Part shown: positions 1-64,000 of the stretch, piece by piece
How the letters are laid out: the number at the start of each line of letters is the position of its first letter
Position numbering within the stretch: position 1 is the first letter of the stretch
Assembly: GCA_029863605.1 (NCBI GenBank)
Contig: JAOTVB010000004.1
Span: 62,001 to 126,000, forward strand
DNA from: Myxococcales bacterium
Lineage (GTDB): Bacteria; Myxococcota_A; Polyangia; Polyangiales; Houyiibacteriaceae
Direction: 5' to 3'
DNA length: 64,000 bases
Position numbers and translations under genes: made by a program
Notes under the pieces: model-generated
Seen by the model: the letters and a program-made list of their open reading frames with translations, nothing else
What the model was told of the DNA's origin: nothing
The model's database searches: none

Positions 1-333
1 TGAGCCGTCGATCGCGTGCAGCAGATACTTTCGGTTGAGGGTGTTCCTCGTGTTGGGACCTTCGCGGAGGCCCCAGTAGAGCTTCGTCGAAACCAGATAA
101 GACTCGCGGGGCCAGCCGAGCTCGCGCGCGACATCACCCATGATCTTTTCCGACGCGCCGTTCGCATAGATCTCAGCGTTGTCGAAGAAGTTCACTCCGG
201 CATCCCACGCCGTCTGCATGCACTCGAGGGCCGTTTGATGACCGAGCTGATTGTGGAACGTCACCCAGGAGCCGAAGGACAATACGCTGACTTTGACGCC
301 AGCTTGACCGAGTCGCCGATACTCCATTTCCAT
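1..333 (-). CDS. Aldo/keto reductase, N-terminal part (runs off the left edge)
   Basis: The first 111 residues of an NAD(P)H-dependent aldo/keto reductase of the voltage-gated K+ channel beta-subunit-like group are visible; the rest lies outside the window. The start MEMEYRRLG is followed by VSVLSFGSW and the barrel motif [14 protein letters not shown], which carries the catalytic Asp and Tyr of the family; a later STKLYWG segment also fits. The ATG at 333 is the first in frame after a stop and is preceded by AAAGGA, a fair ribosome-binding site. It lies 15 bp downstream of the lipoprotein gene at 349-822 on the same strand, so the two may be co-transcribed. Substrate cannot be told from this fragment. 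Confidence 0.85.
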
Positions 334-348
334 GGCGTTCCTTTGAAC

Positions 349-822
349 CTACGGTGCGCCGGCTGCGATCCACGCCTCGACGGCCAAGATCTTCTCATCG
401 CACAGAGCGCTGCCGCCAAAAGGCATCGGCTGAGTATCCGGTGCGATGCCCTCGCCCGTGATCTTGTTGTAGAGATACGATGCGCTCACGTCACCAGGCA
501 CCACTCGGCCCTTCCCAGGCACTTGCTCCGACTCGACATCGATCAGGTTTTCAGCCGAGACGGCCGCCGAGCTCAACTCGAGCATCTCCTGCGGGTTCTG
601 AGTGCCGTGACAGGAGCTTGCGGTGCAGGAACCTACGGGTCCCGGCCCACTGAAGATGTTCTCTTGGATGCCTTGCGGGCCTTCGAGAACCGGATCGATC
701 GCCGGAATGCAAACCCCATCACAGGAAATCTCTCCCGCTGGGCAGGGGCTGTCGCTGCCGCAGCCGAGGACCCAAAGCCCCGCGCACATCAGCGTGAGGA
801 AACCAAAAGCTTTGTTACGCAT
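349..822 (-). CDS. Small secreted lipoprotein with a CX4CH cysteine motif
   Basis: A 157-residue lipoprotein. The signal sequence ends in a lipobox (VLGC, Cys21), after which comes a Cys-rich stretch CPAGEISCDGVC. The motif CTASSCH around residues 66-72 has the shape of a c-type haem site with four instead of two intervening residues, followed by the C-terminal text MPFGGSALCDEKILAVEAWIAAGAP in two conserved blocks. This layout (Cys-His motif, later an MPxG block, a final IxxWIxxGA) is that of the single-haem planctomycete/cytochrome c-like domain found in many myxobacterial lipoproteins, where it usually reads CxxCH. Whether haem is attached here is uncertain. It is divergent from the P450 gene at 939. 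Confidence 0.7.
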   Translation of the reverse strand: MRNKAFGFLTLMCAGLWVLGCGSDSPCPAGEISCDGVCIPAIDPVLEGPQGIQENIFSGPGPVGSCTASSCHGTQNPQEMLELSSAAVSAENLIDVESEQVPGKGRVVPGDVSASYLYNKITGEGIAPDTQPMPFGGSALCDEKILAVEAWIAAGAP

Positions 823-938
823 GCAATGGCCTATAGCTCGCTTCGGCCCGATCCGTAAAGCGCTCTCATGGCTCCATGCGGCTGTCCGTCCAGACGACGG
901 CTTGCGGACGCCCTTACCCTGCGTCTACAAGACCTTGA

Positions 939-2315
939 GTGCCTGGGGAGACTGTAGTCCAATCCAATGCGTGCTCGAGCACCACGAAGCCGATCCCACG
1001 AAAACCTGGGCATTGGTTCTGGGGTAACCTCTTCGAGCTGATCGAGGACCGATCGGGGTTCTTGATCGATGGCCATCGTGACTATGGCGACGTGTTCGCC
1101 GCACGGCTCGTCGGGCGCGAGCTGATCTGTGTCCGCGACCCCGCCATCGTGAATGCGATCAACGTGACCCATTGGCAGGACTTCTACAAGCCCGCCCACA
1201 TCAAGATGATGTGGAAGCCGTTCCTCGGGGAAGGTCTCGTGCCCAATGACGGCGAGTCCTGGAAGCGTCAGCACAAACTGATCATGCCAGGTTTCCACAA
1301 GCAGCGCGTCGACGCCTATGCGCCCCGGATGGTCGAGTTCACCGAGCGCATGATCGACCGATGGCAAGCGGGCGAGCGGCGAGACTTTCGTGAGGAGATG
1401 ACCGGTTTGGCGCTCGTCGTCGTCGCCAATACCTTGTTCGACATCGACATCGAGAAGGGCGATGCGAAGAGCATTCGGAACGCGATGATCGACATCAGCG
1501 AGATTCTCGTTCGCGATGCTGACAAGTTGGTTCCGCGGCCGAGCTGGTGGCCTACTCGGGAGAACCGCCGCAAGAGGAAGGCGATCAAAGTCGTCGAGGA
1601 CATCATCCATCGCGCGATCGAAGAGCGCCGGCGGACAGGCAAGGATCGAGGCGACCTTTTTTCACACATGGTGTTCGTTGAGGACGAACAAGGCCGCATG
1701 ACGGAGAAGCAGCTCCGGGACGAAGCGATGACGTTGATCTTCGCGGGCCATGAGACGACGGCGCACGCGCTTACTTGGGCCTGGTATCTCCTGGCCAAGA
1801 ACCCCGACAAAGTCGCGAAGATGCGAGAGGATCTCAACCGCGTCATTCAGGGACGACGCATCGAGGTCGAGGACCTTGCAAACCTTCCCTATCTCGAGAT
1901 GGTGATGAAGGAATCGCTTCGACTTCTGCCCTCGGTGTGGGCATACGCGCGCGAGCCGCAACGCGACATCGTAATCGAAGGTTACGAGTTCAAGAAGGGC
2001 CAGCCCATTACCATCAGCCACATCGCCATGGGACGAAATCCGAAGTACTACGACAACCCGCTGGAGTTCAGGCCCGAGCGTTGGACGCGCGAGTTTGAGC
2101 GAAGCCTTCCGCGCGGCGCGTACACCCCGTTTGCGGCCGGGCCACGCGTTTGCCTTGGCAAGCAGTTCGCGATGATGGAGATGCAAATGATCCTCGGCAC
2201 TCTCCTTCAACGCGTCGAGCCCAACATCCCTGAAGGCTTCGAGCCAGACTTCGTGACCGAGCTTTCGATGCATCCAGGCGAACGCGGCCTACCCATGGAC
2301 GTTCGTTTCTTCTGA
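939..2315 (+). CDS. Cytochrome P450 (soluble bacterial type)
   Basis: A 458-residue P450, haem-thiolate monooxygenase. Visible landmarks are the I-helix oxygen-activation motif AGHETTAHALTW near residue 268, the K-helix ExxR (ESLR), and the haem-binding loop FAAGPRVCLGKQFAM with the proximal Cys near residue 405. There is no N-terminal membrane anchor, so it should be cytosolic. The GTG at 939 gives the full family length; no strong ribosome-binding site is visible, so the start could be slightly internal. It is followed by a second P450 and a ferredoxin that could supply electrons to both. The HETT form of the I-helix resembles long-chain fatty acid or sterol-type P450s more than CYP107-like enzymes; the substrate is unknown. 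Confidence 0.93.
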   Translation: MPGETVVQSNACSSTTKPIPRKPGHWFWGNLFELIEDRSGFLIDGHRDYGDVFAARLVGRELICVRDPAIVNAINVTHWQDFYKPAHIKMMWKPFLGEGLVPNDGESWKRQHKLIMPGFHKQRVDAYAPRMVEFTERMIDRWQAGERRDFREEMTGLALVVVANTLFDIDIEKGDAKSIRNAMIDISEILVRDADKLVPRPSWWPTRENRRKRKAIKVVEDIIHRAIEERRRTGKDRGDLFSHMVFVEDEQGRMTEKQLRDEAMTLIFAGHETTAHALTWAWYLLAKNPDKVAKMREDLNRVIQGRRIEVEDLANLPYLEMVMKESLRLLPSVWAYAREPQRDIVIEGYEFKKGQPITISHIAMGRNPKYYDNPLEFRPERWTREFERSLPRGAYTPFAAGPRVCLGKQFAMMEMQMILGTLLQRVEPNIPEGFEPDFVTELSMHPGERGLPMDVRFF

Positions 2316-2333
2316 AAGGGGACAGTCCCCTTA
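2315..2333. repeat. GGGGACAGTCCCC palindromic repeat, copy 1
   Basis: Perfect palindrome GGGGAC-A-GTCCCC at 2318-2330 with A-rich left and T-rich right flanks, beginning at the stop codon of the first P450 gene. The same 13-mer recurs at 25164-25176, and degenerate copies lie near 6472, 6545 and 51610. It could fold into a short hairpin, but it sits between two co-directional genes, so it need not terminate transcription. Confidence 0.75.
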
Positions 2334-2344
2334 TTTCCCAGGAT

Positions 2345-3577
2345 ATGAAAGTGACTGCGACAGAGGCAAAGACGATCGAATACGATCCAATTTACGACCC
2401 CTTCAACCCCGAGTTGATCGCCGATCCGTACCCCTACTACGCGCGGCTACGCGACGAGCACCCGCTTTATTACAACGAGCGGCTCGACTGCTACGTGCTG
2501 TCTCGGTACGACGACATCTACCGCGCCCTCCGAAAGCCCCAGATCTTCTCTTCGGCTCAGGGCCTCACCCCCGAAAAGGATGAGATCAGCAAGCTCGGGA
2601 TTCCGCCAACCTTCATCATGATGGACCCGCCCGATCATACGCGGCTCCGGCGTCTAATCACCAAAGCCTTCACGCCCGATACCGTCAAGGCGTTGGAGCC
2701 TAAGATTCGGGCGTTCGTAGTCGAGCGCATCGAGGCGATGAAAACCAAAGCAGCTGACGGCGAGCTCATCGACCTGATTCCCGAGATCGCCTCCCCGCTT
2801 CCGACCATGGTCGTGGCTGACATTCTCGGAGTGCCGCCCGAGGACCGAGAGAAATTCGATCCCTGGTCCGACGCGATCACGTCCGCATCCGCCGATTTCA
2901 CCCTCGACGTCGAAAAGGCGATTGGGGCCGTCCAGGGTCTGGTCACGTACTTTGGTGGGATGTGCCAGGCGCGTCGCGCAAACCCCACAGGGGACATGAT
3001 CACCAAACTCACCCAAGCCGAAGTCGACGGCGAAACGCTCAGTGACTGGGACATCCTTGGCTTTTGCTTTGTGATGATCGCCGGGGGGAACGACACGACC
3101 AGCAACTTCATCGGCAACTCGACCGAGCAGCTCGACAAGTACCCCGACCAGCGCAGAGAGATGATCGAGAACCCTGCATGTATTCCGAACGCGGTCGAGG
3201 AGCTTCTTCGGATCGAGTCCGTCGTTCAGGGTCTGTCGCGGACGACCACCGAGAACGTCGAGTACTACGGCACGACGATTCCCGCCGGCAGCAAGGTCCA
3301 CAACCTCTACGCCTCGGGCAATCGCGACCCGCGGCACTGGGGTGATGACGCTGACGAGCTCGACATCCACCGGGAGATCGACAAGCACCTCTCGTTTGCA
3401 CAGGGCCCGCATTTCTGCATCGGCGCTCATGTTGCGCGATTGATGATCCGCATTTACTTTGAAGAAATGGGGGCGCGCATCGGCGAGCGCTACGAAGTCG
3501 ACTGGGACAATGCGGAGCGGCGCAAGTCCGGCTTCACCCGCGGCTACACGAAGCTTCCGATCCGCATCAACTTGTGA
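2345..3577 (+). CDS. Cytochrome P450 (CYP, ferredoxin-dependent type)
   Basis: A 410-residue soluble P450. It shows the opening block DPFNPELIADPYPYYARLR typical of bacterial CYPs, the meander/helix-C motif MMDPPDHTRLRRL near residues 97-109, the I-helix AGGNDTT near 246-252, ExxR as EELLR, and the haem loop FAQGPHFCIGAHVARL with the proximal Cys at about residue 358. It is clearly a different P450 family from the upstream gene. Its stop codon overlaps the start of the ferredoxin gene by 4 bp (GTGA), so the pair is translationally coupled and the ferredoxin is the probable redox partner. Oxidation of a lipid or terpenoid substrate is a guess from the neighbouring SDR and acyl-CoA ligase. Confidence 0.95.
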   Translation: MKVTATEAKTIEYDPIYDPFNPELIADPYPYYARLRDEHPLYYNERLDCYVLSRYDDIYRALRKPQIFSSAQGLTPEKDEISKLGIPPTFIMMDPPDHTRLRRLITKAFTPDTVKALEPKIRAFVVERIEAMKTKAADGELIDLIPEIASPLPTMVVADILGVPPEDREKFDPWSDAITSASADFTLDVEKAIGAVQGLVTYFGGMCQARRANPTGDMITKLTQAEVDGETLSDWDILGFCFVMIAGGNDTTSNFIGNSTEQLDKYPDQRREMIENPACIPNAVEELLRIESVVQGLSRTTTENVEYYGTTIPAGSKVHNLYASGNRDPRHWGDDADELDIHREIDKHLSFAQGPHFCIGAHVARLMIRIYFEEMGARIGERYEVDWDNAERRKSGFTRGYTKLPIRINL

Positions 3578-3882
3578 GCGTGATCCGAATACGATTTGAG
3601 CCTTCTGGCTTCGAGGTCGACGCCGAGCCTGGCGAGGCCATCATGGACATCACCGATGCCCATCCCGCAGCGGATGTCCCGTACTCGTGCCGCGCTGCGA
3701 CCTGCGGAACGTGCCGGGTCGAAGTCGTCGAAGGCGGTGACGCGCTGTCCGTGGCCGAGCTCGACGAAATCGAGGTGCTCGACATCTTCGGCGACTCTCC
3801 CGAAGACGTCCGTCTCTGCTGTCAGAGCAAGGTCGTGGGCGGCGCCTCCACCCGAGTCACCCTCCGAGTCTGCGACGACTAG
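3574..3882 (+). CDS. Plant-type [2Fe-2S] ferredoxin
   Basis: A 102-residue ferredoxin with the cluster-binding pattern Cys39-X4-Cys44-X2-Cys47 (CRAATCGTC) and the fourth ligand in the LCCQS block (Cys82 or Cys83). This is the plant/vertebrate-type beta-grasp fold that passes single electrons to oxygenases. The start is GTG at 3574, overlapping the stop of the P450 gene by 4 bp. No dedicated ferredoxin reductase is present in the window, so the reductase must be encoded elsewhere. The gene ends 10 bp before the convergent SDR gene. Confidence 0.92.
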   Translation: MSVIRIRFEPSGFEVDAEPGEAIMDITDAHPAADVPYSCRAATCGTCRVEVVEGGDALSVAELDEIEVLDIFGDSPEDVRLCCQSKVVGGASTRVTLRVCDD

Positions 3883-3891
3883 AAAGGTCGT

Positions 3892-4722
3892 TCACTCTTT
3901 GTTTGCGCGCCGTAGCAACGTCAACCAAACCTCGTCGGCCGCACGCAACGGCAGCTTCTCGAGCGACGTGCGGAGCCGATCTGGCTTGACCGAGTAGACT
4001 GGTTTCGGACTCTTCGCGGTCAATGCCTTTTCGACGACCTGGGCGAGGATATCGGGATCGTGAGCAGCGTTGATCTGCTTGCCAGCCAGCTTCTTCAGCT
4101 TCCTAATAACTCTCGCGAAGTTCGACGTCTCGGTCTCGGCCTGGTCGAAAGCGCGCTCGATCCCCTCGACCATCGGCGTCTTGAAAGGTCCAGGCTGAAT
4201 CTTGATCACCTTGACGCCTAGCAGTGCGAGCTCGCGTCGGAGCGCATCGGAGTAGGCCTCGATCGCGTGCTTGCTCATCGCGTAGGGCCCGTTGAACGGG
4301 GCAGCGGTTTGCCATCCGGTCTCCGAGCTCACATTCACGATCCGCCCCCCACAAGCTTCAATGAGCGGGAGGAACTGCTTGTTCACGCGGTAGGTACCCA
4401 TCACGTTGACATCGAGAATTCTCGCGAGACGCTCTTCTGGGATGTCGGTCAACGAGCCAACCCCCATGATGCCCGCGAAGTTGACGATCGCGTCCAAGTG
4501 ATCGGTGTGGCTCGAGATCTTAGCGAACGCGCTCTTGACGCTTTCTCGGTCGGTCACATCCATCAAGACCGGCATGATGTCCGGGTCGTGCGCGGATGCC
4601 CTCAGCATCTCTTCGTCGATGTCCGTGGCGAACACCTGCCAACCGTCCATGACCAGGCGCTCGACCGTGGCGTGACCGAGGCCGCCACCGGCGCCAGTAA
4701 CCAATGCCATTTTCTTCGTCAT
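3892..4722 (-). CDS. Short-chain dehydrogenase/reductase (SDR)
   Basis: A 276-residue classical SDR. The NAD(P)-binding motif TGAGGGLG is at residues 9-16, NFAG at 81-84, the catalytic Ser near 132-133, and the Tyr147-X3-Lys151 pair in YAMSK. An Asp after the second beta strand (ATDID, about residue 33) favours NAD over NADP. The ATG at 4722 has a strong purine-rich ribosome-binding site (GGGGGGAG). It is followed upstream on the same strand by the acyl-CoA ligase gene (37 bp gap), so the two probably form an operon. It would oxidise or reduce a hydroxyl or keto group of an unknown substrate. Confidence 0.92.
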   Translation of the reverse strand: MTKKMALVTGAGGGLGHATVERLVMDGWQVFATDIDEEMLRASAHDPDIMPVLMDVTDRESVKSAFAKISSHTDHLDAIVNFAGIMGVGSLTDIPEERLARILDVNVMGTYRVNKQFLPLIEACGGRIVNVSSETGWQTAAPFNGPYAMSKHAIEAYSDALRRELALLGVKVIKIQPGPFKTPMVEGIERAFDQAETETSNFARVIRKLKKLAGKQINAAHDPDILAQVVEKALTAKSPKPVYSVKPDRLRTSLEKLPLRAADEVWLTLLRRANKE

Positions 4723-4759
4723 GCGTGCTCTCCCCCCGTAGAAAGTCGGGAGCTCCTCG

Positions 4760-6340
4760 TCAGTTCACGCCACGCTCCTGGTCCCCCCAGAACTGCTTGC
4801 GAAGTGCTTTCTTGTCAGGCTTGCCCAACGGGGAAAGCGGAATCGATTTCACGAAGTCGATCGATTTGGGTGTCTGCACGGACCCTTTCGCTTCTTTGAC
4901 GGCTGCTTGTAGCTCGGAAGCAAGCGCCTCGCTGGCTTCGTGATCCGGCCGGAGGATGACAACCGCCTTCACGGCTTCGCCCCATCGCTCGTCAGGCACA
5001 CCGACGACGGCGACCTGTGCAACGGATGTATGCGCGGAGATCACGTCTTCGATCTCGCGCGGGAACACGTTGAACCCGCCGGTCACGATCATGTCTTTCT
5101 TCCGATCGACAATGTAGAGATACCCCTCGTCGTCGTACCGGCCGACATCGCCGGTGTGAAGCCAGCCCCCCGCAAACGCCTCGGCGGTTTGTTCGGGCAG
5201 GCCGTTGTAACCTTGCATCACGAACGGGGCGCGAACGCAGATTTCGCCAGCTTCCCCTTTGGGCACAGGCTCGTTGTCGGGTCCGAGAAGGGTGATGTGC
5301 ACCCAGGGGCTCGGCCGACCGCAAGATGCGAACCGCTCCGGCTTCGAGAGGTCGTGCTCCCTCTTCTTCAAATGCGTGATCGCCATCGGCGCCTCCGATT
5401 GACCGAAGCATTGAAAGAAAATCTGGCCCCACTTTTCGACGCCCTCTTTCAGTCGGGCGGGGCTCATCGGCGAGGCTCCGTAGAAGAGCGTTTCGAGGCT
5501 CGACAGGTTGGCCGTCGCCGCTCTCGGATGATCGAGCAGGGGATAAATCATCACCGGGACCAAGAAAGTCGAAGTGATTTTGTGCCTCTCGATGGCGTCA
5601 AAGAAGAGATCAGGCGTGAAGCCCTGCAGCGCCACGAAGGCACCGCCCCGTTGGAGTGTCGGCACGACGAAGGCTGCAGCTGCATGGGACAGCGGGGTGG
5701 CGATCAAGAATCGAACCTCCTCCGGCCACTCCCACTCGGCCATCTGGACGATGGTCATGTATGCGGCAGAGCGATACGGTTGCCGCACGCCTTTCGGGCG
5801 GCCGGTCGTTCCACCGGTGTAGACGATCGAGTTGAGCTCCTCAGGGCCGATGTCCGGCGCGACCAGAGGTTTGGGCTCGAACGCGGCAGCAAGCGCATTT
5901 AGATCTTCGCCCCCTTGCGTCGGTCCGAACGCGAGGAGATTCTTCAGGCGGGGCACGCGCTTCCCGAGGTCCGAAGCGCGCTGTTCGAAGACGGTGGGGT
6001 CGTACACCAGCGTGTCGATCTTGGCATCCTCGAGAACATACGCCTGATCATCGAGCGACCCGAGTGGATGAAGTGGCGTGTTGCACGATCCGATCAACAT
6101 GTTCGCACAGAGGTTGTAGAGAACCTCCGGGCGGTTGGCCGAGAGAACCGCAGTCCGCGATCCTTTTTGCACTCCTTTGGATTCGAGGGCCTGCGCGAAA
6201 CGGCTCGCGTGCGCGCGAACCTCCGCATAGGTGATCGTGGCCTCTCCCAAGAACAGGAAAGGCCGGTCGTCGTAGCGGTTGAGCCCATCGATGATCAGAT
6301 GGGGAAGGAGGGGCATGTCATACAGTCGATCGCTCTTCAT
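4760..6340 (-). CDS. Acyl-CoA synthetase (AMP-forming acid:CoA ligase)
   Basis: A 526-residue member of the ANL superfamily that activates a carboxylic acid with ATP and CoA. The P-loop-like core motif YTGGTTGRPKGV is at residues 174-185, FGQSEAP near 312, the hinge region GWLHTGDVGRYDDEGYL at about 392-408, DRKKDMIVTGGFNVFPREIE at 412-431, and the C-terminal catalytic Lys near 507 in PLSPLGKPDK. Length is normal for medium or long-chain fatty acyl ligases. Together with the SDR downstream and the nearby P450s it suggests lipid, sterol or terpenoid acid catabolism. It is the last gene before the rRNA leader, which is transcribed divergently. Confidence 0.94.
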   Translation of the reverse strand: MKSDRLYDMPLLPHLIIDGLNRYDDRPFLFLGEATITYAEVRAHASRFAQALESKGVQKGSRTAVLSANRPEVLYNLCANMLIGSCNTPLHPLGSLDDQAYVLEDAKIDTLVYDPTVFEQRASDLGKRVPRLKNLLAFGPTQGGEDLNALAAAFEPKPLVAPDIGPEELNSIVYTGGTTGRPKGVRQPYRSAAYMTIVQMAEWEWPEEVRFLIATPLSHAAAAFVVPTLQRGGAFVALQGFTPDLFFDAIERHKITSTFLVPVMIYPLLDHPRAATANLSSLETLFYGASPMSPARLKEGVEKWGQIFFQCFGQSEAPMAITHLKKREHDLSKPERFASCGRPSPWVHITLLGPDNEPVPKGEAGEICVRAPFVMQGYNGLPEQTAEAFAGGWLHTGDVGRYDDEGYLYIVDRKKDMIVTGGFNVFPREIEDVISAHTSVAQVAVVGVPDERWGEAVKAVVILRPDHEASEALASELQAAVKEAKGSVQTPKSIDFVKSIPLSPLGKPDKKALRKQFWGDQERGVN

Positions 6341-6471
6341 CGGCTTTTTCTACCAGGATTCGCGTTACCAGCGCTTAGCTGATTGCCAACAACCTCGAGA
6401 CCCTGACCTCACAGACCTCAGTCGAGGGAGTTCACTAAACATTGCAGGTGCTTAGAAGCGAGCCGAGCAAC

Positions 6472-6484
6472 GGGGACGGTCCTC
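6472..6484. repeat. Degenerate GGGGAC repeat copy
   Basis: GGGGACGGTCCTC matches the GGGGACAGTCCCC palindrome at 11 of 13 positions and lies in the gap between the acyl-CoA ligase and the rRNA unit. Confidence 0.4.
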
Positions 6485-6544
6485 TGTTCTCAGGGGTTAA
6501 TTCTCTCTGCTCTCGTAGGCTCATCTCCCCTGCCTAACTCCTGG

Positions 6545-6562
6545 AAAAAGGGGACTGTCCGC
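6545..6562. repeat. GGGGAC repeat copy, partial
   Basis: A-rich flank followed by GGGGACTGTCCGC, the left half and centre of the palindrome with a decayed right arm. It lies just upstream of the putative rRNA promoter. Confidence 0.45.
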
Positions 6563-6578
6563 ATTGTCGGAAAACGGC

Positions 6579-6607
6579 TTGACCGCCTTTGGGGGAGCCG
6601 CTAAACA
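6579..6607 (+). promoter_or_regulatory. Candidate promoter of the rRNA unit
   Basis: TTGACC at 6579-6584 and TAAACA at 6602-6607 are separated by exactly 17 bp, matching the spacing of a sigma70-type promoter. The -35 box is good, the -10 box only partly matches. It lies about 110 bp upstream of tRNA-Ile in the otherwise gene-free 379-bp region 6341-6719, where a promoter is needed if the 16S gene is really absent. Confidence 0.35.
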
Positions 6608-6690
6608 AGGCGTCCCTTGGCGTACGAAGTTGGGGCCGGGACCAACAAAACGAAGTAGTTTTCAGGGCTTAGGCTCGAACGAGCTTCTGA

Positions 6691-6702
6691 TGCTCTTTGA
6701 CA
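6691..6702 (+). promoter_or_regulatory. rRNA antitermination boxA in the leader
   Basis: TGCTCTTTGACA closely matches the bacterial rRNA boxA (Nus factor recruitment). It sits 17 bp upstream of tRNA-Ile. In a standard operon a leader boxA precedes the 16S gene, so its position here supports an rRNA transcript that begins just before the tRNAs. Confidence 0.7.
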
Positions 6703-6719
6703 GTTTGCGAGATTCACGC

Positions 6720-6796
<77 letters not shown>

Positions 6797-6805
6797 AAAG
6801 AGGAC

Positions 6806-6881
6806 GGGGCTGTAGCTCAGCTGGGAGAGCGCCGGCTTTGCAAGCCGGAAGTCGTCGGTTCGATCCCGATCAGCTCCACCA
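6806..6881 (+). tRNA. tRNA-Ala (TGC anticodon)
   Basis: A 76-nt cloverleaf: acceptor GGGGCTG pairs with CAGCTCC (one G-U), anticodon TGC in the loop of CCGGCTTTGCAAGCCGG, T-arm with GGTTCGATCCC, encoded CCA. It lies 9 bp after tRNA-Ile and 329 bp before the 23S gene. Confidence 0.97.
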
Positions 6882-6990
6882 TACCCACTTGCCAAAAATC
6901 CCGTGAAAGCCCAACCTTGATTCCTTCGGTCGGCGGCGCGAAAGCCGCGCAATCGACCCGAGCAATCAAGATTCAAACCTCGATTCTCGC

Positions 6991-7002
6991 AGCTCTTTGA
7001 CA
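6991..7002 (+). promoter_or_regulatory. rRNA antitermination boxA in the spacer
   Basis: AGCTCTTTGACA is a second boxA-like element in the 329-bp stretch between tRNA-Ala and 23S, the usual place for the spacer boxA. Nothing else recognisable was seen in this stretch apart from the left arm of the 23S processing stem. Confidence 0.65.
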
Positions 7003-7186
7003 ACTGAATATCGTAGAAATTTTCTCTTTCTAGCCGCGACTGTGACCAGGCTCTTCTTTCGAACCCTGGTCTCGAGTTGCGAGAGTGCCGCGCCATAACC
7101 TTTCCGTCATGGCAAAGCACTAGGTGGTTCCTGGATATCGCGTTCAGGAGCACACCAGCTTCGTGTGGAGGCAACGAAACACGAAG

Positions 7187-7206
7187 TACGAGACGCGTCT
7201 TAGGAG
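7187..7206 (+). other. 23S processing stem, left arm
   Basis: This 20-nt segment (TACGAGACGCGTCTTAGGAG) is complementary to 10217-10236 with one mismatch and two G-U pairs. The two arms directly flank the mature 23S ends, as expected for the RNase III processing stalk. Confidence 0.7.
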
Positions 7207-7210
7207 TAAA

Positions 7211-10216
<3,006 letters not shown>

Positions 10217-10236
10217 CTTCTAAGACACGTTTCGTA
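10217..10236 (+). other. 23S processing stem, right arm
   Basis: CTTCTAAGACACGTTTCGTA pairs with 7187-7206 (17 Watson-Crick pairs, two G-U, one mismatch) to close the 23S precursor stalk. It opens the 131-bp spacer before 5S, in which no tRNA was seen. Confidence 0.7.
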
Positions 10237-10347
10237 CGTGGCTTGAGGCCAGGGTTGGAAGGAAGAGCTCGAGACGTTCCATCAACACGGACGCTCGGAC
10301 TTGCTTCTGATCCGCTTCACAGAGCGGTGAAGAGAAACTTTCTACGG

Positions 10348-10466
<119 letters not shown>

Positions 10467-10472
10467 TATGGG

Positions 10473-10508
10473 AGCCCGCTTCGAAAGAGGCGGGCTTTCT
10501 TCTTTGCC
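10473..10508 (+). terminator. Rho-independent terminator of the rRNA unit
   Basis: A 7-bp stem AGCCCGC (10473-10479) / GCGGGCT (10490-10496) with a 10-nt loop, followed by the T-rich run TTCTTCTTTGCCTT, directly after 5S. Confidence 0.85.
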
Positions 10509-10529
10509 TTGGTCAATCTAGAAAGCGGC

Positions 10530-10700
10530 GTGAAACAGGCCACTGTCGAAGACGACAACGGCCGACCGGTGGTTACCGGTATTTCCGGGCCTACCGACCT
10601 CGGCACTTACGACTTCCATGCATCGGTTCCGCTGCAAGAGGACATCAGCTACGGAGTGACCGCAGCGATTCTCGCCTTAATCGAGACATCGGGCCTTTGA
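10530..10700 (+). CDS. Possible small protein or gene remnant
   Basis: A 56-codon reading frame starting with GTG at 10530 (an in-frame TTG lies at 10509) and ending 16 bp before the convergent SRPBCC gene. The translation is balanced and protein-like, with blocks such as DDNGRPVVTGISGPTDLG and EDISYGVTAAILALIET, and the third codon positions are GC-rich like the neighbours. No family was recognised. It lies immediately behind the rRNA terminator and has no clear ribosome-binding site, so it may be the 3-prime remnant of a gene broken when the rRNA unit was placed here. Confidence 0.3.
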   Translation: MKQATVEDDNGRPVVTGISGPTDLGTYDFHASVPLQEDISYGVTAAILALIETSGL

Positions 10701-10716
10701 GTCAGCGGCGCGCGTT

Positions 10717-11232
10717 CTAAGCGCTCGATTGCCCGGCGGCAGGCTGGGCCGCGATCGTGCTTTGACGTGCGATGTCGGCTGCAATCGCGTTTAGACCCTG
10801 CACCAGCCAGCGCTTGAAGAGAGAAAGGACCGGCAAGGTCGCCGGATAAGCAAGCGGCGATCGGAGCTCGAAGACGTAACTCCACTCAATGCGGGTGCCG
10901 TCTTCGACTTCCGTGAAATCCCAACACCCCGTCCCGCTCCGGACCAGCCACGAGAACGGTGGCTTGAGGCCGCCTACCCATCGGTATTGATGGCGCGCTG
11001 GCCGCGTGTAATCGAGGATTACCTCTTCGAGCACCACCCCGTCGGTCATGGTGATCGTACGGTGGGCACCGGTTTTCAAAACCTCACCCGCGTGCATCTC
11101 GGATTTCACCACACCGGCGATCGGCCCAAGTGGACGAAAAAATCGCTCAGAGGTATCATCTTTCGTGCAAAGGTCGAACACCTCTTCGCGCGGCCGCGCA
11201 ATGACGATGGATGTTGCTGTAGAGACTTTCAT
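10717..11232 (-). CDS. SRPBCC / polyketide cyclase-like lipid-binding protein
   Basis: A 171-residue protein of the START/Bet v1-like (SRPBCC) superfamily. The first strand and helix read STATSIVIARPREEVFDLC, the classical opening of this family, followed by alternating strands (EVILDYTRPARHQYRWVG, CWDFTEVEDGTRIEWSYVF) and a long amphipathic C-terminal helix from about residue 125 that closes a hydrophobic cavity. It is cytosolic, with no signal sequence. The gene lies 13 bp downstream of the deazaflavin-type oxidoreductase gene on the same strand, probably in one operon. The ligand is unknown. Confidence 0.8.
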   Translation of the reverse strand: MKVSTATSIVIARPREEVFDLCTKDDTSERFFRPLGPIAGVVKSEMHAGEVLKTGAHRTITMTDGVVLEEVILDYTRPARHQYRWVGGLKPPFSWLVRSGTGCWDFTEVEDGTRIEWSYVFELRSPLAYPATLPVLSLFKRWLVQGLNAIAADIARQSTIAAQPAAGQSSA

Positions 11233-11245
11233 GGCTCCGATCCTA

Positions 11246-11689
11246 TCATGGGACGGGGGTCAGCACGACGACCGGCAGCTCTCGTTGGGTTCGGGCCTGA
11301 TACTTCGCCCACATCGGATTCACCGTCTTGCCGATCTCCCATAAGCGCTCGCGTTCGGTCCCGGTCGCTAGGGTGGCTTTCATCGGAAACTTCTTCCGGC
11401 CCACACGGATTTCGCCCGAAGGATCGACTTGGAGGTTCTTCCACCATTGCGGGTCACGCTTCGCGGCGCCGTCGGACCCGACCACCACGTAACTGTCACC
11501 ATCCTGGAAGTAGACCAATGGCGTCGACCGTTTCTTGCCCGACTTACGGCCGGTGACCGACAGCAGCAACATGGGCACGCCCGCTCCTGAGGCGCCGAAG
11601 CGTCCGTCGCTGGCTTCGTAGAGCACCGTATGCGCTTTGAACATCGCTTTGAGGGCGCGGGCGCGCAGTCGCTTGTAGCGGGAGGCCAT
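11246..11689 (-). CDS. Deazaflavin (F420)-dependent nitroreductase-like protein
   Basis: A 147-residue protein of the DDN/nitroreductase family that in mycobacteria uses reduced F420. Key text is LLLSVTGRKSGKKRSTPLVYF, here split as LLLSVTGRKSGKKRS and TPLVYFQDGD, then VVVGSDGAAKRDPQWWKNL and the WAKYQARTQRELPVVVLTP ending, all hallmarks of the family. The N-terminus is a short basic helix. Together with the two LLM-type genes near 59790-61950 it suggests the host makes F420, although no biosynthesis gene is in the window. It is followed after 13 bp by the SRPBCC gene. Confidence 0.9.
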   Translation of the reverse strand: MASRYKRLRARALKAMFKAHTVLYEASDGRFGASGAGVPMLLLSVTGRKSGKKRSTPLVYFQDGDSYVVVGSDGAAKRDPQWWKNLQVDPSGEIRVGRKKFPMKATLATGTERERLWEIGKTVNPMWAKYQARTQRELPVVVLTPVP

Positions 11690-11746
11690 GGGGTGTTCTT
11701 AGCGCAAAAATATCTTCGCGCAGCGCTGCTTCTGGCATGATGGCCT

Positions 11747-12169
11747 GTGGCCGGCCAACTCGCTGTTCCTCGCATCCTCTGGGTTGCGCTGTTCTTTTCT
11801 ACGCTGCTCTACCTTGCAGTCATCGAGCTTACGACCCTCGAGGGTGAGCCGAGCTGGCAGGGGCTCCTGCTTCCATTAGCCGTGGCGGCCGTGATGATGG
11901 CGGGTGCTAGCTTGGTCGCGCCGCGGCTCTTGCTCCGGCAGAGATCTTCAAAGTCGACCGAGGAATCATCTTCGACTCAAGCGGCTGGCGCGTATCTGGT
12001 TGCGTTGATCCTCGCGATGGCGCTTGCGGAGGCCGTTGCGATCCTCGGCTTCATCTTGGGCATCCGCGGCGCACCGGTGACCGTCGTCATGCCGTTCTTC
12101 GTGGTCACTTGGATTTTGATGCTGCTCCGATTCCCCACCCAAGAGAAGCTCGACGAGTTTCGCGCCTAG
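11747..12169 (+). CDS. Small four-helix membrane protein, unknown
   Basis: A 140-residue hydrophobic protein with about four predicted membrane segments (residues 9-26, 38-60, 82-106 and 112-128) and a polar linker rich in Ser and Gln (RSSKSTEESSS) between the second and third. The start is GTG at 11747; nearby ATGs are in other frames. It is convergent with the gene at 12175, only 5 bp away. No family was recognised and there is no hint of catalytic residues. Confidence 0.65.
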   Translation: MAGQLAVPRILWVALFFSTLLYLAVIELTTLEGEPSWQGLLLPLAVAAVMMAGASLVAPRLLLRQRSSKSTEESSSTQAAGAYLVALILAMALAEAVAILGFILGIRGAPVTVVMPFFVVTWILMLLRFPTQEKLDEFRA

Positions 12170-12174
12170 GACGA

Positions 12175-13074
12175 TCAACCAAAGCGTTCAATGCGAGGCG
12201 GTAGAAGGTATGGGTATGGTTTCCTCAAGATGTTCCGATAGACCCATCGATCAGCGCGGCGGGCGGCTTGGATGAATGCGTAGGTCTGCGCGTCGCTCCT
12301 GTAGTGTGCGTGCACTTCTTTTTCGGTGATTTCGGGTTCTAGAGCGAGCTCACGATTCGCGACTGGAATCAACGGTGACAAGATCTCCCCAAGTTTTTCC
12401 TTGATCAGATTTCCGAGAAAATCCAACGCCTGACCTCGGATCGAAAAATAGTTGTCGAGAATGCCCTTGATGAGAAATCGATCGACGATGGCGCGCACGG
12501 GTGCTGGGAGCGCGCGTGTCTGCTGGCTGAAATCGAACAGGTCGTCGCCCTGCTCATCCCGCAAGAAAGGCGTCCCCACGTCGAGATAGCGCAATCGGTC
12601 TCCTTCAAAGGCCCAATTGGAAAGCTGGCCGTCTGGGGCGAGCGTAGGAGTTATGGACGCACGGATGTGACCAAAAATGCGCGACACGTGGGGGGCAGCT
12701 TCCTCCGCGGTCTTTCCACGAAGGAAGTCGGGGCCAAGTGTGCCAGGCTCGAGCAGCGGCTGGACGCAGTAGAGAACGTGGCCCGTGGGGCGCGCCAAGA
12801 TCGGCGTCTCAGTCGGGACGACGTCGATCCCACAGCCTTGCAGCTTCTCCACGTATGAGGCAATGAGCCGCGCGGCGTCGTCTGCTGCCTCGGCGGAAGA
12901 GAAGGGTACGAGCCGCTTGCAGGCGAAGTCGCCATGCGCGGTCGAGAGCTTCACGCCGATGGTGACTTCCCCGTATCCGATGACGTCGAGATCATCAGCA
13001 TGGCCGGTCCGCACGGCTTCTTCGAAGCGGTCCTCGAAGGCTTCGATTTCTGGTGCACTCGGCAGGCGTATCAA
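12175..13074 (-). CDS. Uncharacterised protein, kinase-like fold suspected
   Basis: A 299-residue soluble protein. Segments such as GYGEVTIGVKLS and DFACKRLVPF near the N-terminus, LSNWAFEGDRLRYLDVGTPF near residues 150-170 and DDLFDFSQQTRALP behind it resemble the N-lobe lysine strand and the catalytic/DxxT region of aminoglycoside phosphotransferase-type kinases, but this is a weak visual match. Its ATG overlaps the stop codon of the class III aminotransferase by 4 bp (ATGA), so the two are translationally coupled and should act on the same pathway. I cannot name a substrate. Confidence 0.6.
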   Translation of the reverse strand: MIRLPSAPEIEAFEDRFEEAVRTGHADDLDVIGYGEVTIGVKLSTAHGDFACKRLVPFSSAEAADDAARLIASYVEKLQGCGIDVVPTETPILARPTGHVLYCVQPLLEPGTLGPDFLRGKTAEEAAPHVSRIFGHIRASITPTLAPDGQLSNWAFEGDRLRYLDVGTPFLRDEQGDDLFDFSQQTRALPAPVRAIVDRFLIKGILDNYFSIRGQALDFLGNLIKEKLGEILSPLIPVANRELALEPEITEKEVHAHYRSDAQTYAFIQAARRADRWVYRNILRKPYPYLLPPRIERFG

Positions 13075-14300
13075 GCGAAAGCTTTCGTCATACGGTCGAT
13101 GAGGTCCGCGGCTTCGTCATCGGAGATGATCAACGGCGGTAGGAATTGGAGCACGCGTCGGTCGTTGCCTGCCGGAAAGCAGAACACGCCCTGTTGCATG
13201 ATGCGCAGAAGCGCACCCAACGCCTCGATCTCGCTCGAAAAACTCAAACCCATGAAGAGTCCTCGGCGGCGGAGCTCGAACGGGAGCGAACCGAACGCTT
13301 CGGCGAAACCCGCCGACAAGGACTCGACATGGTCGAAAAAACCAGGCTCTCCCACGATGTCGAGCACGGTTTGCGCTGCCACGCATCCGAGCTCGGCACC
13401 CCCATACGTCGAGATGTGGATAAACGGATTTGCTTCGCTATCGAGAACCGCGTGCATCTCGCGCGTGAGCAGTGTCGCGGTGATTGGGTAGATGCCGCCC
13501 GACAGTCCCTTGCCGGTGATGATGGCGTCCGGGATCACATCCTCGTGCTGGATCCCCCACCATCTTCCCGTCCGACCGAGCCCGGTCTGCACTTCATCGA
13601 TGAGTAGGCGTGCCCCGCGGTCGCTGCACATCCGGCGAATCGCGGCAAAGTATCCGGGGTCAGGAATCGGCATGCCCAACGTGGCCGGGATCGCCTCGAG
13701 AATGACTGCGGCGGTCTGGTCATCGATCACCGCTTCCATCGCGCCGAGGTCGTTGTAAGGCACCTGAACGAAGCCCGGAAGATTCGGACCGAACGGTTCG
13801 CGGAAGGATGCATCTCCGGCAGCGAGCGAAAGACCCGTGTGACCATGGTACCCGCCCTCGACGGACACGATCTTGGTGCGATTCGTGGAACCGCGCGCCG
13901 CTTTGATTGCCACGTCGACCGCCTCGCCTCCGGAAACGCCGAACACGACCCGTGGTAGCGCATCGTCGAGGGTTGCGGACAACCGCGATGCAAGCTGCGC
14001 CCGCTGGCCCGACACGAAGTGGTGGTTCCCGATGTCGAGTTCGCTGAGTGCGTCGGCTACCGCACGAGTCACCCGTGGGTTGCGATGTCCCAGGCTAAAA
14101 ACGCCGCCGTTGCAGTGGCAATTGATGAAGCGAAGCTTCGTGTACGCGTCCTCAAACCAGATACCCTCACGCTTTCCCATGACCATTCGGAGGCCTATGC
14201 GCTGGTAGTACGCGAGCTTGTTGGGGGCGACGTGCTCGCGGAACACATCGGCAAGCTCGTCGAAGCTCTCGAAGGGTTGTGTTTGCCGACCACTAGACAT
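13071..14300 (-). CDS. Class III PLP-dependent aminotransferase
   Basis: A 409-residue fold-type I aminotransferase of subgroup II (ornithine/acetylornithine/4-aminobutyrate type). Visible are SGGEAVDVAIKAAR at 123-136, GGYHGHTG at 149-156, LIDEVQTGLGRTG with the PLP-ring Asp at 235, and ITGKGLSGGIYP with the Schiff-base Lys at 264. Unusually for the family the N-terminal part contains INCHCNGGVFSLGHRNP, which still fits the dimer-interface motif. It is the upstream partner of the unknown gene at 12175-13074 with a 4-bp overlap. The amino donor and acceptor cannot be told from sequence alone. Confidence 0.9.
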   Translation of the reverse strand: MSSGRQTQPFESFDELADVFREHVAPNKLAYYQRIGLRMVMGKREGIWFEDAYTKLRFINCHCNGGVFSLGHRNPRVTRAVADALSELDIGNHHFVSGQRAQLASRLSATLDDALPRVVFGVSGGEAVDVAIKAARGSTNRTKIVSVEGGYHGHTGLSLAAGDASFREPFGPNLPGFVQVPYNDLGAMEAVIDDQTAAVILEAIPATLGMPIPDPGYFAAIRRMCSDRGARLLIDEVQTGLGRTGRWWGIQHEDVIPDAIITGKGLSGGIYPITATLLTREMHAVLDSEANPFIHISTYGGAELGCVAAQTVLDIVGEPGFFDHVESLSAGFAEAFGSLPFELRRRGLFMGLSFSSEIEALGALLRIMQQGVFCFPAGNDRRVLQFLPPLIISDDEAADLIDRMTKAFA

Positions 14301-14333
14301 CGCGCGAGTCTACCCGTAGTAAGCTCCTGGCGC

Positions 14334-14723
14334 ATGCGCCTCGTCCGAGCGGTCTTTTATTTCGAAGCGATCACGAATCTCGTTAGCGCGGCCTTTGCGC
14401 TCTTTCTTCCTGGCGCGTTTCTCGGGCATTTCGTCTCAGAGCCGCTTCCGGTCGGCGCGGTCGAGTTTGGTCGCTGGTATGCGGTCCTGCTCGTCGTCCT
14501 GTCGTTGGTCTTGCTGGCCGCGCTACGCGAAGGAAGCGACCGGTTTCTGAGGCCGGTGATCGGTGCCTACTTGGTGGGCGATGCGCTCCAGATCGGCGTC
14601 GCGATCCAGCTCGGTTCGGCGGCCGGCGCCTCTGGGCTTCCCGTGCATGCTGCGATCTGGACGTCGGCCTTCTACGCCGTCGTGCGGATCTACTACCTGG
14701 TTGGCACTCGGCGTCAGCCCTGA
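14334..14723 (+). CDS. Small membrane protein (about four helices)
   Basis: A 129-residue protein with hydrophobic segments at about 13-32, 44-66, 77-96 and 102-122, short polar loops and a basic C-terminus (LVGTRRQP). The shape resembles DUF4345-type or DoxX-like small integral membrane proteins, but I see no signature. The ATG at 14334 lies 33 bp from the divergent aminotransferase start; longer upstream reading is antisense to that gene. Function unknown. Confidence 0.65.
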   Translation: MRLVRAVFYFEAITNLVSAAFALFLPGAFLGHFVSEPLPVGAVEFGRWYAVLLVVLSLVLLAALREGSDRFLRPVIGAYLVGDALQIGVAIQLGSAAGASGLPVHAAIWTSAFYAVVRIYYLVGTRRQP

Positions 14724-14734
14724 TTGTTGGGTCA

Positions 14735-15442
14735 CTAGTCGAGCCCGATCGCTTCGAATTCGATTCCGACGAGGAGTGGGAAGGGTGCAGGCGTTCCGTT
14801 CTTTCGGCGAGGAGTGACTCGTCGGCGTGTGGCGAAGGGGATGCCATCGATTTCCTCGTGCGCAAGAACGCAATGTGCCCCTTTGGCCCAGTTGCCAAAT
14901 ACACTCGCGGTGTAGTCGTGTTGGGTCAGCAGTGCCGTTCGCGGGTCCACGTGGAATTCCTGGATTTCGCTGTGTGTCGGAAAGCCAGCTGGAAAACGCG
15001 CCCGGAGCGTCGAATCGCCGGAGGCTTGCCAATCGATGTCGTCCCGCGTGAGCAGCGCCGGGAATGTGACGTAGTTCCACAGGGCGTAACCGGCAAAGTA
15101 GATTTGATCCAGTCGGTCCCACCATAGAAGACGCCTGCCGCCCGGGAAGAACCGCTGCGGGTTCGAGCGCGCTTCGACGACACTGCCGTCACGGCGCTCG
15201 AGACGCACCTCGTCACCAGCGAAGATTTCGATGAGCCCGTCAGGATTCTCGGGAAAGAAGCGCACGAGTGGCTGATGCGCGTCGATCGTCGCCGGCACCC
15301 GAACCATCGGGGCCTGCCACTTCATTCGAAACGCGAGCCCGTGCGCCGAAACCCGGAGAGCGATCTGCCGGAGCGCGCTCCACCGCGCCGCGCCGCCGTA
15401 GGAGTCGACGACTCGGTGGAGTAACTCATTCGACTCGGTCAT
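14735..15442 (-). CDS. Uncharacterised soluble protein, LolA-like shape
   Basis: A 235-residue protein without signal peptide. It opens with LLHRVVDSYGGAARWSALRQI, an opening seen in many uncharacterised proteins of soil bacteria, then alternates short beta strands with turns rich in Arg, Asp and Trp (LLWWDRLDQIYFAGYALWNY). This reminded me of lipoprotein-carrier (LolA/LolB) half-barrels, but no family is certain. It starts 3 bp after the GYD-domain gene ends and so probably shares an operon with it and the DUF3556 gene. Confidence 0.6.
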   Translation of the reverse strand: MTESNELLHRVVDSYGGAARWSALRQIALRVSAHGLAFRMKWQAPMVRVPATIDAHQPLVRFFPENPDGLIEIFAGDEVRLERRDGSVVEARSNPQRFFPGGRRLLWWDRLDQIYFAGYALWNYVTFPALLTRDDIDWQASGDSTLRARFPAGFPTHSEIQEFHVDPRTALLTQHDYTASVFGNWAKGAHCVLAHEEIDGIPFATRRRVTPRRKNGTPAPFPLLVGIEFEAIGLD

Positions 15443-15445
15443 TCC

Positions 15446-15766
15446 TCAGCGGCCGGGTGGCCGGTAGTCTATCGATCGCTTACACGCCTTGTCGATCTCC
15501 TCCGGCGTGAGTAGCGGAGTCGTCGACAGCGTTACTGCTCCGCTTGCGTTGACGATCATGCTCACCGCCACCGCCGACGTGACATCGGGAACATCGACGA
15601 TCGCGTACACGTCGGCGTCTCCTAGCGCGTAGTAGAAGGCCTCTAGGCGTCCGTCCAATCGCTTCACCATCTCTTCCACAATGGCTTTCCGGCCGGTGCC
15701 TCCCTCTTTTAGCAACCCCTTAGTCCCTTCCGCGGTGTACGAAGACTTGACTAGATACTTGGCCAC
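15446..15766 (-). CDS. GYD domain protein
   Basis: A 106-residue protein of the GYD family (ferredoxin-like alpha/beta fold). Characteristic features are the opening KYLVKSSYTAEGTKGLLKEGG, EAFYYALGDADVYAIVDVPD around residues 43-62 and the C-terminal LLTPEEIDKA. The GTG at 15766 has a strong ribosome-binding site AAAGGGGG. It lies 60 bp downstream of the DUF3556 membrane gene and 3 bp upstream of an uncharacterised gene. The role of GYD proteins is unknown. Confidence 0.9.
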   Translation of the reverse strand: MAKYLVKSSYTAEGTKGLLKEGGTGRKAIVEEMVKRLDGRLEAFYYALGDADVYAIVDVPDVTSAVAVSMIVNASGAVTLSTTPLLTPEEIDKACKRSIDYRPPGR

Positions 15767-15826
15767 GAGCAGCCCCCTTTCTGGACCAACGATGCTGCCT
15801 GAGGGCGACGAAATTGGAAAGGGCCG

Positions 15827-17473
15827 TCATCCCGGCCAGGGTTGGAGGGCTAGGAGCTCCTTGACGTTCGTCTCCCCGGACTCGATGACGCCGGTCTTGG
15901 CATCCGCGATCGTCCAGGCGAGGTAGGGACGCTGGATCGGCTGGGCCTCTACGAAGATGCACCGCAGCTCTCCTTCCTCGTACCGACATTCGTTCTGCAC
16001 GGCCTCGAGGAGTCGTTGCTGATGGAGGTGGCCGTCGCCCATGTTCCAACCGAGGATGAGCCCGGCGATTGCCTCTCCGTCGGCGTATTCGTACGCGTCG
16101 ATGTCGTCGACGGCCTTGGGGATCAGGGAATGCAGAATTCGCCCTTGAATGTGCATCGCGCGAAACACCGGCACCTTCGATAGAACTCCCGTGACGGTAT
16201 CCTCGTCGTAGACCTCGCGGAGCTGGGCTCGCGTCGTGCGTGCGGGCTTTTTGATGTGGGTGTCCATTTTCTCGATGCTGTTCCCTTTGAAGAGCCACAC
16301 GCTATACGCCCAGTTGCCCGCGTAGTACCGCATCGAAAGCAAGAACGAGATCTTCGACGGGAAGAGGTTCCCGGCGAGCTGCAACAGGAAAACCGCGCAG
16401 ATCAGGGATGTGATGAGAACCGGTGACCCGATACTGAATGCGCTCACGTCGGCGTAGTGACCGAACAAGACGAAGCCGCCGTACACCATCATGAAGTTCC
16501 ACTCGATCGGCACGCCCAACGGCACGCTCGTGGTGATGAACAAGTGGAAGGCCAGCATCACGGCGAGCGCCACGGTCGTGGACGTTCCCCCGTCGCTCGC
16601 GATCAACACCATCGGGAGAGCTAGCTCCACTACCGTTCCGACGTGTGCCATCACGGTGGCCAGCCGCGACGGGTGCAAGTCGTCCGGAAAGTCACGGAAC
16701 ATCGCTTTTCGAAGGAACGGGAGATACTGGGTCATCGGGCTCGTGCTCTGCATGACGGCGATCACCGAGGGGAAGTGTCGGGTCAGCTTCGAGGTGGCCG
16801 CCCAGAACCAGATCGCCGCCCACACCCATTTCGTGCCGGCGATCCAGTCCGCCGCGAAAAGAAAGCAGATCAAGGCTGAGTAGTAGTGTTCTGACCGCGC
16901 CGTCAGAAACACCGTCGTGTCCAACACACCGATGACCGGTACCAGGATCGCGATCGGTAGGAGCAACGAGAACCCGAGCTCGGGAGCGATCAACGCGCGC
17001 ACCAAGGAGACCATCAAGGCGGCAAACAACAACGCCTCGAGCCACGTACGCTTCGACCCTCCGATGAACGGCGCGCCTTTGAAGAAAGGCATCTTGATCG
17101 TGCCGGGGCGAAGGAAATAGAAGATGCCTCCGAACGGCGGGTTGTAGCGGCCGGCGAGTGGCCCGCTTGCGCAACCAAGCCCAGCTACTTCGAACGCCAT
17201 GCTCCAGAGCACGGCCTTTTGAAACGCGATCGGCGCATACCACCACTCACCGATCGCTCGAAGGCTTCCCATGCCGGGCGTGAAAGAGCAGAACCACGTC
17301 CACATCCAGATGTAGAACCCCACTTTGAGGACGTAAAAAAGGTAGACGGGCATCGGTGTGCCGTAGCCTTGGATGACCCAGTCCTGGCAAGCCATCTTCA
17401 GTCGCTCGGGCCAAGGCTTCTTTTCCCACTCTTTGATGTCGAAGTCGGGGAGGATCGGTTTCAAGAAATCCAC
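15827..17473 (-). CDS. DUF3556 multi-pass membrane protein
   Basis: About 548 residues, with roughly eight to ten membrane segments between residues 45 and 400 and a cytosolic C-terminal domain of about 150 residues. The opening VDFLKPILPDFD and QGYGTPMPVYLFYVLKVG match the DUF3556 family, known mainly from mycobacteria and related lineages and of unknown function. An ATG at 17536 would add 21 basic residues, but it lies only 4 bp from the CRP-like palindrome at 17540-17557 and the extra residues do not look like the family, so the GTG at 17473 is preferred. GYD and another unknown gene follow. The GC-rich codon usage is like its neighbours. Confidence 0.85.
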   Translation of the reverse strand: MDFLKPILPDFDIKEWEKKPWPERLKMACQDWVIQGYGTPMPVYLFYVLKVGFYIWMWTWFCSFTPGMGSLRAIGEWWYAPIAFQKAVLWSMAFEVAGLGCASGPLAGRYNPPFGGIFYFLRPGTIKMPFFKGAPFIGGSKRTWLEALLFAALMVSLVRALIAPELGFSLLLPIAILVPVIGVLDTTVFLTARSEHYYSALICFLFAADWIAGTKWVWAAIWFWAATSKLTRHFPSVIAVMQSTSPMTQYLPFLRKAMFRDFPDDLHPSRLATVMAHVGTVVELALPMVLIASDGGTSTTVALAVMLAFHLFITTSVPLGVPIEWNFMMVYGGFVLFGHYADVSAFSIGSPVLITSLICAVFLLQLAGNLFPSKISFLLSMRYYAGNWAYSVWLFKGNSIEKMDTHIKKPARTTRAQLREVYDEDTVTGVLSKVPVFRAMHIQGRILHSLIPKAVDDIDAYEYADGEAIAGLILGWNMGDGHLHQQRLLEAVQNECRYEEGELRCIFVEAQPIQRPYLAWTIADAKTGVIESGETNVKELLALQPWPG

Positions 17474-17539
17474 TTCCGCGTTTCGATATCTTGCTTTGCG
17501 GCGGCCGTCGATTCGCGGCCTTCTCGATCGCGCCATTGG

Positions 17540-17557
17540 CTGTGAGCTTGCTCACAG
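17540..17557. promoter_or_regulatory. CRP-like operator 1
   Basis: CTGTGAGCTTGCTCACAG is a perfect inverted repeat and contains TGTGA-N6-TCACA (17541-17556), the consensus of CRP/FNR-family regulators. It lies in the 194-bp divergent gap between the DUF3556 gene (start 17473) and the lipoprotein gene (start 17668). A further half-site TGTGAG follows at 17561. Confidence 0.65.
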
Positions 17558-17667
17558 ATCTGTGAGACACCGTCCGACGATCCCCTACAGAAACCGCCTT
17601 GTCGTGGTTCCTTAACCCTGGAAGGCGACGGTTGATCAGCGTAGATCTCGCTGAAGAGAAGTTCAGG

Positions 17668-18540
17668 ATGATCAGACGCATACTCTTAGTTGTCTTGACG
17701 GCGTCGCTTGGCGTCATCGGTTGCGGAAGCTCTGACAGTGGTGGCACCGGTGGAGCAAGCGATGAGGGCGTTACCCGTGGAACGGGCATCGGCGGAGCCG
17801 GCGGCGAAGGCGGCACGGGGGGCGAAGGAGGCGCCGGCGGCGAGGTAGGTCCCATCTTTACATCGGTGATGGACCGGATCGAGGCGGGGCTCGCCTATCG
17901 ACTCGAGGGCTGTCGATGCCAAGGCCCCGGTGAGCCCATCTCGGAAAGCGCATGCCTAGCCCTCGTCAACTTTACCGAGCTTCCTGCCTCCGATCGGCAA
18001 AACGCGTGCTTCGATGAAGTGATCCTCGGGGAAGAGGAAATGACCCTCGAAAATCGGCTCGCCTGTTTGATCGAAGTCGATCTCGCCGCAGCGGACTGCC
18101 TAGCCGAGGTCAGCGGGTGTGCAGAGACCGCGATCGCCGATTGCGTCCAGGCGAGAACGATGGGAGCAGGATCCTGCCCGACGCCGCAAGACTCGGTTCT
18201 CGGCAGCTTTTTTGGGTGCCAGGCGACGGTCGTCGAGGATGGCGTCGACGCATTCTTGGATTCCCGCTCCGCGCAATGTGATTGCCTCACCAACTGTACC
18301 AGTGCCGACCCGGACCCGGCGGTTTTCGAGTGCATGGTGGATACGCTGCAGGCAGAGCTCGACATGCTCGGTCCCCAGGGCCCAACGGAGCTTAAGTGCA
18401 TCAACGAGTTCTGGCGCCGCAAGGCCGTCTGCTTCGGCAACGAGATGACTTGTGATGGCGCGGCCACTGCATGCGCGGACCTCCCACCAATGCTCTGCGG
18501 GATCAGTGGTACGATCCTAGATGACTGCCTCCTCCAGTAG
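17668..18540 (+). CDS. Cys-rich lipoprotein with Gly-rich linker
   Basis: A 290-residue secreted lipoprotein. The signal sequence ends in the lipobox VIGC (Cys19), followed by a roughly 45-residue linker made of Gly, Thr, Ala and Glu (SGGTGG, GGEGGTGG and similar). The mature domain carries many evenly spaced cysteines (CRCQGPGEPISESAC, CLIEVDLAAADC, CDCLTNC), probably disulphide-bonded, and no CxxCH. This architecture is typical of surface lipoproteins in Myxococcota. The ATG at 17668 is preferred to the GTG at 17599 because it places the signal peptide at the N-terminus. Its stop codon lies inside a perfect palindrome shared with the convergent gene. Confidence 0.8.
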   Translation: MIRRILLVVLTASLGVIGCGSSDSGGTGGASDEGVTRGTGIGGAGGEGGTGGEGGAGGEVGPIFTSVMDRIEAGLAYRLEGCRCQGPGEPISESACLALVNFTELPASDRQNACFDEVILGEEEMTLENRLACLIEVDLAAADCLAEVSGCAETAIADCVQARTMGAGSCPTPQDSVLGSFFGCQATVVEDGVDAFLDSRSAQCDCLTNCTSADPDPAVFECMVDTLQAELDMLGPQGPTELKCINEFWRRKAVCFGNEMTCDGAATACADLPPMLCGISGTILDDCLLQ

Positions 18541-18553
18541 GGCTCCCTACTGG
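18534..18553. terminator. Palindrome spanning both stop codons of convergent genes
   Basis: CCAGTAGGG-CT-CCCTACTGG is a perfect 9-bp inverted repeat that contains the TAG stop of the plus-strand gene and, on the other strand, the TAG stop of the minus-strand gene. As RNA it could form an 8-bp hairpin from either direction, but no T-run follows, so a role in termination or 3-prime end protection is a guess. Confidence 0.35.
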
Positions 18554-19002
18554 GGCGGCAGGTTGTCGCGCTTCGAGATCGGCACGCGCAACTGACGGAG
18601 GTTCTTCGTCGTGGCGAGAGTCGTCTTCCACCCTTGTGCGGGAACGGCGAGCATCGAATCGACCAGCTCCGGGGCGAACAAGATCGGCTCGGCGTCCGCG
18701 TTGTAACCGAGTTGAAGTAGCGCCTCTTGCTCGAAGAGACGACATCGCTTTTCACAACAATGAAACGGCTCGACGACTCTGTAGAAACCTTCCGGTGGAA
18801 GCGGCTCGAGGAACCTCACCAGATCGAGGTCCTCGATGACCTGCCCGTTTCCCTGAAACTCAGCGTGGTTGTAGCGCCATTCCTTGGGGAGATAGATCCC
18901 TGGGCCGGGATTGCCGTGATTGTGGAAATAGACGAGCCGCCCCGCGGGGATCGACCCAAAGCTCGCGGTCGTCCGATACAGACCGCATGGCGGAAGCTCC
19001 AT
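18547..19002 (-). CDS. Uncharacterised protein
   Basis: A 151-residue protein starting at the ATG at 19002 (MELPPCGLYRTT). It contains RLVYFHNHGNPGPGIYLPKEW near residues 20-45 in two conserved-looking blocks, a Cys pair CCEKRC near 91, and an aliphatic C-terminal half ending in PISKRDNLPPQ. No signal peptide. An in-frame extension to 19185 exists but runs through the divergent promoter region and the CRP-like palindrome, so it is rejected. No family recognised. Confidence 0.6.
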   Translation of the reverse strand: MELPPCGLYRTTASFGSIPAGRLVYFHNHGNPGPGIYLPKEWRYNHAEFQGNGQVIEDLDLVRFLEPLPPEGFYRVVEPFHCCEKRCRLFEQEALLQLGYNADAEPILFAPELVDSMLAVPAQGWKTTLATTKNLRQLRVPISKRDNLPPQ

Positions 19003-19126
19003 GATCCCAGGCGTATCCCACGCCGAACGACCCGGCAACGGTGCCGCGGCCTCGCGAGCGAGGGATGGACGACCGTTTCCGACGATCAGACTGGCTCTTT
19101 TCGGACTGTCGTCTTCTATCTCACCG

Positions 19127-19146
19127 TGTGTGAGCACGCTCACACA
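19127..19146. promoter_or_regulatory. CRP-like operator 2
   Basis: TGTGTGAGCACGCTCACACA is a perfect 9+9 inverted repeat with TGTGA-N6-TCACA at 19129-19144, the same core as at 17541-17556 (TGTGAGC..GCTCACA). It sits midway in the 269-bp divergent gap between the genes starting at 19002 and 19272. Confidence 0.65.
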
Positions 19147-19271
19147 AGGCGGAAAAAGGGCGCTGCTGCCCCCAGAACTCCGCATGATCCGATTGATCGA
19201 AGTCGAGAGTTCGGGGTACCTTGGATGCTCTTCCCGTTCAAAACTGAGGCCTTGCCCGGCCCGTGTTGGTG

Positions 19272-21689
19272 ATGCTGAGAAAACCCCTCATCGGATTGGT
19301 TGCGCTGTCGTGTATCGCCTTGGCGGGTGCCTGCTCCGAGGGCTTCTCCGGCGTAGCGGGAAACACCGAGATCAACCTGCTGATCTCGGACCCGGCATCC
19401 GAGCCGGATGAGCTCGCGTTCGAAGTGCATAGCGTGAACTACGCGATCAGTTGTTATGGTCTCATCGCGATCTGCCATTTCCCGCCGAGCAAACCCGCCG
19501 ACTTTTTCACCATCTGGGTCAACGAGGATGCGCTCCCGTCGCACCTGGCTCATGGAGACACTATTGGCTTCTGTGATGAGCCCGGCGGAGTCCCACCCGG
19601 CGGCGGCGTACCCACCCCCGACCCTCTCAATATCTATGGTTCGTTCGAGATCGATGAGAACCGCGATCCACCCGTTTGGCACGCCGTGATGGATCTCCCG
19701 CCAGGCACGTGCACGATCACGCTTTTCGTCAAGGACCCAGATGGTGAGGTTGTCTGCACCGGGATCGAGTCGCTACCGGTCTTCGAAGATGGCGATCCTT
19801 CGACGACCAACAAGTTCGACATCGTCCTCATCTGCAGTCTCAGCACCAACGCCCCGACCGGGGACCTACAGGCCGCCGGGACTTTCGCGTTCGTCGTCGG
19901 GAATCTGTGCCCCCACGTTTTTTGGATGAACTCGATTCCAAGCGTCGTCGACGTGGCGAGCTCCCCACAAACCAGCGCAACACAATATCGAGCATGGGAT
20001 CCGGACAGCACGTGCGGAAGCAACTGCGATCCACAAACCTGCGATTTCAGCGTCAATCCTCCGGTCTGTTCTGAGTCTCCCTACAATCCGGCGGATGCGC
20101 GCTGCAATCCTCTGGTCGGCGGTGACCCGAACAACCCCGAGTGCCTCGACGGTACCGCATCGGGCCTGGTCTGTATGCTGACCGCGACGCCGAGCACCTC
20201 TGGCATACCCGGCGGCAATTTCCTCGATCCGACCGATGGGGTGACCCAACTAGGCCCCATCATGCCCTTCAATCTGGAGGACTCTTTGGGCGATGGCAGC
20301 GGTGTCGTCGTTCAAGGCTTGGACATCGACTATCTGTGCGACCCCACCGTTCCAGGCGTAGTGACCTTGACCCTCACCTGCAGCGATGGCGACCAGGAAT
20401 GCGACAAAATCAAGACATTCGACGTCACCTGTCCGGGGATCAACTACTGCGAGGCGGAGCCGCCCGGTGTTTGTAATGGGTCGAACGATTGTCTCAGCGA
20501 CGGCGTCTGCACCGCAACCTGCAACCCACTTTGCGATCCGAGCATAAGCTCGGGAATTCCGGCCTGCCCCACCGGATCGACAGCAGCGGACGAGTGCAGC
20601 CAGTGCACGGGCAACAACATCCCACTCGCGATCGACACGGCTTGCACGTCCGGGGGTGGGAGTTTCTGCGATGGCGGCGGCAATTGCGTCGAATGCAACT
20701 CCGACCTGCAGTGCGACTCTTCGCCAATCGATTGCCGAGAGCCTTCGGTATGCTCCGGCAACGTTTGCCAGGCGCGCGCGTTTTCACTCCCTGGCACGCC
20801 CTGCAGCATCGGCGCGTGCGATGCGGGGGGTGTCTGCCAGTTCGTCGTGGTGGACCCGCCGCCGACCACACAGGCAATCACCCTTGGATGCACCGACAAC
20901 CTGACGACCGCTGTGTCGATCGTTCCCTTCGATCTGACCGTCGATCTCGACGGTGCGGTGAGCAGCTCTCCAGCCACCGCAACCCTCGACGGTGTCGCGG
21001 AGTTGCCCGAGAGCGTACTGGACTTCGCACAGAGCGCGATTCCGGGTGGTGTCCAAGTGGTCAACATCGTCGACCTCATCGCGACGGTGCAGCTTCGTTC
21101 CGGAGGCGTTGGAGCCGCGGTACCGTTGGGGTTGGACGCGGTTCCCTATGTTTGCGGCGCCGATCTCGTGACCTCCTGTAATCCCGCAAACGACCTGCCG
21201 GGCGTGCCTGGCAACCGCGGCAACACCGATTGTGTCCCGACCGGCGACACCAACCCCTGCGGCCGCTTCCTGAGCGTGCCAACGAGCTTCAACTGCTTGT
21301 CCGGCGGGACGTGCGACATGGCAGGCAAGATGACCCAGTGCGCTGCCAATGGCTTTTGCGTTTCGGGACCGCTGCCGCTACCGCTCGCGGCTGTGGGCGG
21401 GAGCAGCTATACCGCCGACCCGGCAGGAACCATGCTCTTCGGCTGGGACGACGTCACGACCGGGGCAACCCTAAACCCGGACGGTACCTACGCGCTACCG
21501 CCGGCCGTCTTCCTAGACCCGACTGGGGCCAACGGCATCCGAGTGAACTTGGGAGGCCTTTCCGCCGCGGTCGAATGTACCATGGCGGTCGATGCGAACG
21601 ACCCCGTCCACGGGGTCGGCGTGCCGGGCGAAGCGAGCCCGAGCCCCGACGCGGTCTTGCTCGGATTCCCGATCCAGGTCCCACCGTAG
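19272..21689 (+). CDS. Large Cys-rich secreted lipoprotein
   Basis: About 805 residues. The lipobox is LAGAC with Cys21 when the ATG at 19272 is used (GTG at 19263 is an alternative). The N-terminal half (residues 30-380) is beta-rich, with paired cysteines and Ig-like text such as VVTLTLTCSDGDQECDKI. The middle (about 395-520) is a tandem of short disulphide-rich knots (CVECNSDLQCDSSPIDC, CQARAFSLPGTPCSIGACDAGGVC broken at variable loops). The C-terminal half again looks like beta domains. There are no haem motifs. It is likely a cell-surface adhesin or matrix protein of a type common in Myxococcota; the exact role is unknown. It may be controlled from the CRP-like palindrome upstream. Confidence 0.75.
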   Translation: MLRKPLIGLVALSCIALAGACSEGFSGVAGNTEINLLISDPASEPDELAFEVHSVNYAISCYGLIAICHFPPSKPADFFTIWVNEDALPSHLAHGDTIGFCDEPGGVPPGGGVPTPDPLNIYGSFEIDENRDPPVWHAVMDLPPGTCTITLFVKDPDGEVVCTGIESLPVFEDGDPSTTNKFDIVLICSLSTNAPTGDLQAAGTFAFVVGNLCPHVFWMNSIPSVVDVASSPQTSATQYRAWDPDSTCGSNCDPQTCDFSVNPPVCSESPYNPADARCNPLVGGDPNNPECLDGTASGLVCMLTATPSTSGIPGGNFLDPTDGVTQLGPIMPFNLEDSLGDGSGVVVQGLDIDYLCDPTVPGVVTLTLTCSDGDQECDKIKTFDVTCPGINYCEAEPPGVCNGSNDCLSDGVCTATCNPLCDPSISSGIPACPTGSTAADECSQCTGNNIPLAIDTACTSGGGSFCDGGGNCVECNSDLQCDSSPIDCREPSVCSGNVCQARAFSLPGTPCSIGACDAGGVCQFVVVDPPPTTQAITLGCTDNLTTAVSIVPFDLTVDLDGAVSSSPATATLDGVAELPESVLDFAQSAIPGGVQVVNIVDLIATVQLRSGGVGAAVPLGLDAVPYVCGADLVTSCNPANDLPGVPGNRGNTDCVPTGDTNPCGRFLSVPTSFNCLSGGTCDMAGKMTQCAANGFCVSGPLPLPLAAVGGSSYTADPAGTMLFGWDDVTTGATLNPDGTYALPPAVFLDPTGANGIRVNLGGLSAAVECTMAVDANDPVHGVGVPGEASPSPDAVLLGFPIQVPP

Positions 21690-21696
21690 GGATTCG

Positions 21697-22161
21697 TCAC
21701 CAGGTGCGGTAAGGGCTCTTGACCAGGTTTGCGTTGAAGTAGCGTGGTTCGTCGGTGACCTCCCGCCCGAGCCACCCTGGCCTCTCGAACTCTTCGTCTT
21801 CCCGCTCGAGCTCGATTTCGGCGACGACCAAACCCGCGTTCTCGCCCTCGAAGACGTCTACCTCCCAGGTGTGGGCACCTTCTCGGAGCACGTAGCGCAC
21901 CTTTTCGATGAGAGGCCGGAGGCACAGCGTCTCGAGCAGTTGCTCCGCTTGCTCGCGTGGAATGTCGTACTCGAACTCTTCGCGCGTCGCGCCGACGGTT
22001 TTGCCCTTGATGGTCAGGGTGCCCCGGTCGCCCGCTACCCGAACGCGGACGGTCCGCGCGGGCTCGGTGGAGAGGAAGCCTTGGCGATAGTAGGTACCCT
22101 TGGCCTTTCGCCGCCAAGTATCGCTTGTCACGAGGAACTTCCGCTCGATCTCCTGGACCAT
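21697..22161 (-). CDS. CYTH domain protein (tunnel triphosphatase-like)
   Basis: A 154-residue CYTH-fold protein. The signature ExExK appears as EIERKFLV at residues 4-11, and the charged strands follow: RVRVAGDRGTLTIKGK, EEFEYDIPREQA, EIELEREDEEFERP. These Arg, Lys and Glu side chains line the triphosphate tunnel. Enzymes of this group hydrolyse inorganic or organic triphosphates; a few are adenylate cyclases. The C-terminal YFNANLVKSPY block is typical of the short bacterial single-domain members. It starts 9 bp before the end of the upstream outer-membrane protein gene region and may be co-transcribed with it. Confidence 0.92.
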   Translation of the reverse strand: MVQEIERKFLVTSDTWRRKAKGTYYRQGFLSTEPARTVRVRVAGDRGTLTIKGKTVGATREEFEYDIPREQAEQLLETLCLRPLIEKVRYVLREGAHTWEVDVFEGENAGLVVAEIELEREDEEFERPGWLGREVTDEPRYFNANLVKSPYRTW

Positions 22162-22170
22162 GCGCCAACT

Positions 22171-23145
22171 TTAGTCCTCTCCGAAGAGGGGCTTGGTGTG
22201 CACGGTGGCGCCCACCGCCACGAACCAGGTTTCGCCGATGTTGAAGGTGTCGCGCCCGGGCGGACGGTGGGCGGTCATGAGCGGCATCCACCCAAACTGG
22301 GCGAACAGGTCGACGAGGACCTTTCGCTTGAGGGTGTAGCCTCCGCCGAGGAAGAACGGGAGCTCGACGACGTTGTCGGCGCCCGCTGCGCCGTTGATGT
22401 TCACGACACCGACGCCGCCGCCGATTTCGACGAAGCCGTGGTCGGTCACGTTGATGACGGATGCCCCCGAGAAGGTAAAGTCCATCGTATTGGCCGACGC
22501 GTTCGACACGGCGAACTTGTCGCCGTTGCGGTAGCGAAAGTTCAAGTTCATGTCCATCGTGAAGAGGCCGAACACTTCGAGCACTCGCATGGGAAGCCCT
22601 GCGGTGAGCGTGAAGTCGGTGTTGGTCGGCAGCACCAGCACCAGATCGACGCCCACGAGAAATCCCTTTTCTCCCTCGTAGAACTGGTAGCGCGCGTAAA
22701 CGGGGATGTCGCCGTAGCGCGCGTCGGGGGAAAAGATCACGGAGATGAGGCCGATGCCGCCCGGTGCTGGAATCGCGCCGGTGAGCTCGGTGCTCAGGCC
22801 CACCTCGAGGTTTGCGACCGGGCTCGTCGCGCCGCCGAGGTCGAGTGATGAATACGTCCCCGAGCCGAAGACGCCGCCGACGGTTATGCGACTATCGGCG
22901 CGAACCATTCCGGTGCTCAAGACCAGAGGACGCCGTGCAAAGCGCACCGGGTATTCGTAGAAGGTCGGGGTTTCCTCGTCGTCGTCGGCAACTTCGGCCT
23001 CATCGGATTCGACGATTGTGTCCTGCTCCACGTCTCGAGTGTCTTGCACGATTTCTTCGTCCACCGCCTCGTCGTCGTCCGCAGACGCGAAGCCGATCGG
23101 AGCCAGTGAACAAATCACTCCACAGATCAGAGCAGAACGGTGCAT
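22171..23145 (-). CDS. Secreted beta-rich outer-membrane-type protein
   Basis: A 324-residue protein with a Sec signal peptide (cleavage after GFASA, residue 22), then a strikingly acidic stretch rich in Asp and Glu (residues 23-60), then a beta-rich region with aromatic-flanked amphipathic strands (YARYQFYEGEKGFLVGVDLV, MDMNLNFRYRNGDKFAV) and a C-terminal TWFVAVGATVHTKPL. This looks like a medium-size outer-membrane barrel with an acidic N-terminal tail. The ATG at 23145 has a very good ribosome-binding site (AAGGAGAGAG). Transport role is unknown. Confidence 0.7.
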   Translation of the reverse strand: MHRSALICGVICSLAPIGFASADDDEAVDEEIVQDTRDVEQDTIVESDEAEVADDDEETPTFYEYPVRFARRPLVLSTGMVRADSRITVGGVFGSGTYSSLDLGGATSPVANLEVGLSTELTGAIPAPGGIGLISVIFSPDARYGDIPVYARYQFYEGEKGFLVGVDLVLVLPTNTDFTLTAGLPMRVLEVFGLFTMDMNLNFRYRNGDKFAVSNASANTMDFTFSGASVINVTDHGFVEIGGGVGVVNINGAAGADNVVELPFFLGGGYTLKRKVLVDLFAQFGWMPLMTAHRPPGRDTFNIGETWFVAVGATVHTKPLFGED

Positions 23146-23236
23146 ACTCTCTCCTTGGTTTGAGTTGCGCGGAGTCTAGTCGTTGCTGAGCGATCTCCGT
23201 GAGCGTTTTCTGCCCCGATCCCCGACTTGGCTCGAT

Positions 23237-23416
23237 TCACTGGGCGCGAACCGCCTGGATCGCGAGCTCTCCATCTTCGGTTCGAGCCACGTTCAGCGCC
23301 CAGGGTCGGCAACACACATCGCAGTCCTCGATAAGCTCCCCTTGCGTTTCAGGGTCGACGTAGATCTCGACGACCTCGAAGCAATAAGGGCAAATGACCT
23401 CGAACGTATCGTCCAC
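23237..23416 (-). CDS. CPXCG-motif small cysteine-rich protein
   Basis: A 59-residue protein that is easy to miss. The frame starts at GTG (23416) with VDDTFEVICPYCFEVVEIYV and has CDVCCRPW near residues 32-39, then a final LNVARTEDGELAIQAVRAQ. The two cysteine pairs (CPYC and CDVC) form a probable zinc knuckle. This matches the family of CPXCG-motif cysteine-rich proteins, here with Phe in place of Gly after the first pair. No other start codon fits upstream in frame. It lies between the outer-membrane protein gene and the gene at 23511 on the same strand. Function is unknown. Confidence 0.8.
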   Translation of the reverse strand: MDDTFEVICPYCFEVVEIYVDPETQGELIEDCDVCCRPWALNVARTEDGELAIQAVRAQ

Positions 23417-23467
23417 GGCCTGGATAGTAATCCAAAAGCGGCCGCCCGAGATCCAAGATTTGATGGC

Positions 23468-23483
23468 GCCCCTCAGTAGGGGC
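23468..23483. terminator. Short hairpin between two minus-strand genes
   Basis: GCCCCT-CAGT-AGGGGC forms a 6-bp stem with a 4-nt loop just downstream of the gene ending at 23511. No T-run follows on the minus strand, so termination is only possible, not shown. Confidence 0.3.
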
Positions 23484-23510
23484 TCCTTGGGTCGCAGCTG
23501 ACGACCGGCC

Positions 23511-24566
23511 CTAATCTGCGTCGGTCAAGGTGTACTCCCACTTGCAGGCGATGTCGTTCGAGTCGACGCGCGGTGGGAGCTTGAGCGGCTTGCATGCGAT
23601 CTTCTTGTTGAGCATCTCGCCAGAGATAGGCATGCCCGCGAGGCAGATGCTGCAACAGTGCTTGAGCCGCACGTCGTCGAAATGCTCGAATCGGTCGAGA
23701 GCCGGGCAGGTGTGATGGGTCATGACGCCGTGGTTTTCGTCTTTGAGCTCAAACTCGACGTTGATGATGCCGACTTCGCCTGGGGAGAACTGGAAGCCCC
23801 GGAGGAGCGCTTCGACGTTGGTTCCCTGCACGCCGATCGCGTCGATCCCGATCTGGAGATCGTGCTCGGCGGCGCCGCGATCGAGCCACACCTCTTTTTC
23901 GAGCCGCTGCGCCTCCTCGTCGCCGTACCGCTTCTTCATCTGTGTGTACCAGCGATCGGTCCCGAGCATGTAGGCGAGGGCCGCGTAATTCCAAAGAAGC
24001 GCGAGCGTCTTTCGATCGAAGTCGTTCGCCACCTTGCGCTCGAAGTCATCAATGTCGATCGGGAGCGGCTTCGCTCCTTGCGATGATTGCCAAGCTTTCA
24101 GCAGAACGGTGAAACCGAGTTGAATCCCCTGGCCGCGGAGCCGACCGGCGACACGGCCCGGAGTGCCCACCCACTTTGGCGCGCCGCGTTTCGAACCGCT
24201 GCTCCCAGGTGATCGCGGAAGCGATGTCAGCAGCTTGAACCAAGATCGCCCGGTCGAAAGCTCAGGTGGGGTTTCGGCTTGATCGCGTTTGGCGACGGTG
24301 AGCATGTCCGGTTGAAGCTCGGTCGCCGCCACGATGAACCTGAGGTCGTCATAAAAGAGCTCCTTGGGAGATGCACCGGTCGCCTTTCGGGGCCAACCCG
24401 CGAGTGCAGCCTCGTCGGCAACCGCGGCCCCGTACTTGTCGGAGATCGCCGCCTGCCACGTAATGCTCAGCTTCTCGTGAGCGTCGACCGTGCGTCGCCA
24501 TAATTCGAGCAGCGTGTCTCGCGGGAGCTCATGGGCTTTCAGTCGTGGATCGAAGCTTCCGCTCAT
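23511..24566 (-). CDS. Uncharacterised protein, possibly DUF6125-like
   Basis: About 351 residues from the ATG at 24566 (TTG at 24575 and GTG at 24569 are alternatives). Two regions look alike: WRRTVDAHEKLSITWQAAISD with KYGAAVADEAALAGWPRKA near the N-terminus, and WYTQMKKRYGDEEAQRLEKE with VWLDRGAAEHDLQ in the centre. The C-terminal part holds several Cys and His residues (HHTCPALDRFE, HCCSICLAGMPI, IACKPLKLPPR) that could bind metal. The pattern recalls DUF6125 / thiazoline-carboxylate hydrolase-type proteins, but I am not certain. Soluble, no signal. Confidence 0.6.
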   Translation of the reverse strand: MSGSFDPRLKAHELPRDTLLELWRRTVDAHEKLSITWQAAISDKYGAAVADEAALAGWPRKATGASPKELFYDDLRFIVAATELQPDMLTVAKRDQAETPPELSTGRSWFKLLTSLPRSPGSSGSKRGAPKWVGTPGRVAGRLRGQGIQLGFTVLLKAWQSSQGAKPLPIDIDDFERKVANDFDRKTLALLWNYAALAYMLGTDRWYTQMKKRYGDEEAQRLEKEVWLDRGAAEHDLQIGIDAIGVQGTNVEALLRGFQFSPGEVGIINVEFELKDENHGVMTHHTCPALDRFEHFDDVRLKHCCSICLAGMPISGEMLNKKIACKPLKLPPRVDSNDIACKWEYTLTDAD

Positions 24567-24729
24567 CACAGCCAAGAGCTTCCCACCATCGGGTAAGCTC
24601 GGCTAGCGAATCGGGGAACGCTCGCAAAGGCTTCATTTTCCATGGAAATTGATCGAAACGGCGGTGCTTGGTCGCTCACCCTCCAGAACCGAGCCTGCTA
24701 CAACTCCAGTCACTCGGAGGAGGAGGCCA

Positions 24730-25161
24730 ATGACCTTGTCACTGCAGGAGATTTCGGATCGACTCGAGATCCAGGACCTGATCTACAACTACTCCGCGAT
24801 CATCGATCAGAAACGCTTCGATGACCTTGGCGAGGTCTTCACCGAAGACGCTCACATCGACTACAGCGCGGTCGGGGCGCCAGTCGGAGGGCGTGACGAG
24901 ATCATTGCCTTCTTGCACAAGGTCATGGCGATGTTTCCGAACCACCAACACTTCAATGCCAACGCACAGATCAGCGTCGACGGCGATACCGCGACCGGCC
25001 GAGTCATGTGCTTCAACCCTCAAGAGATCGCGATGCCCGAGGACAAGACGCACATTTTCATGGTTGGGCTCTGGTACGTCGACGAGTATCGCAGAACCGA
25101 CGCCGGCTGGCGCATCAGTCGCCGCATTGCAGAAAAGAGCTACGTCTTCAACATGCCTTAA
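24730..25161 (+). CDS. SnoaL-like / NTF2-fold protein
   Basis: A 143-residue protein of the cystatin-like NTF2 fold (SnoaL_4 type). It opens with LQEISDRLEIQDLIYNYSAI, DQKRFDDLGEVFTEDAHIDY and GGRDEIIAFL, and ends in DAGWRISRRIAEKSYVFN. In this family Tyr, His and Asp in the cone pocket catalyse cyclisation, dehydration or isomerisation of small hydrophobic compounds, or only bind them. The start is set by GGAGGAGG 4 bp before the ATG at 24730, not by the upstream in-frame ATG at 24649. The stop abuts the palindromic repeat at 25160. Confidence 0.88.
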   Translation: MTLSLQEISDRLEIQDLIYNYSAIIDQKRFDDLGEVFTEDAHIDYSAVGAPVGGRDEIIAFLHKVMAMFPNHQHFNANAQISVDGDTATGRVMCFNPQEIAMPEDKTHIFMVGLWYVDEYRRTDAGWRISRRIAEKSYVFNMP

Positions 25162-25182
25162 AGGGGGACAGTCCCCTTTTTT
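25160..25182. repeat. GGGGACAGTCCCC palindromic repeat, copy 2 (possible bidirectional terminator)
   Basis: AAAGGGG-GACAGT-CCCCTTTTTT between two convergent genes, its T-run touching the TAA stop of citrate synthase. The core GGGGACAGTCCCC (25164-25176) is identical to the one at 2318-2330. Position and T-run make it a plausible terminator for the plus-strand gene; A-run and palindrome would serve the minus strand likewise. Confidence 0.7.
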
Positions 25183-26461
25183 AGGTGCGGTCGCCAACGG
25201 GAACGTAGTCGCGTTTGGTCAAGCCGGTGTAGATCTGACGAGGGCGGCCGATGCGAACGTCCGGATCCTCCATCATCTCTCTCCAATGCGCGATCCAACC
25301 AGGGATGCGGCCGAGCGCGAACATCACCGTGAACATCTTGGTCGGAATGCCCATCACTCGATAGAGTATTCCGCTGTAGAAGTCGACGTTTGGGTAGAGG
25401 TTTCGCTCGATGAAGAACGGGTCGGAGAGCGCGGCCTCCTCGAGCTGTTGGGCGATGTCAAAGAGCGGGTCTTCGATCGCCAGATGTTTGAGGAGCCGGT
25501 CAGCATACGTCTTGAGAATCGTCGCACGCGGGTCGAAATTCTTGTAGACGCGGTGGCCGAAACCCATGAGGCGACGTTGGCGGTCTTTGACTTGCCGGAT
25601 GAAAGCGCTGCAATCGCCACCTTCGTCCCGAATTTCCTCGAGCATCTCGATGACGGCTTGGTTCGCTCCGCCATGAAGCGGCCCCCACAAGGCACAGATG
25701 CCCGCGCTGATGGCGGCATACAGACTTGCTTGGCTCGACCCGACGAGGCGCACCGTTGAAGTCGAGCAATTCTGCTCGTGGTCCGCGTGGAGGATCAGCA
25801 AGACGTTCAGCGCTCTCACAAGCTCGGGATCGGGCTCGTAAGTCGGCTCGGCAGGGTGCGAGAACATCATGTGTAGGAAGTTCGCGCAGTACTTCAACTC
25901 GTTGCGCGGATACACGACCGGGCGTCCCTGCATCTTTTGATAGCTAAAGGCTGCAATCGTGCGGAGCTTCGATACGAGTCGCGCTATGTGTTCGTGGTTG
26001 TGAATGTCGGGCTCGAGACTGTCAGGGTAATAGGCCGACAGTGAGCACACCATCGAGGACAAGATCGCCATGGGATGGGCTTGCCAAGGGTACCCGTCGA
26101 AGAAGTGGCGCATGTCCTCGTGAAGCATGCTGTGATATGTAAGTGACCTCGAAAAAGCCGCGAGCTCCGCCTCGGTAGGCAAGTTGCCGTAGATCAGCAA
26201 GTAGGCGGTCTCGACGAACGTCGAGTGCTCGGCCAGCTGTTCGATGGGATAGCCTCGGTACAGCAGAACACCTTCTTCGCCATTGATGAAAGTGATCTCG
26301 CTCGTCGTCGCCCCGGTGTTCATGAAGCCCGAGTCGAGGGTGATGAGCCCGGTGTCTTTTCGGAGGCTCCGAATGTCGACGCCCCGCTCCTCGTAAGAGC
26401 CTTCGACTATCGGCATCTCGTAGCTGGTGTCGCCGTACTGCAGGGTCGCTTTCTTATCCAT
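25181..26461 (-). CDS. gltA: Citrate synthase
   Basis: A 426-residue type II citrate synthase that condenses oxaloacetate and acetyl-CoA at the entry of the TCA cycle. The catalytic triad is visible: His263 in GPLHGGANQ, His303 in GFGHRVYKNFDPRA and Asp360 in NVDFYSGILY. ILHADHEQNCSTSTVRLVGS near residues 223-242 and the N-terminal VDIRSLRKDTGLITLDSGF, including the small N-terminal beta domain of hexameric Gram-negative enzymes, are also present. The stop codon overlaps the palindromic repeat. Cytosolic. Confidence 0.98.
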   Translation of the reverse strand: MDKKATLQYGDTSYEMPIVEGSYEERGVDIRSLRKDTGLITLDSGFMNTGATTSEITFINGEEGVLLYRGYPIEQLAEHSTFVETAYLLIYGNLPTEAELAAFSRSLTYHSMLHEDMRHFFDGYPWQAHPMAILSSMVCSLSAYYPDSLEPDIHNHEHIARLVSKLRTIAAFSYQKMQGRPVVYPRNELKYCANFLHMMFSHPAEPTYEPDPELVRALNVLLILHADHEQNCSTSTVRLVGSSQASLYAAISAGICALWGPLHGGANQAVIEMLEEIRDEGGDCSAFIRQVKDRQRRLMGFGHRVYKNFDPRATILKTYADRLLKHLAIEDPLFDIAQQLEEAALSDPFFIERNLYPNVDFYSGILYRVMGIPTKMFTVMFALGRIPGWIAHWREMMEDPDVRIGRPRQIYTGLTKRDYVPVGDRT

Positions 26462-26627
26462 GTCGTTATGCTTCTAGCCCGTGCCGGCCGGCGAAGCCAG
26501 CACCGACGGGCCTTGGTACGTATCGCCCCCGAAGGCGAGAATCGGGGCGAAGATGAAACCGAGAAACGCGAGGCCGATGCCGTACAAGGCCCCATGGCCG
26601 AATGATTTCGACGTCGCCGGGGCGAGT

Positions 26628-27449
26628 CTAGCCCAGCTTGAAGACTTGAACCGCGTTCTCGTGTAAAAACGCGCGGCGGCCCTCATCGGGCAGGTCGAGC
26701 ATGCCGAGTTGGGCGATGCACTTGTCGGGCGGAATCATCGGCCAGTTGCTTCCAAAGAGAACCTTGCGTCGACCCGGGCCTTTCATGAACCGCACGAGCG
26801 CTTCGGGGTAACGCTCGGGAGTGTATGCCGACGTGTCGATGTAGACGTTCTCGTACTTGGTCGCCAGCGCGACCATTTCGTCGGTCCATGGGTGGCCGAT
26901 GTGCCCACCGACGATGCGGAGCTCGGGGAAGTCGCACGCCACCTCGTCGAGGTACGGAATGGGGCGTCCCGGGTCGCTCGGGCGAAGCGGACCTGCGTGC
27001 CCCACTTGGAGACAGAACGGGACGTTTAGCTCGACGCACTCGGCATAAATGGGATAGTAGCGGCGGTCATTGGGCGGTAAACCCCAGAGCCAGGGCAAGA
27101 GACGTACGCCGACGAAGCCGAGCTCCTTGACACATCGGCGTAGCTCTCGGACCGCCTCCATCGGGCGATAGAGGTCGACTGAGCCAATACCGACGAGTCG
27201 ATCCGGGTGGCTCTTCACCGTAGCGGCGACGTAGTCGTTCGTCAGGAGCGGGCCCGTCGGGCCCCACCACGCCGAGACCAATGCACGAGTCACGCCGGCC
27301 CCGTCGAGCGCGGACATCGTGAACTCGATCGGGATCTCTTCGGGAACGACATCGAGCCTCATCCAGCGCCGTAGTGAGGCAAACATGTCGTGGCTGAGAA
27401 ACTTTCCGGTCGGATGTTGAATCCATGCGTCGATGATCGGCTCCACCAT
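26628..27449 (-). CDS. Amidohydrolase-family (TIM-barrel) protein
   Basis: A 273-residue COG2159-type amidohydrolase. The ATG at 27449 (MVEPIIDAWIQHP) has a GGGG ribosome-binding site and is preferred to the longer frame reaching 27527, which would overlap the divergent lipoprotein start. The first barrel strand reads IIDAWIQHP, where metal-binding family members have an HxH motif; here only one His remains. Later motifs are present: QVGHAGPLRPSDPGRP, VGGHIGHPW with conserved His residues, YIDTSAYTPERYP and LFGSNWPM. Decarboxylase or hydrolase activity on an aromatic or lipid-derived acid is possible. The weak first metal site is worth noting. Confidence 0.85.
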   Translation of the reverse strand: MVEPIIDAWIQHPTGKFLSHDMFASLRRWMRLDVVPEEIPIEFTMSALDGAGVTRALVSAWWGPTGPLLTNDYVAATVKSHPDRLVGIGSVDLYRPMEAVRELRRCVKELGFVGVRLLPWLWGLPPNDRRYYPIYAECVELNVPFCLQVGHAGPLRPSDPGRPIPYLDEVACDFPELRIVGGHIGHPWTDEMVALATKYENVYIDTSAYTPERYPEALVRFMKGPGRRKVLFGSNWPMIPPDKCIAQLGMLDLPDEGRRAFLHENAVQVFKLG

Positions 27450-27525
27450 CCCCGGATACTCCAGCCCCCGACGCTTTTCGGCAAGCCCCTTGCGTGCGCC
27501 CGGTGTTGTTCTTAGTATCGCGCGC

Positions 27526-28416
27526 ATGATTTACGACGTTCGTCGAAGCATCGTCTGTTTGGCCTTGGGTCTCGTGCTCGCGGTTGCCGGTTGCGGCTCG
27601 AGTGGCGACAACGGTACCGGCGGCACCGGCGGTTCTGCAGGCACCGGTGGCACCGGCGGTTCGGATGTGCCTTTGCGAATCTTGGTCACCAACGATGACG
27701 GCTTCGCTGCCGAGGGAATCAATGCGATCGTCGAAGCGCTCATCGCCAACCCGAGCAATGAAATCGTGGTTTGTGCACCCGACGGCAACCGAAGTGGTAG
27801 CAGCGATATGACCGGCCCATCGGCGACCTGCGGCAACTTGGAAGTCAGGACCGACACGACGGCAAGCGGGTACCCAGCTACGGCCATCGACGGCTGCCCT
27901 GCCGATGCCGTGAACTATGCGCTCGATAATTTGTATCCTGCGAACGAGCCCCCCGATGTCGTACTGTCCGGGATCAACGACGGGCAAAACGTCGGCAACG
28001 TGACCATCAACGGCCAACCTGGATTCCTCTCTCAGATCTCCGGCACCATCGGCGCTGCCAAGACCGCAGCGAGACGTGGAGTTCCGGCTCTCGCGTCATC
28101 CCAAGGGGACGGCGACCCGGTTGACTTTCCGGCAGGCGTCGCCGAAGTGCTCCTCTGGCTCTCCGAGCATCGAGACGCCCTGGCCGAGGGCAGCGTGTCG
28201 ACGACGAGCATCGACAGTCTCAACATTCCGAGTTGCGATCGGGGCTCGATTCGAAATCCGTTGGAGCCGCTCGAGGTTCCCCTGGCCACCGAGAACCCGA
28301 ACGACTTCACGCTTTCCGGGTTGCAGGACTGCGAGGCTGTGGGCATCGACCCCGACACCGACGTCAACGCGTTCTTTACGGGCTGGGTTACGCTCTCCGA
28401 AGTGCCGGCGAACTGA
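27526..28416 (+). CDS. SurE-like nucleotidase as a lipoprotein
   Basis: A 296-residue protein. The signal peptide ends in AVAGC (Cys23) and is followed by a GGTGGTGG-type linker (residues 29-46). From about residue 50 it matches the SurE 5-prime-nucleotidase fold: RILVTNDDGFAAEGI with the metal-binding Asp57-Asp58, NEIVVCAPDGNRSGSSD and SGINDGQNVG with the conserved metal-ligand Asn. SurE is normally a cytosolic phosphatase; here the same core is placed on the cell surface or in the periplasm. Extra cysteines (CGNLEV, CPADAV) could form disulphides. The next gene is a lipoprotein on the same strand, 42 bp away. Confidence 0.88.
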   Translation: MIYDVRRSIVCLALGLVLAVAGCGSSGDNGTGGTGGSAGTGGTGGSDVPLRILVTNDDGFAAEGINAIVEALIANPSNEIVVCAPDGNRSGSSDMTGPSATCGNLEVRTDTTASGYPATAIDGCPADAVNYALDNLYPANEPPDVVLSGINDGQNVGNVTINGQPGFLSQISGTIGAAKTAARRGVPALASSQGDGDPVDFPAGVAEVLLWLSEHRDALAEGSVSTTSIDSLNIPSCDRGSIRNPLEPLEVPLATENPNDFTLSGLQDCEAVGIDPDTDVNAFFTGWVTLSEVPAN

Positions 28417-28458
28417 CGTTTGTGCCGATAGTTGGATTGTCGTAGCCTTGAGCTCACG

Positions 28459-29835
28459 ATGACCGCCAGCGCCTTGAATTTTCGGGTGATTGTCTGCGCC
28501 GCGCTGGGCATCGCCTTGGTTGCGTGCGGGAACGCCAGCAGTGAGGGCGCGGCCGGGGCAGGGGGTGGGGCTGGCGGCACAGGTGGCGGCGTCGAGCCGC
28601 CATTGGTCACGTCCGGCTATGTGGCTTCGGCGTTCGGGTTTTTCTATCCGGGCGGTCTCGAAAGCGAGGTTCCGGGCTTCGATCTCGACCAGCGCGTGTC
28701 GAGTGCCGAGTCACCGGCCCCAAACGACTGTGCGCACGATGACTTCACGGGGCCCGGCGGCGAGCAAGGCATCGACTACAATTTCCTCCGCATCATTTTC
28801 GACGAGGAGCAGAAAGAAGACGGAGAGTACGTGTTCGGCGGGTTCCGCGAGGGTCAGATCGTCGACGGGGTGATCAACGGCGCGGTCAAAAACGGCTCGA
28901 TGACGGTGCTTCTCGACGTTCAAGGCATCGACGATCCGCAGAACGACGACGAGGTGACTGTCCAGGTTTTTGGAAGCGAGGACTCGCCGATGAAGGGCAC
29001 CGATGACGAGGTGCTCCCGTTTGCAACCCTCAGCGTCCACCCGAACCCAAGGTTCCACACCGAAGCGGTAGCCGGGTCTATCGTCGATGGAGTGCTCACC
29101 GCCGGGCCTTTCGACCTGATTTTTCCGATCAACATTCAGATCGTCAACGACGAGTTCGTCATCCATGACAGTTGGCTTCGGATCGAGCTAGGCAATGACA
29201 CTTTCCAAGGGCTCATTGCGGGCTTTTGGGACGTGAGCAACATCCGCGACATCATCGGCAAGCCAACGACCGACAACGGAAACGCGGCCAACTTCACCAT
29301 CGAGCAGTTCGAAACGGCGATGGCGTTGCACGCTGACGGCGACTACGACCCGAACGCAGGCCTTTGCACGTCCTTCACGACGATGTTCACTTTTGGCGGG
29401 GTTCAGGCATTCATCGCGCATGAAGGCGGAGACCTTGGCGGAGGCGGCTCGGGTGGCTCGGGCGGGCCGATCTCTACCCCGACCGATCAGTGCCTCGGTG
29501 CTGCGGACCAGGCCGTCCTCGAGGAGATCGGCGGGATCGGGGTCGTTGGCTCGTTGGCCGCCGAATGCCCGTTCAGCTCGTGCGGCGGCGAGGTCACCGA
29601 CGTGCTGACCTCAGGCGGCAGCGAACAGGCGCGAAACGCGCTCGGGGACTGCATCGCGCAATGCATCTCCGACGAGACGGGGTTGTCGCGCATGTGCACC
29701 GATTGCTACGGATCGATCGCGGCCTGCTCGACTTCGTTTTGCCTGCAGCCCTGTGCGGCGGACCCCGGCTCCGCCGAGTGCGCGCAGTGCTCGCTCGAAA
29801 ACTGTCCTAGTCTCGACGATTGCACGGGCCTATGA
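28459..29835 (+). CDS. Lipoprotein, Gly-rich linker and Cys-rich tail
   Basis: A 458-residue lipoprotein with lipobox LVAC (Cys23) and a Gly/Ala-rich linker. The central domain (about residues 55-320) is beta-rich and acidic (DEEQKEDGEYVFGGFREGQI, FDLIFPINIQIVNDEF), followed by a second Gly/Ser linker GGGGSGGSGG and a C-terminal Cys-rich segment (CIAQCISDETGLSRMCTDC, CAADPGSAECAQC). There is no CxxCH. No family was recognised. The SDR gene follows 13 bp downstream. Confidence 0.7.
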   Translation: MTASALNFRVIVCAALGIALVACGNASSEGAAGAGGGAGGTGGGVEPPLVTSGYVASAFGFFYPGGLESEVPGFDLDQRVSSAESPAPNDCAHDDFTGPGGEQGIDYNFLRIIFDEEQKEDGEYVFGGFREGQIVDGVINGAVKNGSMTVLLDVQGIDDPQNDDEVTVQVFGSEDSPMKGTDDEVLPFATLSVHPNPRFHTEAVAGSIVDGVLTAGPFDLIFPINIQIVNDEFVIHDSWLRIELGNDTFQGLIAGFWDVSNIRDIIGKPTTDNGNAANFTIEQFETAMALHADGDYDPNAGLCTSFTTMFTFGGVQAFIAHEGGDLGGGGSGGSGGPISTPTDQCLGAADQAVLEEIGGIGVVGSLAAECPFSSCGGEVTDVLTSGGSEQARNALGDCIAQCISDETGLSRMCTDCYGSIAACSTSFCLQPCAADPGSAECAQCSLENCPSLDDCTGL

Positions 29836-29848
29836 AAGGAGCTCCACC

Positions 29849-30772
29849 ATGTCTCTCTTGTCTCTTTTCAAAGGAAAAGGTCCCAACGGGTTTGGCTACG
29901 GCAGCACCGCTGAAGAGGTGACCGAGGGGATCGACCTCAGCGGTCGAACGATGTTGCTCACCGGCTGCAACTCGGGGATCGGTCTCGAGACCCTTCGCGT
30001 GTTGACCAAACGGGGTGCGCACGTGATCGCGGCGGCGCGCACGGTGGAGAAGGCGCGGGCAGCGGGTGATCAAGTAGGTGGAGGGATCACGGCCGTGGCT
30101 TGCGATCTGGCCGAGCCGGCAACGGTCCTCGACTGCGTCCAGCAAGTGAAAGCAACCGGGCGACCGCTCGATGCAATCATCTGCAACGCTGGCATCATGG
30201 CGCTGCCCAAGCTGAAACAGAAATACGGCTACGAGTTGCAGTTCTTCACGAATCACATCGGCCACTTCATGCTGGTGACCTCGCTGGTCGACAACCTGGC
30301 GAACAACGGCCGCGTGGTGATCGTGAGCAGCGAGGCACACCATCAGGCGCCAGCGGAAGGCATTCAGTTCGACAATCTTTCAGGCGAGCGCGGCTACACG
30401 CCGTTCGGCAGCTACGGACAGTCGAAGCTGGCGAACCTTCTCTTTGCCAATCAACTCGCGAAACGACTCGTGGGGACGGGTAAGACCGCCAACAGTCTGC
30501 ACCCTGGGGTGATTCACACGAATCTCACCCGAAACATGAATCCAATCGTCGAGGTAGCGATGGGAATCGGAGCCGCGCTCGTCTTGAAGAGCATTCCGGA
30601 GGGGGCTGCTACCCAGTGTTACGCCGCGACACATCCGGGCATGCAAGGCGTCTCTGGTAAATACCTCGCGGACTGCAACGAATCGCGTCCCGGCCGTCAT
30701 GGGCGCGACCCCGCGATGGCAGAAAAGCTGTGGGAAGTGTCGGAGCGTATCGTCGCTGAAGTCACGGCTTGA
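29849..30772 (+). CDS. Short-chain dehydrogenase (retinol dehydrogenase/WW-oxidoreductase type)
   Basis: A 307-residue SDR of the atypical long form. The cofactor motif TGCNSGIG is at residues 38-45, ICNAGIM later, and the catalytic pair YGQSK near 190. The preceding leader FKGKGPNGFGYGSTAEEV and the closing LWEVSERIVAE match the retinol dehydrogenase-like / oxidoreductase group that acts on bulky alcohols. Start at ATG 29849 with AAAGGAG 8 bp upstream. It is followed by an aldehyde dehydrogenase after 72 bp, a sensible pair for oxidising a primary alcohol to an acid. Confidence 0.93.
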   Translation: MSLLSLFKGKGPNGFGYGSTAEEVTEGIDLSGRTMLLTGCNSGIGLETLRVLTKRGAHVIAAARTVEKARAAGDQVGGGITAVACDLAEPATVLDCVQQVKATGRPLDAIICNAGIMALPKLKQKYGYELQFFTNHIGHFMLVTSLVDNLANNGRVVIVSSEAHHQAPAEGIQFDNLSGERGYTPFGSYGQSKLANLLFANQLAKRLVGTGKTANSLHPGVIHTNLTRNMNPIVEVAMGIGAALVLKSIPEGAATQCYAATHPGMQGVSGKYLADCNESRPGRHGRDPAMAEKLWEVSERIVAEVTA

Positions 30773-30844
30773 CAATGCAAAGCACGGCCAATCATGCTCC
30801 TCGCAGTAACGGCGGATAGACGTCCGCCCGAGGAAGGTATCCCG

Positions 30845-32335
30845 ATGTCCCAGCCTACCGCGCAAGTCATCCCAGAGGCCTCCACCAATGGCTCTTCGCA
30901 ACCCTCAACGCGCCTAGCGGCCACCGCCGACGCAAGCGCTGCAGAGATCGAGCGTATCTTCAATCTTCAGCAGGCGCATCAATTCACGGTGGCGAAAACC
31001 AACGCGAGGGAGCGCAAGGAAAAGCTCAAGAAGCTTCACAAGGCCGTGCTGGCTCGCAGGCAAGACATCCGAGATGCGATGTATGCGGACTTTCGTAAGC
31101 ACCCTTCCGAGGTGGACCTGACTGAAATCTATTACGTGACGAGCGAGATCAAGCATGCGGTTCGCCATCTTTCGAAGTGGATGCGACCTCATCGCGTGAA
31201 GACCCCGATCGCGCTTCTCGGTTCGAGCTCGCACATTCACTACGAGCCGAAGGGCGTGGTGTTGATCATTTCACCTTGGAATTTCCCCGTGAACCTCACT
31301 TTCGGCCCGCTGGTCGCTGCGATCGCGGCTGGCAACTGCGTGATGATCAAGCCCTCCGAGAACACCCCACACACCTCGGCCGTGATGAAGAGCATCATCG
31401 ACGATCTCTTTGACGAGAGCGAAGTGGCGGTGGTCGAGGGCGGTATCGCGACGTCTCAGGCCGTCCTCGCGCTGCCGTTCAACCACATCTTCTTCACCGG
31501 GGCGCCCTCGATCGGCAAAGTCGTCATGGAAGCCGCCGCGAAGCACTTGGCCTCAGTGACCCTCGAGCTCGGGGGTAAGTCGCCGACCATCGTCGACGAG
31601 ACCGCCAACGTGAACGCAGCCGCCAAGCGCATCGCCTGGGCGAAGTTCACCAACAACGGGCAGATTTGCATCGCGCCAGACTATCTGTTCGTGCACGAGA
31701 GCAAGAAGGACGAGTTCCTCAACAAGTTTCGGGACAACATCGAGGCGTTCTACGGGGAAGAGGCACAACAGTCCGATTCATACGCGCGCATCGTCAACAA
31801 CCGACACTTCCAGCGGCTTTCGGGGTACCTAGACGACGCCAAGGCAAGAGGTGCGACGGTGGTTTATGGTGGCCGTACCGAAGGCAGTGAGGACTACATC
31901 GCGCCGACCGTCCTGACCGATGTCGATCCCAACTCCGACATCATGACTGAGGAGATCTTCGGTCCCGTCCTGCCGGTGAGCACGTTCAAATCGCTCGATG
32001 AGCCGATCGCGATGATCAACTCGAAGGAAAAGCCGCTCGCGCTCTACATCTACAGCAAGAGCAAGCAGAACATCGGACGCATCATTCAGAACACGCGAGC
32101 TGGCGGCACCGCCATCAATCACAGCGCGGTGCATTACTTCAACCACAACTTGCCATTTGGCGGGTCGAACAACAGCGGCATCGGCAAGGGTCATGGTTTC
32201 TTCGGGTTCGAGGCATTTTCGAATGCGCGTGGCGTCTTCAAACAGGTTTCGCCCTTCAGTGCGATCGACCTGATGAGTGCGCCCTACAACAAGCTCAAGC
32301 AGACCCTCATCGACCTCAGCATCAAGTTCTTCTGA
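30845..32335 (+). CDS. Aldehyde dehydrogenase (class 3 / fatty aldehyde type)
   Basis: A 496-residue ALDH. NAD-binding and catalytic landmarks are SPWNFPVNLTFGPLVAAI at 143-160, Lys169 in CVMIKPSE, FTGAPSIGK at 217-225, the general base Glu241 in LELGGKSP and the nucleophile Cys275 in NNGQICIAPDY. PFGGSNNSGIGKGHG near the end is typical of the class 3 subfamily that oxidises long-chain aldehydes. There are about 30 extra residues at the N-terminus, and the C-terminal segment is hydrophobic. The ATG at 30845 has AGGAAGG upstream. Co-directional with the SDR before and TfoX-like gene after. Confidence 0.95.
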   Translation: MSQPTAQVIPEASTNGSSQPSTRLAATADASAAEIERIFNLQQAHQFTVAKTNARERKEKLKKLHKAVLARRQDIRDAMYADFRKHPSEVDLTEIYYVTSEIKHAVRHLSKWMRPHRVKTPIALLGSSSHIHYEPKGVVLIISPWNFPVNLTFGPLVAAIAAGNCVMIKPSENTPHTSAVMKSIIDDLFDESEVAVVEGGIATSQAVLALPFNHIFFTGAPSIGKVVMEAAAKHLASVTLELGGKSPTIVDETANVNAAAKRIAWAKFTNNGQICIAPDYLFVHESKKDEFLNKFRDNIEAFYGEEAQQSDSYARIVNNRHFQRLSGYLDDAKARGATVVYGGRTEGSEDYIAPTVLTDVDPNSDIMTEEIFGPVLPVSTFKSLDEPIAMINSKEKPLALYIYSKSKQNIGRIIQNTRAGGTAINHSAVHYFNHNLPFGGSNNSGIGKGHGFFGFEAFSNARGVFKQVSPFSAIDLMSAPYNKLKQTLIDLSIKFF

Positions 32336-32340
32336 GCAAG

Positions 32341-32673
32341 ATGGCCTACGACGAGAAGCTTGCCGGCCGTGTCCGCGAGGTTCTCGAGCGGCGGCGTGGG
32401 GTCACCGAAAAGAAGATGTTTGGTGGCCTTTCCTTTCTGGTGAACGGGCACATGTGCTGCGGCATCGTAGGCGATGACTTGATGGTGCGCGTCGGGCCGG
32501 ACGCGTACGACGGAGCGCTCAAAAAGAAGGGCGCACGCCCGATGGATTTCACCGGGCGCGCGATGAAGGGCATGGTCTATGTGGACCGGAGCGGCTATGG
32601 TCGCGCGTCGAGCCTGAAGGCGTGGGTCGAACAGGGTTTGTCGCACGCCAGGTCTTTGCCCCCGAAGGGCTGA
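32341..32673 (+). CDS. TfoX/Sxy N-terminal domain protein
   Basis: A 110-residue protein matching the TfoX N-terminal domain: MAYDEKLAGRVREVLERRRG, KMFGGLSFLVNGHMCCGIVG and the Lys-rich loop GALKKKGARPMDFTGRAM. Such stand-alone domains are frequent in soil bacteria; in gammaproteobacteria the full-length relative controls competence genes, but that role should not be assumed here. It lies 5 bp after the ALDH gene and 21 bp before the patatin gene, probably one transcript. Confidence 0.92.
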   Translation: MAYDEKLAGRVREVLERRRGVTEKKMFGGLSFLVNGHMCCGIVGDDLMVRVGPDAYDGALKKKGARPMDFTGRAMKGMVYVDRSGYGRASSLKAWVEQGLSHARSLPPKG

Positions 32674-32694
32674 TCACCCTAAAACATCTCTGCC

Positions 32695-34443
32695 ATGACT
32701 CGAGAAGCTCCTTGCCAGTATGTTCCCGGCGGTAAGACCAAGCGCGTCCTCTACGTGGGGTCCGGGCTCGATTGTTTCGAGTCGCTCGTCTCCGACATGG
32801 AGCGTGTGCCTGGGGCTGAACGCATGCAGGCCGAGCACTATCCGGTGTTTCGGTACGGTGGAGCCGAGATCGAATGGGTGCCGGTCTGGGACACCGTTGG
32901 CGCGACCGGTGCATTGCGTTCCGCTTATGTGAACCTGTTGGTAATCGACCTTCGGTGGAGTGAAAACTTCGATGCACGTCTCGGGGAGATCCGGGGACTG
33001 TTGAAAGAGCTCGATCACAGCGAGGATGTCGAGCAGCGCTACGGCTTTCACCGCATCGTCGTGCTCATGTCCGGGCCGAACTCCGATCGCATCGACCAGC
33101 TGATCGTCGAGCTCGGTTCCGTCGGCGTTCGTCACGTGCTTCGGCAGGAGTTCTCGCCGCATGCGCCGGCATGGTCGAGCGACATCTCGTTTGCGGAGCG
33201 AGCGCTTCGTCATGCTGCCGAGCTCACTCAATCTCGCAAGATCGGCAAGACCGCGATCTGCGCTTCGGGAGGAGGCATTACCGGCATCTACTTCGAGATG
33301 GGCGTCTTCAAGTGTCTCGACGACTGTTTGATGAACTGCAGCGTCAACGATTTCGACATGCTGTTTGGGATCAGCGCGGGCGCAGTCGTCACGAGCATGC
33401 TTTCCGTGGGGTACACGATCGACGAGGTGATGGCCGCGGTTGCCGGCGTCCCAGGAGGCCGGATGCAGCCCCTCAGTTTCAGTCTCCTGAGACTCTCTCA
33501 CATCAACTATCAAGGCCTTCGCTGGCGATTGATGAGCGCCACGAAGACGGGCTTACATGCCTTCTGGGAGACGCTGCGGGGAAGAGGACGCGATACGGCC
33601 GACAGCCTGTTTCTCGAATACACCAGCCTCGTCGGAGCACCTTTTCACTCGGCCAAATTCGAATTGATGCTACGCGAGGTTCTCGGGGGGAGTGGAAGCA
33701 AGGATGACTTTCGTGCGCTTCCAGTCGAGCTCTACATCGGCGCCTCTGATCAAGATGCTCGGCATCATGTCTTGTTCGGCGCCGAGGGCTATGACCACGT
33801 TCCCATCAGTAAAGCGGTTCGCGCCTCGCTCAGCGTGAACCCTGCTTTTTCATCGGTGCCGATCGACGGGCGTTACTACGAGGATGGCGCGATCACGCGA
33901 ACGTCAAACTTTGGCGAGGCCATCAAGCGGGGTGCGACGTTGATCTTCACCATGGATCCATTCGTGCCTTACGTGTCCAAGTTTCCTGGGGTCGCGCACC
34001 GGCGAGGTGTGCTCTACAACATCGACCAGGACATTCGGACGATTTCGTTCACGAGGTTCGAGCGCGCCCGCAATGCAGTGCTGCGCGAGCATCCCGAGGT
34101 GAGTTCCTATACGTTCCTGCCCTCGAATACGCTCCGCCGGTTGCTTTCGACGAACCCCATGGACCATCGTCCATACCTCGAGATTTGGCGCGGAGCGTAT
34201 CTCTCCTCCCTCCAGCGCATCGACCAGCTTTGCCATCGACTGCGAGGCGACCTGGCCGAGCACGGCATTCAGCTCGATACGACAACCGCCGAGGTCATCG
34301 CCGACCAGCTTCGAACCGCGGCCACCCCGAAATTCGAGGACTTCTTCGTCGACCGGAAGGTCGAGATCAAAAAGCGACCGTTCATGACCCGCTCCGAGCT
34401 CGGATCGCTGCCCGAGACCGCGGAAGTCGATCGCAAGCTCTGA
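32695..34443 (+). CDS. Patatin-like phospholipase with N-terminal receiver-like domain
   Basis: A 582-residue protein. Residues 16-175 look like a Rossmann/receiver-like domain (RVLYVGSGLDCFESLVSD, VNLLVIDLRW with the Asp at the end of strand 3, HRIVVLMSG). From 186 a patatin hydrolase begins: oxyanion motif ASGGGITG at 190-197, nucleophile Ser227 in GISAGA, catalytic Asp397 in DGA. A C-terminal extension of about 170 residues is basic and lacks a known motif. Patatins hydrolyse acyl esters of phospholipids. Expected in the cytosol or at the membrane. The predicted Asp in the first domain might be phosphorylated, which would make this a regulated lipase; this part is inference. Confidence 0.88.
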   Translation: MTREAPCQYVPGGKTKRVLYVGSGLDCFESLVSDMERVPGAERMQAEHYPVFRYGGAEIEWVPVWDTVGATGALRSAYVNLLVIDLRWSENFDARLGEIRGLLKELDHSEDVEQRYGFHRIVVLMSGPNSDRIDQLIVELGSVGVRHVLRQEFSPHAPAWSSDISFAERALRHAAELTQSRKIGKTAICASGGGITGIYFEMGVFKCLDDCLMNCSVNDFDMLFGISAGAVVTSMLSVGYTIDEVMAAVAGVPGGRMQPLSFSLLRLSHINYQGLRWRLMSATKTGLHAFWETLRGRGRDTADSLFLEYTSLVGAPFHSAKFELMLREVLGGSGSKDDFRALPVELYIGASDQDARHHVLFGAEGYDHVPISKAVRASLSVNPAFSSVPIDGRYYEDGAITRTSNFGEAIKRGATLIFTMDPFVPYVSKFPGVAHRRGVLYNIDQDIRTISFTRFERARNAVLREHPEVSSYTFLPSNTLRRLLSTNPMDHRPYLEIWRGAYLSSLQRIDQLCHRLRGDLAEHGIQLDTTTAEVIADQLRTAATPKFEDFFVDRKVEIKKRPFMTRSELGSLPETAEVDRKL

Positions 34444-34968
34444 CTTTTGGCGCACTTTTTGCGCATCGGTACTCTTGGGTGGTTCTGTGTCCTGAACGCA
34501 TTGGGGCCAGCTCGAATGCGGCCTCGGTTCGAGCTTCAGCTTCCAGCAAGAAAGAGCGACTTGGTTGAACGTATTTTGGCGTTGCGTTGATCATGACGGC
34601 AGCCTTCGGATTTTTCGGTCTTGTCTGCGGTGCGACGCTATCCGGCAGGCCTGGGCGCTGAGCAGATGGACACGACGCGTACCTTGGTCGACCGCGCTTC
34701 GGGACGCCACGCTTGCAGATCGGATCTCGATCGCATCGGGTCGCTCTTCAATAACGGATTTGGTATTGAGCTTGCAGAGGTAGGTGAGCACCGAAAGCTT
34801 CTGCGCGATTTAGTGCGATGGAAGCGAAAAAACAGCGAGATCGGAAGAAGTAGCGCAGATTATTCAGCAAGCGTTTTTGAAAGTGTTTTTCATCGACAAG
34901 TCTTTGATTTTCCCTGCGAAATGTAGACACTCAGCGTTCTAATCCGTTCAAGAATAGGTGGGAACTTC
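34444..34968 (+). other. Gene-free upstream region of the cytochrome cluster
   Basis: 525 bp without a convincing gene; the two ORFs of 72 and 101 codons on the plus strand have no ribosome-binding site or recognisable motif. The last 150 bp (34815-34968) are noticeably AT-rich, with runs such as GTTTTTGAAAGTGTTTTTC, and probably hold the promoter for the decahaem gene, but I cannot assign -35 and -10 boxes with confidence. A short GCGC..GCGC repeat near 34450 may mark the end of the patatin transcript. Confidence 0.4.
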
Positions 34969-37560
34969 ATGAAAACCGATATGCCTCAGGTTGTTCGTTT
35001 AGGGTTGGCTGCGATCCTCGCATTGGGCGTGGGCGTCACCGGGTGCGGTGATGGCGACGGCGGTACGGGCGGCACCGGTGGCGGCGGTACCGGCGGAGGT
35101 GGCACCGGCGGCATGGGCGGCGGCGGCATGGGGGGCGAAGGCGGCAGTGGCGGTGTGGTTGGCGCCGTGACCGCGACCCCGCCGGGCACCACGTTCAACC
35201 CCACCATCGAGGTGACGTTGAGCACCATGAGCGGCCAGCCGATCTATTACACGACCGATTTGTCGCCCGTCCTCGATGGCGACGGCAACGTGCAGGGCAC
35301 GGAGTACACAGGGCCCATCACCATCGATGGTCAGACGACGGTCTTGAAGTTCCTCACCGGGACCGAAGGCGACTACTCCGCAGAACAGTCGGAGGGCTAT
35401 GTGTTCACTGAAACGCCAATCCGAACGGAGTGGGCCAAGAGCGGGCACGGCGACATCACAGCTGAGCCCTGGCGCCGTTTTGACGACGGCGGCGCGGTCT
35501 CGAATCGATGCGCGAAGTGCCACGGGCCCCAAGGAAACGATGACCCGCCGCCGGACGTGGGCTTGCTCGAATACCTCGCGACGGGCGAAAACACTCTTTC
35601 AGCCCCACTCCCACTCGGTATCGACTGCGTTAACTGCCACCAAACGTTCCCGACGATCTACTCAAACCTGGCGAAATTCGGCCTCCCAAATGGTGAGCTC
35701 GAGCCGGTGGTGTTCCCCTCCACCGAACAGGTTTCCCTTTATGGTCCAAGCAACATCTGCATGACCTGCCACCAGGGCCGCGAGTCCGGCAAGAGCGTGC
35801 AGGACGAGATCGACGCGGACGATGGCGTGGGGCCCTATGAGTTCACCAACATCCACTACTACGCGGCCGCTGCCTCCTTCTTCGGAAGCGAGACTGACGG
35901 TGGGTTCGAGTACGCCGGTCAGTGGTACCGGCCACGGAACACGTTCCCCTCGCACCCCGACACGTTCTCGACCTGCGTCGGCTGCCATATGACCAACGCC
36001 GAGGGCGGCGAGATGCACACGTGGATCCCGGCCGTCGACAGTTGCATCAGCTGCCACGGCGGCACGAGCTTCGAGACGCTCGGCGGCACGCCCGGTCAGA
36101 GCTACACCAACATCCAGGCCCTGCTGCCCGAGCTCTACTCCGAGATCCAGGATTACGCGGCCACTGTGATCGGCGTGCCCATCGTGTACGACGGCCGATT
36201 CTGCAACGACAATGGAGAGCCGTGCGGGCGCAGCAACAGCTATGAAGATTTCGATGCGAAGCTTCTGCCGGCCGCCTACAACTACCAGGTCGCCCTGAAG
36301 GATCCCAACGGCTTCATCCACAACGGGACCTATATCCAGCAGCTCCTCCACGACTCGATCGTGGACCTCGGCGGCACGCCCTCGGTGGCGGTGATCGGTC
36401 GCGGTGAGCTAACCATCGAGGGAACGGACATTGGCATGGTTTCGAAGACGCAGCAGTGGCAGCTCAGCGCACACGCTGCAGCGGACACCCCGCCATTCCG
36501 TGAGTGGGACAACACATATCTGCCGGACGGGTACACCCCGCGCGGCATCCAGTCACCCTCAGGCGAACCGGTACCGGGCGTCAGCAGTTGCACGAGGTGC
36601 CACAGCACCCCCGGCTTCGAGGAGTACGCCATGAGCAACCCGACGACCGTGCATTTCCCCACGACGACTGTGGACTGTTGGTCGTGTCACAACAACAACG
36701 ACCTCTTCGCCAACTCGGAGACTCGGTACGACGTTCTAGGGACCAACACGGCTCTCGCGTCGATCGTGTTCCCGTCCGGCGACGAAGCCTCGTTCGGCAA
36801 TGCCAGCAACATCTGCATGGGCTGCCACCAAGGTCAGAACTCAACCGTCCAGGTGGACGCCGCGACGCCGAATACGGTCATGCAAGCCCCGACGGACTAC
36901 GACTCCTACGACTTCATCAACATCCACTACTACGCGGCGGCGGCGACGCTCTTCGGCACCGACGTCCGGGGCGGTTACGAGTACGGCGGCAACGTGTATC
37001 GCGGACAGAACATGTTCGTGGGTCTCCACAACCCAACGCCGGATGGCCAGACGCTGGTCGACTGCATCGGCTGCCACCTGAACGGAGCCGTCGATCCCGC
37101 GGACAGGCAGAGGCACACCTTCCTGCCGCAGGTCCAGGACTGCAATCAGTGCCACAGCGGCCAGGCGTTCCAGGACTTGAGTGGATCCCCGGGCGACAAC
37201 TTCCGCGAGATCGACATCTTGAAGGAGGATCTGCTCGCGGCAATCCAGGCCTACGCCACCACCGGCAATCCCCTCACTGGGCTGCCTCAGGACTCCCCAG
37301 TTTTCTACAACGGCGACACTTACCCGTACTGGTTCAACGGGATCGAAGGCATGGACCCTGCTAGCTACCCGAACCGGTATCGGGACTTCGACTTCGACAT
37401 GCTGACCGCGGCCTACAACTTCGTGACGGCCGACAAGGATCCGGCCGGGTACATTCATAACGGCGGCTACATCCAGCAGCTCTTGTTCGACTCGATCTGC
37501 CTGATGGGTGGCACCCCGCGTGTGGTGACCGTTCCGAGTCGCCCGACGTCCTGCCCGTAG
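34969..37560 (+). CDS. Decahaem c-type cytochrome lipoprotein with duplicated five-haem module
   Basis: An 863-residue outer-surface candidate. The lipobox VTGC (Cys26) is followed by about 40 residues of Gly/Thr/Met linker. Residues 70-150 (VTATPPGTTFNPTIEVTLS, GQPIYYTTD) resemble the chitobiase C-terminal (CHB_HEX_C) beta domain. Ten CxxCH motifs follow: CAKCH, CVNCH, CMTCH, CVGCH, CISCH, then CTRCH, CWSCH, CMGCH, CIGCH, CNQCH. The second five repeat the first in order and context, each half ending in DP.GFIHNG.YIQQLL type text. This is a clear internal duplication. It begins the plus-strand cytochrome operon and is the best candidate for the cell-surface electron outlet. Confidence 0.93.
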   Translation: MKTDMPQVVRLGLAAILALGVGVTGCGDGDGGTGGTGGGGTGGGGTGGMGGGGMGGEGGSGGVVGAVTATPPGTTFNPTIEVTLSTMSGQPIYYTTDLSPVLDGDGNVQGTEYTGPITIDGQTTVLKFLTGTEGDYSAEQSEGYVFTETPIRTEWAKSGHGDITAEPWRRFDDGGAVSNRCAKCHGPQGNDDPPPDVGLLEYLATGENTLSAPLPLGIDCVNCHQTFPTIYSNLAKFGLPNGELEPVVFPSTEQVSLYGPSNICMTCHQGRESGKSVQDEIDADDGVGPYEFTNIHYYAAAASFFGSETDGGFEYAGQWYRPRNTFPSHPDTFSTCVGCHMTNAEGGEMHTWIPAVDSCISCHGGTSFETLGGTPGQSYTNIQALLPELYSEIQDYAATVIGVPIVYDGRFCNDNGEPCGRSNSYEDFDAKLLPAAYNYQVALKDPNGFIHNGTYIQQLLHDSIVDLGGTPSVAVIGRGELTIEGTDIGMVSKTQQWQLSAHAAADTPPFREWDNTYLPDGYTPRGIQSPSGEPVPGVSSCTRCHSTPGFEEYAMSNPTTVHFPTTTVDCWSCHNNNDLFANSETRYDVLGTNTALASIVFPSGDEASFGNASNICMGCHQGQNSTVQVDAATPNTVMQAPTDYDSYDFINIHYYAAAATLFGTDVRGGYEYGGNVYRGQNMFVGLHNPTPDGQTLVDCIGCHLNGAVDPADRQRHTFLPQVQDCNQCHSGQAFQDLSGSPGDNFREIDILKEDLLAAIQAYATTGNPLTGLPQDSPVFYNGDTYPYWFNGIEGMDPASYPNRYRDFDFDMLTAAYNFVTADKDPAGYIHNGGYIQQLLFDSICLMGGTPRVVTVPSRPTSCP

Positions 37561-37640
37561 CCTGTTAGCCCAGGCTGCGCGAAACAGCCAAAACAGCAAT
37601 CCGGGGCACGTCTTCGCTTGAAGGCGCGCCCCGGTTGTCT

Positions 37641-39710
37641 ATGATCGACTCGATGCTCTCGTTTCGACGTGCTCCTTGGCTTTGGCTCGTTGTTGGTGCG
37701 TTGTCGCTGCAGGTCGCGTGCAAAGGAGACACCGGGGAGCAAGGCCCCCAGGGGCCGCCTGGAGAACCCGGCCCCCCCGGGGAGACGCCGGGGCCGGACA
37801 TCGACCCCGAACCCTTCGGTTTGGTCGGCCGGATCATGGAGCCAAACATGGTACCGGTTCCGAGCGGAACAGTGTACCTCGTTCCGGCAAGCGATGTAGA
37901 CGAGCTCTCACAAACGCCAATCGATCTCTTCTTGTCACCGGAAGAGACCGAGGCGCTCGAGATCGACGAGCCGATTGAAGACTTGCTCGACACGAACGGC
38001 GATAGCTACGAACAAGCAGAAGTCGACGCGGACGGGGTCTACCGCTTCGAGACGCTTCCCGAGGGAAGCCACTTCGTCGTGTGGGCTCCCGCGGCTGACG
38101 ATACCCAGCACTTGCCCGGCGGTGACGGCAGCAGGGTGTCATTCACCAGAGAGTCGCTGATCGGCATGCAAATGAACCTCCACGTGAGCCCACGGCCAAG
38201 CCCAGCGGCGACCTACGTGGGCTCCTCGACGTGTATGGTGTGCCACGGCCTCCACAGCACGACGCGCACCGCACACAGCGTGGGGCTTCAAGTGCCCGGG
38301 GTGCGCTCGATTCTGCAAGACATCGAGCCGTGGCCGGGCTTCGATGACGCGCTCTCCGCGTTCGATACGAACTCGACGACGCTCTACTACTACGATTGCG
38401 ACGATGCGACCCTCAACCCCGCAAAGTGCAGTGTCGACGATGAGCTCCCGTCCGGTGTCGTCGCCTTCACGATCAACCTGCGTCGCGACCTTGGCAAACC
38501 GCTTGGCGAGGTCGGAGCGTATTACATCGAGATGGTGAACGGCACGACGGAACGGTACGACGTCGTTCTCACCTATGGCGGCGCGTTGGAAAGGCAGCAG
38601 TACCTCACGCGGCGGACGAATGCGGACGGAAGCTTCAGCTATTTCGTCTTGCCTGTGCAGTACAACTACCAGGGGGATTTCTCGAATCCGGACTCGGATG
38701 ACTGGCCGTGGAAGGACTACCGCTCGGACCTCTGGTACGACTTCGGCTCGGGTACGCTTCGCCAGCCCGACAACTCGGATTCGTTCGACAACAACTGTGC
38801 CGGCTGTCACTTCACCGGTTACCGACTCGAAGGAAGCGACGTGGACGGTTGGTCCGCACAGGCGATCGTCGACCCCGTAGGGGCCTTCGATTACAACGGC
38901 GATGGCAAGCCCGAGCTCATCAACACCGGCTGCGAGGCCTGCCATGGACCGGGCTCTGAGCATTTGGAGCTGAGCCCGCGCAGCAGCTACATCGTTTCGC
39001 CAGGATTGCTCACCCCGGGCCGCCAGGCTGTAATTTGCGGACGTTGCCATTCGCGGCCGCTCGGCATCGGTGCCGGCATGACGGGGCTGCCGCTCTCCGT
39101 GGACAACGAGATGCCGCCAGTGGGAATTCGCCGTCGCGACTTCGCCCCGCTCTACACAACGCGCGTCAGTGGCGCGCCCGAAGACTTCTTCGCCTCGGGC
39201 GACCCGAGGGCAGACTATCAGCAGTACTCCGACCACATTCGGGCGAGGCACTATCGGAATCCCGTCCGGCTCACCACTTGCACTGGGTGCCACAATCCGC
39301 ATGTCAACTCGGCCGACGTCGCCGAGATGGACACGTCCGGCAACCCCAATGCGGTGTGCACCACGTGCCACAGCCCGGAGGCCAACCCGGAGCTCTATCC
39401 AGTGGCCGCTCACGCCGCGACCGTCACGGGCGTTGCCGGGCACGCGAGCTTGGAAGAGTTCTTTGGGCCGTACCTCTGCACCCAGTGTCACATGGTGCCG
39501 ACGGCCCGGTCCGGTGCTGCCGTTCGAGCCTTGGTCGATGCAATCGGTGCGCCGCCGACGGTGCAATACTACTGGAACGATATCGCAAACCATCGCATGA
39601 CCGTGACCCGCTGGGAAGAGGCCGAGGGACAGCCGAGCCAGCCCATCGCCTTCACCAACGAGTGCGGTCAGTGCCACGCAGAAGTTCTTCCGAACACTCC
39701 GACGCCATGA
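37641..39710 (+). CDS. Octahaem c-type cytochrome with collagen-like stalk
   Basis: A 689-residue protein from the ATG at 37641. The signal sequence ends at Cys27 (LQVAC, an atypical but plausible lipobox). Residues 29-50 are a Gly-X-Y collagen-like run (GEQGPQGPPGEPGPPGE), followed by a carboxypeptidase-regulatory-like beta domain (FGLVGRIMEPNMVPVPSGTV, YRFETLPEGSHFVVW). Eight haem sites follow: CMVCH, CAGCH, CEACH, CGRCH, CTGCH, CTTCH, CTQCH, CGQCH. The arrangement of CEACHGPGSEHL and the later pairs recalls octahaem reductase-like cytochromes. Its stop overlaps the start of the next cytochrome gene by 4 bp, so the two are translationally coupled. Confidence 0.93.
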   Translation: MIDSMLSFRRAPWLWLVVGALSLQVACKGDTGEQGPQGPPGEPGPPGETPGPDIDPEPFGLVGRIMEPNMVPVPSGTVYLVPASDVDELSQTPIDLFLSPEETEALEIDEPIEDLLDTNGDSYEQAEVDADGVYRFETLPEGSHFVVWAPAADDTQHLPGGDGSRVSFTRESLIGMQMNLHVSPRPSPAATYVGSSTCMVCHGLHSTTRTAHSVGLQVPGVRSILQDIEPWPGFDDALSAFDTNSTTLYYYDCDDATLNPAKCSVDDELPSGVVAFTINLRRDLGKPLGEVGAYYIEMVNGTTERYDVVLTYGGALERQQYLTRRTNADGSFSYFVLPVQYNYQGDFSNPDSDDWPWKDYRSDLWYDFGSGTLRQPDNSDSFDNNCAGCHFTGYRLEGSDVDGWSAQAIVDPVGAFDYNGDGKPELINTGCEACHGPGSEHLELSPRSSYIVSPGLLTPGRQAVICGRCHSRPLGIGAGMTGLPLSVDNEMPPVGIRRRDFAPLYTTRVSGAPEDFFASGDPRADYQQYSDHIRARHYRNPVRLTTCTGCHNPHVNSADVAEMDTSGNPNAVCTTCHSPEANPELYPVAAHAATVTGVAGHASLEEFFGPYLCTQCHMVPTARSGAAVRALVDAIGAPPTVQYYWNDIANHRMTVTRWEEAEGQPSQPIAFTNECGQCHAEVLPNTPTP

Positions 39711-40762
39711 CCGTTGGGGCACACCGGCGTTGGGTTGCCGGGCTCGTGTGGGCAAGCCTCGTGCTCCTTGGCTGCAACGAGGTGCGCAACCGGGAGGAGC
39801 CGCCGGTCGTCTTCACCGACATCGATCCGATCCTGCAGGAGGGTTGCGTCGACTGTCACAGCGGTTCGGTGCCCGCTGCGGGTTATTCGGTCGAGGACTA
39901 CCTCGAAACGATCCGTTGTGTCCCCGACGGGCGACCGGCAACGCTGCCGCCGGACGCGACCGCTCCGATTCTGGCGGTGCTCGCCAGGCCTGATCACGCA
40001 GATTTGCTCGACGCGAGCCAAGCCGATGGGCTCACGGCATGGGTCGTCGAGGGGGCGTGGCCGGCCCGACGCGGCTCGCATCCGGGGCAATGGCTCGATC
40101 CCCGGACTGACGCCTGGCATGGGACGTATCTTGAGGAAACGGACTGGCAGGGCATCGTCGACCCCACGAGGGGCGACGCCTGCGGGCTCTGTCACCCAGG
40201 CTCTCCCGCGCCCGTTCCTGGAATTACCAGCTACGCGCCCGGCGCCACCGATTGCACGGATTGCCATGACTTGCCTGGTGGGGTGATGGCCTGCGGGACG
40301 TGCCACGGCGATGGCCTCAGACCCTATCCGCCACGCGATCCATGCTATTTCCCCGGCCCACCCTTTGGTGGCGCACACAAGACGCATACCGAGCCCTCCG
40401 CCAACATGCCCAATCCCCTCGGCTGCCAGTCGTGTCACTTCGGCGAGGACTACGCGATGCTCGAAGGGGGACACGGAAATGGCGAGGTCAACGTGATCTT
40501 CCAGCCCGCCTGGGGCCCTGATGCGACCTATGACTCCGAAACCCGTGTGTGCGCCACAACGTGTCACGTGCGTGGTGGAATGATGCCAGTCGTGGCCTGG
40601 GACGAGGCGGGGCTGAACCTGGACTGCAACAGCTGCCACCTCAATCCTCCGCCGGGTCACGCGACGATCGCCTGCAACGGCTGTCATCGGGGCATCAACC
40701 CAGAGGGCACGCGGTTGACGATCGAAGCGCCCCACATCAACGGCCGCGTCGATGCGTTCTGA
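39707..40762 (+). CDS. Multihaem lipoprotein with CX3CH variant (7+1 haem motifs)
   Basis: A 351-residue lipoprotein (LLGC, Cys23) starting at the ATG at 39707, which overlaps the previous stop (ATGA). The first site, in a FTDIDPILQEGCVDCHSG block, is of the surface-lipoprotein haem type; then CGLCH, CTDCH, CGTCH, CQSCH, CATTCH, CNSCH and CNGCH. The sixth has three residues between the cysteines, a spacing known in a few Geobacter-type cytochromes. HTEPSANMPN and GGHGNGEVNV hold possible distal His ligands. The upstream in-frame extension to 39035 is only the other frame of the octahaem gene. Likely an exported electron carrier or surface cytochrome. Confidence 0.92.
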   Translation: MTVGAHRRWVAGLVWASLVLLGCNEVRNREEPPVVFTDIDPILQEGCVDCHSGSVPAAGYSVEDYLETIRCVPDGRPATLPPDATAPILAVLARPDHADLLDASQADGLTAWVVEGAWPARRGSHPGQWLDPRTDAWHGTYLEETDWQGIVDPTRGDACGLCHPGSPAPVPGITSYAPGATDCTDCHDLPGGVMACGTCHGDGLRPYPPRDPCYFPGPPFGGAHKTHTEPSANMPNPLGCQSCHFGEDYAMLEGGHGNGEVNVIFQPAWGPDATYDSETRVCATTCHVRGGMMPVVAWDEAGLNLDCNSCHLNPPPGHATIACNGCHRGINPEGTRLTIEAPHINGRVDAF

Positions 40763-40807
40763 TATTGTTTGCGAATGACGTGGCCTACATAGTAGCGTCC
40801 GGCGCGG

Positions 40808-41245
40808 ATGAAGCGGCTGCTCGATCGACGCACAATTTTGAACTGGTTTGTTGGCGGAAGCACGTTCGCCTGGCTTGGTTCCGTGCTCCACCCGGTGGTG
40901 CGTTTCCTGATGCCACCCCCCGAGCAGGAAGCGGCAGTCTCTGCCGTGAAGGCGGCATCGCTGACTGAGATGGCGCCCAACTCCGGGAAGATCTTCAAGT
41001 TCGGCCGCAAGCCAGCGCTGATCGTGCGCCGGGTCGACGGCAGCTTTGCCGCGTTCCTCGCTAAATGCACGCACCTCGATTGCGTCGTGCAATACCGCCC
41101 AGACAAAGAGCGGATCTGGTGCGCGTGCCATGACGGGTTTTACGACCTCAACGGGACCAATGTGGCGGGTCCACCACCAAGGCCCTTGGACGCCTTAGAG
41201 GTGCACACGAAGGGGGACGATGTCTACGTCACCCGAAAATCCTGA
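40808..41245 (+). CDS. Rieske [2Fe-2S] protein
   Basis: A 145-residue Rieske protein with an N-terminal twin-hydrophobic anchor (ILNWFVGGSTFAWLGSVL, preceded by RR at 7-8). Cluster ligands are Cys87 and His89 in CTHLDC and Cys105 and His108 in CACHDG; Cys92 and Cys107 can form the disulphide of high-potential clusters. Length is that of small bc1/b6f-type Rieske subunits. The gene starts 45 bp after the multihaem gene and its last 26 bp overlap the cytochrome b gene, so the two subunits are coupled. It would receive electrons from quinol at the Qo site and hand them to a c-type partner; none of the usual cytochrome c1/f genes is present. Confidence 0.95.
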   Translation: MKRLLDRRTILNWFVGGSTFAWLGSVLHPVVRFLMPPPEQEAAVSAVKAASLTEMAPNSGKIFKFGRKPALIVRRVDGSFAAFLAKCTHLDCVVQYRPDKERIWCACHDGFYDLNGTNVAGPPPRPLDALEVHTKGDDVYVTRKS

Positions 41246-42305
41246 GCGCGCGCTTCTTGCCTGGCTCAAGGACCGCTACCCCGTCGCGCAGTTCGTCGAG
41301 TGGGCCGAACACAAGACGGTTCCGGTCGGTCGGGGCGCGTTTTGGTACTATTTCGGTGGAATCACCCTCTTCTTGTTCCTCATTCAGGTGGGGACAGGGA
41401 TCCTCTTGATGTTCTACTACAAGGGGAGCGCCGATACCGCGTTTGCAAGCGTCCGATTCATTTCTGCCAAAGTGCCATTTGGCTGGCTCGTTCGCTCAAT
41501 CCACGCGTGGGCGGCAAACCTGATGATCTTTTCGGTGTTTATTCACATGTTTAGCGTGTTCTTCATGCGGGCCTATCGTAAGCCGCGTGAGCTCACTTGG
41601 CTCTCAGGAATCGTGCTCCTCGCGCTTCTGCTTGGCTTCGGGTTCAGCGGGTATCTCTTGCCGTGGAACGAGCTCGCCTTCTTCGCGACGAAGGTGGGGA
41701 CCGACATCATCGGGGTCATCCCAGTCATCGGTGAGCCCATCATGTACGTGTTACGTGGTGGGGAGGAGGTGACGGGATCGACGCTCCCTCGGTTCTTTGC
41801 GCTTCACGTGGCGCTGTTTCCGGCCTTGCTGACCCTCTTCATGGCGGCCCATCTCTTCTTCATCCAACTCCAGGGGATTCACGAGCCCGATGCGTGGAAA
41901 ACTCAGCCAGAGCAACGGAAGACCATGCCGTTCTTCCCGCACTTCTTCATGCGCGAGCTTCTGCTGTGGTTGATCACGTTTAACATCTTGGCAGTGTTGG
42001 CGGTCTTCTCCCCGGCGGAGTTGGGCGTCGAGGCCGATCCGTTTTCCCCGGCTCCAGCCGGCATCAAACCGGAGTGGTACTTCCTGAGTACGTTCGAGTT
42101 TCTCAAGTACATGCCCGCTCACATAGGCCCGCTCGAGGGAGAAGAGTTCGGGCTATTGATCATTTCGCTCGGCTTCCTCCTGTGGTGCTTGGTTCCATGG
42201 ATCGACCGCGGGCGCAGTCGCACGATGACAACCGTCGTCATGGTCGGCGGTATGGCGATCCTCGTGTTTCTCACGATCCTGACCTATCTGGGGTACGTCG
42301 CGTGA
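41220..42305 (+). CDS. Cytochrome b (quinol oxidase-type, bc complex)
   Basis: A 361-residue integral membrane protein with about eight helices. Four haem-ligating His are visible: His95 and His109 in helix B (SIHAWAANLMIFSVFIHM), His196 and His211 in helix D (FFALHVALFPALL, MAAHLFFIQ). The 14/15 residue spacing is of the b6/menaquinol type. The Qo-site signature PEWY is at 284-287. It overlaps the Rieske gene by 26 bp and shares one base with the following nonahaem gene (TGATG). It is fused in one chain, not split as in b6f. This is the quinol-oxidising core of the electron-transfer system. Confidence 0.96.
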   Translation: MSTSPENPERALLAWLKDRYPVAQFVEWAEHKTVPVGRGAFWYYFGGITLFLFLIQVGTGILLMFYYKGSADTAFASVRFISAKVPFGWLVRSIHAWAANLMIFSVFIHMFSVFFMRAYRKPRELTWLSGIVLLALLLGFGFSGYLLPWNELAFFATKVGTDIIGVIPVIGEPIMYVLRGGEEVTGSTLPRFFALHVALFPALLTLFMAAHLFFIQLQGIHEPDAWKTQPEQRKTMPFFPHFFMRELLLWLITFNILAVLAVFSPAELGVEADPFSPAPAGIKPEWYFLSTFEFLKYMPAHIGPLEGEEFGLLIISLGFLLWCLVPWIDRGRSRTMTTVVMVGGMAILVFLTILTYLGYVA

Positions 42306-43546
42306 TGAAAGGCTTCGTGACAGCACTCCTCCTAGCCTGTGTAGCGCTAACCTCGAGGGTCAAGGCTGACGATCTGTCCGGAGGCGAGTGTCTCGAGTGT
42401 CATCTCGAGATTGAAGACCCCATCACCGAGCTCTGGAAGGATGATGTTCACGCCCACGCGGGAATCGGATGCGACGGATGTCACGGTGGAGATTCCACGA
42501 AGGACGATAGTGAGCTCGCCAAACGTTCGGGATCGGGTTATCGAGGCCAGTTTACGCCTCGCCAGATCGTGTTGTCCTGTGGCGGCTGCCACGCCGACAT
42601 CGAATACATGAAAGCCCGAAAGCCGCTTCTGTCCGTCGATCAGCTCGAGAAGTATTGGACGAGCCAGCACGGAAAACTCCTGGCCAAAGGGGAGACCCGC
42701 GTAGCTCAATGCGTGAGTTGCCACGGGGCGCATGGGGTTCGCGAAGTCAACGATCCAAAGTCGCCCGTCTACGCAGCGAACGTTCCCGCCACGTGTGCAC
42801 ACTGTCACGCCGATGCGGAGTACATGAGCGAATTCGACATCGCTACAAACCAGTACGACGAGTACGCTCAGAGCGTCCACGGAAAAGCCCTCCTAGAGAA
42901 GAACGATGTTCGCGGGGCGCCGGCCTGCAACGACTGCCACGGAAACCACGGGGCCGCGCCGCCCTCGATAGACGCGATCACCAACATCTGTGGGACTTGC
43001 CACAGCTACAACGCCGAGCTCTTTCTAGGGAGCCCGCTAGCGCCGGGTTTCAAAGAAAAATCGCTGGCCGACTGTGTTGCTTGCCACGGCAAACACCTCA
43101 TCACACACGCGTCCGACGACTGGCTCGAGGACGAGCCTGGCGGCGCGTGTAGGAAGTGCCACGAAACGGGCGACGAGGGATCTGATCTCGCCCTCTACTA
43201 CGCCGACACGCTCGGTTCGATTCGACAATCATTCGACGAGATCGACGAGTTGCTCGCCCGAGCCGAGGTGAAGGGCATGGACGTCACCGAAGGTGAGGAT
43301 TACGAGCAGGCAGCCCGGCAGGGTCTCCTTCAGGCTCGCACGTTGATTCACGCGTTCTCGAAGCCCGTGATGGAGGAAAAAGTCACCGATATCGCGCAAA
43401 ACCAAGCCGCCGCATTGGAGGTGGGGTATGCACAGCTCAAAGCTTTCGACGACCGCCGCCGTGGGCTTGCCATCAGCACGTTGTTACTACTTCTTCTTAC
43501 CATCGGCGTGGCGATCAAGATCCGCACACTGCCCCCGTTGGAATAA
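42305..43546 (+). CDS. Nonahaem c-type cytochrome with C-terminal membrane anchor
   Basis: A 413-residue protein with a cleavable signal (MKGFVTALLLACVALTSRVKA in two blocks, cleavage near residue 21), nine CxxCH motifs (CLECH, CDGCH, CGGCH, CVSCH, CAHCH, CNDCH, CGTCH, CVACH, CRKCH) within the first 300 residues, then a helical region and a C-terminal membrane helix (STLLLLLLTIGVAIKI). The haem head should face the periplasm and the tail anchor it beside cytochrome b. The start shares one base with the cytochrome b stop. It probably takes the place of cytochrome c1, passing electrons from Rieske onward. This combination of Rieske, b and nonahaem subunits is the inner-membrane module. Confidence 0.94.
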   Translation: MKGFVTALLLACVALTSRVKADDLSGGECLECHLEIEDPITELWKDDVHAHAGIGCDGCHGGDSTKDDSELAKRSGSGYRGQFTPRQIVLSCGGCHADIEYMKARKPLLSVDQLEKYWTSQHGKLLAKGETRVAQCVSCHGAHGVREVNDPKSPVYAANVPATCAHCHADAEYMSEFDIATNQYDEYAQSVHGKALLEKNDVRGAPACNDCHGNHGAAPPSIDAITNICGTCHSYNAELFLGSPLAPGFKEKSLADCVACHGKHLITHASDDWLEDEPGGACRKCHETGDEGSDLALYYADTLGSIRQSFDEIDELLARAEVKGMDVTEGEDYEQAARQGLLQARTLIHAFSKPVMEEKVTDIAQNQAAALEVGYAQLKAFDDRRRGLAISTLLLLLLTIGVAIKIRTLPPLE

Positions 43547-43593
43547 CACTGGCGCTGACATGGGAGCTAAGACCGGATCAAGTTGAGTCGATC

Positions 43594-43731
43594 GGGCGGT
43601 GTGCTGCGCGGGCACGGGACGGGCGTGCTCGCGATGGGGCCCCGGTCGCCCTTGTGGCGAATTATGGATCCGAGCGCGGGCTCCTCCCCACCGCTGTGCT
43701 GCCCATCCCGCGCCCGCGCAGCACACCGCCC
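43594..43731. repeat. Long inverted repeat between convergent cytochrome operons
   Basis: Arms 43594-43624 and 43701-43731 match in 29 of 31 positions, including a perfect 20-bp core (GGGCGGTGTGCTGCGCGGGC). After a 6-nt mismatch the arms continue (GCGATGGGG against GCGGTGGGG) to give 46-bp arms around a 46-nt loop. It lies in the 489-bp gap 43547-44035, which otherwise holds no convincing gene; short motifs TGGCGCTGACA recur at both edges of the gap. The element may be a bidirectional terminator, a structured RNA or a decayed miniature transposon. Confidence 0.8.
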
Positions 43732-44035
43732 TATTGAGCCCACTACCGTGGACAATGGAGTCGCGTCGACTGGACCTGCGAGGCTCACGCGCACGGTCGC
43801 TGATGCTGTTCTCAAGGATTAGGTGACTCGGGTCGCGCCGACGCCTATGGGGGCGGAGCCAGCGGTAGCCTCGGCGTAAAAGACGATTCTAATCGGTCCT
43901 AAGTCTCGGCAACCGCAGTGGCGGTCATGGCCGACGAAGCCCCCATCGGTGGCGGCCCGGCCCGAGTTACCGGTTGACGCAGTTGGTACGCTGACAGTGA
44001 CACTAGCGCTGGCGCTGACACTGGCGCTGCTACTG

Positions 44036-45550
44036 TCACCGTCCACTGACGAAGGTGTGACAGCCGGTGCATCGCTTCGCGTCAGGCTCGTGGTTGGCGA
44101 TGTCCTCATGGCAGGCCATGCACGTCGCGCGGTCGGCCCGAGCCCGACGAGCGTGAATGTCGTGACACGCTGCGCACTCGGTATGACCCTCACCTTGCGG
44201 CTCATCAGCAATGCGATGGAGGCCGGGCAACTTCGCGATTTGGTGGCAGCTTGTGCAGGTGGTGTCCGCGGTTGCGGCGCCGCGGTGGGGCTCGTGGCAT
44301 GAAGCGCAGTCACGGTGACCCTCGGGGCTGTTTGTGAGTTGCTCTTCGTGACAGCTCGCGCATGCCAGGGGAGGGGACAGTTGATGCACAGACCCACCAT
44401 GACACGACTCGCAACTAGAATGGCCCTCATTTCGGCTAGTTAGGCGTACCTGTTTCGCATGGCATCGCACGCATAGAGCCCGTTCTTCGAGGCCGCTCAA
44501 GTCAAAGCGGTGGGGTCGGTGGCAGTCGGTACACTCGGTCTTGGGCGAGTGGAATGCTCTTTCGGAGTGCGCCTCATCGTGGCAGTCGGTGCACCGGTGG
44601 GCCAGCTGAGCGACGCGTTTGGGGTGAGGATCGTGGCATGAAACGCATTCGGTCTTGGCACCGACGGCGGGATGCGTCGATGAAACGTCCGAGTGGCACT
44701 TTGCACATGAGCGCTCCGCCGGAGCTCGCACAGCGTGAGGCTGATGGCAGCTTGCGCAATCGCGATGTGCTCGAGCCTTGTTTTGTGCGAGGACTTGCGT
44801 TTTCTTGTGGCATGTGGCGCACCGCAGGGCGGTGGACGACGAGAACGAGTGTGCTTGATGGCAGGTCGCGCACGATTCGTGGCCACCGTCAAAGGTTGCC
44901 GTCAGCGAAACCATCGGTTCGCGTGTCTCGTGGCACTGCATGCAGGCTGCCGCCTCGGAGGCGAGCTGGTGGCCCCCATGGCAGTCGGCGCAAGTACCGC
45001 TGAGCCGGGGCCGCCCGTGCTGGACTTTCATCTTCTGGTGGCATTCGTCGCATTCCAGAACGGTTTCTTCGATTGGTTTGTGTGGGTTGTGACACGTTTC
45101 GCAAGGCACTGACGTATGGATCGCCAGGCCCGGATTGCCTTCCGTTTCGAAAGGCCCGTGGCAGCGCGTGCAATGCCACCGCCCAAAGACATCGGGCTCC
45201 GGTTTGAAGACATGGCACTTGTAACAGTCCATTGGCATGCCATCGAGATCGACATGCACGAGAGAGACCTGTTCCTCATGGCACTTCGTACAGACACCTA
45301 TATCCGGAGCGTCGAAGGTGGGTTTGTTGGGGTCGTGGCATTCGTCGCACTTCACCTCTTGGTTGGCCACGTGTCTCGAATGCCCCGGCGAACGACGCAC
45401 TTGTTGCCAACTTTCGGGCACTGTCCGTGGCGGAGGTTCGCCTCGCGTTGTCTTGATCTCTTGAACGTCGCTTGTGAATCTAACGGCCAAGAACCCAGCG
45501 ATGAATCCAATTACCGCGAACACGATGATTGCGATCAGGGCGCGTTTCAT
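44036..45550 (-). CDS. 23-haem c-type cytochrome, N-terminally membrane-anchored
   Basis: A 504-residue protein with an uncleaved-looking N-terminal helix (residues 3-27, RALIAIIVFAVIGFIAGFLA) and 23 CxxCH motifs in about 440 residues, one per 19-20 residues. Many are in pairs with the shape C..CH-x-PH, for instance DCASCHQPH, ECVSCHDPH, ECTDCHRPH, DCASCHEPH, suggesting repeated duplication of a two-haem unit. Numerous extra His supply distal ligands. The charged residue content is high and the anchor should place the chain in the periplasm, where it could span to the outer membrane as a wire. The ATG overlaps the stop of the 13-haem gene by 4 bp (45547-45550). Confidence 0.95.
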   Translation of the reverse strand: MKRALIAIIVFAVIGFIAGFLAVRFTSDVQEIKTTRGEPPPRTVPESWQQVRRSPGHSRHVANQEVKCDECHDPNKPTFDAPDIGVCTKCHEEQVSLVHVDLDGMPMDCYKCHVFKPEPDVFGRWHCTRCHGPFETEGNPGLAIHTSVPCETCHNPHKPIEETVLECDECHQKMKVQHGRPRLSGTCADCHGGHQLASEAAACMQCHETREPMVSLTATFDGGHESCATCHQAHSFSSSTALRCATCHKKTQVLAQNKARAHRDCASCHQPHAVRAPAERSCAKCHSDVSSTHPAVGAKTECVSCHDPHPKRVAQLAHRCTDCHDEAHSERAFHSPKTECTDCHRPHRFDLSGLEERALCVRCHAKQVRLTSRNEGHSSCESCHGGSVHQLSPPLACASCHEEQLTNSPEGHRDCASCHEPHRGAATADTTCTSCHQIAKLPGLHRIADEPQGEGHTECAACHDIHARRARADRATCMACHEDIANHEPDAKRCTGCHTFVSGR

Positions 45551-46608
45551 AAGTTACCCAAATGACACAAGCGACACGGAAGATCGTTGATGATGTCGAG
45601 TCGGCTACTGAAGTTCGCCGGGTGGGGGTTGCCACCTGGGCCACCGACCCGGTGGCAACCTACGCAAAGCATTTCACCTGCGCCGCCGTGGCAGCTCGCG
45701 CATCCGACAGGGTCTAGCCGGGCGGCTGGCCCGTGATCGTTCGAACTACCTGGCGGCCCCGACCACCCCGGAGGATGAGGATTTCCCCGTGCCGCATCGA
45801 TGCCGGCGATACCTTCGCGCGTGTGACAGTCGACACAGAACAGCTCGCTGTGGCAGATGACGCACATGCCCGGTTCGGCTGCTGCTTGCATGTCGTGAAC
45901 CGAAAAGAAGTTCGCTCGATGCATCGACTGTCGCATCGGCGAATCGAAGGCGAGCCTAGACGGAATCGCCGCCACGGTGATCCCGTGGCAGGCCGCGCAT
46001 TCACGTTGGGTGTGGCAGGTGGTGCATAGGTCTGCTTGGGCAGCGGCCTGCACTCCATGCTCGCGAAGGAAGTCACCGTCGTGGACCACGTGGCTCTCCG
46101 GCAGGGCGCCCTCGGATGCGAGCTCGACGTGACAGCTGTCACAATCACGCGCATCCCATTGGCCTGCGTGCTCGTGGCAACTGAAGCAGGTGGCCATGTT
46201 AGGCCGAAGGGCCGCGTCCTCGTGGCGCACGTCCACGTGGCAACGCACGCAGTCCCCGGCGCCGGCCTCGTCGTGACCGGCATGCGAAAAGACCAGATGC
46301 TTCCGCGCCATTTCCGCGGCGTGTCGGGTGCGCGCGCGCCCATGGCAGTCCGAGCAGGTGTTCGGATCGTGCGGATCTTGGTGGCACTCGACGCACTGTT
46401 GCGTCGTCGGAAGGTGTAGGGGCCCCGTTTCCTCAGCGTCTTGGATACCAGCGTGGCACTCGAGGCAGTTGATCCCCTCGAGGACGTGTGCGCGATGCTC
46501 GAAGGGGCCGTCCTGGGGGTCCTTTTCGATGCCGAGCATCTTGGCGCAGGCTCCCGAGAAGCCGGCGAGGGCGACGAATGCAACGACAGCGATGAGCCTC
46601 CTGGTCAT
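45547..46608 (-). CDS. 13-haem c-type cytochrome lipoprotein
   Basis: A 353-residue protein from the ATG at 46608, which overlaps the stop of the beta-barrel gene (ATGA). A signal with lipobox SGAC (Cys21) precedes 13 CxxCH motifs: CLECH, CVECH, CSDCH, CVRCH, CFSCH, CDSCH, CTTCH, CAACH, CVICH, CVDCH, CASCH, CVGCH, CRLCH. The FEHRAHVLEGINCLECH opening with its distal His is typical of periplasmic or outer-membrane multihaem proteins of porin-cytochrome conduits. With the barrel gene before it and the 23-haem gene after it, all overlapping, it is the likely cytochrome that plugs the pore. Confidence 0.94.
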   Translation of the reverse strand: MTRRLIAVVAFVALAGFSGACAKMLGIEKDPQDGPFEHRAHVLEGINCLECHAGIQDAEETGPLHLPTTQQCVECHQDPHDPNTCSDCHGRARTRHAAEMARKHLVFSHAGHDEAGAGDCVRCHVDVRHEDAALRPNMATCFSCHEHAGQWDARDCDSCHVELASEGALPESHVVHDGDFLREHGVQAAAQADLCTTCHTQRECAACHGITVAAIPSRLAFDSPMRQSMHRANFFSVHDMQAAAEPGMCVICHSELFCVDCHTREGIAGIDAARGNPHPPGWSGPPGSSNDHGPAARLDPVGCASCHGGAGEMLCVGCHRVGGPGGNPHPANFSSRLDIINDLPCRLCHLGNL

Positions 46609-47927
46609 TTCTTCGGCCACTCCGCTTGATAAGAGACGCGCGCCAGTGCGCGAACTTCGTACCTCTGGACTTGGTTGGCGCTAGCTTCGCACGCGGCCGC
46701 AATCGCCCAGCTCTTGCCCGGCTGCCAGCGAAGCGCAAGCCGTCCCCAAGGCCAGACCGAGCCTTGGCCCGGGTCGGGGTCGTCGGGAAAGACGATCTCG
46801 AACTCAGGCATCAGACCCACCGTCGTATCGATGTCCTCGTAGAGGGGAATCACGGCGGCAAGTCGGATCCCCGTCCATTGAGACACCGAAACCGACTGGC
46901 GCTTGAGCTCGCCGAGGATGCTTCCCTTGCCCTCGTCGTCGGTGCGAAGCACGCCGCGGAGGTAGCCGCTCCAGCCATATTGGTCTTCGGCGTTCATCAC
47001 CGCGCCGTTCACCCACAAGTCGAGCCTTGGAGCCGCCCTCCATCGCAGATTTGCGCCGGTCTGCAAAGTCCCTGGGTCGCCGAGGACGGTGAAGAGGGAG
47101 GTCGCTTGGAGCATGCGAATTGGAGAGCGTTTGGTCACGTAAAGCTCGCCGCGAATCGCTCGATCCTTGGTCTGTGCCGAGATCGTGCCGAGGACTTCGG
47201 CAAGGCCGGGGTTCACCAACTCCCAGGAAACCTTGGCCGCCACGTCGAGCCAGTGCGCGACACGCAGCGAGAAGTCCCCGCCGACCTCTTCATCCGACCG
47301 TTGGCCGGCGTTGAAGCGATTGTAATACGAAGCGCCGACCACCCCTCGCTTTCCGAGCCCCTGCGAAAGGCGCCCACCGACCATCCAGTCGTACTTGCGA
47401 CCCTCGATGTTCCCATCGACCGGCACGCCGCCGAAAACCTCGAAATGCGTCTTCGATCGGGCGCGCAGGGTGATGTGACCGCCGTCGATGTGCATGGCGC
47501 GGACCGAGCCGGTTGCCAGAATGAAGCGCCCGAGGCGCGTATCGCTGATCCCTTTCGGGTCCCGAACCTTGATCGCGATCACGAGGGCCTGGATCTCCGC
47601 GCTGTCGTCGAAACCAAACTGTGACGCTCCAATGCCGCCCCAGATCATCGCCTCGGCGTCGACGTAGGGATACTTGCGTGTCGAGCCCTCCAAGATGATC
47701 AGCCCGTAGTTCGGGTTCGCTTGCCCCCAAAGCTCAGCCCCGACCCGATGCGGTTGCGCTCGAGCGCTCGTGGCGGAAAGACAAGACCACGCAAAAATCG
47801 CAGCGAGGGCAAGACCGGCACGGCTGGCGATCGAACGGATCTTCTGGCTTGCGCGAGGCCCTGATCTTGGCCCATGTTCTCTCTGGTTCGACCGCTCGGA
47901 TAGCGGCGAGCTCAGCACCCCATGCAT
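46605..47927 (-). CDS. Outer-membrane beta-barrel (porin-like) protein of the conduit
   Basis: About 440 residues from the ATG at 47927 (GTG 47918 is possible). A long basic n-region precedes a hydrophobic signal core ending in SATSARA-QP. The mature part is made of alternating amphipathic strands with aromatic girdles (VGAELWGQANPNYGLIILEG, DFSLRVAHWLDVAAKVSWEL, LDLWVNGAVMNAEDQYGWSG) and ends in VRALARVSYQAEWPKK, a weak C-terminal strand. There is no haem motif. Size is close to the roughly 400-residue barrels of Geobacter porin-cytochrome complexes, not the larger MtrB/PioB. Its stop overlaps the 13-haem start. The 5-prime end overlaps the divergent NapC-like gene by 6 bp, so the true start may be a little later. 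Confidence 0.75.
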   Translation of the reverse strand: MHGVLSSPLSERSNQREHGPRSGPRASQKIRSIASRAGLALAAIFAWSCLSATSARAQPHRVGAELWGQANPNYGLIILEGSTRKYPYVDAEAMIWGGIGASQFGFDDSAEIQALVIAIKVRDPKGISDTRLGRFILATGSVRAMHIDGGHITLRARSKTHFEVFGGVPVDGNIEGRKYDWMVGGRLSQGLGKRGVVGASYYNRFNAGQRSDEEVGGDFSLRVAHWLDVAAKVSWELVNPGLAEVLGTISAQTKDRAIRGELYVTKRSPIRMLQATSLFTVLGDPGTLQTGANLRWRAAPRLDLWVNGAVMNAEDQYGWSGYLRGVLRTDDEGKGSILGELKRQSVSVSQWTGIRLAAVIPLYEDIDTTVGLMPEFEIVFPDDPDPGQGSVWPWGRLALRWQPGKSWAIAAACEASANQVQRYEVRALARVSYQAEWPKK

Positions 47928-48599
47928 GTATCGCCACTGGCTTGGATCGCCCTCACCTGCGCCGTCGTCGCTGCAGTCATCATGCTGTTGTACCTGGTGT
48001 ACCGGCCGCCGCTCGACGGGAAGACCAAAGGGTTTCTCGCGCTTGGGCTCGGTGTTCTGCCGATCATGACTGCCCTGATCGGCAACGTGGAAGGCCTCCG
48101 TGCGACTGAGCACCAAGCCTTTTGTGGCAGCTGCCACACGATGGATTTCCACATCGCCGATGCGAACGACCCCGATAGCATGGGGCTCGCGGCGATCCAT
48201 TCGCGCACGAAGATGTTCGGGGATCGAAGCTGTTATGTCTGTCACAAGGACTACGGGATGTACGGCTACACGCTGACCAAGCTCGGGGGCATGGGGCACG
48301 TCTATTACTTCCTGACGGACTATGCCTGGGAGGACGCCCACGAATCTCTTCCGAGAGTCCACATCGCCAGGCCGTTTCGAAATGACAATTGCATGCAGTG
48401 CCATAGCACCAGCGGGAGGATCTGGAACGGCGTTCCGGACCATCAAGGGCTCCTCGAGGACCTTCGGGCGGGCCAGACGAGTTGCGCCAGCGCCGGCTGT
48501 CATGGGTACGCGCATCCCTTCAGCAAGCCACCCGAAGACGAAACAGAGCCGGCCGAGGCGCGGTTGGACCCGGGCGTGAAGGCACCGGAGGGCACATGA
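47922..48599 (+). CDS. NapC/NirT-type membrane tetrahaem cytochrome (3 CxxCH + CX4CH)
   Basis: A 225-residue protein with an N-terminal membrane helix (residues 6-27) and a second hydrophobic stretch near 38-57, then CGSCH at about 65, CYVCH, CMQCH and a variant CASAGCH. The FCGSCHTM block, where Met can be the haem ligand, is the NapC/NirT family hallmark; these proteins take electrons from menaquinol and pass them to periplasmic cytochromes. It lies divergently from the barrel/13-haem/23-haem genes and overlaps the small membrane gene by 4 bp. The start at ATG 47922 lies 6 bp inside the predicted start of the barrel gene, so one of the two is probably shorter. Confidence 0.9.
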   Translation: MHVSPLAWIALTCAVVAAVIMLLYLVYRPPLDGKTKGFLALGLGVLPIMTALIGNVEGLRATEHQAFCGSCHTMDFHIADANDPDSMGLAAIHSRTKMFGDRSCYVCHKDYGMYGYTLTKLGGMGHVYYFLTDYAWEDAHESLPRVHIARPFRNDNCMQCHSTSGRIWNGVPDHQGLLEDLRAGQTSCASAGCHGYAHPFSKPPEDETEPAEARLDPGVKAPEGT

Positions 48600-48865
48600 A
48601 TCGATGGTTCAAGAAGCTGCTCGATAGGGGTTCTCGCTCGCGGCTTCTGGTGGTGGCGTGCGTCCTCGGGCTCATCGGGCTCGCGCTCATGAGCTGGTCG
48701 CTTTTCGACCAGGGTTGGATCCCCGTCATGATGGCCATGTCGATCGGACAAGTTATTGGAACGCTATCATTCGGGTTGTTCCTGTTGGTAGTGATTATCG
48801 ACCTGCGAAGGGCCACTTTTCGCCCGTCGATGCCCGCCCAAGCGTCGAGGAAAGAAGATCGTTAG
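48596..48865 (+). CDS. Small two-helix membrane protein coupled to the NapC-like gene
   Basis: An 89-residue protein with two membrane helices (about 17-35 and 44-66) and basic ends (MNRWFKKLLDRGSRSR, IDLRRATFR). Start ATG overlaps the preceding stop as ATGA, so it is made together with the NapC-like protein and may be a small assembly or accessory subunit. Its end overlaps by 4 bp with the stop of the convergent permease gene. No family recognised. Confidence 0.75.
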   Translation: MNRWFKKLLDRGSRSRLLVVACVLGLIGLALMSWSLFDQGWIPVMMAMSIGQVIGTLSFGLFLLVVIIDLRRATFRPSMPAQASRKEDR

Positions 48866-50160
48866 CTGCTCGACCGTTTTCTTTTCCAGACCAAACCCAG
48901 GCCCAAGGCGAGAATCACCGCTGCGGTGAGGAGCGATGCTACGGGTACGAACGGCATCAGGCCGAGGCAGGTGACTGCGCCGAGCACTGGCACAGCGGGT
49001 GGTGCGCAAAATGTGCGCTCGGGAGGGCCGTCTCGGCGCTTGATCGTCACCAGCGATAGGTTGAGGGTGAAGAAGACGAGCAAGAGCAGCAGGCTGGTGC
49101 TCCCCGCAAGATAGGTGAGCGAGCCGGAAAGGGCGAGAGCGAGCGCGACCGCGAGCACCGTCAGGATCGCCCAATGCGGTGTACGGCGTGCTTCGTGCAC
49201 CTCGCCGAGCCAAGACGGCAGCAGGCCCTGCCGTGACATGCCGTACAGCAGCCGGGAGCCCATGATGAAGTTGAGCAAGCCCGTGTTGGCGACGGCGAAG
49301 AGGGCGATCAATGTGAACACGCGATCCGGAACGCGGGCCTCCGAATGCTGAACCACCGACAGAAGCGGCGCCTCCGAATCCGCTAGAAGGGTGGACGGCA
49401 ACACGCTGGTCGAGACGAGGACGACGAGGAGGTATATGAAGCCTGTCACCACGAGTGCGGTCAGAATCCCGCGAGGCAGGTTTCGCTCCGGGTCTTTCAC
49501 CTCCTCGGCCACGTTGACCATGTCCTCGAAACCGATGAAGGCAAAGAACGCAAGGGCGCTTCCGCGTGCGACGCTCGTCCAGTCGGTCCCTCGCCCAGCT
49601 TCGATCGTCTGCGCGATGCTCGAGTCCTCGTCCTGCCCGAGGAACAACGCCCCTGCCACGATGACGATCAAGAGCCCGGTGAGCTCGATCATGGTGGCAA
49701 CGATGTTGGTGGCCGAAGACTCGCGCATGCCACGGAAGTTGATCGCAGTGAGCAGCAACAAGATACCGACGACGGTGACTGGAACGGGCAGCGCTGGTAC
49801 GAGGCCGGTCATATAGCCTCCAAAGGCGACCGAGACGGTTGCGAGAGATAGAACGCCCGAGCAAAGGACGACCCAGCCGACCACGAGGGCCAGCCCCTTG
49901 TTCCGGAATGCCTGCTCCGCGAAGAAAGACTCCCCTGCGCTTCTGGGGAAGCGGCCGCCGAGCTCCGCGTAGGTCACAGCCGTCAGTGCGGCGACCGAGA
50001 GGGCAATGGCAAAGGAGAGCCAGCTCGCGCTCCCCGCGATGCCAGCTACCTTGCCGACGAGGGCATAAATGCCCGCGCCGAGGATGTCCCCGATCCCGTA
50101 GATGGCGAGCGCCCAAAACCCTAGAGATCGACGCAGTTGAGGGCGGTTCGAGTCGGTCAT
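48862..50160 (-). CDS. APC-family amino acid permease
   Basis: A 432-residue transporter with about 12 membrane helices. The first helix region [23 protein letters not shown] contains the unwound Gly-rich substrate motif (GAGIYALVG), and helix 6 has [20 protein letters not shown], the amino-acid/cation antiporter-type signature that binds substrate. The C-terminus is short and basic (KRKRSSS). It is a member of the amino acid-polyamine-organocation superfamily; the substrate is not predictable. It faces the plus-strand genes of the cytochrome cluster but is unlikely to belong to it. Confidence 0.92.
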
Positions 50161-50232
50161 CTATCCGCGGAAAGTCGCATGGCTTGGTGGGGGTCGTCTA
50201 CGACGCAAAGCGCTGGTAGTCTCCTCGTCTCC

Positions 50233-51609
50233 ATGAAGCAGACCAAGATCACTCTCGAAGAAAGAGAAATCCCGGAGCGTTGGTACAACATCGTCGCGGA
50301 CATGCCCAACCGCCCGTTGCCTCCGCTCAATCCAGCCACTCAAGAACCTATCGGACCCGAAGCGCTTGCGCCGCTCTTCCCGATGGCGCTCATTGAGCAA
50401 GAGGTGAGCGACGAGCGGTGGATTCCGATCCCGGAAGAAGTTCGGGACATTTATGCGCTGTGGCGACCGACCCCGCTCTATCGTGCGCACGGGCTCGAGA
50501 AGGCGCTCGATACCCCCGCGCACATCTATTACAAATACGAGGGCGTCAGCCCGGCCGGGTCGCACAAGCCCAACACCGCCGTCGCGCAAGCCTTCTACAA
50601 CAAAGAAGAAGGGGTCAAAAAGATCGCGACCGAAACCGGCGCGGGCCAGTGGGGGAGCGCCCTGGCCTTCGCGTGCCAGCACTTTGGCCTCGGATGCGAG
50701 GTCTACATGGTCCGTATTAGCTACGAGCAAAAGCCCTATCGCAAGATGATGATGAACACGTGGGGGGCCCAGGTGATCCCATCGCCAAGCGAGCTCACCG
50801 AAGCCGGACGAAAGATCCTCGCCGAAGATCCGGAGTCGCCGGGAAGCCTCGGGATTGCGATTTCGGAAGCGGTCGAGCGTGCGGCGACCGATCCCGACAC
50901 GAAGTACTCACTCGGTAGCGTGCTCAACCACGTGTTGCTCCACCAAACCGTCGTCGGGCAAGAGGCACTCGTGCAAATGGAGAAGGCGGGCGAGCTTCCG
51001 GACGTAGTGATCGCGCCGTTTGGAGGCGGGTCGAACTTCGCCGGCCTGAGCTTCCCGTTCCTTCGGTTGAACCTCGTGGAGGGTCAGAGCATTCGGTGTC
51101 TTGCGAGCGAGCCGACCTCGTGCCCGAAGCTCACCCGGGGCGTCTTCCGTTACGACTTTGGCGACACTGTGGGGATGACTCCGCTCCTTCCGATGTACAC
51201 GCTCGGCCACGACTTCGTTCCAGCGAAGATCCACGCTGGCGGGTTGCGTTATCACGGCGCAGGGGCGCTGGTGAGCCAGCTCCTTCACGACGATCTGATA
51301 GCCGCTGAAGCGGTCGACCAGCTCGAGAGCTTCGAGGCGGGCGTGATGTTCGCGCGTGCCGAAGGGATCATTCCGGCCCCCGAGGCCAATCACGCGGTCG
51401 CCTCGGCGATTCGCGAAGCCAACCTTGCCAAAGAGCGAGGGAGCAAGCGCGTGATCCTCTTCAATCTTTGCGGCCATGGCCATTTCGACATGTCGGCCTA
51501 CGAGGCCTACTTCTCGGGTCAGCTCGAGCGACATGAGCTCAGCCAGCAAGAGGTCGACGCAGCGATCGCAAAGATCGACACCCCCGAAATCCCCGCTACT
51601 GTGCACTAA
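50233..51609 (+). CDS. trpB: Tryptophan synthase beta chain, TrpB2 type
   Basis: A 458-residue TrpB-like PLP enzyme, longer than TrpB1 because of an N-terminal extension (residues 1-75) and insertions typical of TrpB2. The PLP Lys112 is in [22 protein letters not shown] follows, and the phosphate-binding loop is GGGSNFAG. It catalyses indole plus serine to tryptophan; TrpB2 enzymes often act without TrpA as indole-salvage enzymes, and no trpA is nearby. The start is the ATG at 50233; the longer frame to 50137 reads through the divergent permease start. Stop at 51609 abuts a degenerate repeat copy. Confidence 0.94.
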
Positions 51610-51630
51610 GAAAAGGGGCAGTGCGGGACA
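51610..51630. repeat. Degenerate palindromic repeat copy
   Basis: AAGAAAAGGGGCAGTGCGGGA resembles the GGGGACAGTCCCC family with the right arm changed; it lies between two convergent genes, as copy 2 does. Confidence 0.35.
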
Positions 51631-51665
51631 AATTGCTGTCGAAGCCGTTCCAGGAAAACGGGCAG

Positions 51666-52448
51666 CTACGCCGCCGCCCTTTGTTTCTTCCGCTTCGCTC
51701 GGTGCTCTGCGTAGCCTTCGCACAGGGTGCCGAAAGCGGCATCGGTCCAGGGGAAAAAGCCGGCGTAGTTGCCTTTGACCTTCGCGTGGTGGAAGTCGTG
51801 ATGGGTTGCGCCGTCGCTGAACGGGATGAGGTGCGTCGGGCTCCATGGGAAGTCGTAACCGGCGTGGCCCTCGGCCGCCTCCCATTGGCGAAAGACGATC
51901 CAAATGTACAAGGTAACGACATGCGCTCCGACGAGGAGCGGACCGATGAGCATCACCGTGCCGGTGAGGACGTATTCGAGCGGGTGCATATAGTGCCCGG
52001 TGATCGACCATGGGGTCATGATGCGGTGATGGATGCTGTGCACTCTCTTGAAGAGCCAGCGACTTTCGTGGAGACCTCGGTGCATCCAATAGAACAAGAA
52101 GTCGTCCAGCAAGATGAAGAAGATGAGCTGGAGCACGATGATGTACCAAGCTGGAAGCGGCCCCGCGTGCACGTTGGATAGTCGAAGCAACGGCCACGCG
52201 GCGAGCGTCGCGACTCCCATCACGAGGTTGTTGACGACATGGCTCTTAAACGAGGGCCACACCACCGATCGGCGGCCGGTTGCCCGGGCCTGAATGCGAT
52301 ACGGCTCGGCCCACGCAGGCTGCTTCCACGCGAGAAAGGTCAGCGGACCTGCAAAGAGCAGGAACGCAGCAATGCCGATGGCCCAACCCGCCACCGGAAA
52401 CAGCCAGAACAATGGCTCAGTGTAGATTTCGCGAAGCCATTCCCGCAT
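51666..52448 (-). CDS. Sterol desaturase / fatty acid hydroxylase superfamily membrane protein
   Basis: A 260-residue membrane di-iron oxygenase. Helices at about 12-35, 74-93, 103-120 and 155-185 carry the three His boxes of the superfamily: HRGLH at about 122, HSIHH about 136 and HHDFHH about 216. The DDFLFYWMHRGLHE block is characteristic. It hydroxylates or desaturates a lipid, perhaps a sterol, hopanoid or carotenoid. It is the last gene of the minus-strand run that starts near 57338, 18 bp after the preceding gene, so is probably co-transcribed with it. Confidence 0.93.
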   Translation of the reverse strand: MREWLREIYTEPLFWLFPVAGWAIGIAAFLLFAGPLTFLAWKQPAWAEPYRIQARATGRRSVVWPSFKSHVVNNLVMGVATLAAWPLLRLSNVHAGPLPAWYIIVLQLIFFILLDDFLFYWMHRGLHESRWLFKRVHSIHHRIMTPWSITGHYMHPLEYVLTGTVMLIGPLLVGAHVVTLYIWIVFRQWEAAEGHAGYDFPWSPTHLIPFSDGATHHDFHHAKVKGNYAGFFPWTDAAFGTLCEGYAEHRAKRKKQRAAA

Positions 52449-52466
52449 TCGAGGCCTAGTCTAGCA

Positions 52467-52916
52467 TCAACCGACGCCGCGTCCTGCTGCAGCTCTTGCG
52501 CCATACCAGCTCTCGACGTTTCGCCATTGTGGCCAAGGAAACACCATCGCAGAAATCACTCCCGCCGCGGCCCATCCACCGAGCACCAACCATGCGCCGA
52601 GGGGGCTCGAGTCCATGCGCAAGAGTACGGCGAGGCCGGCGAGGCAGGCCATCGTCTTGTAGATCACCAGATACTGAAAGAACACCAAGTAGCGAACCGG
52701 CCAAATGGCGCCGAGCGCAAACATCGTGCCCTCGCCCCAGATCGCGCCACCGTAAAGCGCTTGGACGAAAGGGTCGCCCCCCACGCCGAGGAGCCCCCAA
52801 AACGACGATGGGTCGATCATCATCCACCCCCCGAGCAGAAACGAGCTCAGGGCAAAGGACAAACAGGTGAAGCGAATCACCAAGATTCGCGTTTCGGAAA
52901 GGCCGCTCGAGGTCAT
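52467..52916 (-). CDS. Small membrane protein of unknown function
   Basis: A 149-residue protein with about four hydrophobic segments (11-30, 47-64, 74-97, 108-130). GGDPFVQALYGGAIWGEGTMFALGA between the second and third segments is well conserved-looking, with small residues on one face. No signature known to me. It lies 16 bp after the ATP-grasp-like gene and 18 bp before the desaturase gene, in the same direction, suggesting a role in the same lipid-linked pathway. Confidence 0.65.
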   Translation of the reverse strand: MTSSGLSETRILVIRFTCLSFALSSFLLGGWMMIDPSSFWGLLGVGGDPFVQALYGGAIWGEGTMFALGAIWPVRYLVFFQYLVIYKTMACLAGLAVLLRMDSSPLGAWLVLGGWAAAGVISAMVFPWPQWRNVESWYGARAAAGRGVG

Positions 52917-52932
52917 GGCCGGACTTTATCAC

Positions 52933-54360
52933 TTAGAGACCGAGGAGCTTTGGAAGAATGTCGACGACGCCCCGTTCTGCATCTTCCTGGTCGCTGCCAA
53001 TCGAAATGACATCGAATTTTCCGTGACCGTCGAGTGGCCCGAGGTTGTAGAAGATGAAGCGGCCGCGACCTGTTTCGGTCTCGAACAAAGCATCGCCGAT
53101 CAGCTCGAACAAGTCGGGAAGCCTTGCGCCAACCAGCTCGGGAAACACGACGTCTTGTGCGCGATAAGGGGGTCTTGGTCCCCGTAGCAGGCGGTCGAGG
53201 AGGCTCATTGGAGTGCTGGTGCCGCCCCAGCGGCCGTTGCACTCAGTGAACACCACCGCGAAATCGTCCTTCGGATCACCGGTCACCAAGTGGTCGAAGG
53301 AGCAGCGGCCTACGTAGCCGAGCTCTTGTAGCGCAGCGGCGACTCTTATTGCGCCTTCGGCCAGCGCTCGATTGACTGCGTCGGGAAGAGACGAGGGCCG
53401 ACTTCCAACGAACACCCTCTCCTCACCGACCAGGATTTGCTCGTAGATGCCATCGAGCCGTGGCTCCTCGAGCCCGAGCGGGGGGATCCAAAGCTGCGTC
53501 GATGGCGAGAGATCCGTATCGAGCCACGCTACCGTGAGGACGTCTTCGCCTTCGGGCCAGTCGGTTCGTTCGAGGAATTCGTCGACTGCCTGCGCTGCTG
53601 ACTCACGGGTTTGAACGTCACGCGAAGCAAAGACCGCGTTGCCCATGGCTGATGCGCAACGTGTTCGTTTGAGCCCCACGCGGTCGTGGCGCGCCGCCAT
53701 GGCCCGTAGGTCTGCTTGGATGTTGTCGGCGTCCCTCGAAGTCCGGGTTTCGACCAGCGCATCGCGACCGAGGACCCTGGTGACGAGCTCGCCGAACATC
53801 GCTTTGTCGTTCGCGATCCAAGTCACGGGAGGTGGCGGGCTCAGGACGCGAACTTCCCCCTGACTGTCGACCCCAAGCATGGCGGCCAGCTCCCAGACGT
53901 CCTCGATTCCCATGTAAGGATGAATCGTCATCCCGCGCGCGGCTCTCGCGATCTCCACCAGTCGCTCGTGTGTTCTCCCCGATGTGCATGCCTTGGCCAC
54001 GGCGATCGGTGGGCCCACCGGGTCCGCGACGAGGTGTTCGGGCGCGCCCAGCTGAAGGTTCTCACGACAGTACATTTCGTATCCCGTCATCTCGGGGGTG
54101 ACGGTCACGTAGACGTCGTGATCACCCGCACGGAGCCGCCCTCGGTGCTGGTATTCTTCGACACCCGCGATGTCTTCGAGAAACGGAATCCCCGACACGT
54201 CGTCGAGCTGCAGAGTAGGGTGCGCCGAATCCCCCGAACGCCACGCCACGGGATCGTAGGGCTGAGTCCTCGAACGCAGGTCGAGATCGACCGCGAGCGT
54301 GCGCCCCGCTCGACGCGCTGCTTCCAAGTCCGAGACGTCCAAATCGGGTGCGGAGCCCAC
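52933..54360 (-). CDS. ATP-grasp-like protein
   Basis: About 475 residues from GTG 54360. The evidence for ATP-grasp is the C-terminal block CSFDHLVTG ... VVFTECNGRWGGTST, where Glu and Asn (ExN) would ligate Mg-ATP, and MTIHPYMGIEDVWELAAMLG upstream; the N-terminal half could be a pre-ATP-grasp domain. Such enzymes form amide or ester bonds between a carboxylate and an amine or thiol. The longer frame to 54999 is antisense-like with the hydrolase gene on the same strand and is rejected. The preceding hydrolase ends 44 bp upstream. Confidence 0.65.
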   Translation of the reverse strand: MGSAPDLDVSDLEAARRAGRTLAVDLDLRSRTQPYDPVAWRSGDSAHPTLQLDDVSGIPFLEDIAGVEEYQHRGRLRAGDHDVYVTVTPEMTGYEMYCRENLQLGAPEHLVADPVGPPIAVAKACTSGRTHERLVEIARAARGMTIHPYMGIEDVWELAAMLGVDSQGEVRVLSPPPPVTWIANDKAMFGELVTRVLGRDALVETRTSRDADNIQADLRAMAARHDRVGLKRTRCASAMGNAVFASRDVQTRESAAQAVDEFLERTDWPEGEDVLTVAWLDTDLSPSTQLWIPPLGLEEPRLDGIYEQILVGEERVFVGSRPSSLPDAVNRALAEGAIRVAAALQELGYVGRCSFDHLVTGDPKDDFAVVFTECNGRWGGTSTPMSLLDRLLRGPRPPYRAQDVVFPELVGARLPDLFELIGDALFETETGRGRFIFYNLGPLDGHGKFDVISIGSDQEDAERGVVDILPKLLGL

Positions 54361-54404
54361 ACTTCCGTTTAGCGCACTTCCGATCGTCTCTCCCAGTTTT
54401 GCAT

Positions 54405-55184
54405 TTAGTTGGGCGGATTGGGCGGTGCGTATTCCCGCAAGAAAGCGTTGACGGCTGCCCAGTACACGTCGTTGTCTTTCCACTTTGCCCAGAGTGCCCG
54501 CGAGCCGTGCTGACCGAGCGAAGCAGGGGTGAAGAGAATCTTCTTTTCCGCGGGAACTGCCTCGAAGATCAGCTTGGCTTTTTCCCGTTCGGCTTTTGCT
54601 GAGGTGACGAACACAGGATGCTTCACGCTCCCGGCAAAGCTTTGGATGTACTTCTTGCCGTGCGTCTTTTGAAAGTACTCGCCCGGTGAGAACGCGAGCA
54701 GCGCTACTACCTCGTCTGGGTGCTCGGCCGCCAACCTGAAGACCAACGACGCCGAATAAGAGCTTCCCCAGGCGATGACGCGTCCCGCTTTCAGCCTCTC
54801 GGTTGCGTATTTCAGCGCCGCTTGCAGGTCGGCATACGCGTCGAGGTAGTTGGTGCCGGCATTCTTCTTGGCGGCCCGGCGATGGGTTTCGTTGGGGACG
54901 CCGTTCACCGCATTCCCCGAACGTTGGTCCACCGCCAGCACTTGGTACCCCCGCGCGACGAGCTTCGGAGCGATCTCTCGATACTCCCCCCGGCTCCATC
55001 CCGCTTGGTGGAACAGAAGGATCAAGGTCGAGGCCTTCCCCTTGGGCGCATAGAGATCTGCATGGGCCTGAATGCCTCCCGCGGTCGGGAAGTCGACCTC
55101 TTTGAAGACACGCTCCGCTGATGCGTCTCCGGGCCCAGACAACAAGACTGCGACGATCACGAGACTCCGGCTGGCCGCTCGCAT
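54405..55184 (-). CDS. Secreted alpha/beta hydrolase
   Basis: A 259-residue alpha/beta hydrolase with a Sec-type signal peptide (cleavage near GDASA, residue 23). The oxyanion region is LLFHQAGWSRGEYRE and the nucleophile Ser lies in GSSYSAS near residue 146; the catalytic Asp or Glu would follow in AFSPGEYFQKTHG and the His in LGQHGSRAL near 233. It resembles dienelactone hydrolase-like enzymes. The ATG has a strong ribosome-binding site GAGGAGGAAG. It lies 10 bp after the quinone oxidoreductase-like gene. Confidence 0.88.
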   Translation of the reverse strand: MRAASRSLVIVAVLLSGPGDASAERVFKEVDFPTAGGIQAHADLYAPKGKASTLILLFHQAGWSRGEYREIAPKLVARGYQVLAVDQRSGNAVNGVPNETHRRAAKKNAGTNYLDAYADLQAALKYATERLKAGRVIAWGSSYSASLVFRLAAEHPDEVVALLAFSPGEYFQKTHGKKYIQSFAGSVKHPVFVTSAKAEREKAKLIFEAVPAEKKILFTPASLGQHGSRALWAKWKDNDVYWAAVNAFLREYAPPNPPN

Positions 55185-55194
55185 GTCTTCCTCC

Positions 55195-56181
55195 TCAGTC
55201 GACCTCTAAGACGACTTTGCCGCGCGCTCGCTTGGTCTCCATGTAGCGATGCGCTTCTGCAACATCGCGCATCGGGAACGAGCGGTCGAGCACGACCCGA
55301 AGGCGACCACCGTCGATTTGTTGCCGGAGCCAGTCGAGCTGAGAGCGACGCGACTTTACGATGACCAGTTTGGCCCGCTGCTTGCGGACGAACGTGCGAG
55401 CGACGTCTTTGAAGATACGCGAGCTCGGGATGGTGTGGACGTAAGTGCCACGCGGCTTGAGCAAGTGCTTGAGCTTGTCGAAGCGGTAGTTCCCGAACAC
55501 GTCGAAGATGGCGTCGAAACGCTGTTCCAGGGTGACCAACTCGGTCTTGGTGTAGTCGACTACCTCGTCGGCGCCGAGCTCGCGGACCAGCTCGATGTTC
55601 CGGTGGCTGCATACCGCCGTCACGTTGGCGCCCAGAATTTTGGCGATCTGCACTGCGAAGACGCCTACGCCTCCAGATGCGCCGTTGATGAGCACTTCAT
55701 CGCCTCGCGCGACATGTCCGTCGTCCCGCAGCGCCTGGAGCGCAGTCTGCGCGGCGAGGGGAACGGCGGCGGCGACCCGCAAATCGATCGAGCTCGGTGC
55801 GCGACCTAGCTGATCCGCATCGACAGCTGCATATTCTGCGTACCCGCGTCCGGCGAAGTCGTTGATCATCCCATAGACGGCTTCTCCGACTGCGAGATCG
55901 GCATCGACCCCCGCTTCGACCACTTCGCCGGCGATGTCGTGGCCGATGATGAGAGGGAACCGCCGCCCAGTGGCGACTTGGAACTTCCCTTTTCGGACGA
56001 CGACGTCCTTCGGATTCACCCCTATGAACCTGGTCCGTACGAGAACCTGGTCTCGCTTCGGCACGGGCCTCGGAACGGTGGCCTCCCGCAGAACGTCGGG
56101 GCCGCCGTACTTGTCAATGACGATAGCCCGCATCTTCTCTTGCGGGTGAAGGTGCTTTCCATACTGTGGAAGCGCGCTCAT
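55195..56181 (-). CDS. Zinc-less MDR-type NADPH:quinone oxidoreductase/alcohol dehydrogenase
   Basis: A 328-residue medium-chain dehydrogenase/reductase. KYGGPDVLREATVPRPVP at the start, GVNPKDVVVRKG, GHDIAGEVVEAG and the nucleotide-binding GASGGVGVFAVQIAK near 170-184 match the quinone oxidoreductase subfamily. There is no structural zinc cysteine cluster, so it is a zinc-independent reductase of small enones or quinones. The start at 56181 overlaps the DUF1015 stop as ATGA, supporting the longer form over the Met at residue 17. Confidence 0.93.
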   Translation of the reverse strand: MSALPQYGKHLHPQEKMRAIVIDKYGGPDVLREATVPRPVPKRDQVLVRTRFIGVNPKDVVVRKGKFQVATGRRFPLIIGHDIAGEVVEAGVDADLAVGEAVYGMINDFAGRGYAEYAAVDADQLGRAPSSIDLRVAAAVPLAAQTALQALRDDGHVARGDEVLINGASGGVGVFAVQIAKILGANVTAVCSHRNIELVRELGADEVVDYTKTELVTLEQRFDAIFDVFGNYRFDKLKHLLKPRGTYVHTIPSSRIFKDVARTFVRKQRAKLVIVKSRRSQLDWLRQQIDGGRLRVVLDRSFPMRDVAEAHRYMETKRARGKVVLEVD

Positions 56182-57338
56182 CGTGACTCACCCCTTCGCG
56201 TGCGATAGAGAAATAGCCCTGAAAGGATCTTCGGTGCGAAGAACGTGCTCTTTTCAGGCATGACGATGTCGGGATCTTCGAGCCCAGCATCGGCTACGGC
56301 CATCAACTCCCCGAGGCTCACGGGGTGAAGGGCGACGGCCATGTCGTAATCGCCTCGGTCGACGACGGCCTTCATCTCGTCCAACGCCGACTCGGAGTAG
56401 TAGTCGAAGTGGTGTAAGTCCGCGATCATGTCGTGCGTCAGCCCGAGCTTTGGATAGAGCTCGCGCTCCAAGATCGCGCAGTCGAGTCGTCCGACGACGT
56501 CGTTTGGGACGTGTTGGGCGGCCAGCTCGTAGCAACCCTCTTTGGTGTAAATGCAGAAACGGTGCTTGTCCGGGGTTTGGAAGCTGTCGACCGATTGCAG
56601 AGGGAGCTCGGCCATGATGTCCGCAAACGGGCGAACCCCGTTGATGACGCGGTTGTACGCCTGGATCACCGCGTCTTCGGTCACATACGTCAGAAAGTGC
56701 GTTTGGCCGTTGAGCAGGCTCGCGTGATACCGGTGGTGACCGTCTGCAATGTAGAGCGGCTCCGTGCCAATCGCCGCTTGAATTGCGCCGCCGATTTTGC
56801 CGGCTTCGGGTACTCGCCACATCTTGTTCTCGATGCCCTCTAGCTCGCTGAAACCGCCAAAGCTGCTCTTGAACCCGTAGAGCGGCGCAGACTCTTTGGC
56901 AGCATCGAGGGCTTTGGCGATGGGGGCCCTGGTGAGCGTAAAGACCGGACCGATATGAAGGCCCGTAGCCCGCCGCATCGCAATGCGCCCTTTGACCTTG
57001 TCGTCGAAGGTTTTCTCGTGACGGATGATCTGCTTCTCCTCGTAGGGCGACACCTTGGCCGCAGCGAATACGCCGGTACGCTGCCCGCCGGGCCAGGTTT
57101 GCTCGTACACGTAGTAGGCGGGTTCGTCGTCCTCGACGAGCAGGCCCTCGGAAGCAAGCCGCTCCATCGCTCTCTTCGGCTGTTCACCGAGAATGATGTG
57201 GAAGATCGACTTCGGTTCGTTCCTCAGGAATTTTTCGAGCGGCGTTCCTGGCTTGATCACGTCGTAGGGTGGGGACGTGATCTTTGACGCCTGGGCGGGG
57301 TCAGGGCGGAGTCCGGTGAGTCCGATCGTGGCGACCAT
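56178..57338 (-). CDS. DUF1015 family protein
   Basis: A 386-residue protein. Family motifs are SPPYDVI at about residues 21-27, YVYEQTW, LYIADGHHRYHAS near 197-209 and EKSTFFAPKI near the C-terminus. DUF1015 proteins are widespread but uncharacterised; the conserved ADGHHR is a likely catalytic or ligand-binding site. The ATG has the ribosome-binding site GAGGAGC. The gene starts 73 bp after the PEP-utilising enzyme ends and overlaps the quinone oxidoreductase-like gene by 4 bp. Confidence 0.93.
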   Translation of the reverse strand: MVATIGLTGLRPDPAQASKITSPPYDVIKPGTPLEKFLRNEPKSIFHIILGEQPKRAMERLASEGLLVEDDEPAYYVYEQTWPGGQRTGVFAAAKVSPYEEKQIIRHEKTFDDKVKGRIAMRRATGLHIGPVFTLTRAPIAKALDAAKESAPLYGFKSSFGGFSELEGIENKMWRVPEAGKIGGAIQAAIGTEPLYIADGHHRYHASLLNGQTHFLTYVTEDAVIQAYNRVINGVRPFADIMAELPLQSVDSFQTPDKHRFCIYTKEGCYELAAQHVPNDVVGRLDCAILERELYPKLGLTHDMIADLHHFDYYSESALDEMKAVVDRGDYDMAVALHPVSLGELMAVADAGLEDPDIVMPEKSTFFAPKILSGLFLYRTRRGESR

Positions 57339-57411
57339 GCTGAGCTCCTCGTAGCGACTCGCGATCGCATATCACTTGGAGAAGTCAAGAGCCTGAGGGG
57401 GTGCGATGCGC

Positions 57412-59793
57412 CTATTCGGGCTCCGCGAGTGCGAGGGTGCCGCGATCGCCATCAAGGACGACTTCGTCGCCGGTCCGAAACCGAGACGTGGCGACCCTGA
57501 GATTGACGACGGCTGGAAGACCGTATTCTCGTGCCACGACCGCCCCGTGAGAGACCGCGCTCCCGACGTCGGTGGCTAAGCCCGCGATGAGGCTGAAATA
57601 TGGTGTCCACCCCACGTCGGTGATCGGCACGATGAGGATTTCCCCTGCTTCGAGCGAAGCGGCCTGTTCGAGTGTTTCGACGACGCGAGCCCGCCCCCTC
57701 ACAACGCCACGACTCACGGGTTTGCCGACCAACATGCCGTCTTCGTTCGTGATGTGCGCGAGCTTCAAGGGCTCAGGGCGGTCGGTGAAAACTTGCGGAA
57801 AGTGAAGCGGCATTTGGTAGTCGATCACCTTGCGACGTGCGATTGCGATCTCCGTCAGCGCGCGTCGGCCGTGCACGAGCTGGCCAAGCTCCTCGTGCGT
57901 CAAGAAGAAGACGGCATCTTCGTCGGGAAGCAAGCCCTCCCGCGCCATGTGTGAGCCGAGCGCGCGGTACGCATGCTTGAAATGGGTGGTTACTGCGACC
58001 AGACCTGACTTCGTATGCTCGCGACAACGAACCGCGCCATGGGCCAAAGGCCTCATTCGCTCGAGGATCGGATGCTTGCCCGAGGGGCCGACGGCCGTGT
58101 CGGTTTGGGAGACGGTCCGTGCCGGCGTCGTCCGGTTGAGCCTGGCTCGAAGACCCGACTGTAGCGAGATGATCACCGGGGTAGGATCGACTGCCCACTC
58201 AATTTGTCGGAGCTCGAGCTCGCGCACCGCGCGATGGCCGTGGCGCTCGATGTAACGTGCGAATTCTGCGCCGGCCTCCCCGGAATCCTGCGATTGCAAC
58301 CATGCGCCCGCACTGGCGAGATCCGCGTTGGCGAATCGAGTCGTTGCGTGAGGATGCTGTAAAAGGCGGTCGAGTACGCGTTCGGCCCCAGCTGCGATGT
58401 CCGCGCTCTCGACATTGGTGGCACCCGCGAGCATGCGGGCGACTTCGGCGTGGTGAGCTGCGGTCGGCTCCTCACCTTTGGCGACGATGCCGAGCAGAAT
58501 CGGGCTGAGCGCTCCCGAAGAGGCGGAGGACATAAGGTGTAGCTCGTATGCCTCCCAAACCGCCGGGAGTGATTCGTCGATCGCGTGATAGTACTCACGC
58601 GCGTTCTTGGCGGTTGGAAGCGAGAGGCTCGCCTTCAATGCGTCGAGCGCCTTTCCATACCGGCGGGCCGAAAGCAGGACGCCGAAGTATCGCACACCGT
58701 TGGCCGCCCGTCGGATCGCGGATGCCGGTTTGGGCTCGTCGAGCTCTTCGATGTCTCGGCCGCAAAGGGCAAGGCACATCTGGGTCTTGGTGGACCCCGC
58801 GACGTCTGCCGCCAGCGCCGCCATCGTTTTGAGGTTGAGAAACAGATGGCCGAAGAACATCGCCACGTAGCGCATCTCGTCGCCCTCGGGCACGTCCGAG
58901 CCGATTCGCCGGTACCAACGCTGCATTCCGATGTCGATGCCACGGCCCGTGACCGAGTACGTCAGCGGAGTGACGGCGCCGGGCATCATCTCCCCGATGT
59001 TGGCCCACGTGTACACGGCGTCGGTGGCGGGAGTGGTGTCGAGCTCGTTCGGATCCGCGGGGAGCCGGGTGATGGGCCGTGCTTGAAGCCAGTAAAGCTT
59101 GCCGTCCTGGTCGATCGCCCACTCCATGTCGAGCGGTGCCCCGTATCGCGCCTCTGCTTGAAGCGCCTCCTCTAGCAGTGTCTCGATTGCGTCGTCGGTC
59201 AACGTCGGCTCAACGCCCTGCAGCTCTTGGTCGACCACGCGGCCGCCTTTCGAAAGCAACCAGTGATCAGGCGTTGCGTGCCCGCTGACGAGCGATTCGC
59301 CAAGCCCCGATACCGCGTCGATGACGACTTGGTCGCGCCGAGCGTTCACGGGGTTGACGGTGAAGAGCACTCCGGCGACGCGCGCATCGACCATCTTTTG
59401 GACGACGACATTCATCGAAACCGGGGTTTGGCCCGCCCTTTCATCGCGATAGGCGACGGCTCTCATCCCTTCTGCCGAGCGAAGGCAGTCCGCGATGGCA
59501 GCTCGAAGCGCTTCCTGGCCTTCGACGTTCAGCACCGTTTCGTACTGGCCCGCGAAGGAAGCCTCGATCGAGTCTTCCCCGGAGGCCGAGGATCGAACCG
59601 CGACCTTGCCTCCGCTGAGTCGCTCGTAGTGAGCGTCGAGGTCCTCGGGAAGCGATTCGGACGATGCGCCGACGACCACGAACCCCTCTGGCACGTCGAA
59701 GCCGTCCCGAAGCAGCCGTGCGAGCCCTTCCGCCTTTCCGCCAACCGCCTGGTCGGCGATCTCCTGGAGCGGGATGCAGATCGGGGAAATCAT
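57412..59793 (-). CDS. PEP synthase-like / rifampin phosphotransferase-like enzyme
   Basis: A 793-residue three-domain protein. The N-terminal pyruvate/PEP-binding (ATP-grasp) domain shows GGKAEGLARLL at 18-28, VAVRSSASGEDS near 69-80, AGQYETVLN, and DMEWAIDQDGKLYWLQARPIT near 240-260. A long middle helical domain follows. The C-terminal PEP-utilising swivelling domain carries the phospho-accepting His in SAVSHGAVVAREYGLPAVV. The start at ATG 59793 overlaps the stop of the LLM gene (ATGA). It could phosphorylate a small molecule or pyruvate; resemblance to rifampin phosphotransferase means drug modification is only one possibility. Confidence 0.9.
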   Translation of the reverse strand: MISPICIPLQEIADQAVGGKAEGLARLLRDGFDVPEGFVVVGASSESLPEDLDAHYERLSGGKVAVRSSASGEDSIEASFAGQYETVLNVEGQEALRAAIADCLRSAEGMRAVAYRDERAGQTPVSMNVVVQKMVDARVAGVLFTVNPVNARRDQVVIDAVSGLGESLVSGHATPDHWLLSKGGRVVDQELQGVEPTLTDDAIETLLEEALQAEARYGAPLDMEWAIDQDGKLYWLQARPITRLPADPNELDTTPATDAVYTWANIGEMMPGAVTPLTYSVTGRGIDIGMQRWYRRIGSDVPEGDEMRYVAMFFGHLFLNLKTMAALAADVAGSTKTQMCLALCGRDIEELDEPKPASAIRRAANGVRYFGVLLSARRYGKALDALKASLSLPTAKNAREYYHAIDESLPAVWEAYELHLMSSASSGALSPILLGIVAKGEEPTAAHHAEVARMLAGATNVESADIAAGAERVLDRLLQHPHATTRFANADLASAGAWLQSQDSGEAGAEFARYIERHGHRAVRELELRQIEWAVDPTPVIISLQSGLRARLNRTTPARTVSQTDTAVGPSGKHPILERMRPLAHGAVRCREHTKSGLVAVTTHFKHAYRALGSHMAREGLLPDEDAVFFLTHEELGQLVHGRRALTEIAIARRKVIDYQMPLHFPQVFTDRPEPLKLAHITNEDGMLVGKPVSRGVVRGRARVVETLEQAASLEAGEILIVPITDVGWTPYFSLIAGLATDVGSAVSHGAVVAREYGLPAVVNLRVATSRFRTGDEVVLDGDRGTLALAEPE

Positions 59794-60812
59794 ACGTCGG
59801 AGGAACCGGCGCGAAGCTCGCCGATGATCTCGGCCGCGCATTCGGAGGCGATCGGGAACGGCGACGCGAACGCCAGTCGGGAAGCGAGTGCGCCATATCG
59901 CCGGCGCAACATCTCCGCCACCTCTCTCGGCGTGCCCACCGTCGCGATCTTACCCAACAGATCGCCGTCGATCTTGGCTGCCATCTCGTGCCAACGGCCC
60001 TCTTTGGTCATCTGCCTCAGCTCGGGTTGAAGCTCGGATCGACCTTCGCATTCCAGCACGCTGCGATAGGCGGGAGTGGACGCGTAAAACGCGATTTGAT
60101 TTCTCGCCATCGTGAGCGCGCTCTCTCGCTCGACATCGTTTCGACCCGTCACGATGATGACCTGAGCGCAAAGCGCGAAGTCAGCGAGCTTTCGGCCGGA
60201 CGTCTCCAGCCCACGCTTGAGCGAGGGCATCATGACTTCCTCGAGTGAACGCTCCGTGTGAAACGGATGGAGAAGCATGCCGTCGGCCACTTCGCCAGCC
60301 GCTTCGGTCATCTTCGGCCCAACGCCTCCGAGGTAGATCGGCGGAGGCCCGCCCTTCGCAGGCCCTGGGTTGAAGATCGGCGGCATCAGGGTGTGTGTGT
60401 AGAACTCGCCTCGGAAGTCGAGTTTCTCGTTCTCGTTCCAACATGCCCAAATCGCGCGCAGCGCTCGAACGAACTCTTTCATCCGGGTTACCGGTTTCGA
60501 CCACGGCATGCCGTAGCGCGCTTCGATGTGCGGCTTGATTTGAGAGCCGAGCCCGAGCCAGAACCGCCCACCCGAAAAGTGCTGAAGATCGTGTGCGAGG
60601 TTGGCTACCGTCATCGGCGTTCTCGCGAACGCAATCGCGAGCCCGGTCCCGATTTCGAGGTTCGAATGTTCCGCGGCCAGCGCGAGTCTCATGAATGGCT
60701 CGTGCGGCCCCTCGAAGGTGAAGCACCCGTCGAAACCAGTATCCTCCAGCTCGCGGGCCCGAGTAGCCACCTGAGCCATGTCGGTGGCGAGCAGTCCAGC
60801 GTCGATCTTCAT
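59790..60812 (-). CDS. LLM-class (F420-dependent) oxidoreductase
   Basis: A 340-residue luciferase-like TIM-barrel enzyme. Recognised blocks are DAGLLATDMAQVATRARELE, FTFEGPHEPFMRLALAAEHS, IGTGLAIAFARTP and GGRFWLGLGSQIKPHI around residues 80-96, then PPPIYLGGVGPKMTEAAGEV. The pattern matches the F420-dependent members related to TIGR03617. Its stop overlaps the start of the PEP-utilising enzyme by 4 bp. The start is at ATG 60812, divergent from the second LLM gene. Confidence 0.92.
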   Translation of the reverse strand: MKIDAGLLATDMAQVATRARELEDTGFDGCFTFEGPHEPFMRLALAAEHSNLEIGTGLAIAFARTPMTVANLAHDLQHFSGGRFWLGLGSQIKPHIEARYGMPWSKPVTRMKEFVRALRAIWACWNENEKLDFRGEFYTHTLMPPIFNPGPAKGGPPPIYLGGVGPKMTEAAGEVADGMLLHPFHTERSLEEVMMPSLKRGLETSGRKLADFALCAQVIIVTGRNDVERESALTMARNQIAFYASTPAYRSVLECEGRSELQPELRQMTKEGRWHEMAAKIDGDLLGKIATVGTPREVAEMLRRRYGALASRLAFASPFPIASECAAEIIGELRAGSSDV

Positions 60813-60948
60813 CCGGTTTGCTCCGCGAAAGAGAGGCTCCTGTCACGGATGACGGCCGACTGTCAAGCAGCGCTTCGGGCGTTGTTGCAGCACGCCCAGG
60901 CCTTGTGTGCAGCCCCCGATCGTTCTAACTCCTCCCTCGGAGGTTTTG

Positions 60949-61950
60949 ATGACCGAACGCACTGGGCTGCTTGCCTTCTGGAAGAACTACGACCGTCAGC
61001 TGTATCTCAAGGCTGCGATCTTGGCCGATGAGCTCGGATACGACTCGTTTTGGATCCCGGAGGCCTGGGGACACGAGATCTTCTCGCTCCTCACCGAAAT
61101 GGCCGTGCACACCAAGCAGATCAAGCTCGGCACTGGTATCGTGAACGTCTTCAGCCGCTCGCCCGGGCTCATCGCGATGAACGCAGCGACCGTCGACGAG
61201 ATCAGCGGGGGCCGGTTGATCCTCGGGATCGGCACGAGCGGCAAGCGCGTCATCGAGGGTTTTCATGGTCGCGCTTTCACGAAGCCTCTCACCCAAGTGC
61301 GAGACGTCATTCGCGTGACCCGAACGCTCCTGAGCGGCAAGCGATTGAACGAGAGCGACGCGAAACTGTACGACTATCGTCCGTTCGACCTCGCGATGAA
61401 GCCCGTCCGAGCCGATATCCCGATTTACGTCGCAGCGCTCAAGCAAAAGTCGATCACGTCGATCGGAGAGATGGGGGACGGATGGATCCCCACGTTCTGG
61501 CCGTACACGGAGCTGAAGCGCGGCCACGCCTGGATCGCCGAAGGGGCCGCCAAGGCTGGACGCGACCCGGCCGAGATCGCCACGGCACCATTCACCACCG
61601 TCATCCCTCTCGGCGAGGCGGGAATCAAAGAGTCGCGCCAGATCATCTCATTCTACATCGGGGGGATGGGCGACTACTATAAAGAGCTCTTGAGCGGCTT
61701 CGGGTATGCCGACGAATGCAGGCGCGTCGAAGAGCTCTATCGCGACAAGGCCACCCGGTCGCAAGCGGCGGATGCGGTCAGCGACGCCATGATCGAGGCC
61801 TTGACGATCGCGGGCGACCCACAGGACTGCATCTCCGAGCTACGCCGCCGACGGGAGTACGGGATCACCTTTCCGATCGTGAATTTGCCGTCAAATCTCC
61901 CCTGGGAAATGCTCGAGATGTTCATCCGTACGATGGCCCCTGCGCGTTAG
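60949..61950 (+). CDS. LLM-class (F420-dependent) oxidoreductase
   Basis: A 333-residue luciferase-like oxidoreductase, different from the neighbour at 59790. [60 protein letters not shown] and [14 protein letters not shown] are typical. The start ATG 60949 is preceded by TCGGAGG. Both LLM genes and the nitroreductase-like gene at 11246 point to deazaflavin chemistry in this organism. Divergent from the first LLM gene with 136 bp between. Confidence 0.93.
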
Positions 61951-62006
61951 AGAGATTTTTTGCCCTGCCGTGTGGTCTGTTACCCTGTGACTGGGGGGAT
62001 GGGCGC

Positions 62007-63296
62007 ATGCGCTTGCTTCATTGGATTGGCTGCACCGTTGGCGCGCTGGTGTGGATCGTGGTTTCAGGCTGCGATGTGTACGACTCTCGGCTGATCGAGG
62101 ACAGCGTCGCTGGCCCCCCACCGAGGCCGCCAGCCGCAACCAGCTCACCGGATGACGCCGAAACCTTGGTGTTCGCGCTGAAAGACGTCTACATCGAGCA
62201 GTCCGCCGAGAACGCGGCACGCATCGGCATCGACCTCGACTCAGTCGTGACCACGGGCCAAGACGATGCGTCCTGCCAACCGCGCAACGTCGATGGGGAG
62301 GTGGTCGGTAAGGCAGTCGTCGACGGGAACAAAGGGATCGACAACTCTCTCGGGACGAACCTTCTTCCCACCGTAGGCGCAGTGCTCCCGTGCCTTCAGG
62401 ACAACCTCGCGCTGACGCAGGGTCGCGGGATTGGGACTATCGTCCTGTGGGTTCGCGGGTGGAATGGGCAACCCGACGACGCCAGCGTCTCGGCGATGCT
62501 GACCACCGCGGTCGACGGAACCACCGAAGATCCTTCCGAGGTCGGATATGGACGCAACAGTGACGTCGATCTGGTCTACACGCGCGGAGCCCAGACCGAA
62601 AATGCACCGGATCCGGGATGGGATGCCGAGGACTGGTGGTACCTCGACCCCGAGGACTTCGACGAAGACGAGACCGGTGAGCCGAGCATCGAGCTTCCCA
62701 ACGTGGCGCAGACCGACGCCTACGTGGCCTTTGGACGTCTCGTCTTGCCGCTTCCGCCTGACAGTGGGTTCAAGTTGATTGCCGGCGATGGGAGCCTACC
62801 AAGCGATGGATCGATGAACGTCGTCGTGAACGGGGGCTTCATGATGGGCGACCTCACCGAAGACCTCAAAGGATTGGAGCACGGGCTCTTCACCGGACGC
62901 TTCACAATCGAGAAGCTCGGTGAGGCGACACCCAACATCGGCGTCTGCGCGATCAACGCGACCGTCATCGAAAGCCTTTTCGGCCAGTATGCCGACATCC
63001 AGTCGTCGCCCGAAATGGACGGGACAGGCGCGGAGTGTGATGCATTCAGCCTGGGCGTGACCTTCAGTGGTGTGGCAGGCCGCATCGCCGGTCTGGCGCC
63101 TGCCTCGCGTCCGACGCTAGAGCCGTGTGCCGACGGATTCGACGTGCCGCCGGATCGATGCTGTCCGAGTCAGTGGCTCGAAGGAAGGACGCGGGAGGAC
63201 ACCTGCGATACACCCGAAAAGACGTTGAAAGCCGACGCTTTCGACCGCTTGCCGAATGCCGTGCAAGTCCCCGTCCCCGCGCCCGACTTTCTCTAG
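62007..63296 (+). CDS. Secreted lipoprotein of unknown function
   Basis: A 429-residue lipoprotein (VSGC, Cys22) from the ATG at 62007. A Pro-rich spacer (PPPRPPAATSSP) follows, then a beta-rich, very acidic mature chain (EDWWYLDPEDFDEDETGEP) and a short Cys cluster (CADGFDVPPDRCCPSQW) near the C-terminus. There are no haem motifs and no Gly linker. No family recognised; it resembles other uncharacterised myxobacterial surface lipoproteins. It lies 56 bp downstream of the LLM gene and converges with the DAHP synthase gene. Confidence 0.7.
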   Translation: MRLLHWIGCTVGALVWIVVSGCDVYDSRLIEDSVAGPPPRPPAATSSPDDAETLVFALKDVYIEQSAENAARIGIDLDSVVTTGQDDASCQPRNVDGEVVGKAVVDGNKGIDNSLGTNLLPTVGAVLPCLQDNLALTQGRGIGTIVLWVRGWNGQPDDASVSAMLTTAVDGTTEDPSEVGYGRNSDVDLVYTRGAQTENAPDPGWDAEDWWYLDPEDFDEDETGEPSIELPNVAQTDAYVAFGRLVLPLPPDSGFKLIAGDGSLPSDGSMNVVVNGGFMMGDLTEDLKGLEHGLFTGRFTIEKLGEATPNIGVCAINATVIESLFGQYADIQSSPEMDGTGAECDAFSLGVTFSGVAGRIAGLAPASRPTLEPCADGFDVPPDRCCPSQWLEGRTREDTCDTPEKTLKADAFDRLPNAVQVPVPAPDFL

Positions 63297-63300
63297 CGCT

Positions 63301-64000
63301 CTAGGTCCCCGCGTTACGTCGGGAGCGAACGGAAGCCGCGAGCGCTTCGACGACCGGAACCGTTGCGTCCCAACTCATACAGGCGTCGGTGATGCTCTGG
63401 CCGTAGGTGAGCTCTTCGGCGTCTTTCTTGTCCTGCCGTCCACCGACGAGGAAGCTCTCGAGCATCACTCCGAACACTCCGGTTCCACCGTCGGCGACTT
63501 GGTGCGCGACCGAGCTCGCTACCCCAGCCTGCTTCTCATGGTCCTTGCCGCTGTTGGCGTGACTGCAGTCGACCATCAGGCGAGGTTCTAGGCCAGCACC
63601 CGCGAGCATTCTTACGGTTTCAGCGATCGCCTCGGGATGATAGTTGGGCTTTCCGGTGCCCCCGCGGAGGATGACATGGCAATCGAGGTTGCCCTTCGTC
63701 GCCACGATGGCCGTCAGCCCTTGCTTGGTCACCGAGAGGAAGTGGTGCGGGTTGCGTGCGGCTTTGACCGCCTCGACCGCGATTTTGACGGTGCCGCGTG
63801 TACCGTTCTTGAAGCCCACCGGCATCGACAAACCGCTGGCGAGCTCGCGATGGACCTGGCTTTCGGTCGTGCGGGCCCCGATGGCGCCCCACGACACCAG
63901 ATCTGCCACGAACTGGGGCGAGATGGGGTCCAGAAACTCGGTCCCCGCCGGCAGACCGAGCTCTCCGAGAGCACTCAATAGGCCTCGCGCGATTCGGAGG
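63301..64000 (-). CDS. aroG: 3-deoxy-7-phosphoheptulonate synthase (AroG/F type), runs off the right edge
   Basis: The C-terminal 232 codons of a class I DAHP synthase, first enzyme of the shikimate pathway, are visible. The reading frame continues in frame to the window edge (LRIARGLLSALGELGLPAG). Diagnostic are PAGTEFLDPISPQ, WGAIGARTTESQVHRELASG, FKNGTRGTVKIAVEA, TVRMLAGAGLEPRLMVDCSH (metal and PEP-site residues), GVMLESFLVGGRQ and YGQSITDACMSWDAT. The start and the N-terminal metal-site Cys lie outside. Type I-alpha enzymes of this kind are usually feedback-regulated by aromatic amino acids. Confidence 0.95.
   Translation of the reverse strand, partial: LRIARGLLSALGELGLPAGTEFLDPISPQFVADLVSWGAIGARTTESQVHRELASGLSMPVGFKNGTRGTVKIAVEAVKAARNPHHFLSVTKQGLTAIVATKGNLDCHVILRGGTGKPNYHPEAIAETVRMLAGAGLEPRLMVDCSHANSGKDHEKQAGVASSVAHQVADGGTGVFGVMLESFLVGGRQDKKDAEELTYGQSITDACMSWDATVPVVEALAASVRSRRNAGT

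Follow-up and report, generated by a model that had tools for sequence, protein, structure and literature searches.

The stretch of Myxococcales DNA analysed here (64,000 nucleotides, referred to as the window; contig JAOTVB010000004.1, positions 62,001 to 126,000) encodes a giant c-type cytochrome with 23 haem-binding motifs. The protein is real, well conserved and follows a clear modular rule. It likely forms the periplasmic part, anchored in the inner membrane, of a trans-envelope conduit for extracellular electron transfer. The gene was found on the minus strand at 44036-45550, with an ATG start and 504 codons followed by a stop; over this region, the plus strand lacked a long ORF in that register. 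All 23 CxxCH motifs reported in the first-pass annotation were recovered at exactly these coordinates, with 46 of 46 cysteines located inside motifs. Shuffled proteins of the same composition showed a mean of 0.4 CxxCH and a maximum of three. The first haem lies at residue 68 and motifs are spaced by 16-27 residues, corresponding to 21.9 residues per haem overall (504/23) and 19.0 counted from the first haem. Published PCC3 cytochromes hold 22-39 residues per haem (PMC5566968), which agrees with the initial impression of a density near the densest known.

Across the locus, 75 c-type haems are encoded. The following genes were annotated:

34969..37560, plus strand: 10-haem (5+5) lipoprotein-like cytochrome, weakly similar to OmcA/MtrC
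37635..39710, plus strand: 8-haem cytochrome with a lipobox-like signal and a collagen-like linker
39707..40762, plus strand: lipoprotein-like 8-haem cytochrome (7 CxxCH and 1 CX3CH)
40808..41245, plus strand: Rieske iron-sulphur protein with an N-terminal anchor
41220..42305, plus strand: cytochrome b (b6/petB type)
42305..43546, plus strand: 9-haem cytochrome with a signal peptide and a membrane helix at the C-terminus; the gene converges on the 23-haem gene
44036..45550, minus strand: 23-haem c-type cytochrome with an N-terminal single-helix anchor (residues about 4-24)
45547..46608, minus strand: 13-haem cytochrome and predicted lipoprotein (MTRRLIAVVAFVALAGFSGAC); the stop codon TGA shares an ATGA with the start codon ATG of the 23-haem gene
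46605..47918, minus strand: predicted outer-membrane beta-barrel with a signal peptide, about 385 amino acids when mature; the stop codon TGA runs into the start codon ATG of the 13-haem gene
47922..48599, plus strand: NapC/NirT-like tetrahaem membrane cytochrome (3 CxxCH and 1 CX4CH), divergent

Barrel, 13-haem and 23-haem genes form an operon coupled by ATGA overlaps, in which the 23-haem gene is last. Opposite to it runs the operon of the Rieske, cytochrome b and 9-haem genes, together with the three genes for lipoprotein-like cytochromes. The lipobox cysteine of the 13-haem protein was invariant in all 16 aligned homologues. The barrel was conserved over 18 homologues with 32-79% identity and had no relative in Pfam or the PDB. 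Its identity as a beta-barrel is predicted from the signal peptide, the size and the alternation of residues; the alternation patterns, with 32 overlapping segments, overcount the strands. The start codon of the barrel gene is uncertain, GTG 47918 or ATG 47927, and translation may instead begin at a rare codon located more internally. Both candidates (47918-47927) overlap with the first codons of the divergent NapC-like gene (47922). The product of the latter was affiliated with PF03264 at 30 bits (cut-off 24.1), carries an N-terminal membrane helix and four haems, and was the sole PF03264 match in the genome. Within the 10-haem cytochrome at 34969-37560, two similar five-haem halves were recognised. 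A patatin/phospholipase-like protein with a weak match to PADLOC phospholipase effectors is encoded at 32695-34443. A promoter and terminator scan of the locus gave no signal clearly above chance.

The possibility that an assembly frameshift had merged two cytochromes, raised in the first-pass annotation, was ruled out because five further genomes of this genus (L025-L029) carry an intact single ORF with 23 haems, at 62-70% identity; in L025, the 3' side extends into masked sequence. A sixth orthologue from the genus (L002/L044) showed 92% identity over the part present and was cut by the contig end. Compared with this nearest species (L002), nucleotide identity is 84-91% in the first half of the gene and 93-99% in the second, as if part of the gene had recently been exchanged. 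Within the phylum, the giant cytochrome gene was detected in 29 of 379 genomes (E < 1e-25). Distant matches in Phycisphaerae, Parahaliea and Zixiibacteria were dropped, as whole-genome rescoring did not confirm them. Other orders of the phylum contain the same cassette, with genes for the NapC-like protein, the barrel, the 13-haem cytochrome and a giant cytochrome. The 13-haem gene occurred in 64 of 284 genomes (E < 1e-20), so that the giant cytochrome seems to have been added to a pair of barrel and 12/13-haem cytochrome that is distributed more widely. In two genomes of the genus (L072 and L073), the Rieske, cytochrome b and 9-haem genes that otherwise separate the 23-haem gene from the lipoprotein cytochromes are missing.

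Internal repetition was analysed by comparing the flanks of the motifs for each haem lag, leaving out the cysteines and histidines of the motifs. In the 23-haem protein, the mean flank score was high at lags 2, 4, 6 and 8 and low at odd lags, and none of 20,000 shuffles of the haem order matched this contrast. Over 28 family members, z-scores were +12.4 at lag 2, +9.5 at lag 4, +10.9 at lag 6 and +9.2 at lag 8, with values of -6 to -7 at odd lags. From haem 5 onward, C-x-x-CH-x-x-H motifs alternate with plain CxxCH, with one exception. The C-x-x-CH-x-PH blocks described earlier are one version of the C-x-x-CH-x-x-H form. Haem numbers in 29 family members, counted as CX2-4CH (CX2CH, CX3CH and CX4CH), were 23 (seven members), 25 (seven), 27 (fourteen) and 29 (one). 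Counting plain CxxCH gave mixed parity in relatives (22, 24 and 26), which is explained by CX3CH or CX4CH in aligned slots that are CxxCH in other members. In the alignment of the 29 members, 21 haem slots were occupied in every row and the variable slots occurred pairwise: 8-9, 11-12, 19-20, 21-22 and 25-26. All indels in the family comprised whole two-haem blocks. On a tree calculated from the shared columns, the haem number shifts at least six times, an approximate count given that some branches are weak and several rows long. The 29-haem member holds three head-to-tail units, of which neighbours are 52-55% identical. Together, the even-lag periodicity, the paired-slot indels and the repeats of the 29-haem member support duplication and loss of whole two-haem modules. 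The earlier proposal of growth by a two-haem unit was thus strongly supported: self-alignment gave a strong periodicity with a period of two haems, and orthologues with other haem numbers were found.

Further to the 23 motif histidines, the protein contains 26 histidines outside the motifs. Of these, 22 were conserved in 90% or more of 18 diverse members and a further one in 16 of the 18. With 23 conserved non-motif histidines for 23 haems, all haems are predicted to be bis-His coordinated, as in MtrA and cytochrome c3. Pfam models matched the protein with 70 bits for Cytochrom_c3_2 (cut-off 25) and 68 bits for Cytochrome_C7 (cut-off 24.8), and judged by its sequence, with paired CxxCH motifs, it is assigned to the cytochrome c3/c7/MtrA superfamily. 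The family profile retrieved the 16-haem HmcA (E 5e-17) and 6r2q_A, which we take to be MtrA (E 2e-13), from the PDB, as well as MtrF and the 12-haem 3ov0, presumably GSU1996. The MtrA/DmsE decahaem model TIGR03508 reached 33.5 bits, below its cut-off of 192.2.

The N-terminal inner-membrane helix proposed in the first-pass annotation was supported for this genus, but not for the family as a whole. The Kyte-Doolittle maximum over 19 residues was 3.03 at residues 5-23, with a best value of 0.41 elsewhere in the protein. The helix has a positive N-flank and no second hydrophobic segment was present. AlphaFold gave a single helix at 2-31 with a pLDDT of about 80 for residues 1-20, the sole confident part of the model; calculated from two-row alignments, the models had a pLDDT of 35 for the 23-haem protein and 28 for the barrel, and apart from this helix the folds were unusable. 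Within the genus, the helix is continuous, lacks a lipobox and shows no clear AxA site. In 14 of the 29 family members (L030-L033, L037, L038, L042, L043, L062, L063, L066-L069), a lipobox cysteine replaces the helix, so the anchor type is not fixed across the family; it switches at least six times on the family tree. None of these lipobox orthologues has Lys+2, the mark of inner-membrane lipoproteins in Myxococcus xanthus (PMC3222651), and their N-terminus may therefore sit at the outer membrane. Repeated swaps with a helix that is confined to the inner membrane argue for one membrane, whereas the Lys+2 sorting rule argues against this.

A longer family of Myxococcota cytochromes with 33-34 haems was also observed (L040, L041, L074-L079). 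Its self-similarity is strongest at lag 4, which may point to a super-unit of four haems. After the helix, these relatives start with a NapC-like F-C-x-x-CH, with a Pfam match below the cut-off. In five loci (L041, L074, L076, L077 and L078), the 34-haem relative directly follows the Rieske, cytochrome b and 9-haem genes. This position links the family to the quinol side; its link to the outer membrane comes from the cassette.

For the likely conduit, the following path is proposed. The N-terminal helix would lie in the inner membrane, N-in and C-out, and the 480-residue periplasmic chain would fold into a string of the c3/MtrA type in which the 23 bis-His haems make up an N-terminal part with four haems, repeated two-haem units and a cap with one haem. 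From the quinol pool, electrons could enter via the Rieske/cytochrome b/9-haem complex, the tetrahaem NapC-like protein or both, join the chain near its anchor and travel along its length. The 13-haem lipoprotein, seated in the beta-barrel of the outer membrane, would take them over next, and the lipoprotein cytochromes outside (10, 8 and 8 haems) would serve as the exit. MtrA carries 10 haems across 80 Å (PMC7198977), by which measure 23 stacked haems with 22 steps would extend over roughly 200 Å, the order of the periplasm. The linear stacking of about 20 nm thus presupposes an MtrA-like arrangement, and the span, the contact partners, the loading with haem and the outward direction are likewise inferred. 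Electrons may also move in the opposite direction, as uptake. The periplasm-spanning wire suggested at the outset is plausible from the haem count and the gene context.

The extreme haem density would also suit a capacitor, a membrane-tethered reservoir whose 23 redox centres buffer respiration against a fluctuating supply of acceptors without touching both membranes, and electron storage has also been proposed for PCC3 cytochromes (PMC10734462). Since the gene is tightly coupled to the barrel and the 13-haem lipoprotein and relatives are coupled to Rieske/cytochrome b, which indicates a two-ended path, storage as the main function seems unlikely; storage and conduction are, however, compatible with each other. 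A different placement, with the N-terminus at the outer membrane or the chain exposed on the surface as a long extracellular cytochrome, would account for the many orthologues with a lipobox cysteine and no Lys+2, and giant extracellular cytochromes do occur in PCC3 clusters. We regard it as quite unlikely, because the helix of this genus is continuous, with no lipobox or clear AxA site, an N-terminal helix that is not cleaved stays in the inner membrane, and the 33-34-haem relatives have a helix before their NapC-like start. The adjoining NapC-like gene would fit a periplasmic electron donor to a reductase, for example of a nitrogen or sulphur compound, outside extracellular electron transfer. 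No coupled periplasmic reductase was present and the surrounding genes encode a barrel and several lipoprotein cytochromes, making this function very improbable.

Whether electrons cross the roughly 20 nm between the membranes of Gram-negative bacteria by small shuttles or by one long wire is unsettled. The 23-haem protein belongs to a natural length series with 23, 25, 27 and 29 haems in two-haem steps and the group with 33-34 haems, and PCC3 offers a second, differently built series with 18, 21 and 24 haems in three-haem steps. The single-wire idea becomes directly testable if haem number tracks the width of the periplasm, and likewise if deletion of modules stops conduction below a threshold length. 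The locus also supplies a complete candidate pathway with 75 haems in a phylum where such pathways have been little described. A wider interpretation is that Myxococcota evolved their own inner-membrane-anchored, periplasm-spanning wires of two-haem modules, separate from PCC3 of the Proteobacteria, with the module number tuning the reach and helix and lipid anchors being swappable. It is offered tentatively, as a possibility that we lean somewhat against.

Among known systems, MtrA/DmsE with MtrB shares the c3-like superfamily (MtrA profile E 2e-13), a bis-His chain and a partner barrel gene. With its 10 haems, MtrA is enclosed by a 26-strand barrel, whereas the 23-haem protein is membrane-anchored, and the likely partner of the barrel here is the 13-haem lipoprotein instead. 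In this respect, the locus resembles the Pcc clusters of Anaeromyxobacter, which belongs to the same phylum; compared by their published layout, these clusters encode a porin-like protein and a 12-haem periplasmic cytochrome of about 340 amino acids, giving the same two-gene arrangement of barrel and 12/13-haem cytochrome, but no giant anchored cytochrome is described in them (Shi et al. 2014, PMC4245776). Inner-membrane multihaem cytochromes of the CbcL/MtrH/MtoC family have 3-23 CX2CH (PMC6295460), so 23 haems on an inner-membrane protein have a precedent. That family carries a six-helix b-type cytochrome domain, whereas the 23-haem protein has one N-terminal helix and no b-haem domain.

Among the giant cytochromes that serve porin-cytochrome systems in the periplasm, that of PCC3 is the closest counterpart. 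Like the 23-haem protein, the periplasmic cytochrome of PCC3 is giant, dense and repetitive, with 21-27 haems reported; its gene lies beside a porin and other multihaem cytochromes, and a span of the periplasm has been proposed (PMC5566968, PMC10734462). For comparison, 17 PCC3 loci (L100-L116) were reached via weak matches among 369 genomes of the class of the gammaproteobacterium Parahaliea (L004). They were recognised by an inner-membrane protein with two WX3HX13H motifs, a periplasmic cytochrome and a second, often larger cytochrome. The two-WX3HX13H protein was present in 16 loci; the remaining locus reaches a contig edge on that side. Their periplasmic cytochromes held 18 (two loci), 21 (eleven) or 24 (four) haems, all multiples of three. 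Self-similarity peaked accordingly, with z-scores of +23.6, +19.2 and +15.1 at lags 3, 6 and 9, and alignment gaps comprised three or six slots. The haem numbers 21, 24 and 27 in a 2023 survey of Gallionellaceae fit this three-haem rule (PMC10734462), which is a feature found in the present analysis and lies outside the published PCC3 definition. Neither the two-haem nor the three-haem rule was found stated in the literature searched, subscription journals excluded.

Several differences separate the 23-haem protein from PCC3. Sequence similarity is weak (E 4e-8 to 7e-5, 25-33%), and the unit comprises three haems in PCC3 (18/21/24) but two in the 23-haem family (23/25/27/29). The inner-membrane partner in PCC3 is a protein of about 300 amino acids with five helices and two WX3HX13H motifs, whereas no ORF within the window has two such motifs. 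The PCC3 porin is very large, with up to 42 transmembrane segments, for which the barrel here, with about 385 amino acids, is too short. PCC3 examples have AxA-like sites and an apparently cleavable signal peptide, whereas the 23-haem protein has a helix with no clear AxA site that probably remains as an anchor; its partner set of a small barrel and a 13-haem lipoprotein also differs. The 23-haem protein is thus not a member of PCC3, but it probably works like a PCC3 cytochrome, and the two families seem to have similar functions but to be composed of different modules.

Follow-up and report, generated by a model that had tools for sequence, protein, structure and literature searches.

Three genes on the minus strand of a 64,000-nucleotide stretch of Myxococcales bacterium DNA (hereafter the window) probably encode a porin–cytochrome electron conduit of a family that is spread through the Myxococcota, a reading to which we assign a probability of about 65%. 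In order, they specify a predicted outer-membrane beta-barrel devoid of CxxCH motifs, a lipoprotein with 13 such motifs and a membrane-anchored protein with 23 (Table 1). In the arrangement that we infer, which concerns plug position, spanning of the periplasm, partners, complex formation, function and electron direction, the barrel (21 modelled strands, probably 22) would be embedded in the outer membrane with the 13-haem lipoprotein lodged inside it, carrying electrons through this membrane, while the N-terminally anchored 23-haem cytochrome would act as a tether-wire across the periplasm to the inner membrane. There electrons would be supplied or taken by a quinol dehydrogenase of the NapC type, joined in this genome by a Rieske/cytochrome b/9-haem set, and the multihaem lipoproteins of the same cluster are likely cell-surface contacts. 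Outward electron flow appears the more likely direction.

Table 1 Features of the conduit cluster, in window coordinates
Feature	Position	Strand	Remarks
10-haem lipoprotein, candidate surface cytochrome	34969–37560	+	weak OmcA/MtrC-family similarity
8-haem protein, candidate surface cytochrome	37635–39710	+	lipobox-like N-terminus, collagen-like stretch
Multihaem lipoprotein 'C4lip', candidate surface cytochrome	39707–40762	+	7 CxxCH, 1 CX3CH
Rieske iron–sulphur protein	40808–41245	+	
Cytochrome b, b6 type	41220–42305	+	N- and C-terminal domains
9-haem cytochrome	42302–43546	+	hydrophobic C-terminal stretch; adjoins Rieske/cytochrome b pair
23-haem wire cytochrome	44036–45550	-	504 aa, 21.9 aa per haem; N-terminal membrane anchor
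ATGA overlap, lipoprotein/wire	45547–45550	-	exact; lipoprotein stop and 23-haem start
13-haem lipoprotein, probable plug cytochrome	45547–46608	-	353 aa; 13 CxxCH, lipobox
ATGA overlap, barrel/lipoprotein	46605–46608	-	exact; barrel stop and lipoprotein start
Outer-membrane beta-barrel (predicted)	46605–47927	-	440 aa; family without Pfam or NCBIfam match
NapC/NirT-type cytochrome, probable quinol dehydrogenase	47922–48599	+	3 CxxCH, 1 CX4CH; divergent neighbour
Small protein	48596–48865	+	89 aa, hydrophobic stretches; accompanies NapC-like gene

Gene order, overlaps, haem motifs, anchors and co-occurrence are known from the sequence. An earlier note on this DNA had assigned the three genes to 45547–47927, an interval that holds the barrel and lipoprotein genes but not the 23-haem gene; its haem counts of 13 and 23 and its ATGA overlaps at both junctions proved exact. 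The lipoprotein ORF had been listed from a GTG at 46620, and the ATG at 46608 is the better start. If an overlap is defined as an in-frame start (ATG, GTG or TTG) whose gene shares exactly four bases with the end of the preceding one, the barrel/lipoprotein junction retains it in 32 of 34 related loci (the overlap is one base in L054 and L059). At the lipoprotein/wire junction it is kept in 28 of the 31 loci, the exceptions being L054 and L063, where the start lies within 3 bases, and L055, where the wire match is a distant fragment instead of a neighbouring wire. Such retention is not due to chance, although shared descent means that the loci are not independent events, and the overlaps suggest coupled translation of barrel, lipoprotein and wire. 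A sigma-70 promoter scan found no promoter, which is uninformative for this bacterial group.

The fold of the barrel is predicted. From the ATG at 47927, and with a signal peptide that ends, as read by eye, between SARA and QPHR, the mature part comprises ~383 aa (46608–47756), in agreement with the 'about 400 residues' originally estimated. AlphaFold2 returned an all-beta model of 21 strands (pLDDT 87.1, pTM 0.77); the natural number is probably 22, because in the model the longer turns come after the even-numbered strands and because residues ~3–12 resemble one more strand in homologues. The top structural matches in Foldseek and VIA-align are outer-membrane barrels, led by TonB-dependent receptors (VIA-align against Fiu: Z 19.4, 335 of 383 residues, rmsd 4.6). 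Foldseek TM-scores are modest (0.26–0.54), and since VIA-align ranks barrels with different numbers of strands no more than ~3 Z units lower, the matches leave the strand number unfixed; the absence of MtrB (26 strands) among the 50 VIA-align matches listed is uninformative either way. A function as TonB-dependent receptor, suggested by the best matches, was rejected because the mature part is just 383 residues long, has a single long loop (20 residues), and combines the lack of a Pfam match with a constant cytochrome partner; the receptors were kept for size comparison. Apolar and polar residues alternate along the strands (hydropathy 2.12 versus 1.24 ± 0.21 in 1000 shuffles, maximum 1.94), and lumen residues are better conserved than lipid-facing ones (2.80 versus 2.46 bits, p 0.009), a difference of 0.34 that some shuffles surpass (0.12 ± 0.10, maximum 0.44). 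None of 39 members of the barrel family matches PF11854, the MtrB/PioB family, at E up to 1, and a search of this genome at E 0.001 likewise found no classical MtrB/PioB. With 22 strands the predicted backbone diameter is ~39–44 Angstrom, which leaves little room for a cytochrome such as MtrA with its cross-section of 30 x 35 Angstrom (PMC7198977; here and below the literature is cited from the accessible portions of each paper) and counts against the lipoprotein as a plug.

The partnership of barrel and 13-haem protein is the most constant feature of the family. The 13-haem gene lies directly downstream of the barrel gene in 34 of 34 related loci, and the wire co-occurs with the barrel in 24 of the 25 loci whose sequence extends 3.5 kb to either side (30/34 overall), in agreement with the co-occurrence expected from the earlier note. 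Across 282 sampled Myxococcota genomes, 42 of 47 barrel loci have a 13-haem gene within 1.5 kb downstream; five barrel matches have none there and three barrel-positive genomes are entirely without it, the matches in question being short fragments (192–480 bases, E 7e-15 to 9e-6). Conversely, 17 of 59 13-haem loci show no barrel upstream. In L133 and L138 the 13-haem gene and wire are matched and no barrel is found by profile. All 24 wire-positive genomes contain the 13-haem gene, the barrel being undetected in six of them. Among eight of the most distant regions, seven have a barrel-like ORF immediately upstream of a 12–13-haem gene, and no further ORF with at least three CxxCH is listed in those seven. 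Several distant 13-haem matches had reported in-frame stops; recoding was rejected, as in the six flagged among the eight loci read the stop is the natural gene end. Because the distant regions list no other multihaem ORF, the barrel/13-haem pair is the constant core of the family, to which wire and surface cytochromes have been added or in which they have been exchanged, and this is also why the 13-haem protein is the probable plug. Its relatives, distant ones included, occur in 71 of the 282 genomes (E 1e-30); at the thresholds used, barrel, 13-haem protein and wire are all absent from G168, a genome of the same genus.

The 13-haem protein itself carries 13 CxxCH in 30 of 34 aligned sequences and 12 in the other four (L038, which runs off its contig, is left out). 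Its lipobox was called by pattern, those of the lipoproteins at 39707–40762 and 34969–37560 by eye, and lipobox cysteine 21 is invariant in all 34 sequences. The protein is lipidated in the close family, whereas MtrA is not known to be, which also fits a position on the cell surface and counts against the plug. The roles might thus be exchanged, the C-terminus of the wire entering the barrel and the 13-haem lipoprotein sitting outside in the manner of OmcB or ExtC; Geobacter conduits do combine a periplasmic cytochrome with a surface lipoprotein (PMC6148476), and PCC3 of Gallionellaceae pairs 21–27-haem periplasmic with 10–35-haem extracellular cytochromes (PMC10734462), which would correspond to wire and 13-haem protein respectively. 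A mirror-tree comparison of 23 sets (L032, near-identical to the window, was left out) singles out no barrel partner and does not separate plug from wire, the distances of the wire tracking those of the barrel as well as the 13-haem protein's do (r 0.786 and 0.756; NapC 0.684). We nevertheless consider this exchange unlikely: the distant relatives pair a barrel with a 12–13-haem gene and list no other multihaem ORF in the regions examined, several having an ordinary signal sequence (by eye) in place of the lipobox, the cluster encodes other candidate surface lipoproteins, and of the three proteins the 13-haem one has diverged least (mean Kimura distances: 13-haem protein 0.73, barrel 1.02, wire 1.13), whereas surface lipoproteins vary most (PMC6148476). 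AlphaFold2 gave a poor model of the 13-haem protein (pLDDT 63.9, pTM 0.43), and the only Foldseek hit for this model was a weak one, to 6f0k_A of Alternative complex III. Against TIGR03508, the ten-haem MtrA/DmsE family with a cut-off of 192.2, the 13-haem protein scores 18.9 bits and the wire 33.5 bits, which places neither in that family.

Wires of the family contain 21–27 haems (30–33 in relatives) at 20.5–25.6 aa per haem. All 28 complete wires are anchored, 21 by a membrane helix and seven by a lipobox; the latter could sit at the outer membrane in their seven loci, which counts against a bridge across the periplasm. The wire alignment leaves out incomplete or missing wires (L032, L038, L039, L040, L050, L055, L057), L135 is omitted from alignment A6 and L148 and L149 from alignment A5, and the 'wire' matches of L126–L129 (16–34 CxxCH, 844–1626 aa) were not counted on account of their far lower haem density. 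In L131, L136 and L137 wires of 32–33 haems directly follow a 9-haem gene, the order in L137 being Rieske–cytb–9-haem–wire. A more far-reaching reading is that across a large part of the Myxococcota the envelope is hard-wired, with one fixed haem path from an inner-membrane quinol dehydrogenase through an anchored 21–33-haem protein to a barrel-bound 13-haem plug and no diffusing shuttle cytochromes; we offer it tentatively, at somewhat less than even odds.

The neighbouring genes bear on the direction of electron flow. The NapC-type protein scores 30.0 bits with PF03264 (NapC/NirT; gathering score 24.1) and belongs to that family, and the 10-haem lipoprotein reaches 41.5 bits with the OmcA/MtrC family, where the cut-off is 209.3. 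A Rieske/cytochrome b pair adjoins the conduit genes and the genome encodes a haem-copper oxidase, so that an extracellular donor, be it Fe(II), Mn(II) or a partner cell, might be oxidised to feed this pair and an aerobic oxidase, just as PCC3 has been modelled with electrons from an extracellular donor (PMC5566968). Such uptake seems to us rather improbable, as related loci mostly carry a NapC-type gene (27/34) and only one of 34 a Rieske gene within the stretch examined. This argument is weak because NapC-type proteins can work in both directions. The idea that the set is no through-membrane conduit, but an electron store (capacitor) or periplasmic redox sink, draws on the charge storage suggested for haem-dense proteins (PMC10734462); it is very improbable, for a conserved, specific outer-membrane barrel in an overlapping operon would have no role there.

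As a conduit, the set has the parts by which such systems are described (PMC6148476): an integral outer-membrane protein with transmembrane beta-strands, by prediction, co-encoded multihaem periplasmic cytochromes (13 and 23 CxxCH, their location deduced from signal and anchor), and outer-membrane redox lipoproteins, as judged from lipobox and CxxCH alone. It resembles MtrCAB, MtoAB and PioAB, in which a barrel sheaths a multihaem cytochrome, topped in MtrCAB by a surface cytochrome, and differs from MtrAB with its 26 strands and 10 haems (PMC7198977). The earlier note's porin–cytochrome reading is upheld by the fold prediction, the alternation of strand faces and co-occurrence; its contrast of a far smaller barrel and higher haem counts holds against MtrAB/PioAB only and fails against Pcc, ExtB, Anaeromyxobacter and PCC3 systems in print. 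Pcc porins have 18–22 predicted strands (PMC4245776) and ExtB has 18 (PMC6148476); Anaeromyxobacter, placed in the Myxococcota (PMC11495043), has Pcc cytochromes of 12–14 haems, with a two-gene cluster of a porin and a 12- or 14-haem periplasmic cytochrome, and those of Anaeromyxobacter and Kuenenia measure 338–344 aa (PMC4245776). By description this is a close likeness, from the same phylum, of a small barrel adjoining a cytochrome near-equal in size and haems: the present porin gene lies, as in group IV Pcc (12–14 haems, ~340 aa; PMC4245776), beside a 13-haem cytochrome of 353 aa with signal, and the distant loci L142–L147 have the two-gene layout. Two features set the present set apart from Anaeromyxobacter: the lipoprotein nature of the 13-haem protein and a third gene, for an anchored 23-haem protein, that overlaps with the pair.

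PCC3, also compared by description, likewise joins a porin to a haem-dense periplasmic cytochrome proposed to span the periplasm, with a median of 21 haems (PMC5566968), with 21, 24 or 27 in Gallionellaceae, and with 22–39 amino acids per haem (PMC5566968, PMC10734462); with 23 haems and 21.9 aa per haem the present wire falls into this class of about 21 or more haems at a low residue/haem ratio. PCC3 differs in its porins, for which as many as 42 strands are predicted, in having a five-helix protein as inner-membrane partner and in its hosts, which are reported from the Alpha-, Beta- and Gammaproteobacteria (PMC5566968, PMC10734462); among ten proteins scanned at 34969–48599 (without an HX13H scan) cytochrome b and the NapC-type protein were seen and no PCC3 five-helix protein was recognised. 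Geobacter ExtABCD (ExtA has 12 haems; PMC6148476), OmbB-OmaB-OmcB, and OetABI from syntrophic sulphate reducers (PMC10553843) share barrel, periplasmic cytochrome and lipoprotein cytochromes, but the accessible portions describe no overlapping anchored wire of >20 haems (PMC6148476, PMC10553843). With small Pcc porins, 12–14-haem cytochromes and ~21-haem wires already in print, the claim to novelty partly falls. The present barrel family or such a Myxococcota wire is not described in the accessible portions of PMC10553843, PMC6148476, PMC11495043, PMC5566968, PMC10734462, PMC7198977, PMC7399161, PMC4245776 and PMC11475568, nor is this barrel family with an anchored 21–27-haem wire in one overlapping operon in the literature searched, which included few subscription journals. 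Four Myxococcota genomes are reported to be rich in surface multihaem proteins (PMC11495043).

Many myxobacteria from soil and sediment, little studied so far, harbour relatives of the three-gene set, and a related set lies on the complete chromosome of a named strain, Minicystis rosea DSM 24000 (L052). To our knowledge, electroactivity has hardly been considered in Myxococcota apart from Anaeromyxobacter. A coherent and widely kept gene set now predicts extracellular electron exchange in these lineages, the named strain among them, and makes testable both the minimum size of a barrel able to house a multihaem cytochrome and the idea that a single tethered haem wire may bridge the periplasm in place of shuttles.

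The barrel candidate, the 13-haem lipoprotein and the anchored 23-haem cytochrome (the 'wire') lie on the minus strand; they are joined by ATGA at both junctions, as the earlier note proposed, and the counts of 13 and 23 CxxCH motifs were borne out. The interval it gave for the set covers the barrel and the lipoprotein; the 23-haem gene falls outside. Among related loci the four-base overlap is exact between barrel and lipoprotein in 32 of 34 and between lipoprotein and wire in 28 of 31.

Layout of the overlapping three-gene operon
Feature	Position	Strand	Content
Barrel candidate	46605-47927	minus	reading frame, signal peptide
13-haem lipoprotein	45547-46608	minus	13 CxxCH
Anchored 23-haem wire	44036-45550	minus	23 CxxCH
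ATGA overlap barrel/lipoprotein	46605-46608	minus	
ATGA overlap lipoprotein/wire	45547-45550	minus	

When GTDB species genomes were scanned for the barrel profile by way of one sequence motif, at least 34 loci came back; these 34 (the close family) are titled Myxococcales, Polyangiaceae, Kofleriaceae, Sandaracinaceae, Labilithrix, Nannocystis/Nannocystineae and unplaced 'delta'- or proteobacteria, and include the strain Minicystis rosea DSM 24000. Every one holds the 13-haem gene (one truncated by a contig end), and the wire is found in 30, or in 24 of the 25 that have 3.5 kb on either side; 27 also carry a NapC-type gene, and 23 a gene of the type of the multihaem lipoprotein at 39707-40762 (+). 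Across 282 genomes of the phylum, the profiles match 44 (barrel, E 1e-5), 71 (13-haem, E 1e-30; 56 at E 1e-54) and 24 (wire, E 1e-60). The 13-haem gene is present in all 24 wire genomes and in 41 of the 44 barrel genomes, and a barrel was detected in 18 of the 24 wire genomes (hypergeometric 1e-19, 4e-33 and 7e-12, respectively, each ignoring shared descent). By locus, the 13-haem gene lies no more than 1.5 kb downstream in 42 of 47 barrel loci, and the profile detects a barrel in 42 of 59 13-haem loci (E 1e-54).

The barrel's signal peptide ends, by eye, at SARA|QPHR, leaving a mature part of about 383 residues. No Pfam or NCBIfam match was found for the window's protein. Seven Pfam models, none for a barrel family, each had a weak match to a single member of the 39-member barrel family (best E 0.016). 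The AlphaFold2 model (39 sequences; pLDDT 87.1, pTM 0.77) has 21 strands over the entire chain. Its Foldseek matches are outer-membrane barrels, namely FimD/PapC ushers, BamA, AlgE and OmpM1 (best E 5.5e-6), with modest TM-scores of 0.26-0.54 among the best 50 matches listed. VIA-align ranks TonB-dependent receptors on top (Fiu with Z 19.4 and rmsd 4.6 over 335 aligned residues; BtuB with Z 18.4), closely followed by ushers and OpdL-type porins (both Z about 17). Barrels of TonB-dependent receptors are built of 22 strands, those of ushers of 24 and those of OprD-type porins of 18; because such close-ranking matches differ in strand number, the number assigned here rests on the model. In the strand residues apolar and polar faces alternate far more strongly than in shuffled strands; conservation is higher on the polar (lumen) face, yet that difference lies inside the range of shuffles. 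Turns span at most 11 residues. The one exception, a stretch of 20 residues that joins model strands 12 and 13, contains ATSLFTVLGD and may face the outside; at 3.49 bits it is better conserved than any other of the longer segments.

Of the three proteins, the 13-haem lipoprotein shows the highest conservation. Among 34 aligned sequences its lipobox cysteine is invariant, and 30 have 13 CxxCH and four have 12. Its PDB relatives by profile are 3ov0, which we take to be a 12-haem Geobacter cytochrome, Alternative complex III cytochromes and c7 cytochromes. The 28 complete wires, the window's among them, carry 21-27 CxxCH at 20.5-25.6 residues per haem, and all have an N-terminal anchor, 21 a membrane helix and seven a lipobox. 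The lipobox replaces the helix in the wires of related loci L041, L043, L049, L052, L058, L061 and L065, an anchor swap on an otherwise similar protein. The wire profile matches a single gene in the source genome at E 1e-10; among solved structures it matches the 16-haem Hmc cytochromes and chain A of the Mtr entry 6r2q, presumably MtrA, the molecule name given to that chain being unrelated. In such repeats, these profile matches show cytochrome architecture rather than orthology.

In 11 of 13 further, more distant regions examined the barrel adjoins a 12-14-haem gene, and ten of their barrels match the close family by profile comparison (probability 100, E 5e-45, 355 columns). At the weak end of the 13-haem matches, where the last 26 have E about 5e-38 to 7e-31, eight regions were examined. 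Seven have a barrel-like ORF directly before the 13-haem-type gene; an alignment of six such barrels matches the close family with probability 97.7 (E 2.5e-12, 372 columns). No other ORF with at least 3 CxxCH was listed in the eight, and several of their cytochromes have, by eye, ordinary signal sequences. Barrel and 13-haem protein therefore appear to be the core of the family, and the leading plug candidate is the 13-haem protein rather than a wire end lodged in the barrel with the lipoprotein at the surface. The wire would be a partner in only part of the family. The distant pairs at loci L126-L129 have multihaem proteins of very large size (844-1626 aa, with 16-34 CxxCH) directly upstream.

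The window's plus strand encodes a Rieske protein, cytochrome b and a 9-haem cytochrome; a Rieske gene occurs in one of the 34 close-family loci. In distant locus L137 the Rieske, cytochrome b and 9-haem genes are followed by a 33-haem wire, and this in turn by the barrel and a 12-haem gene; in L131 and L136 the barrel/12-haem pair is followed by a 9-haem gene and a wire (33 and 32 haems, respectively), an order that ties the wire to a quinol-oxidising complex. The palindromic repeat at 43560-43830, in the gap where the 9-haem and wire genes converge, has 59-nt arms (43581-43639, 43686-43744; 76% complementary). Compared with the whole genome, this stretch gives 20 matches, two being itself (direct and inverted), and six non-self matches span about 90-104 nt at 80-89% identity. 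It belongs to a dispersed repeat family. At 47918-47930 the best start codons of two divergent genes, the barrel (ATG 47927, minus) and the NapC-like gene (ATG 47922, plus), overlap head to head in CATGCATG; either one of these starts is probably misplaced, or the promoter that the genes share falls within a reading frame. Farther off, 6720-10465 (+) holds two tRNAs, 23S rRNA and 5S rRNA. Three of the window's proteins, at 39707, 37635 and 34969, are candidates for surface cytochromes. The second (37635-39710) has eight haems and a collagen-like Gly-x-x stretch, perhaps a stalk, directly behind its probable lipobox cysteine; the third (34969-37560), a lipoprotein with 10 haems, has both a glycine-rich linker and a chitobiase-C/Fn3-associated domain, and by eye it consists of two halves that resemble each other.

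At the gene level the set shows what PMC6148476 describes for porin-cytochrome conduits of the broad kind. By the tests made, the barrel lies outside the MtrB/PioB family and the cytochromes outside the DmsE/MtrA family. Going by published descriptions, its closest relatives are probably the Pcc pairs of Anaeromyxobacter (PMC4245776) and, for the wire idea, PCC3 (PMC5566968, PMC10734462). In the literature searched we found no description of this barrel family, of the lipidated 13-haem partner, or of an anchored wire that shares one overlapping operon with them.

The three-gene set would probably work like a porin-cytochrome conduit. Electrons would enter from a quinol dehydrogenase, of NapC type or Rieske/cytochrome b/9-haem, into the anchored wire, pass to the 13-haem plug within the barrel and leave to surface cytochromes. 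TonB-dependent receptors of 22-strand size accommodate a folded plug domain. The backbone diameter estimated for 22 strands, 39-44 Angstrom, would be tight compared with the 26-strand MtrB housing MtrA, which measures 30 x 35 Angstrom in section (PMC7198977). An outward direction of electron flow is weakly favoured because of the NapC-type gene.
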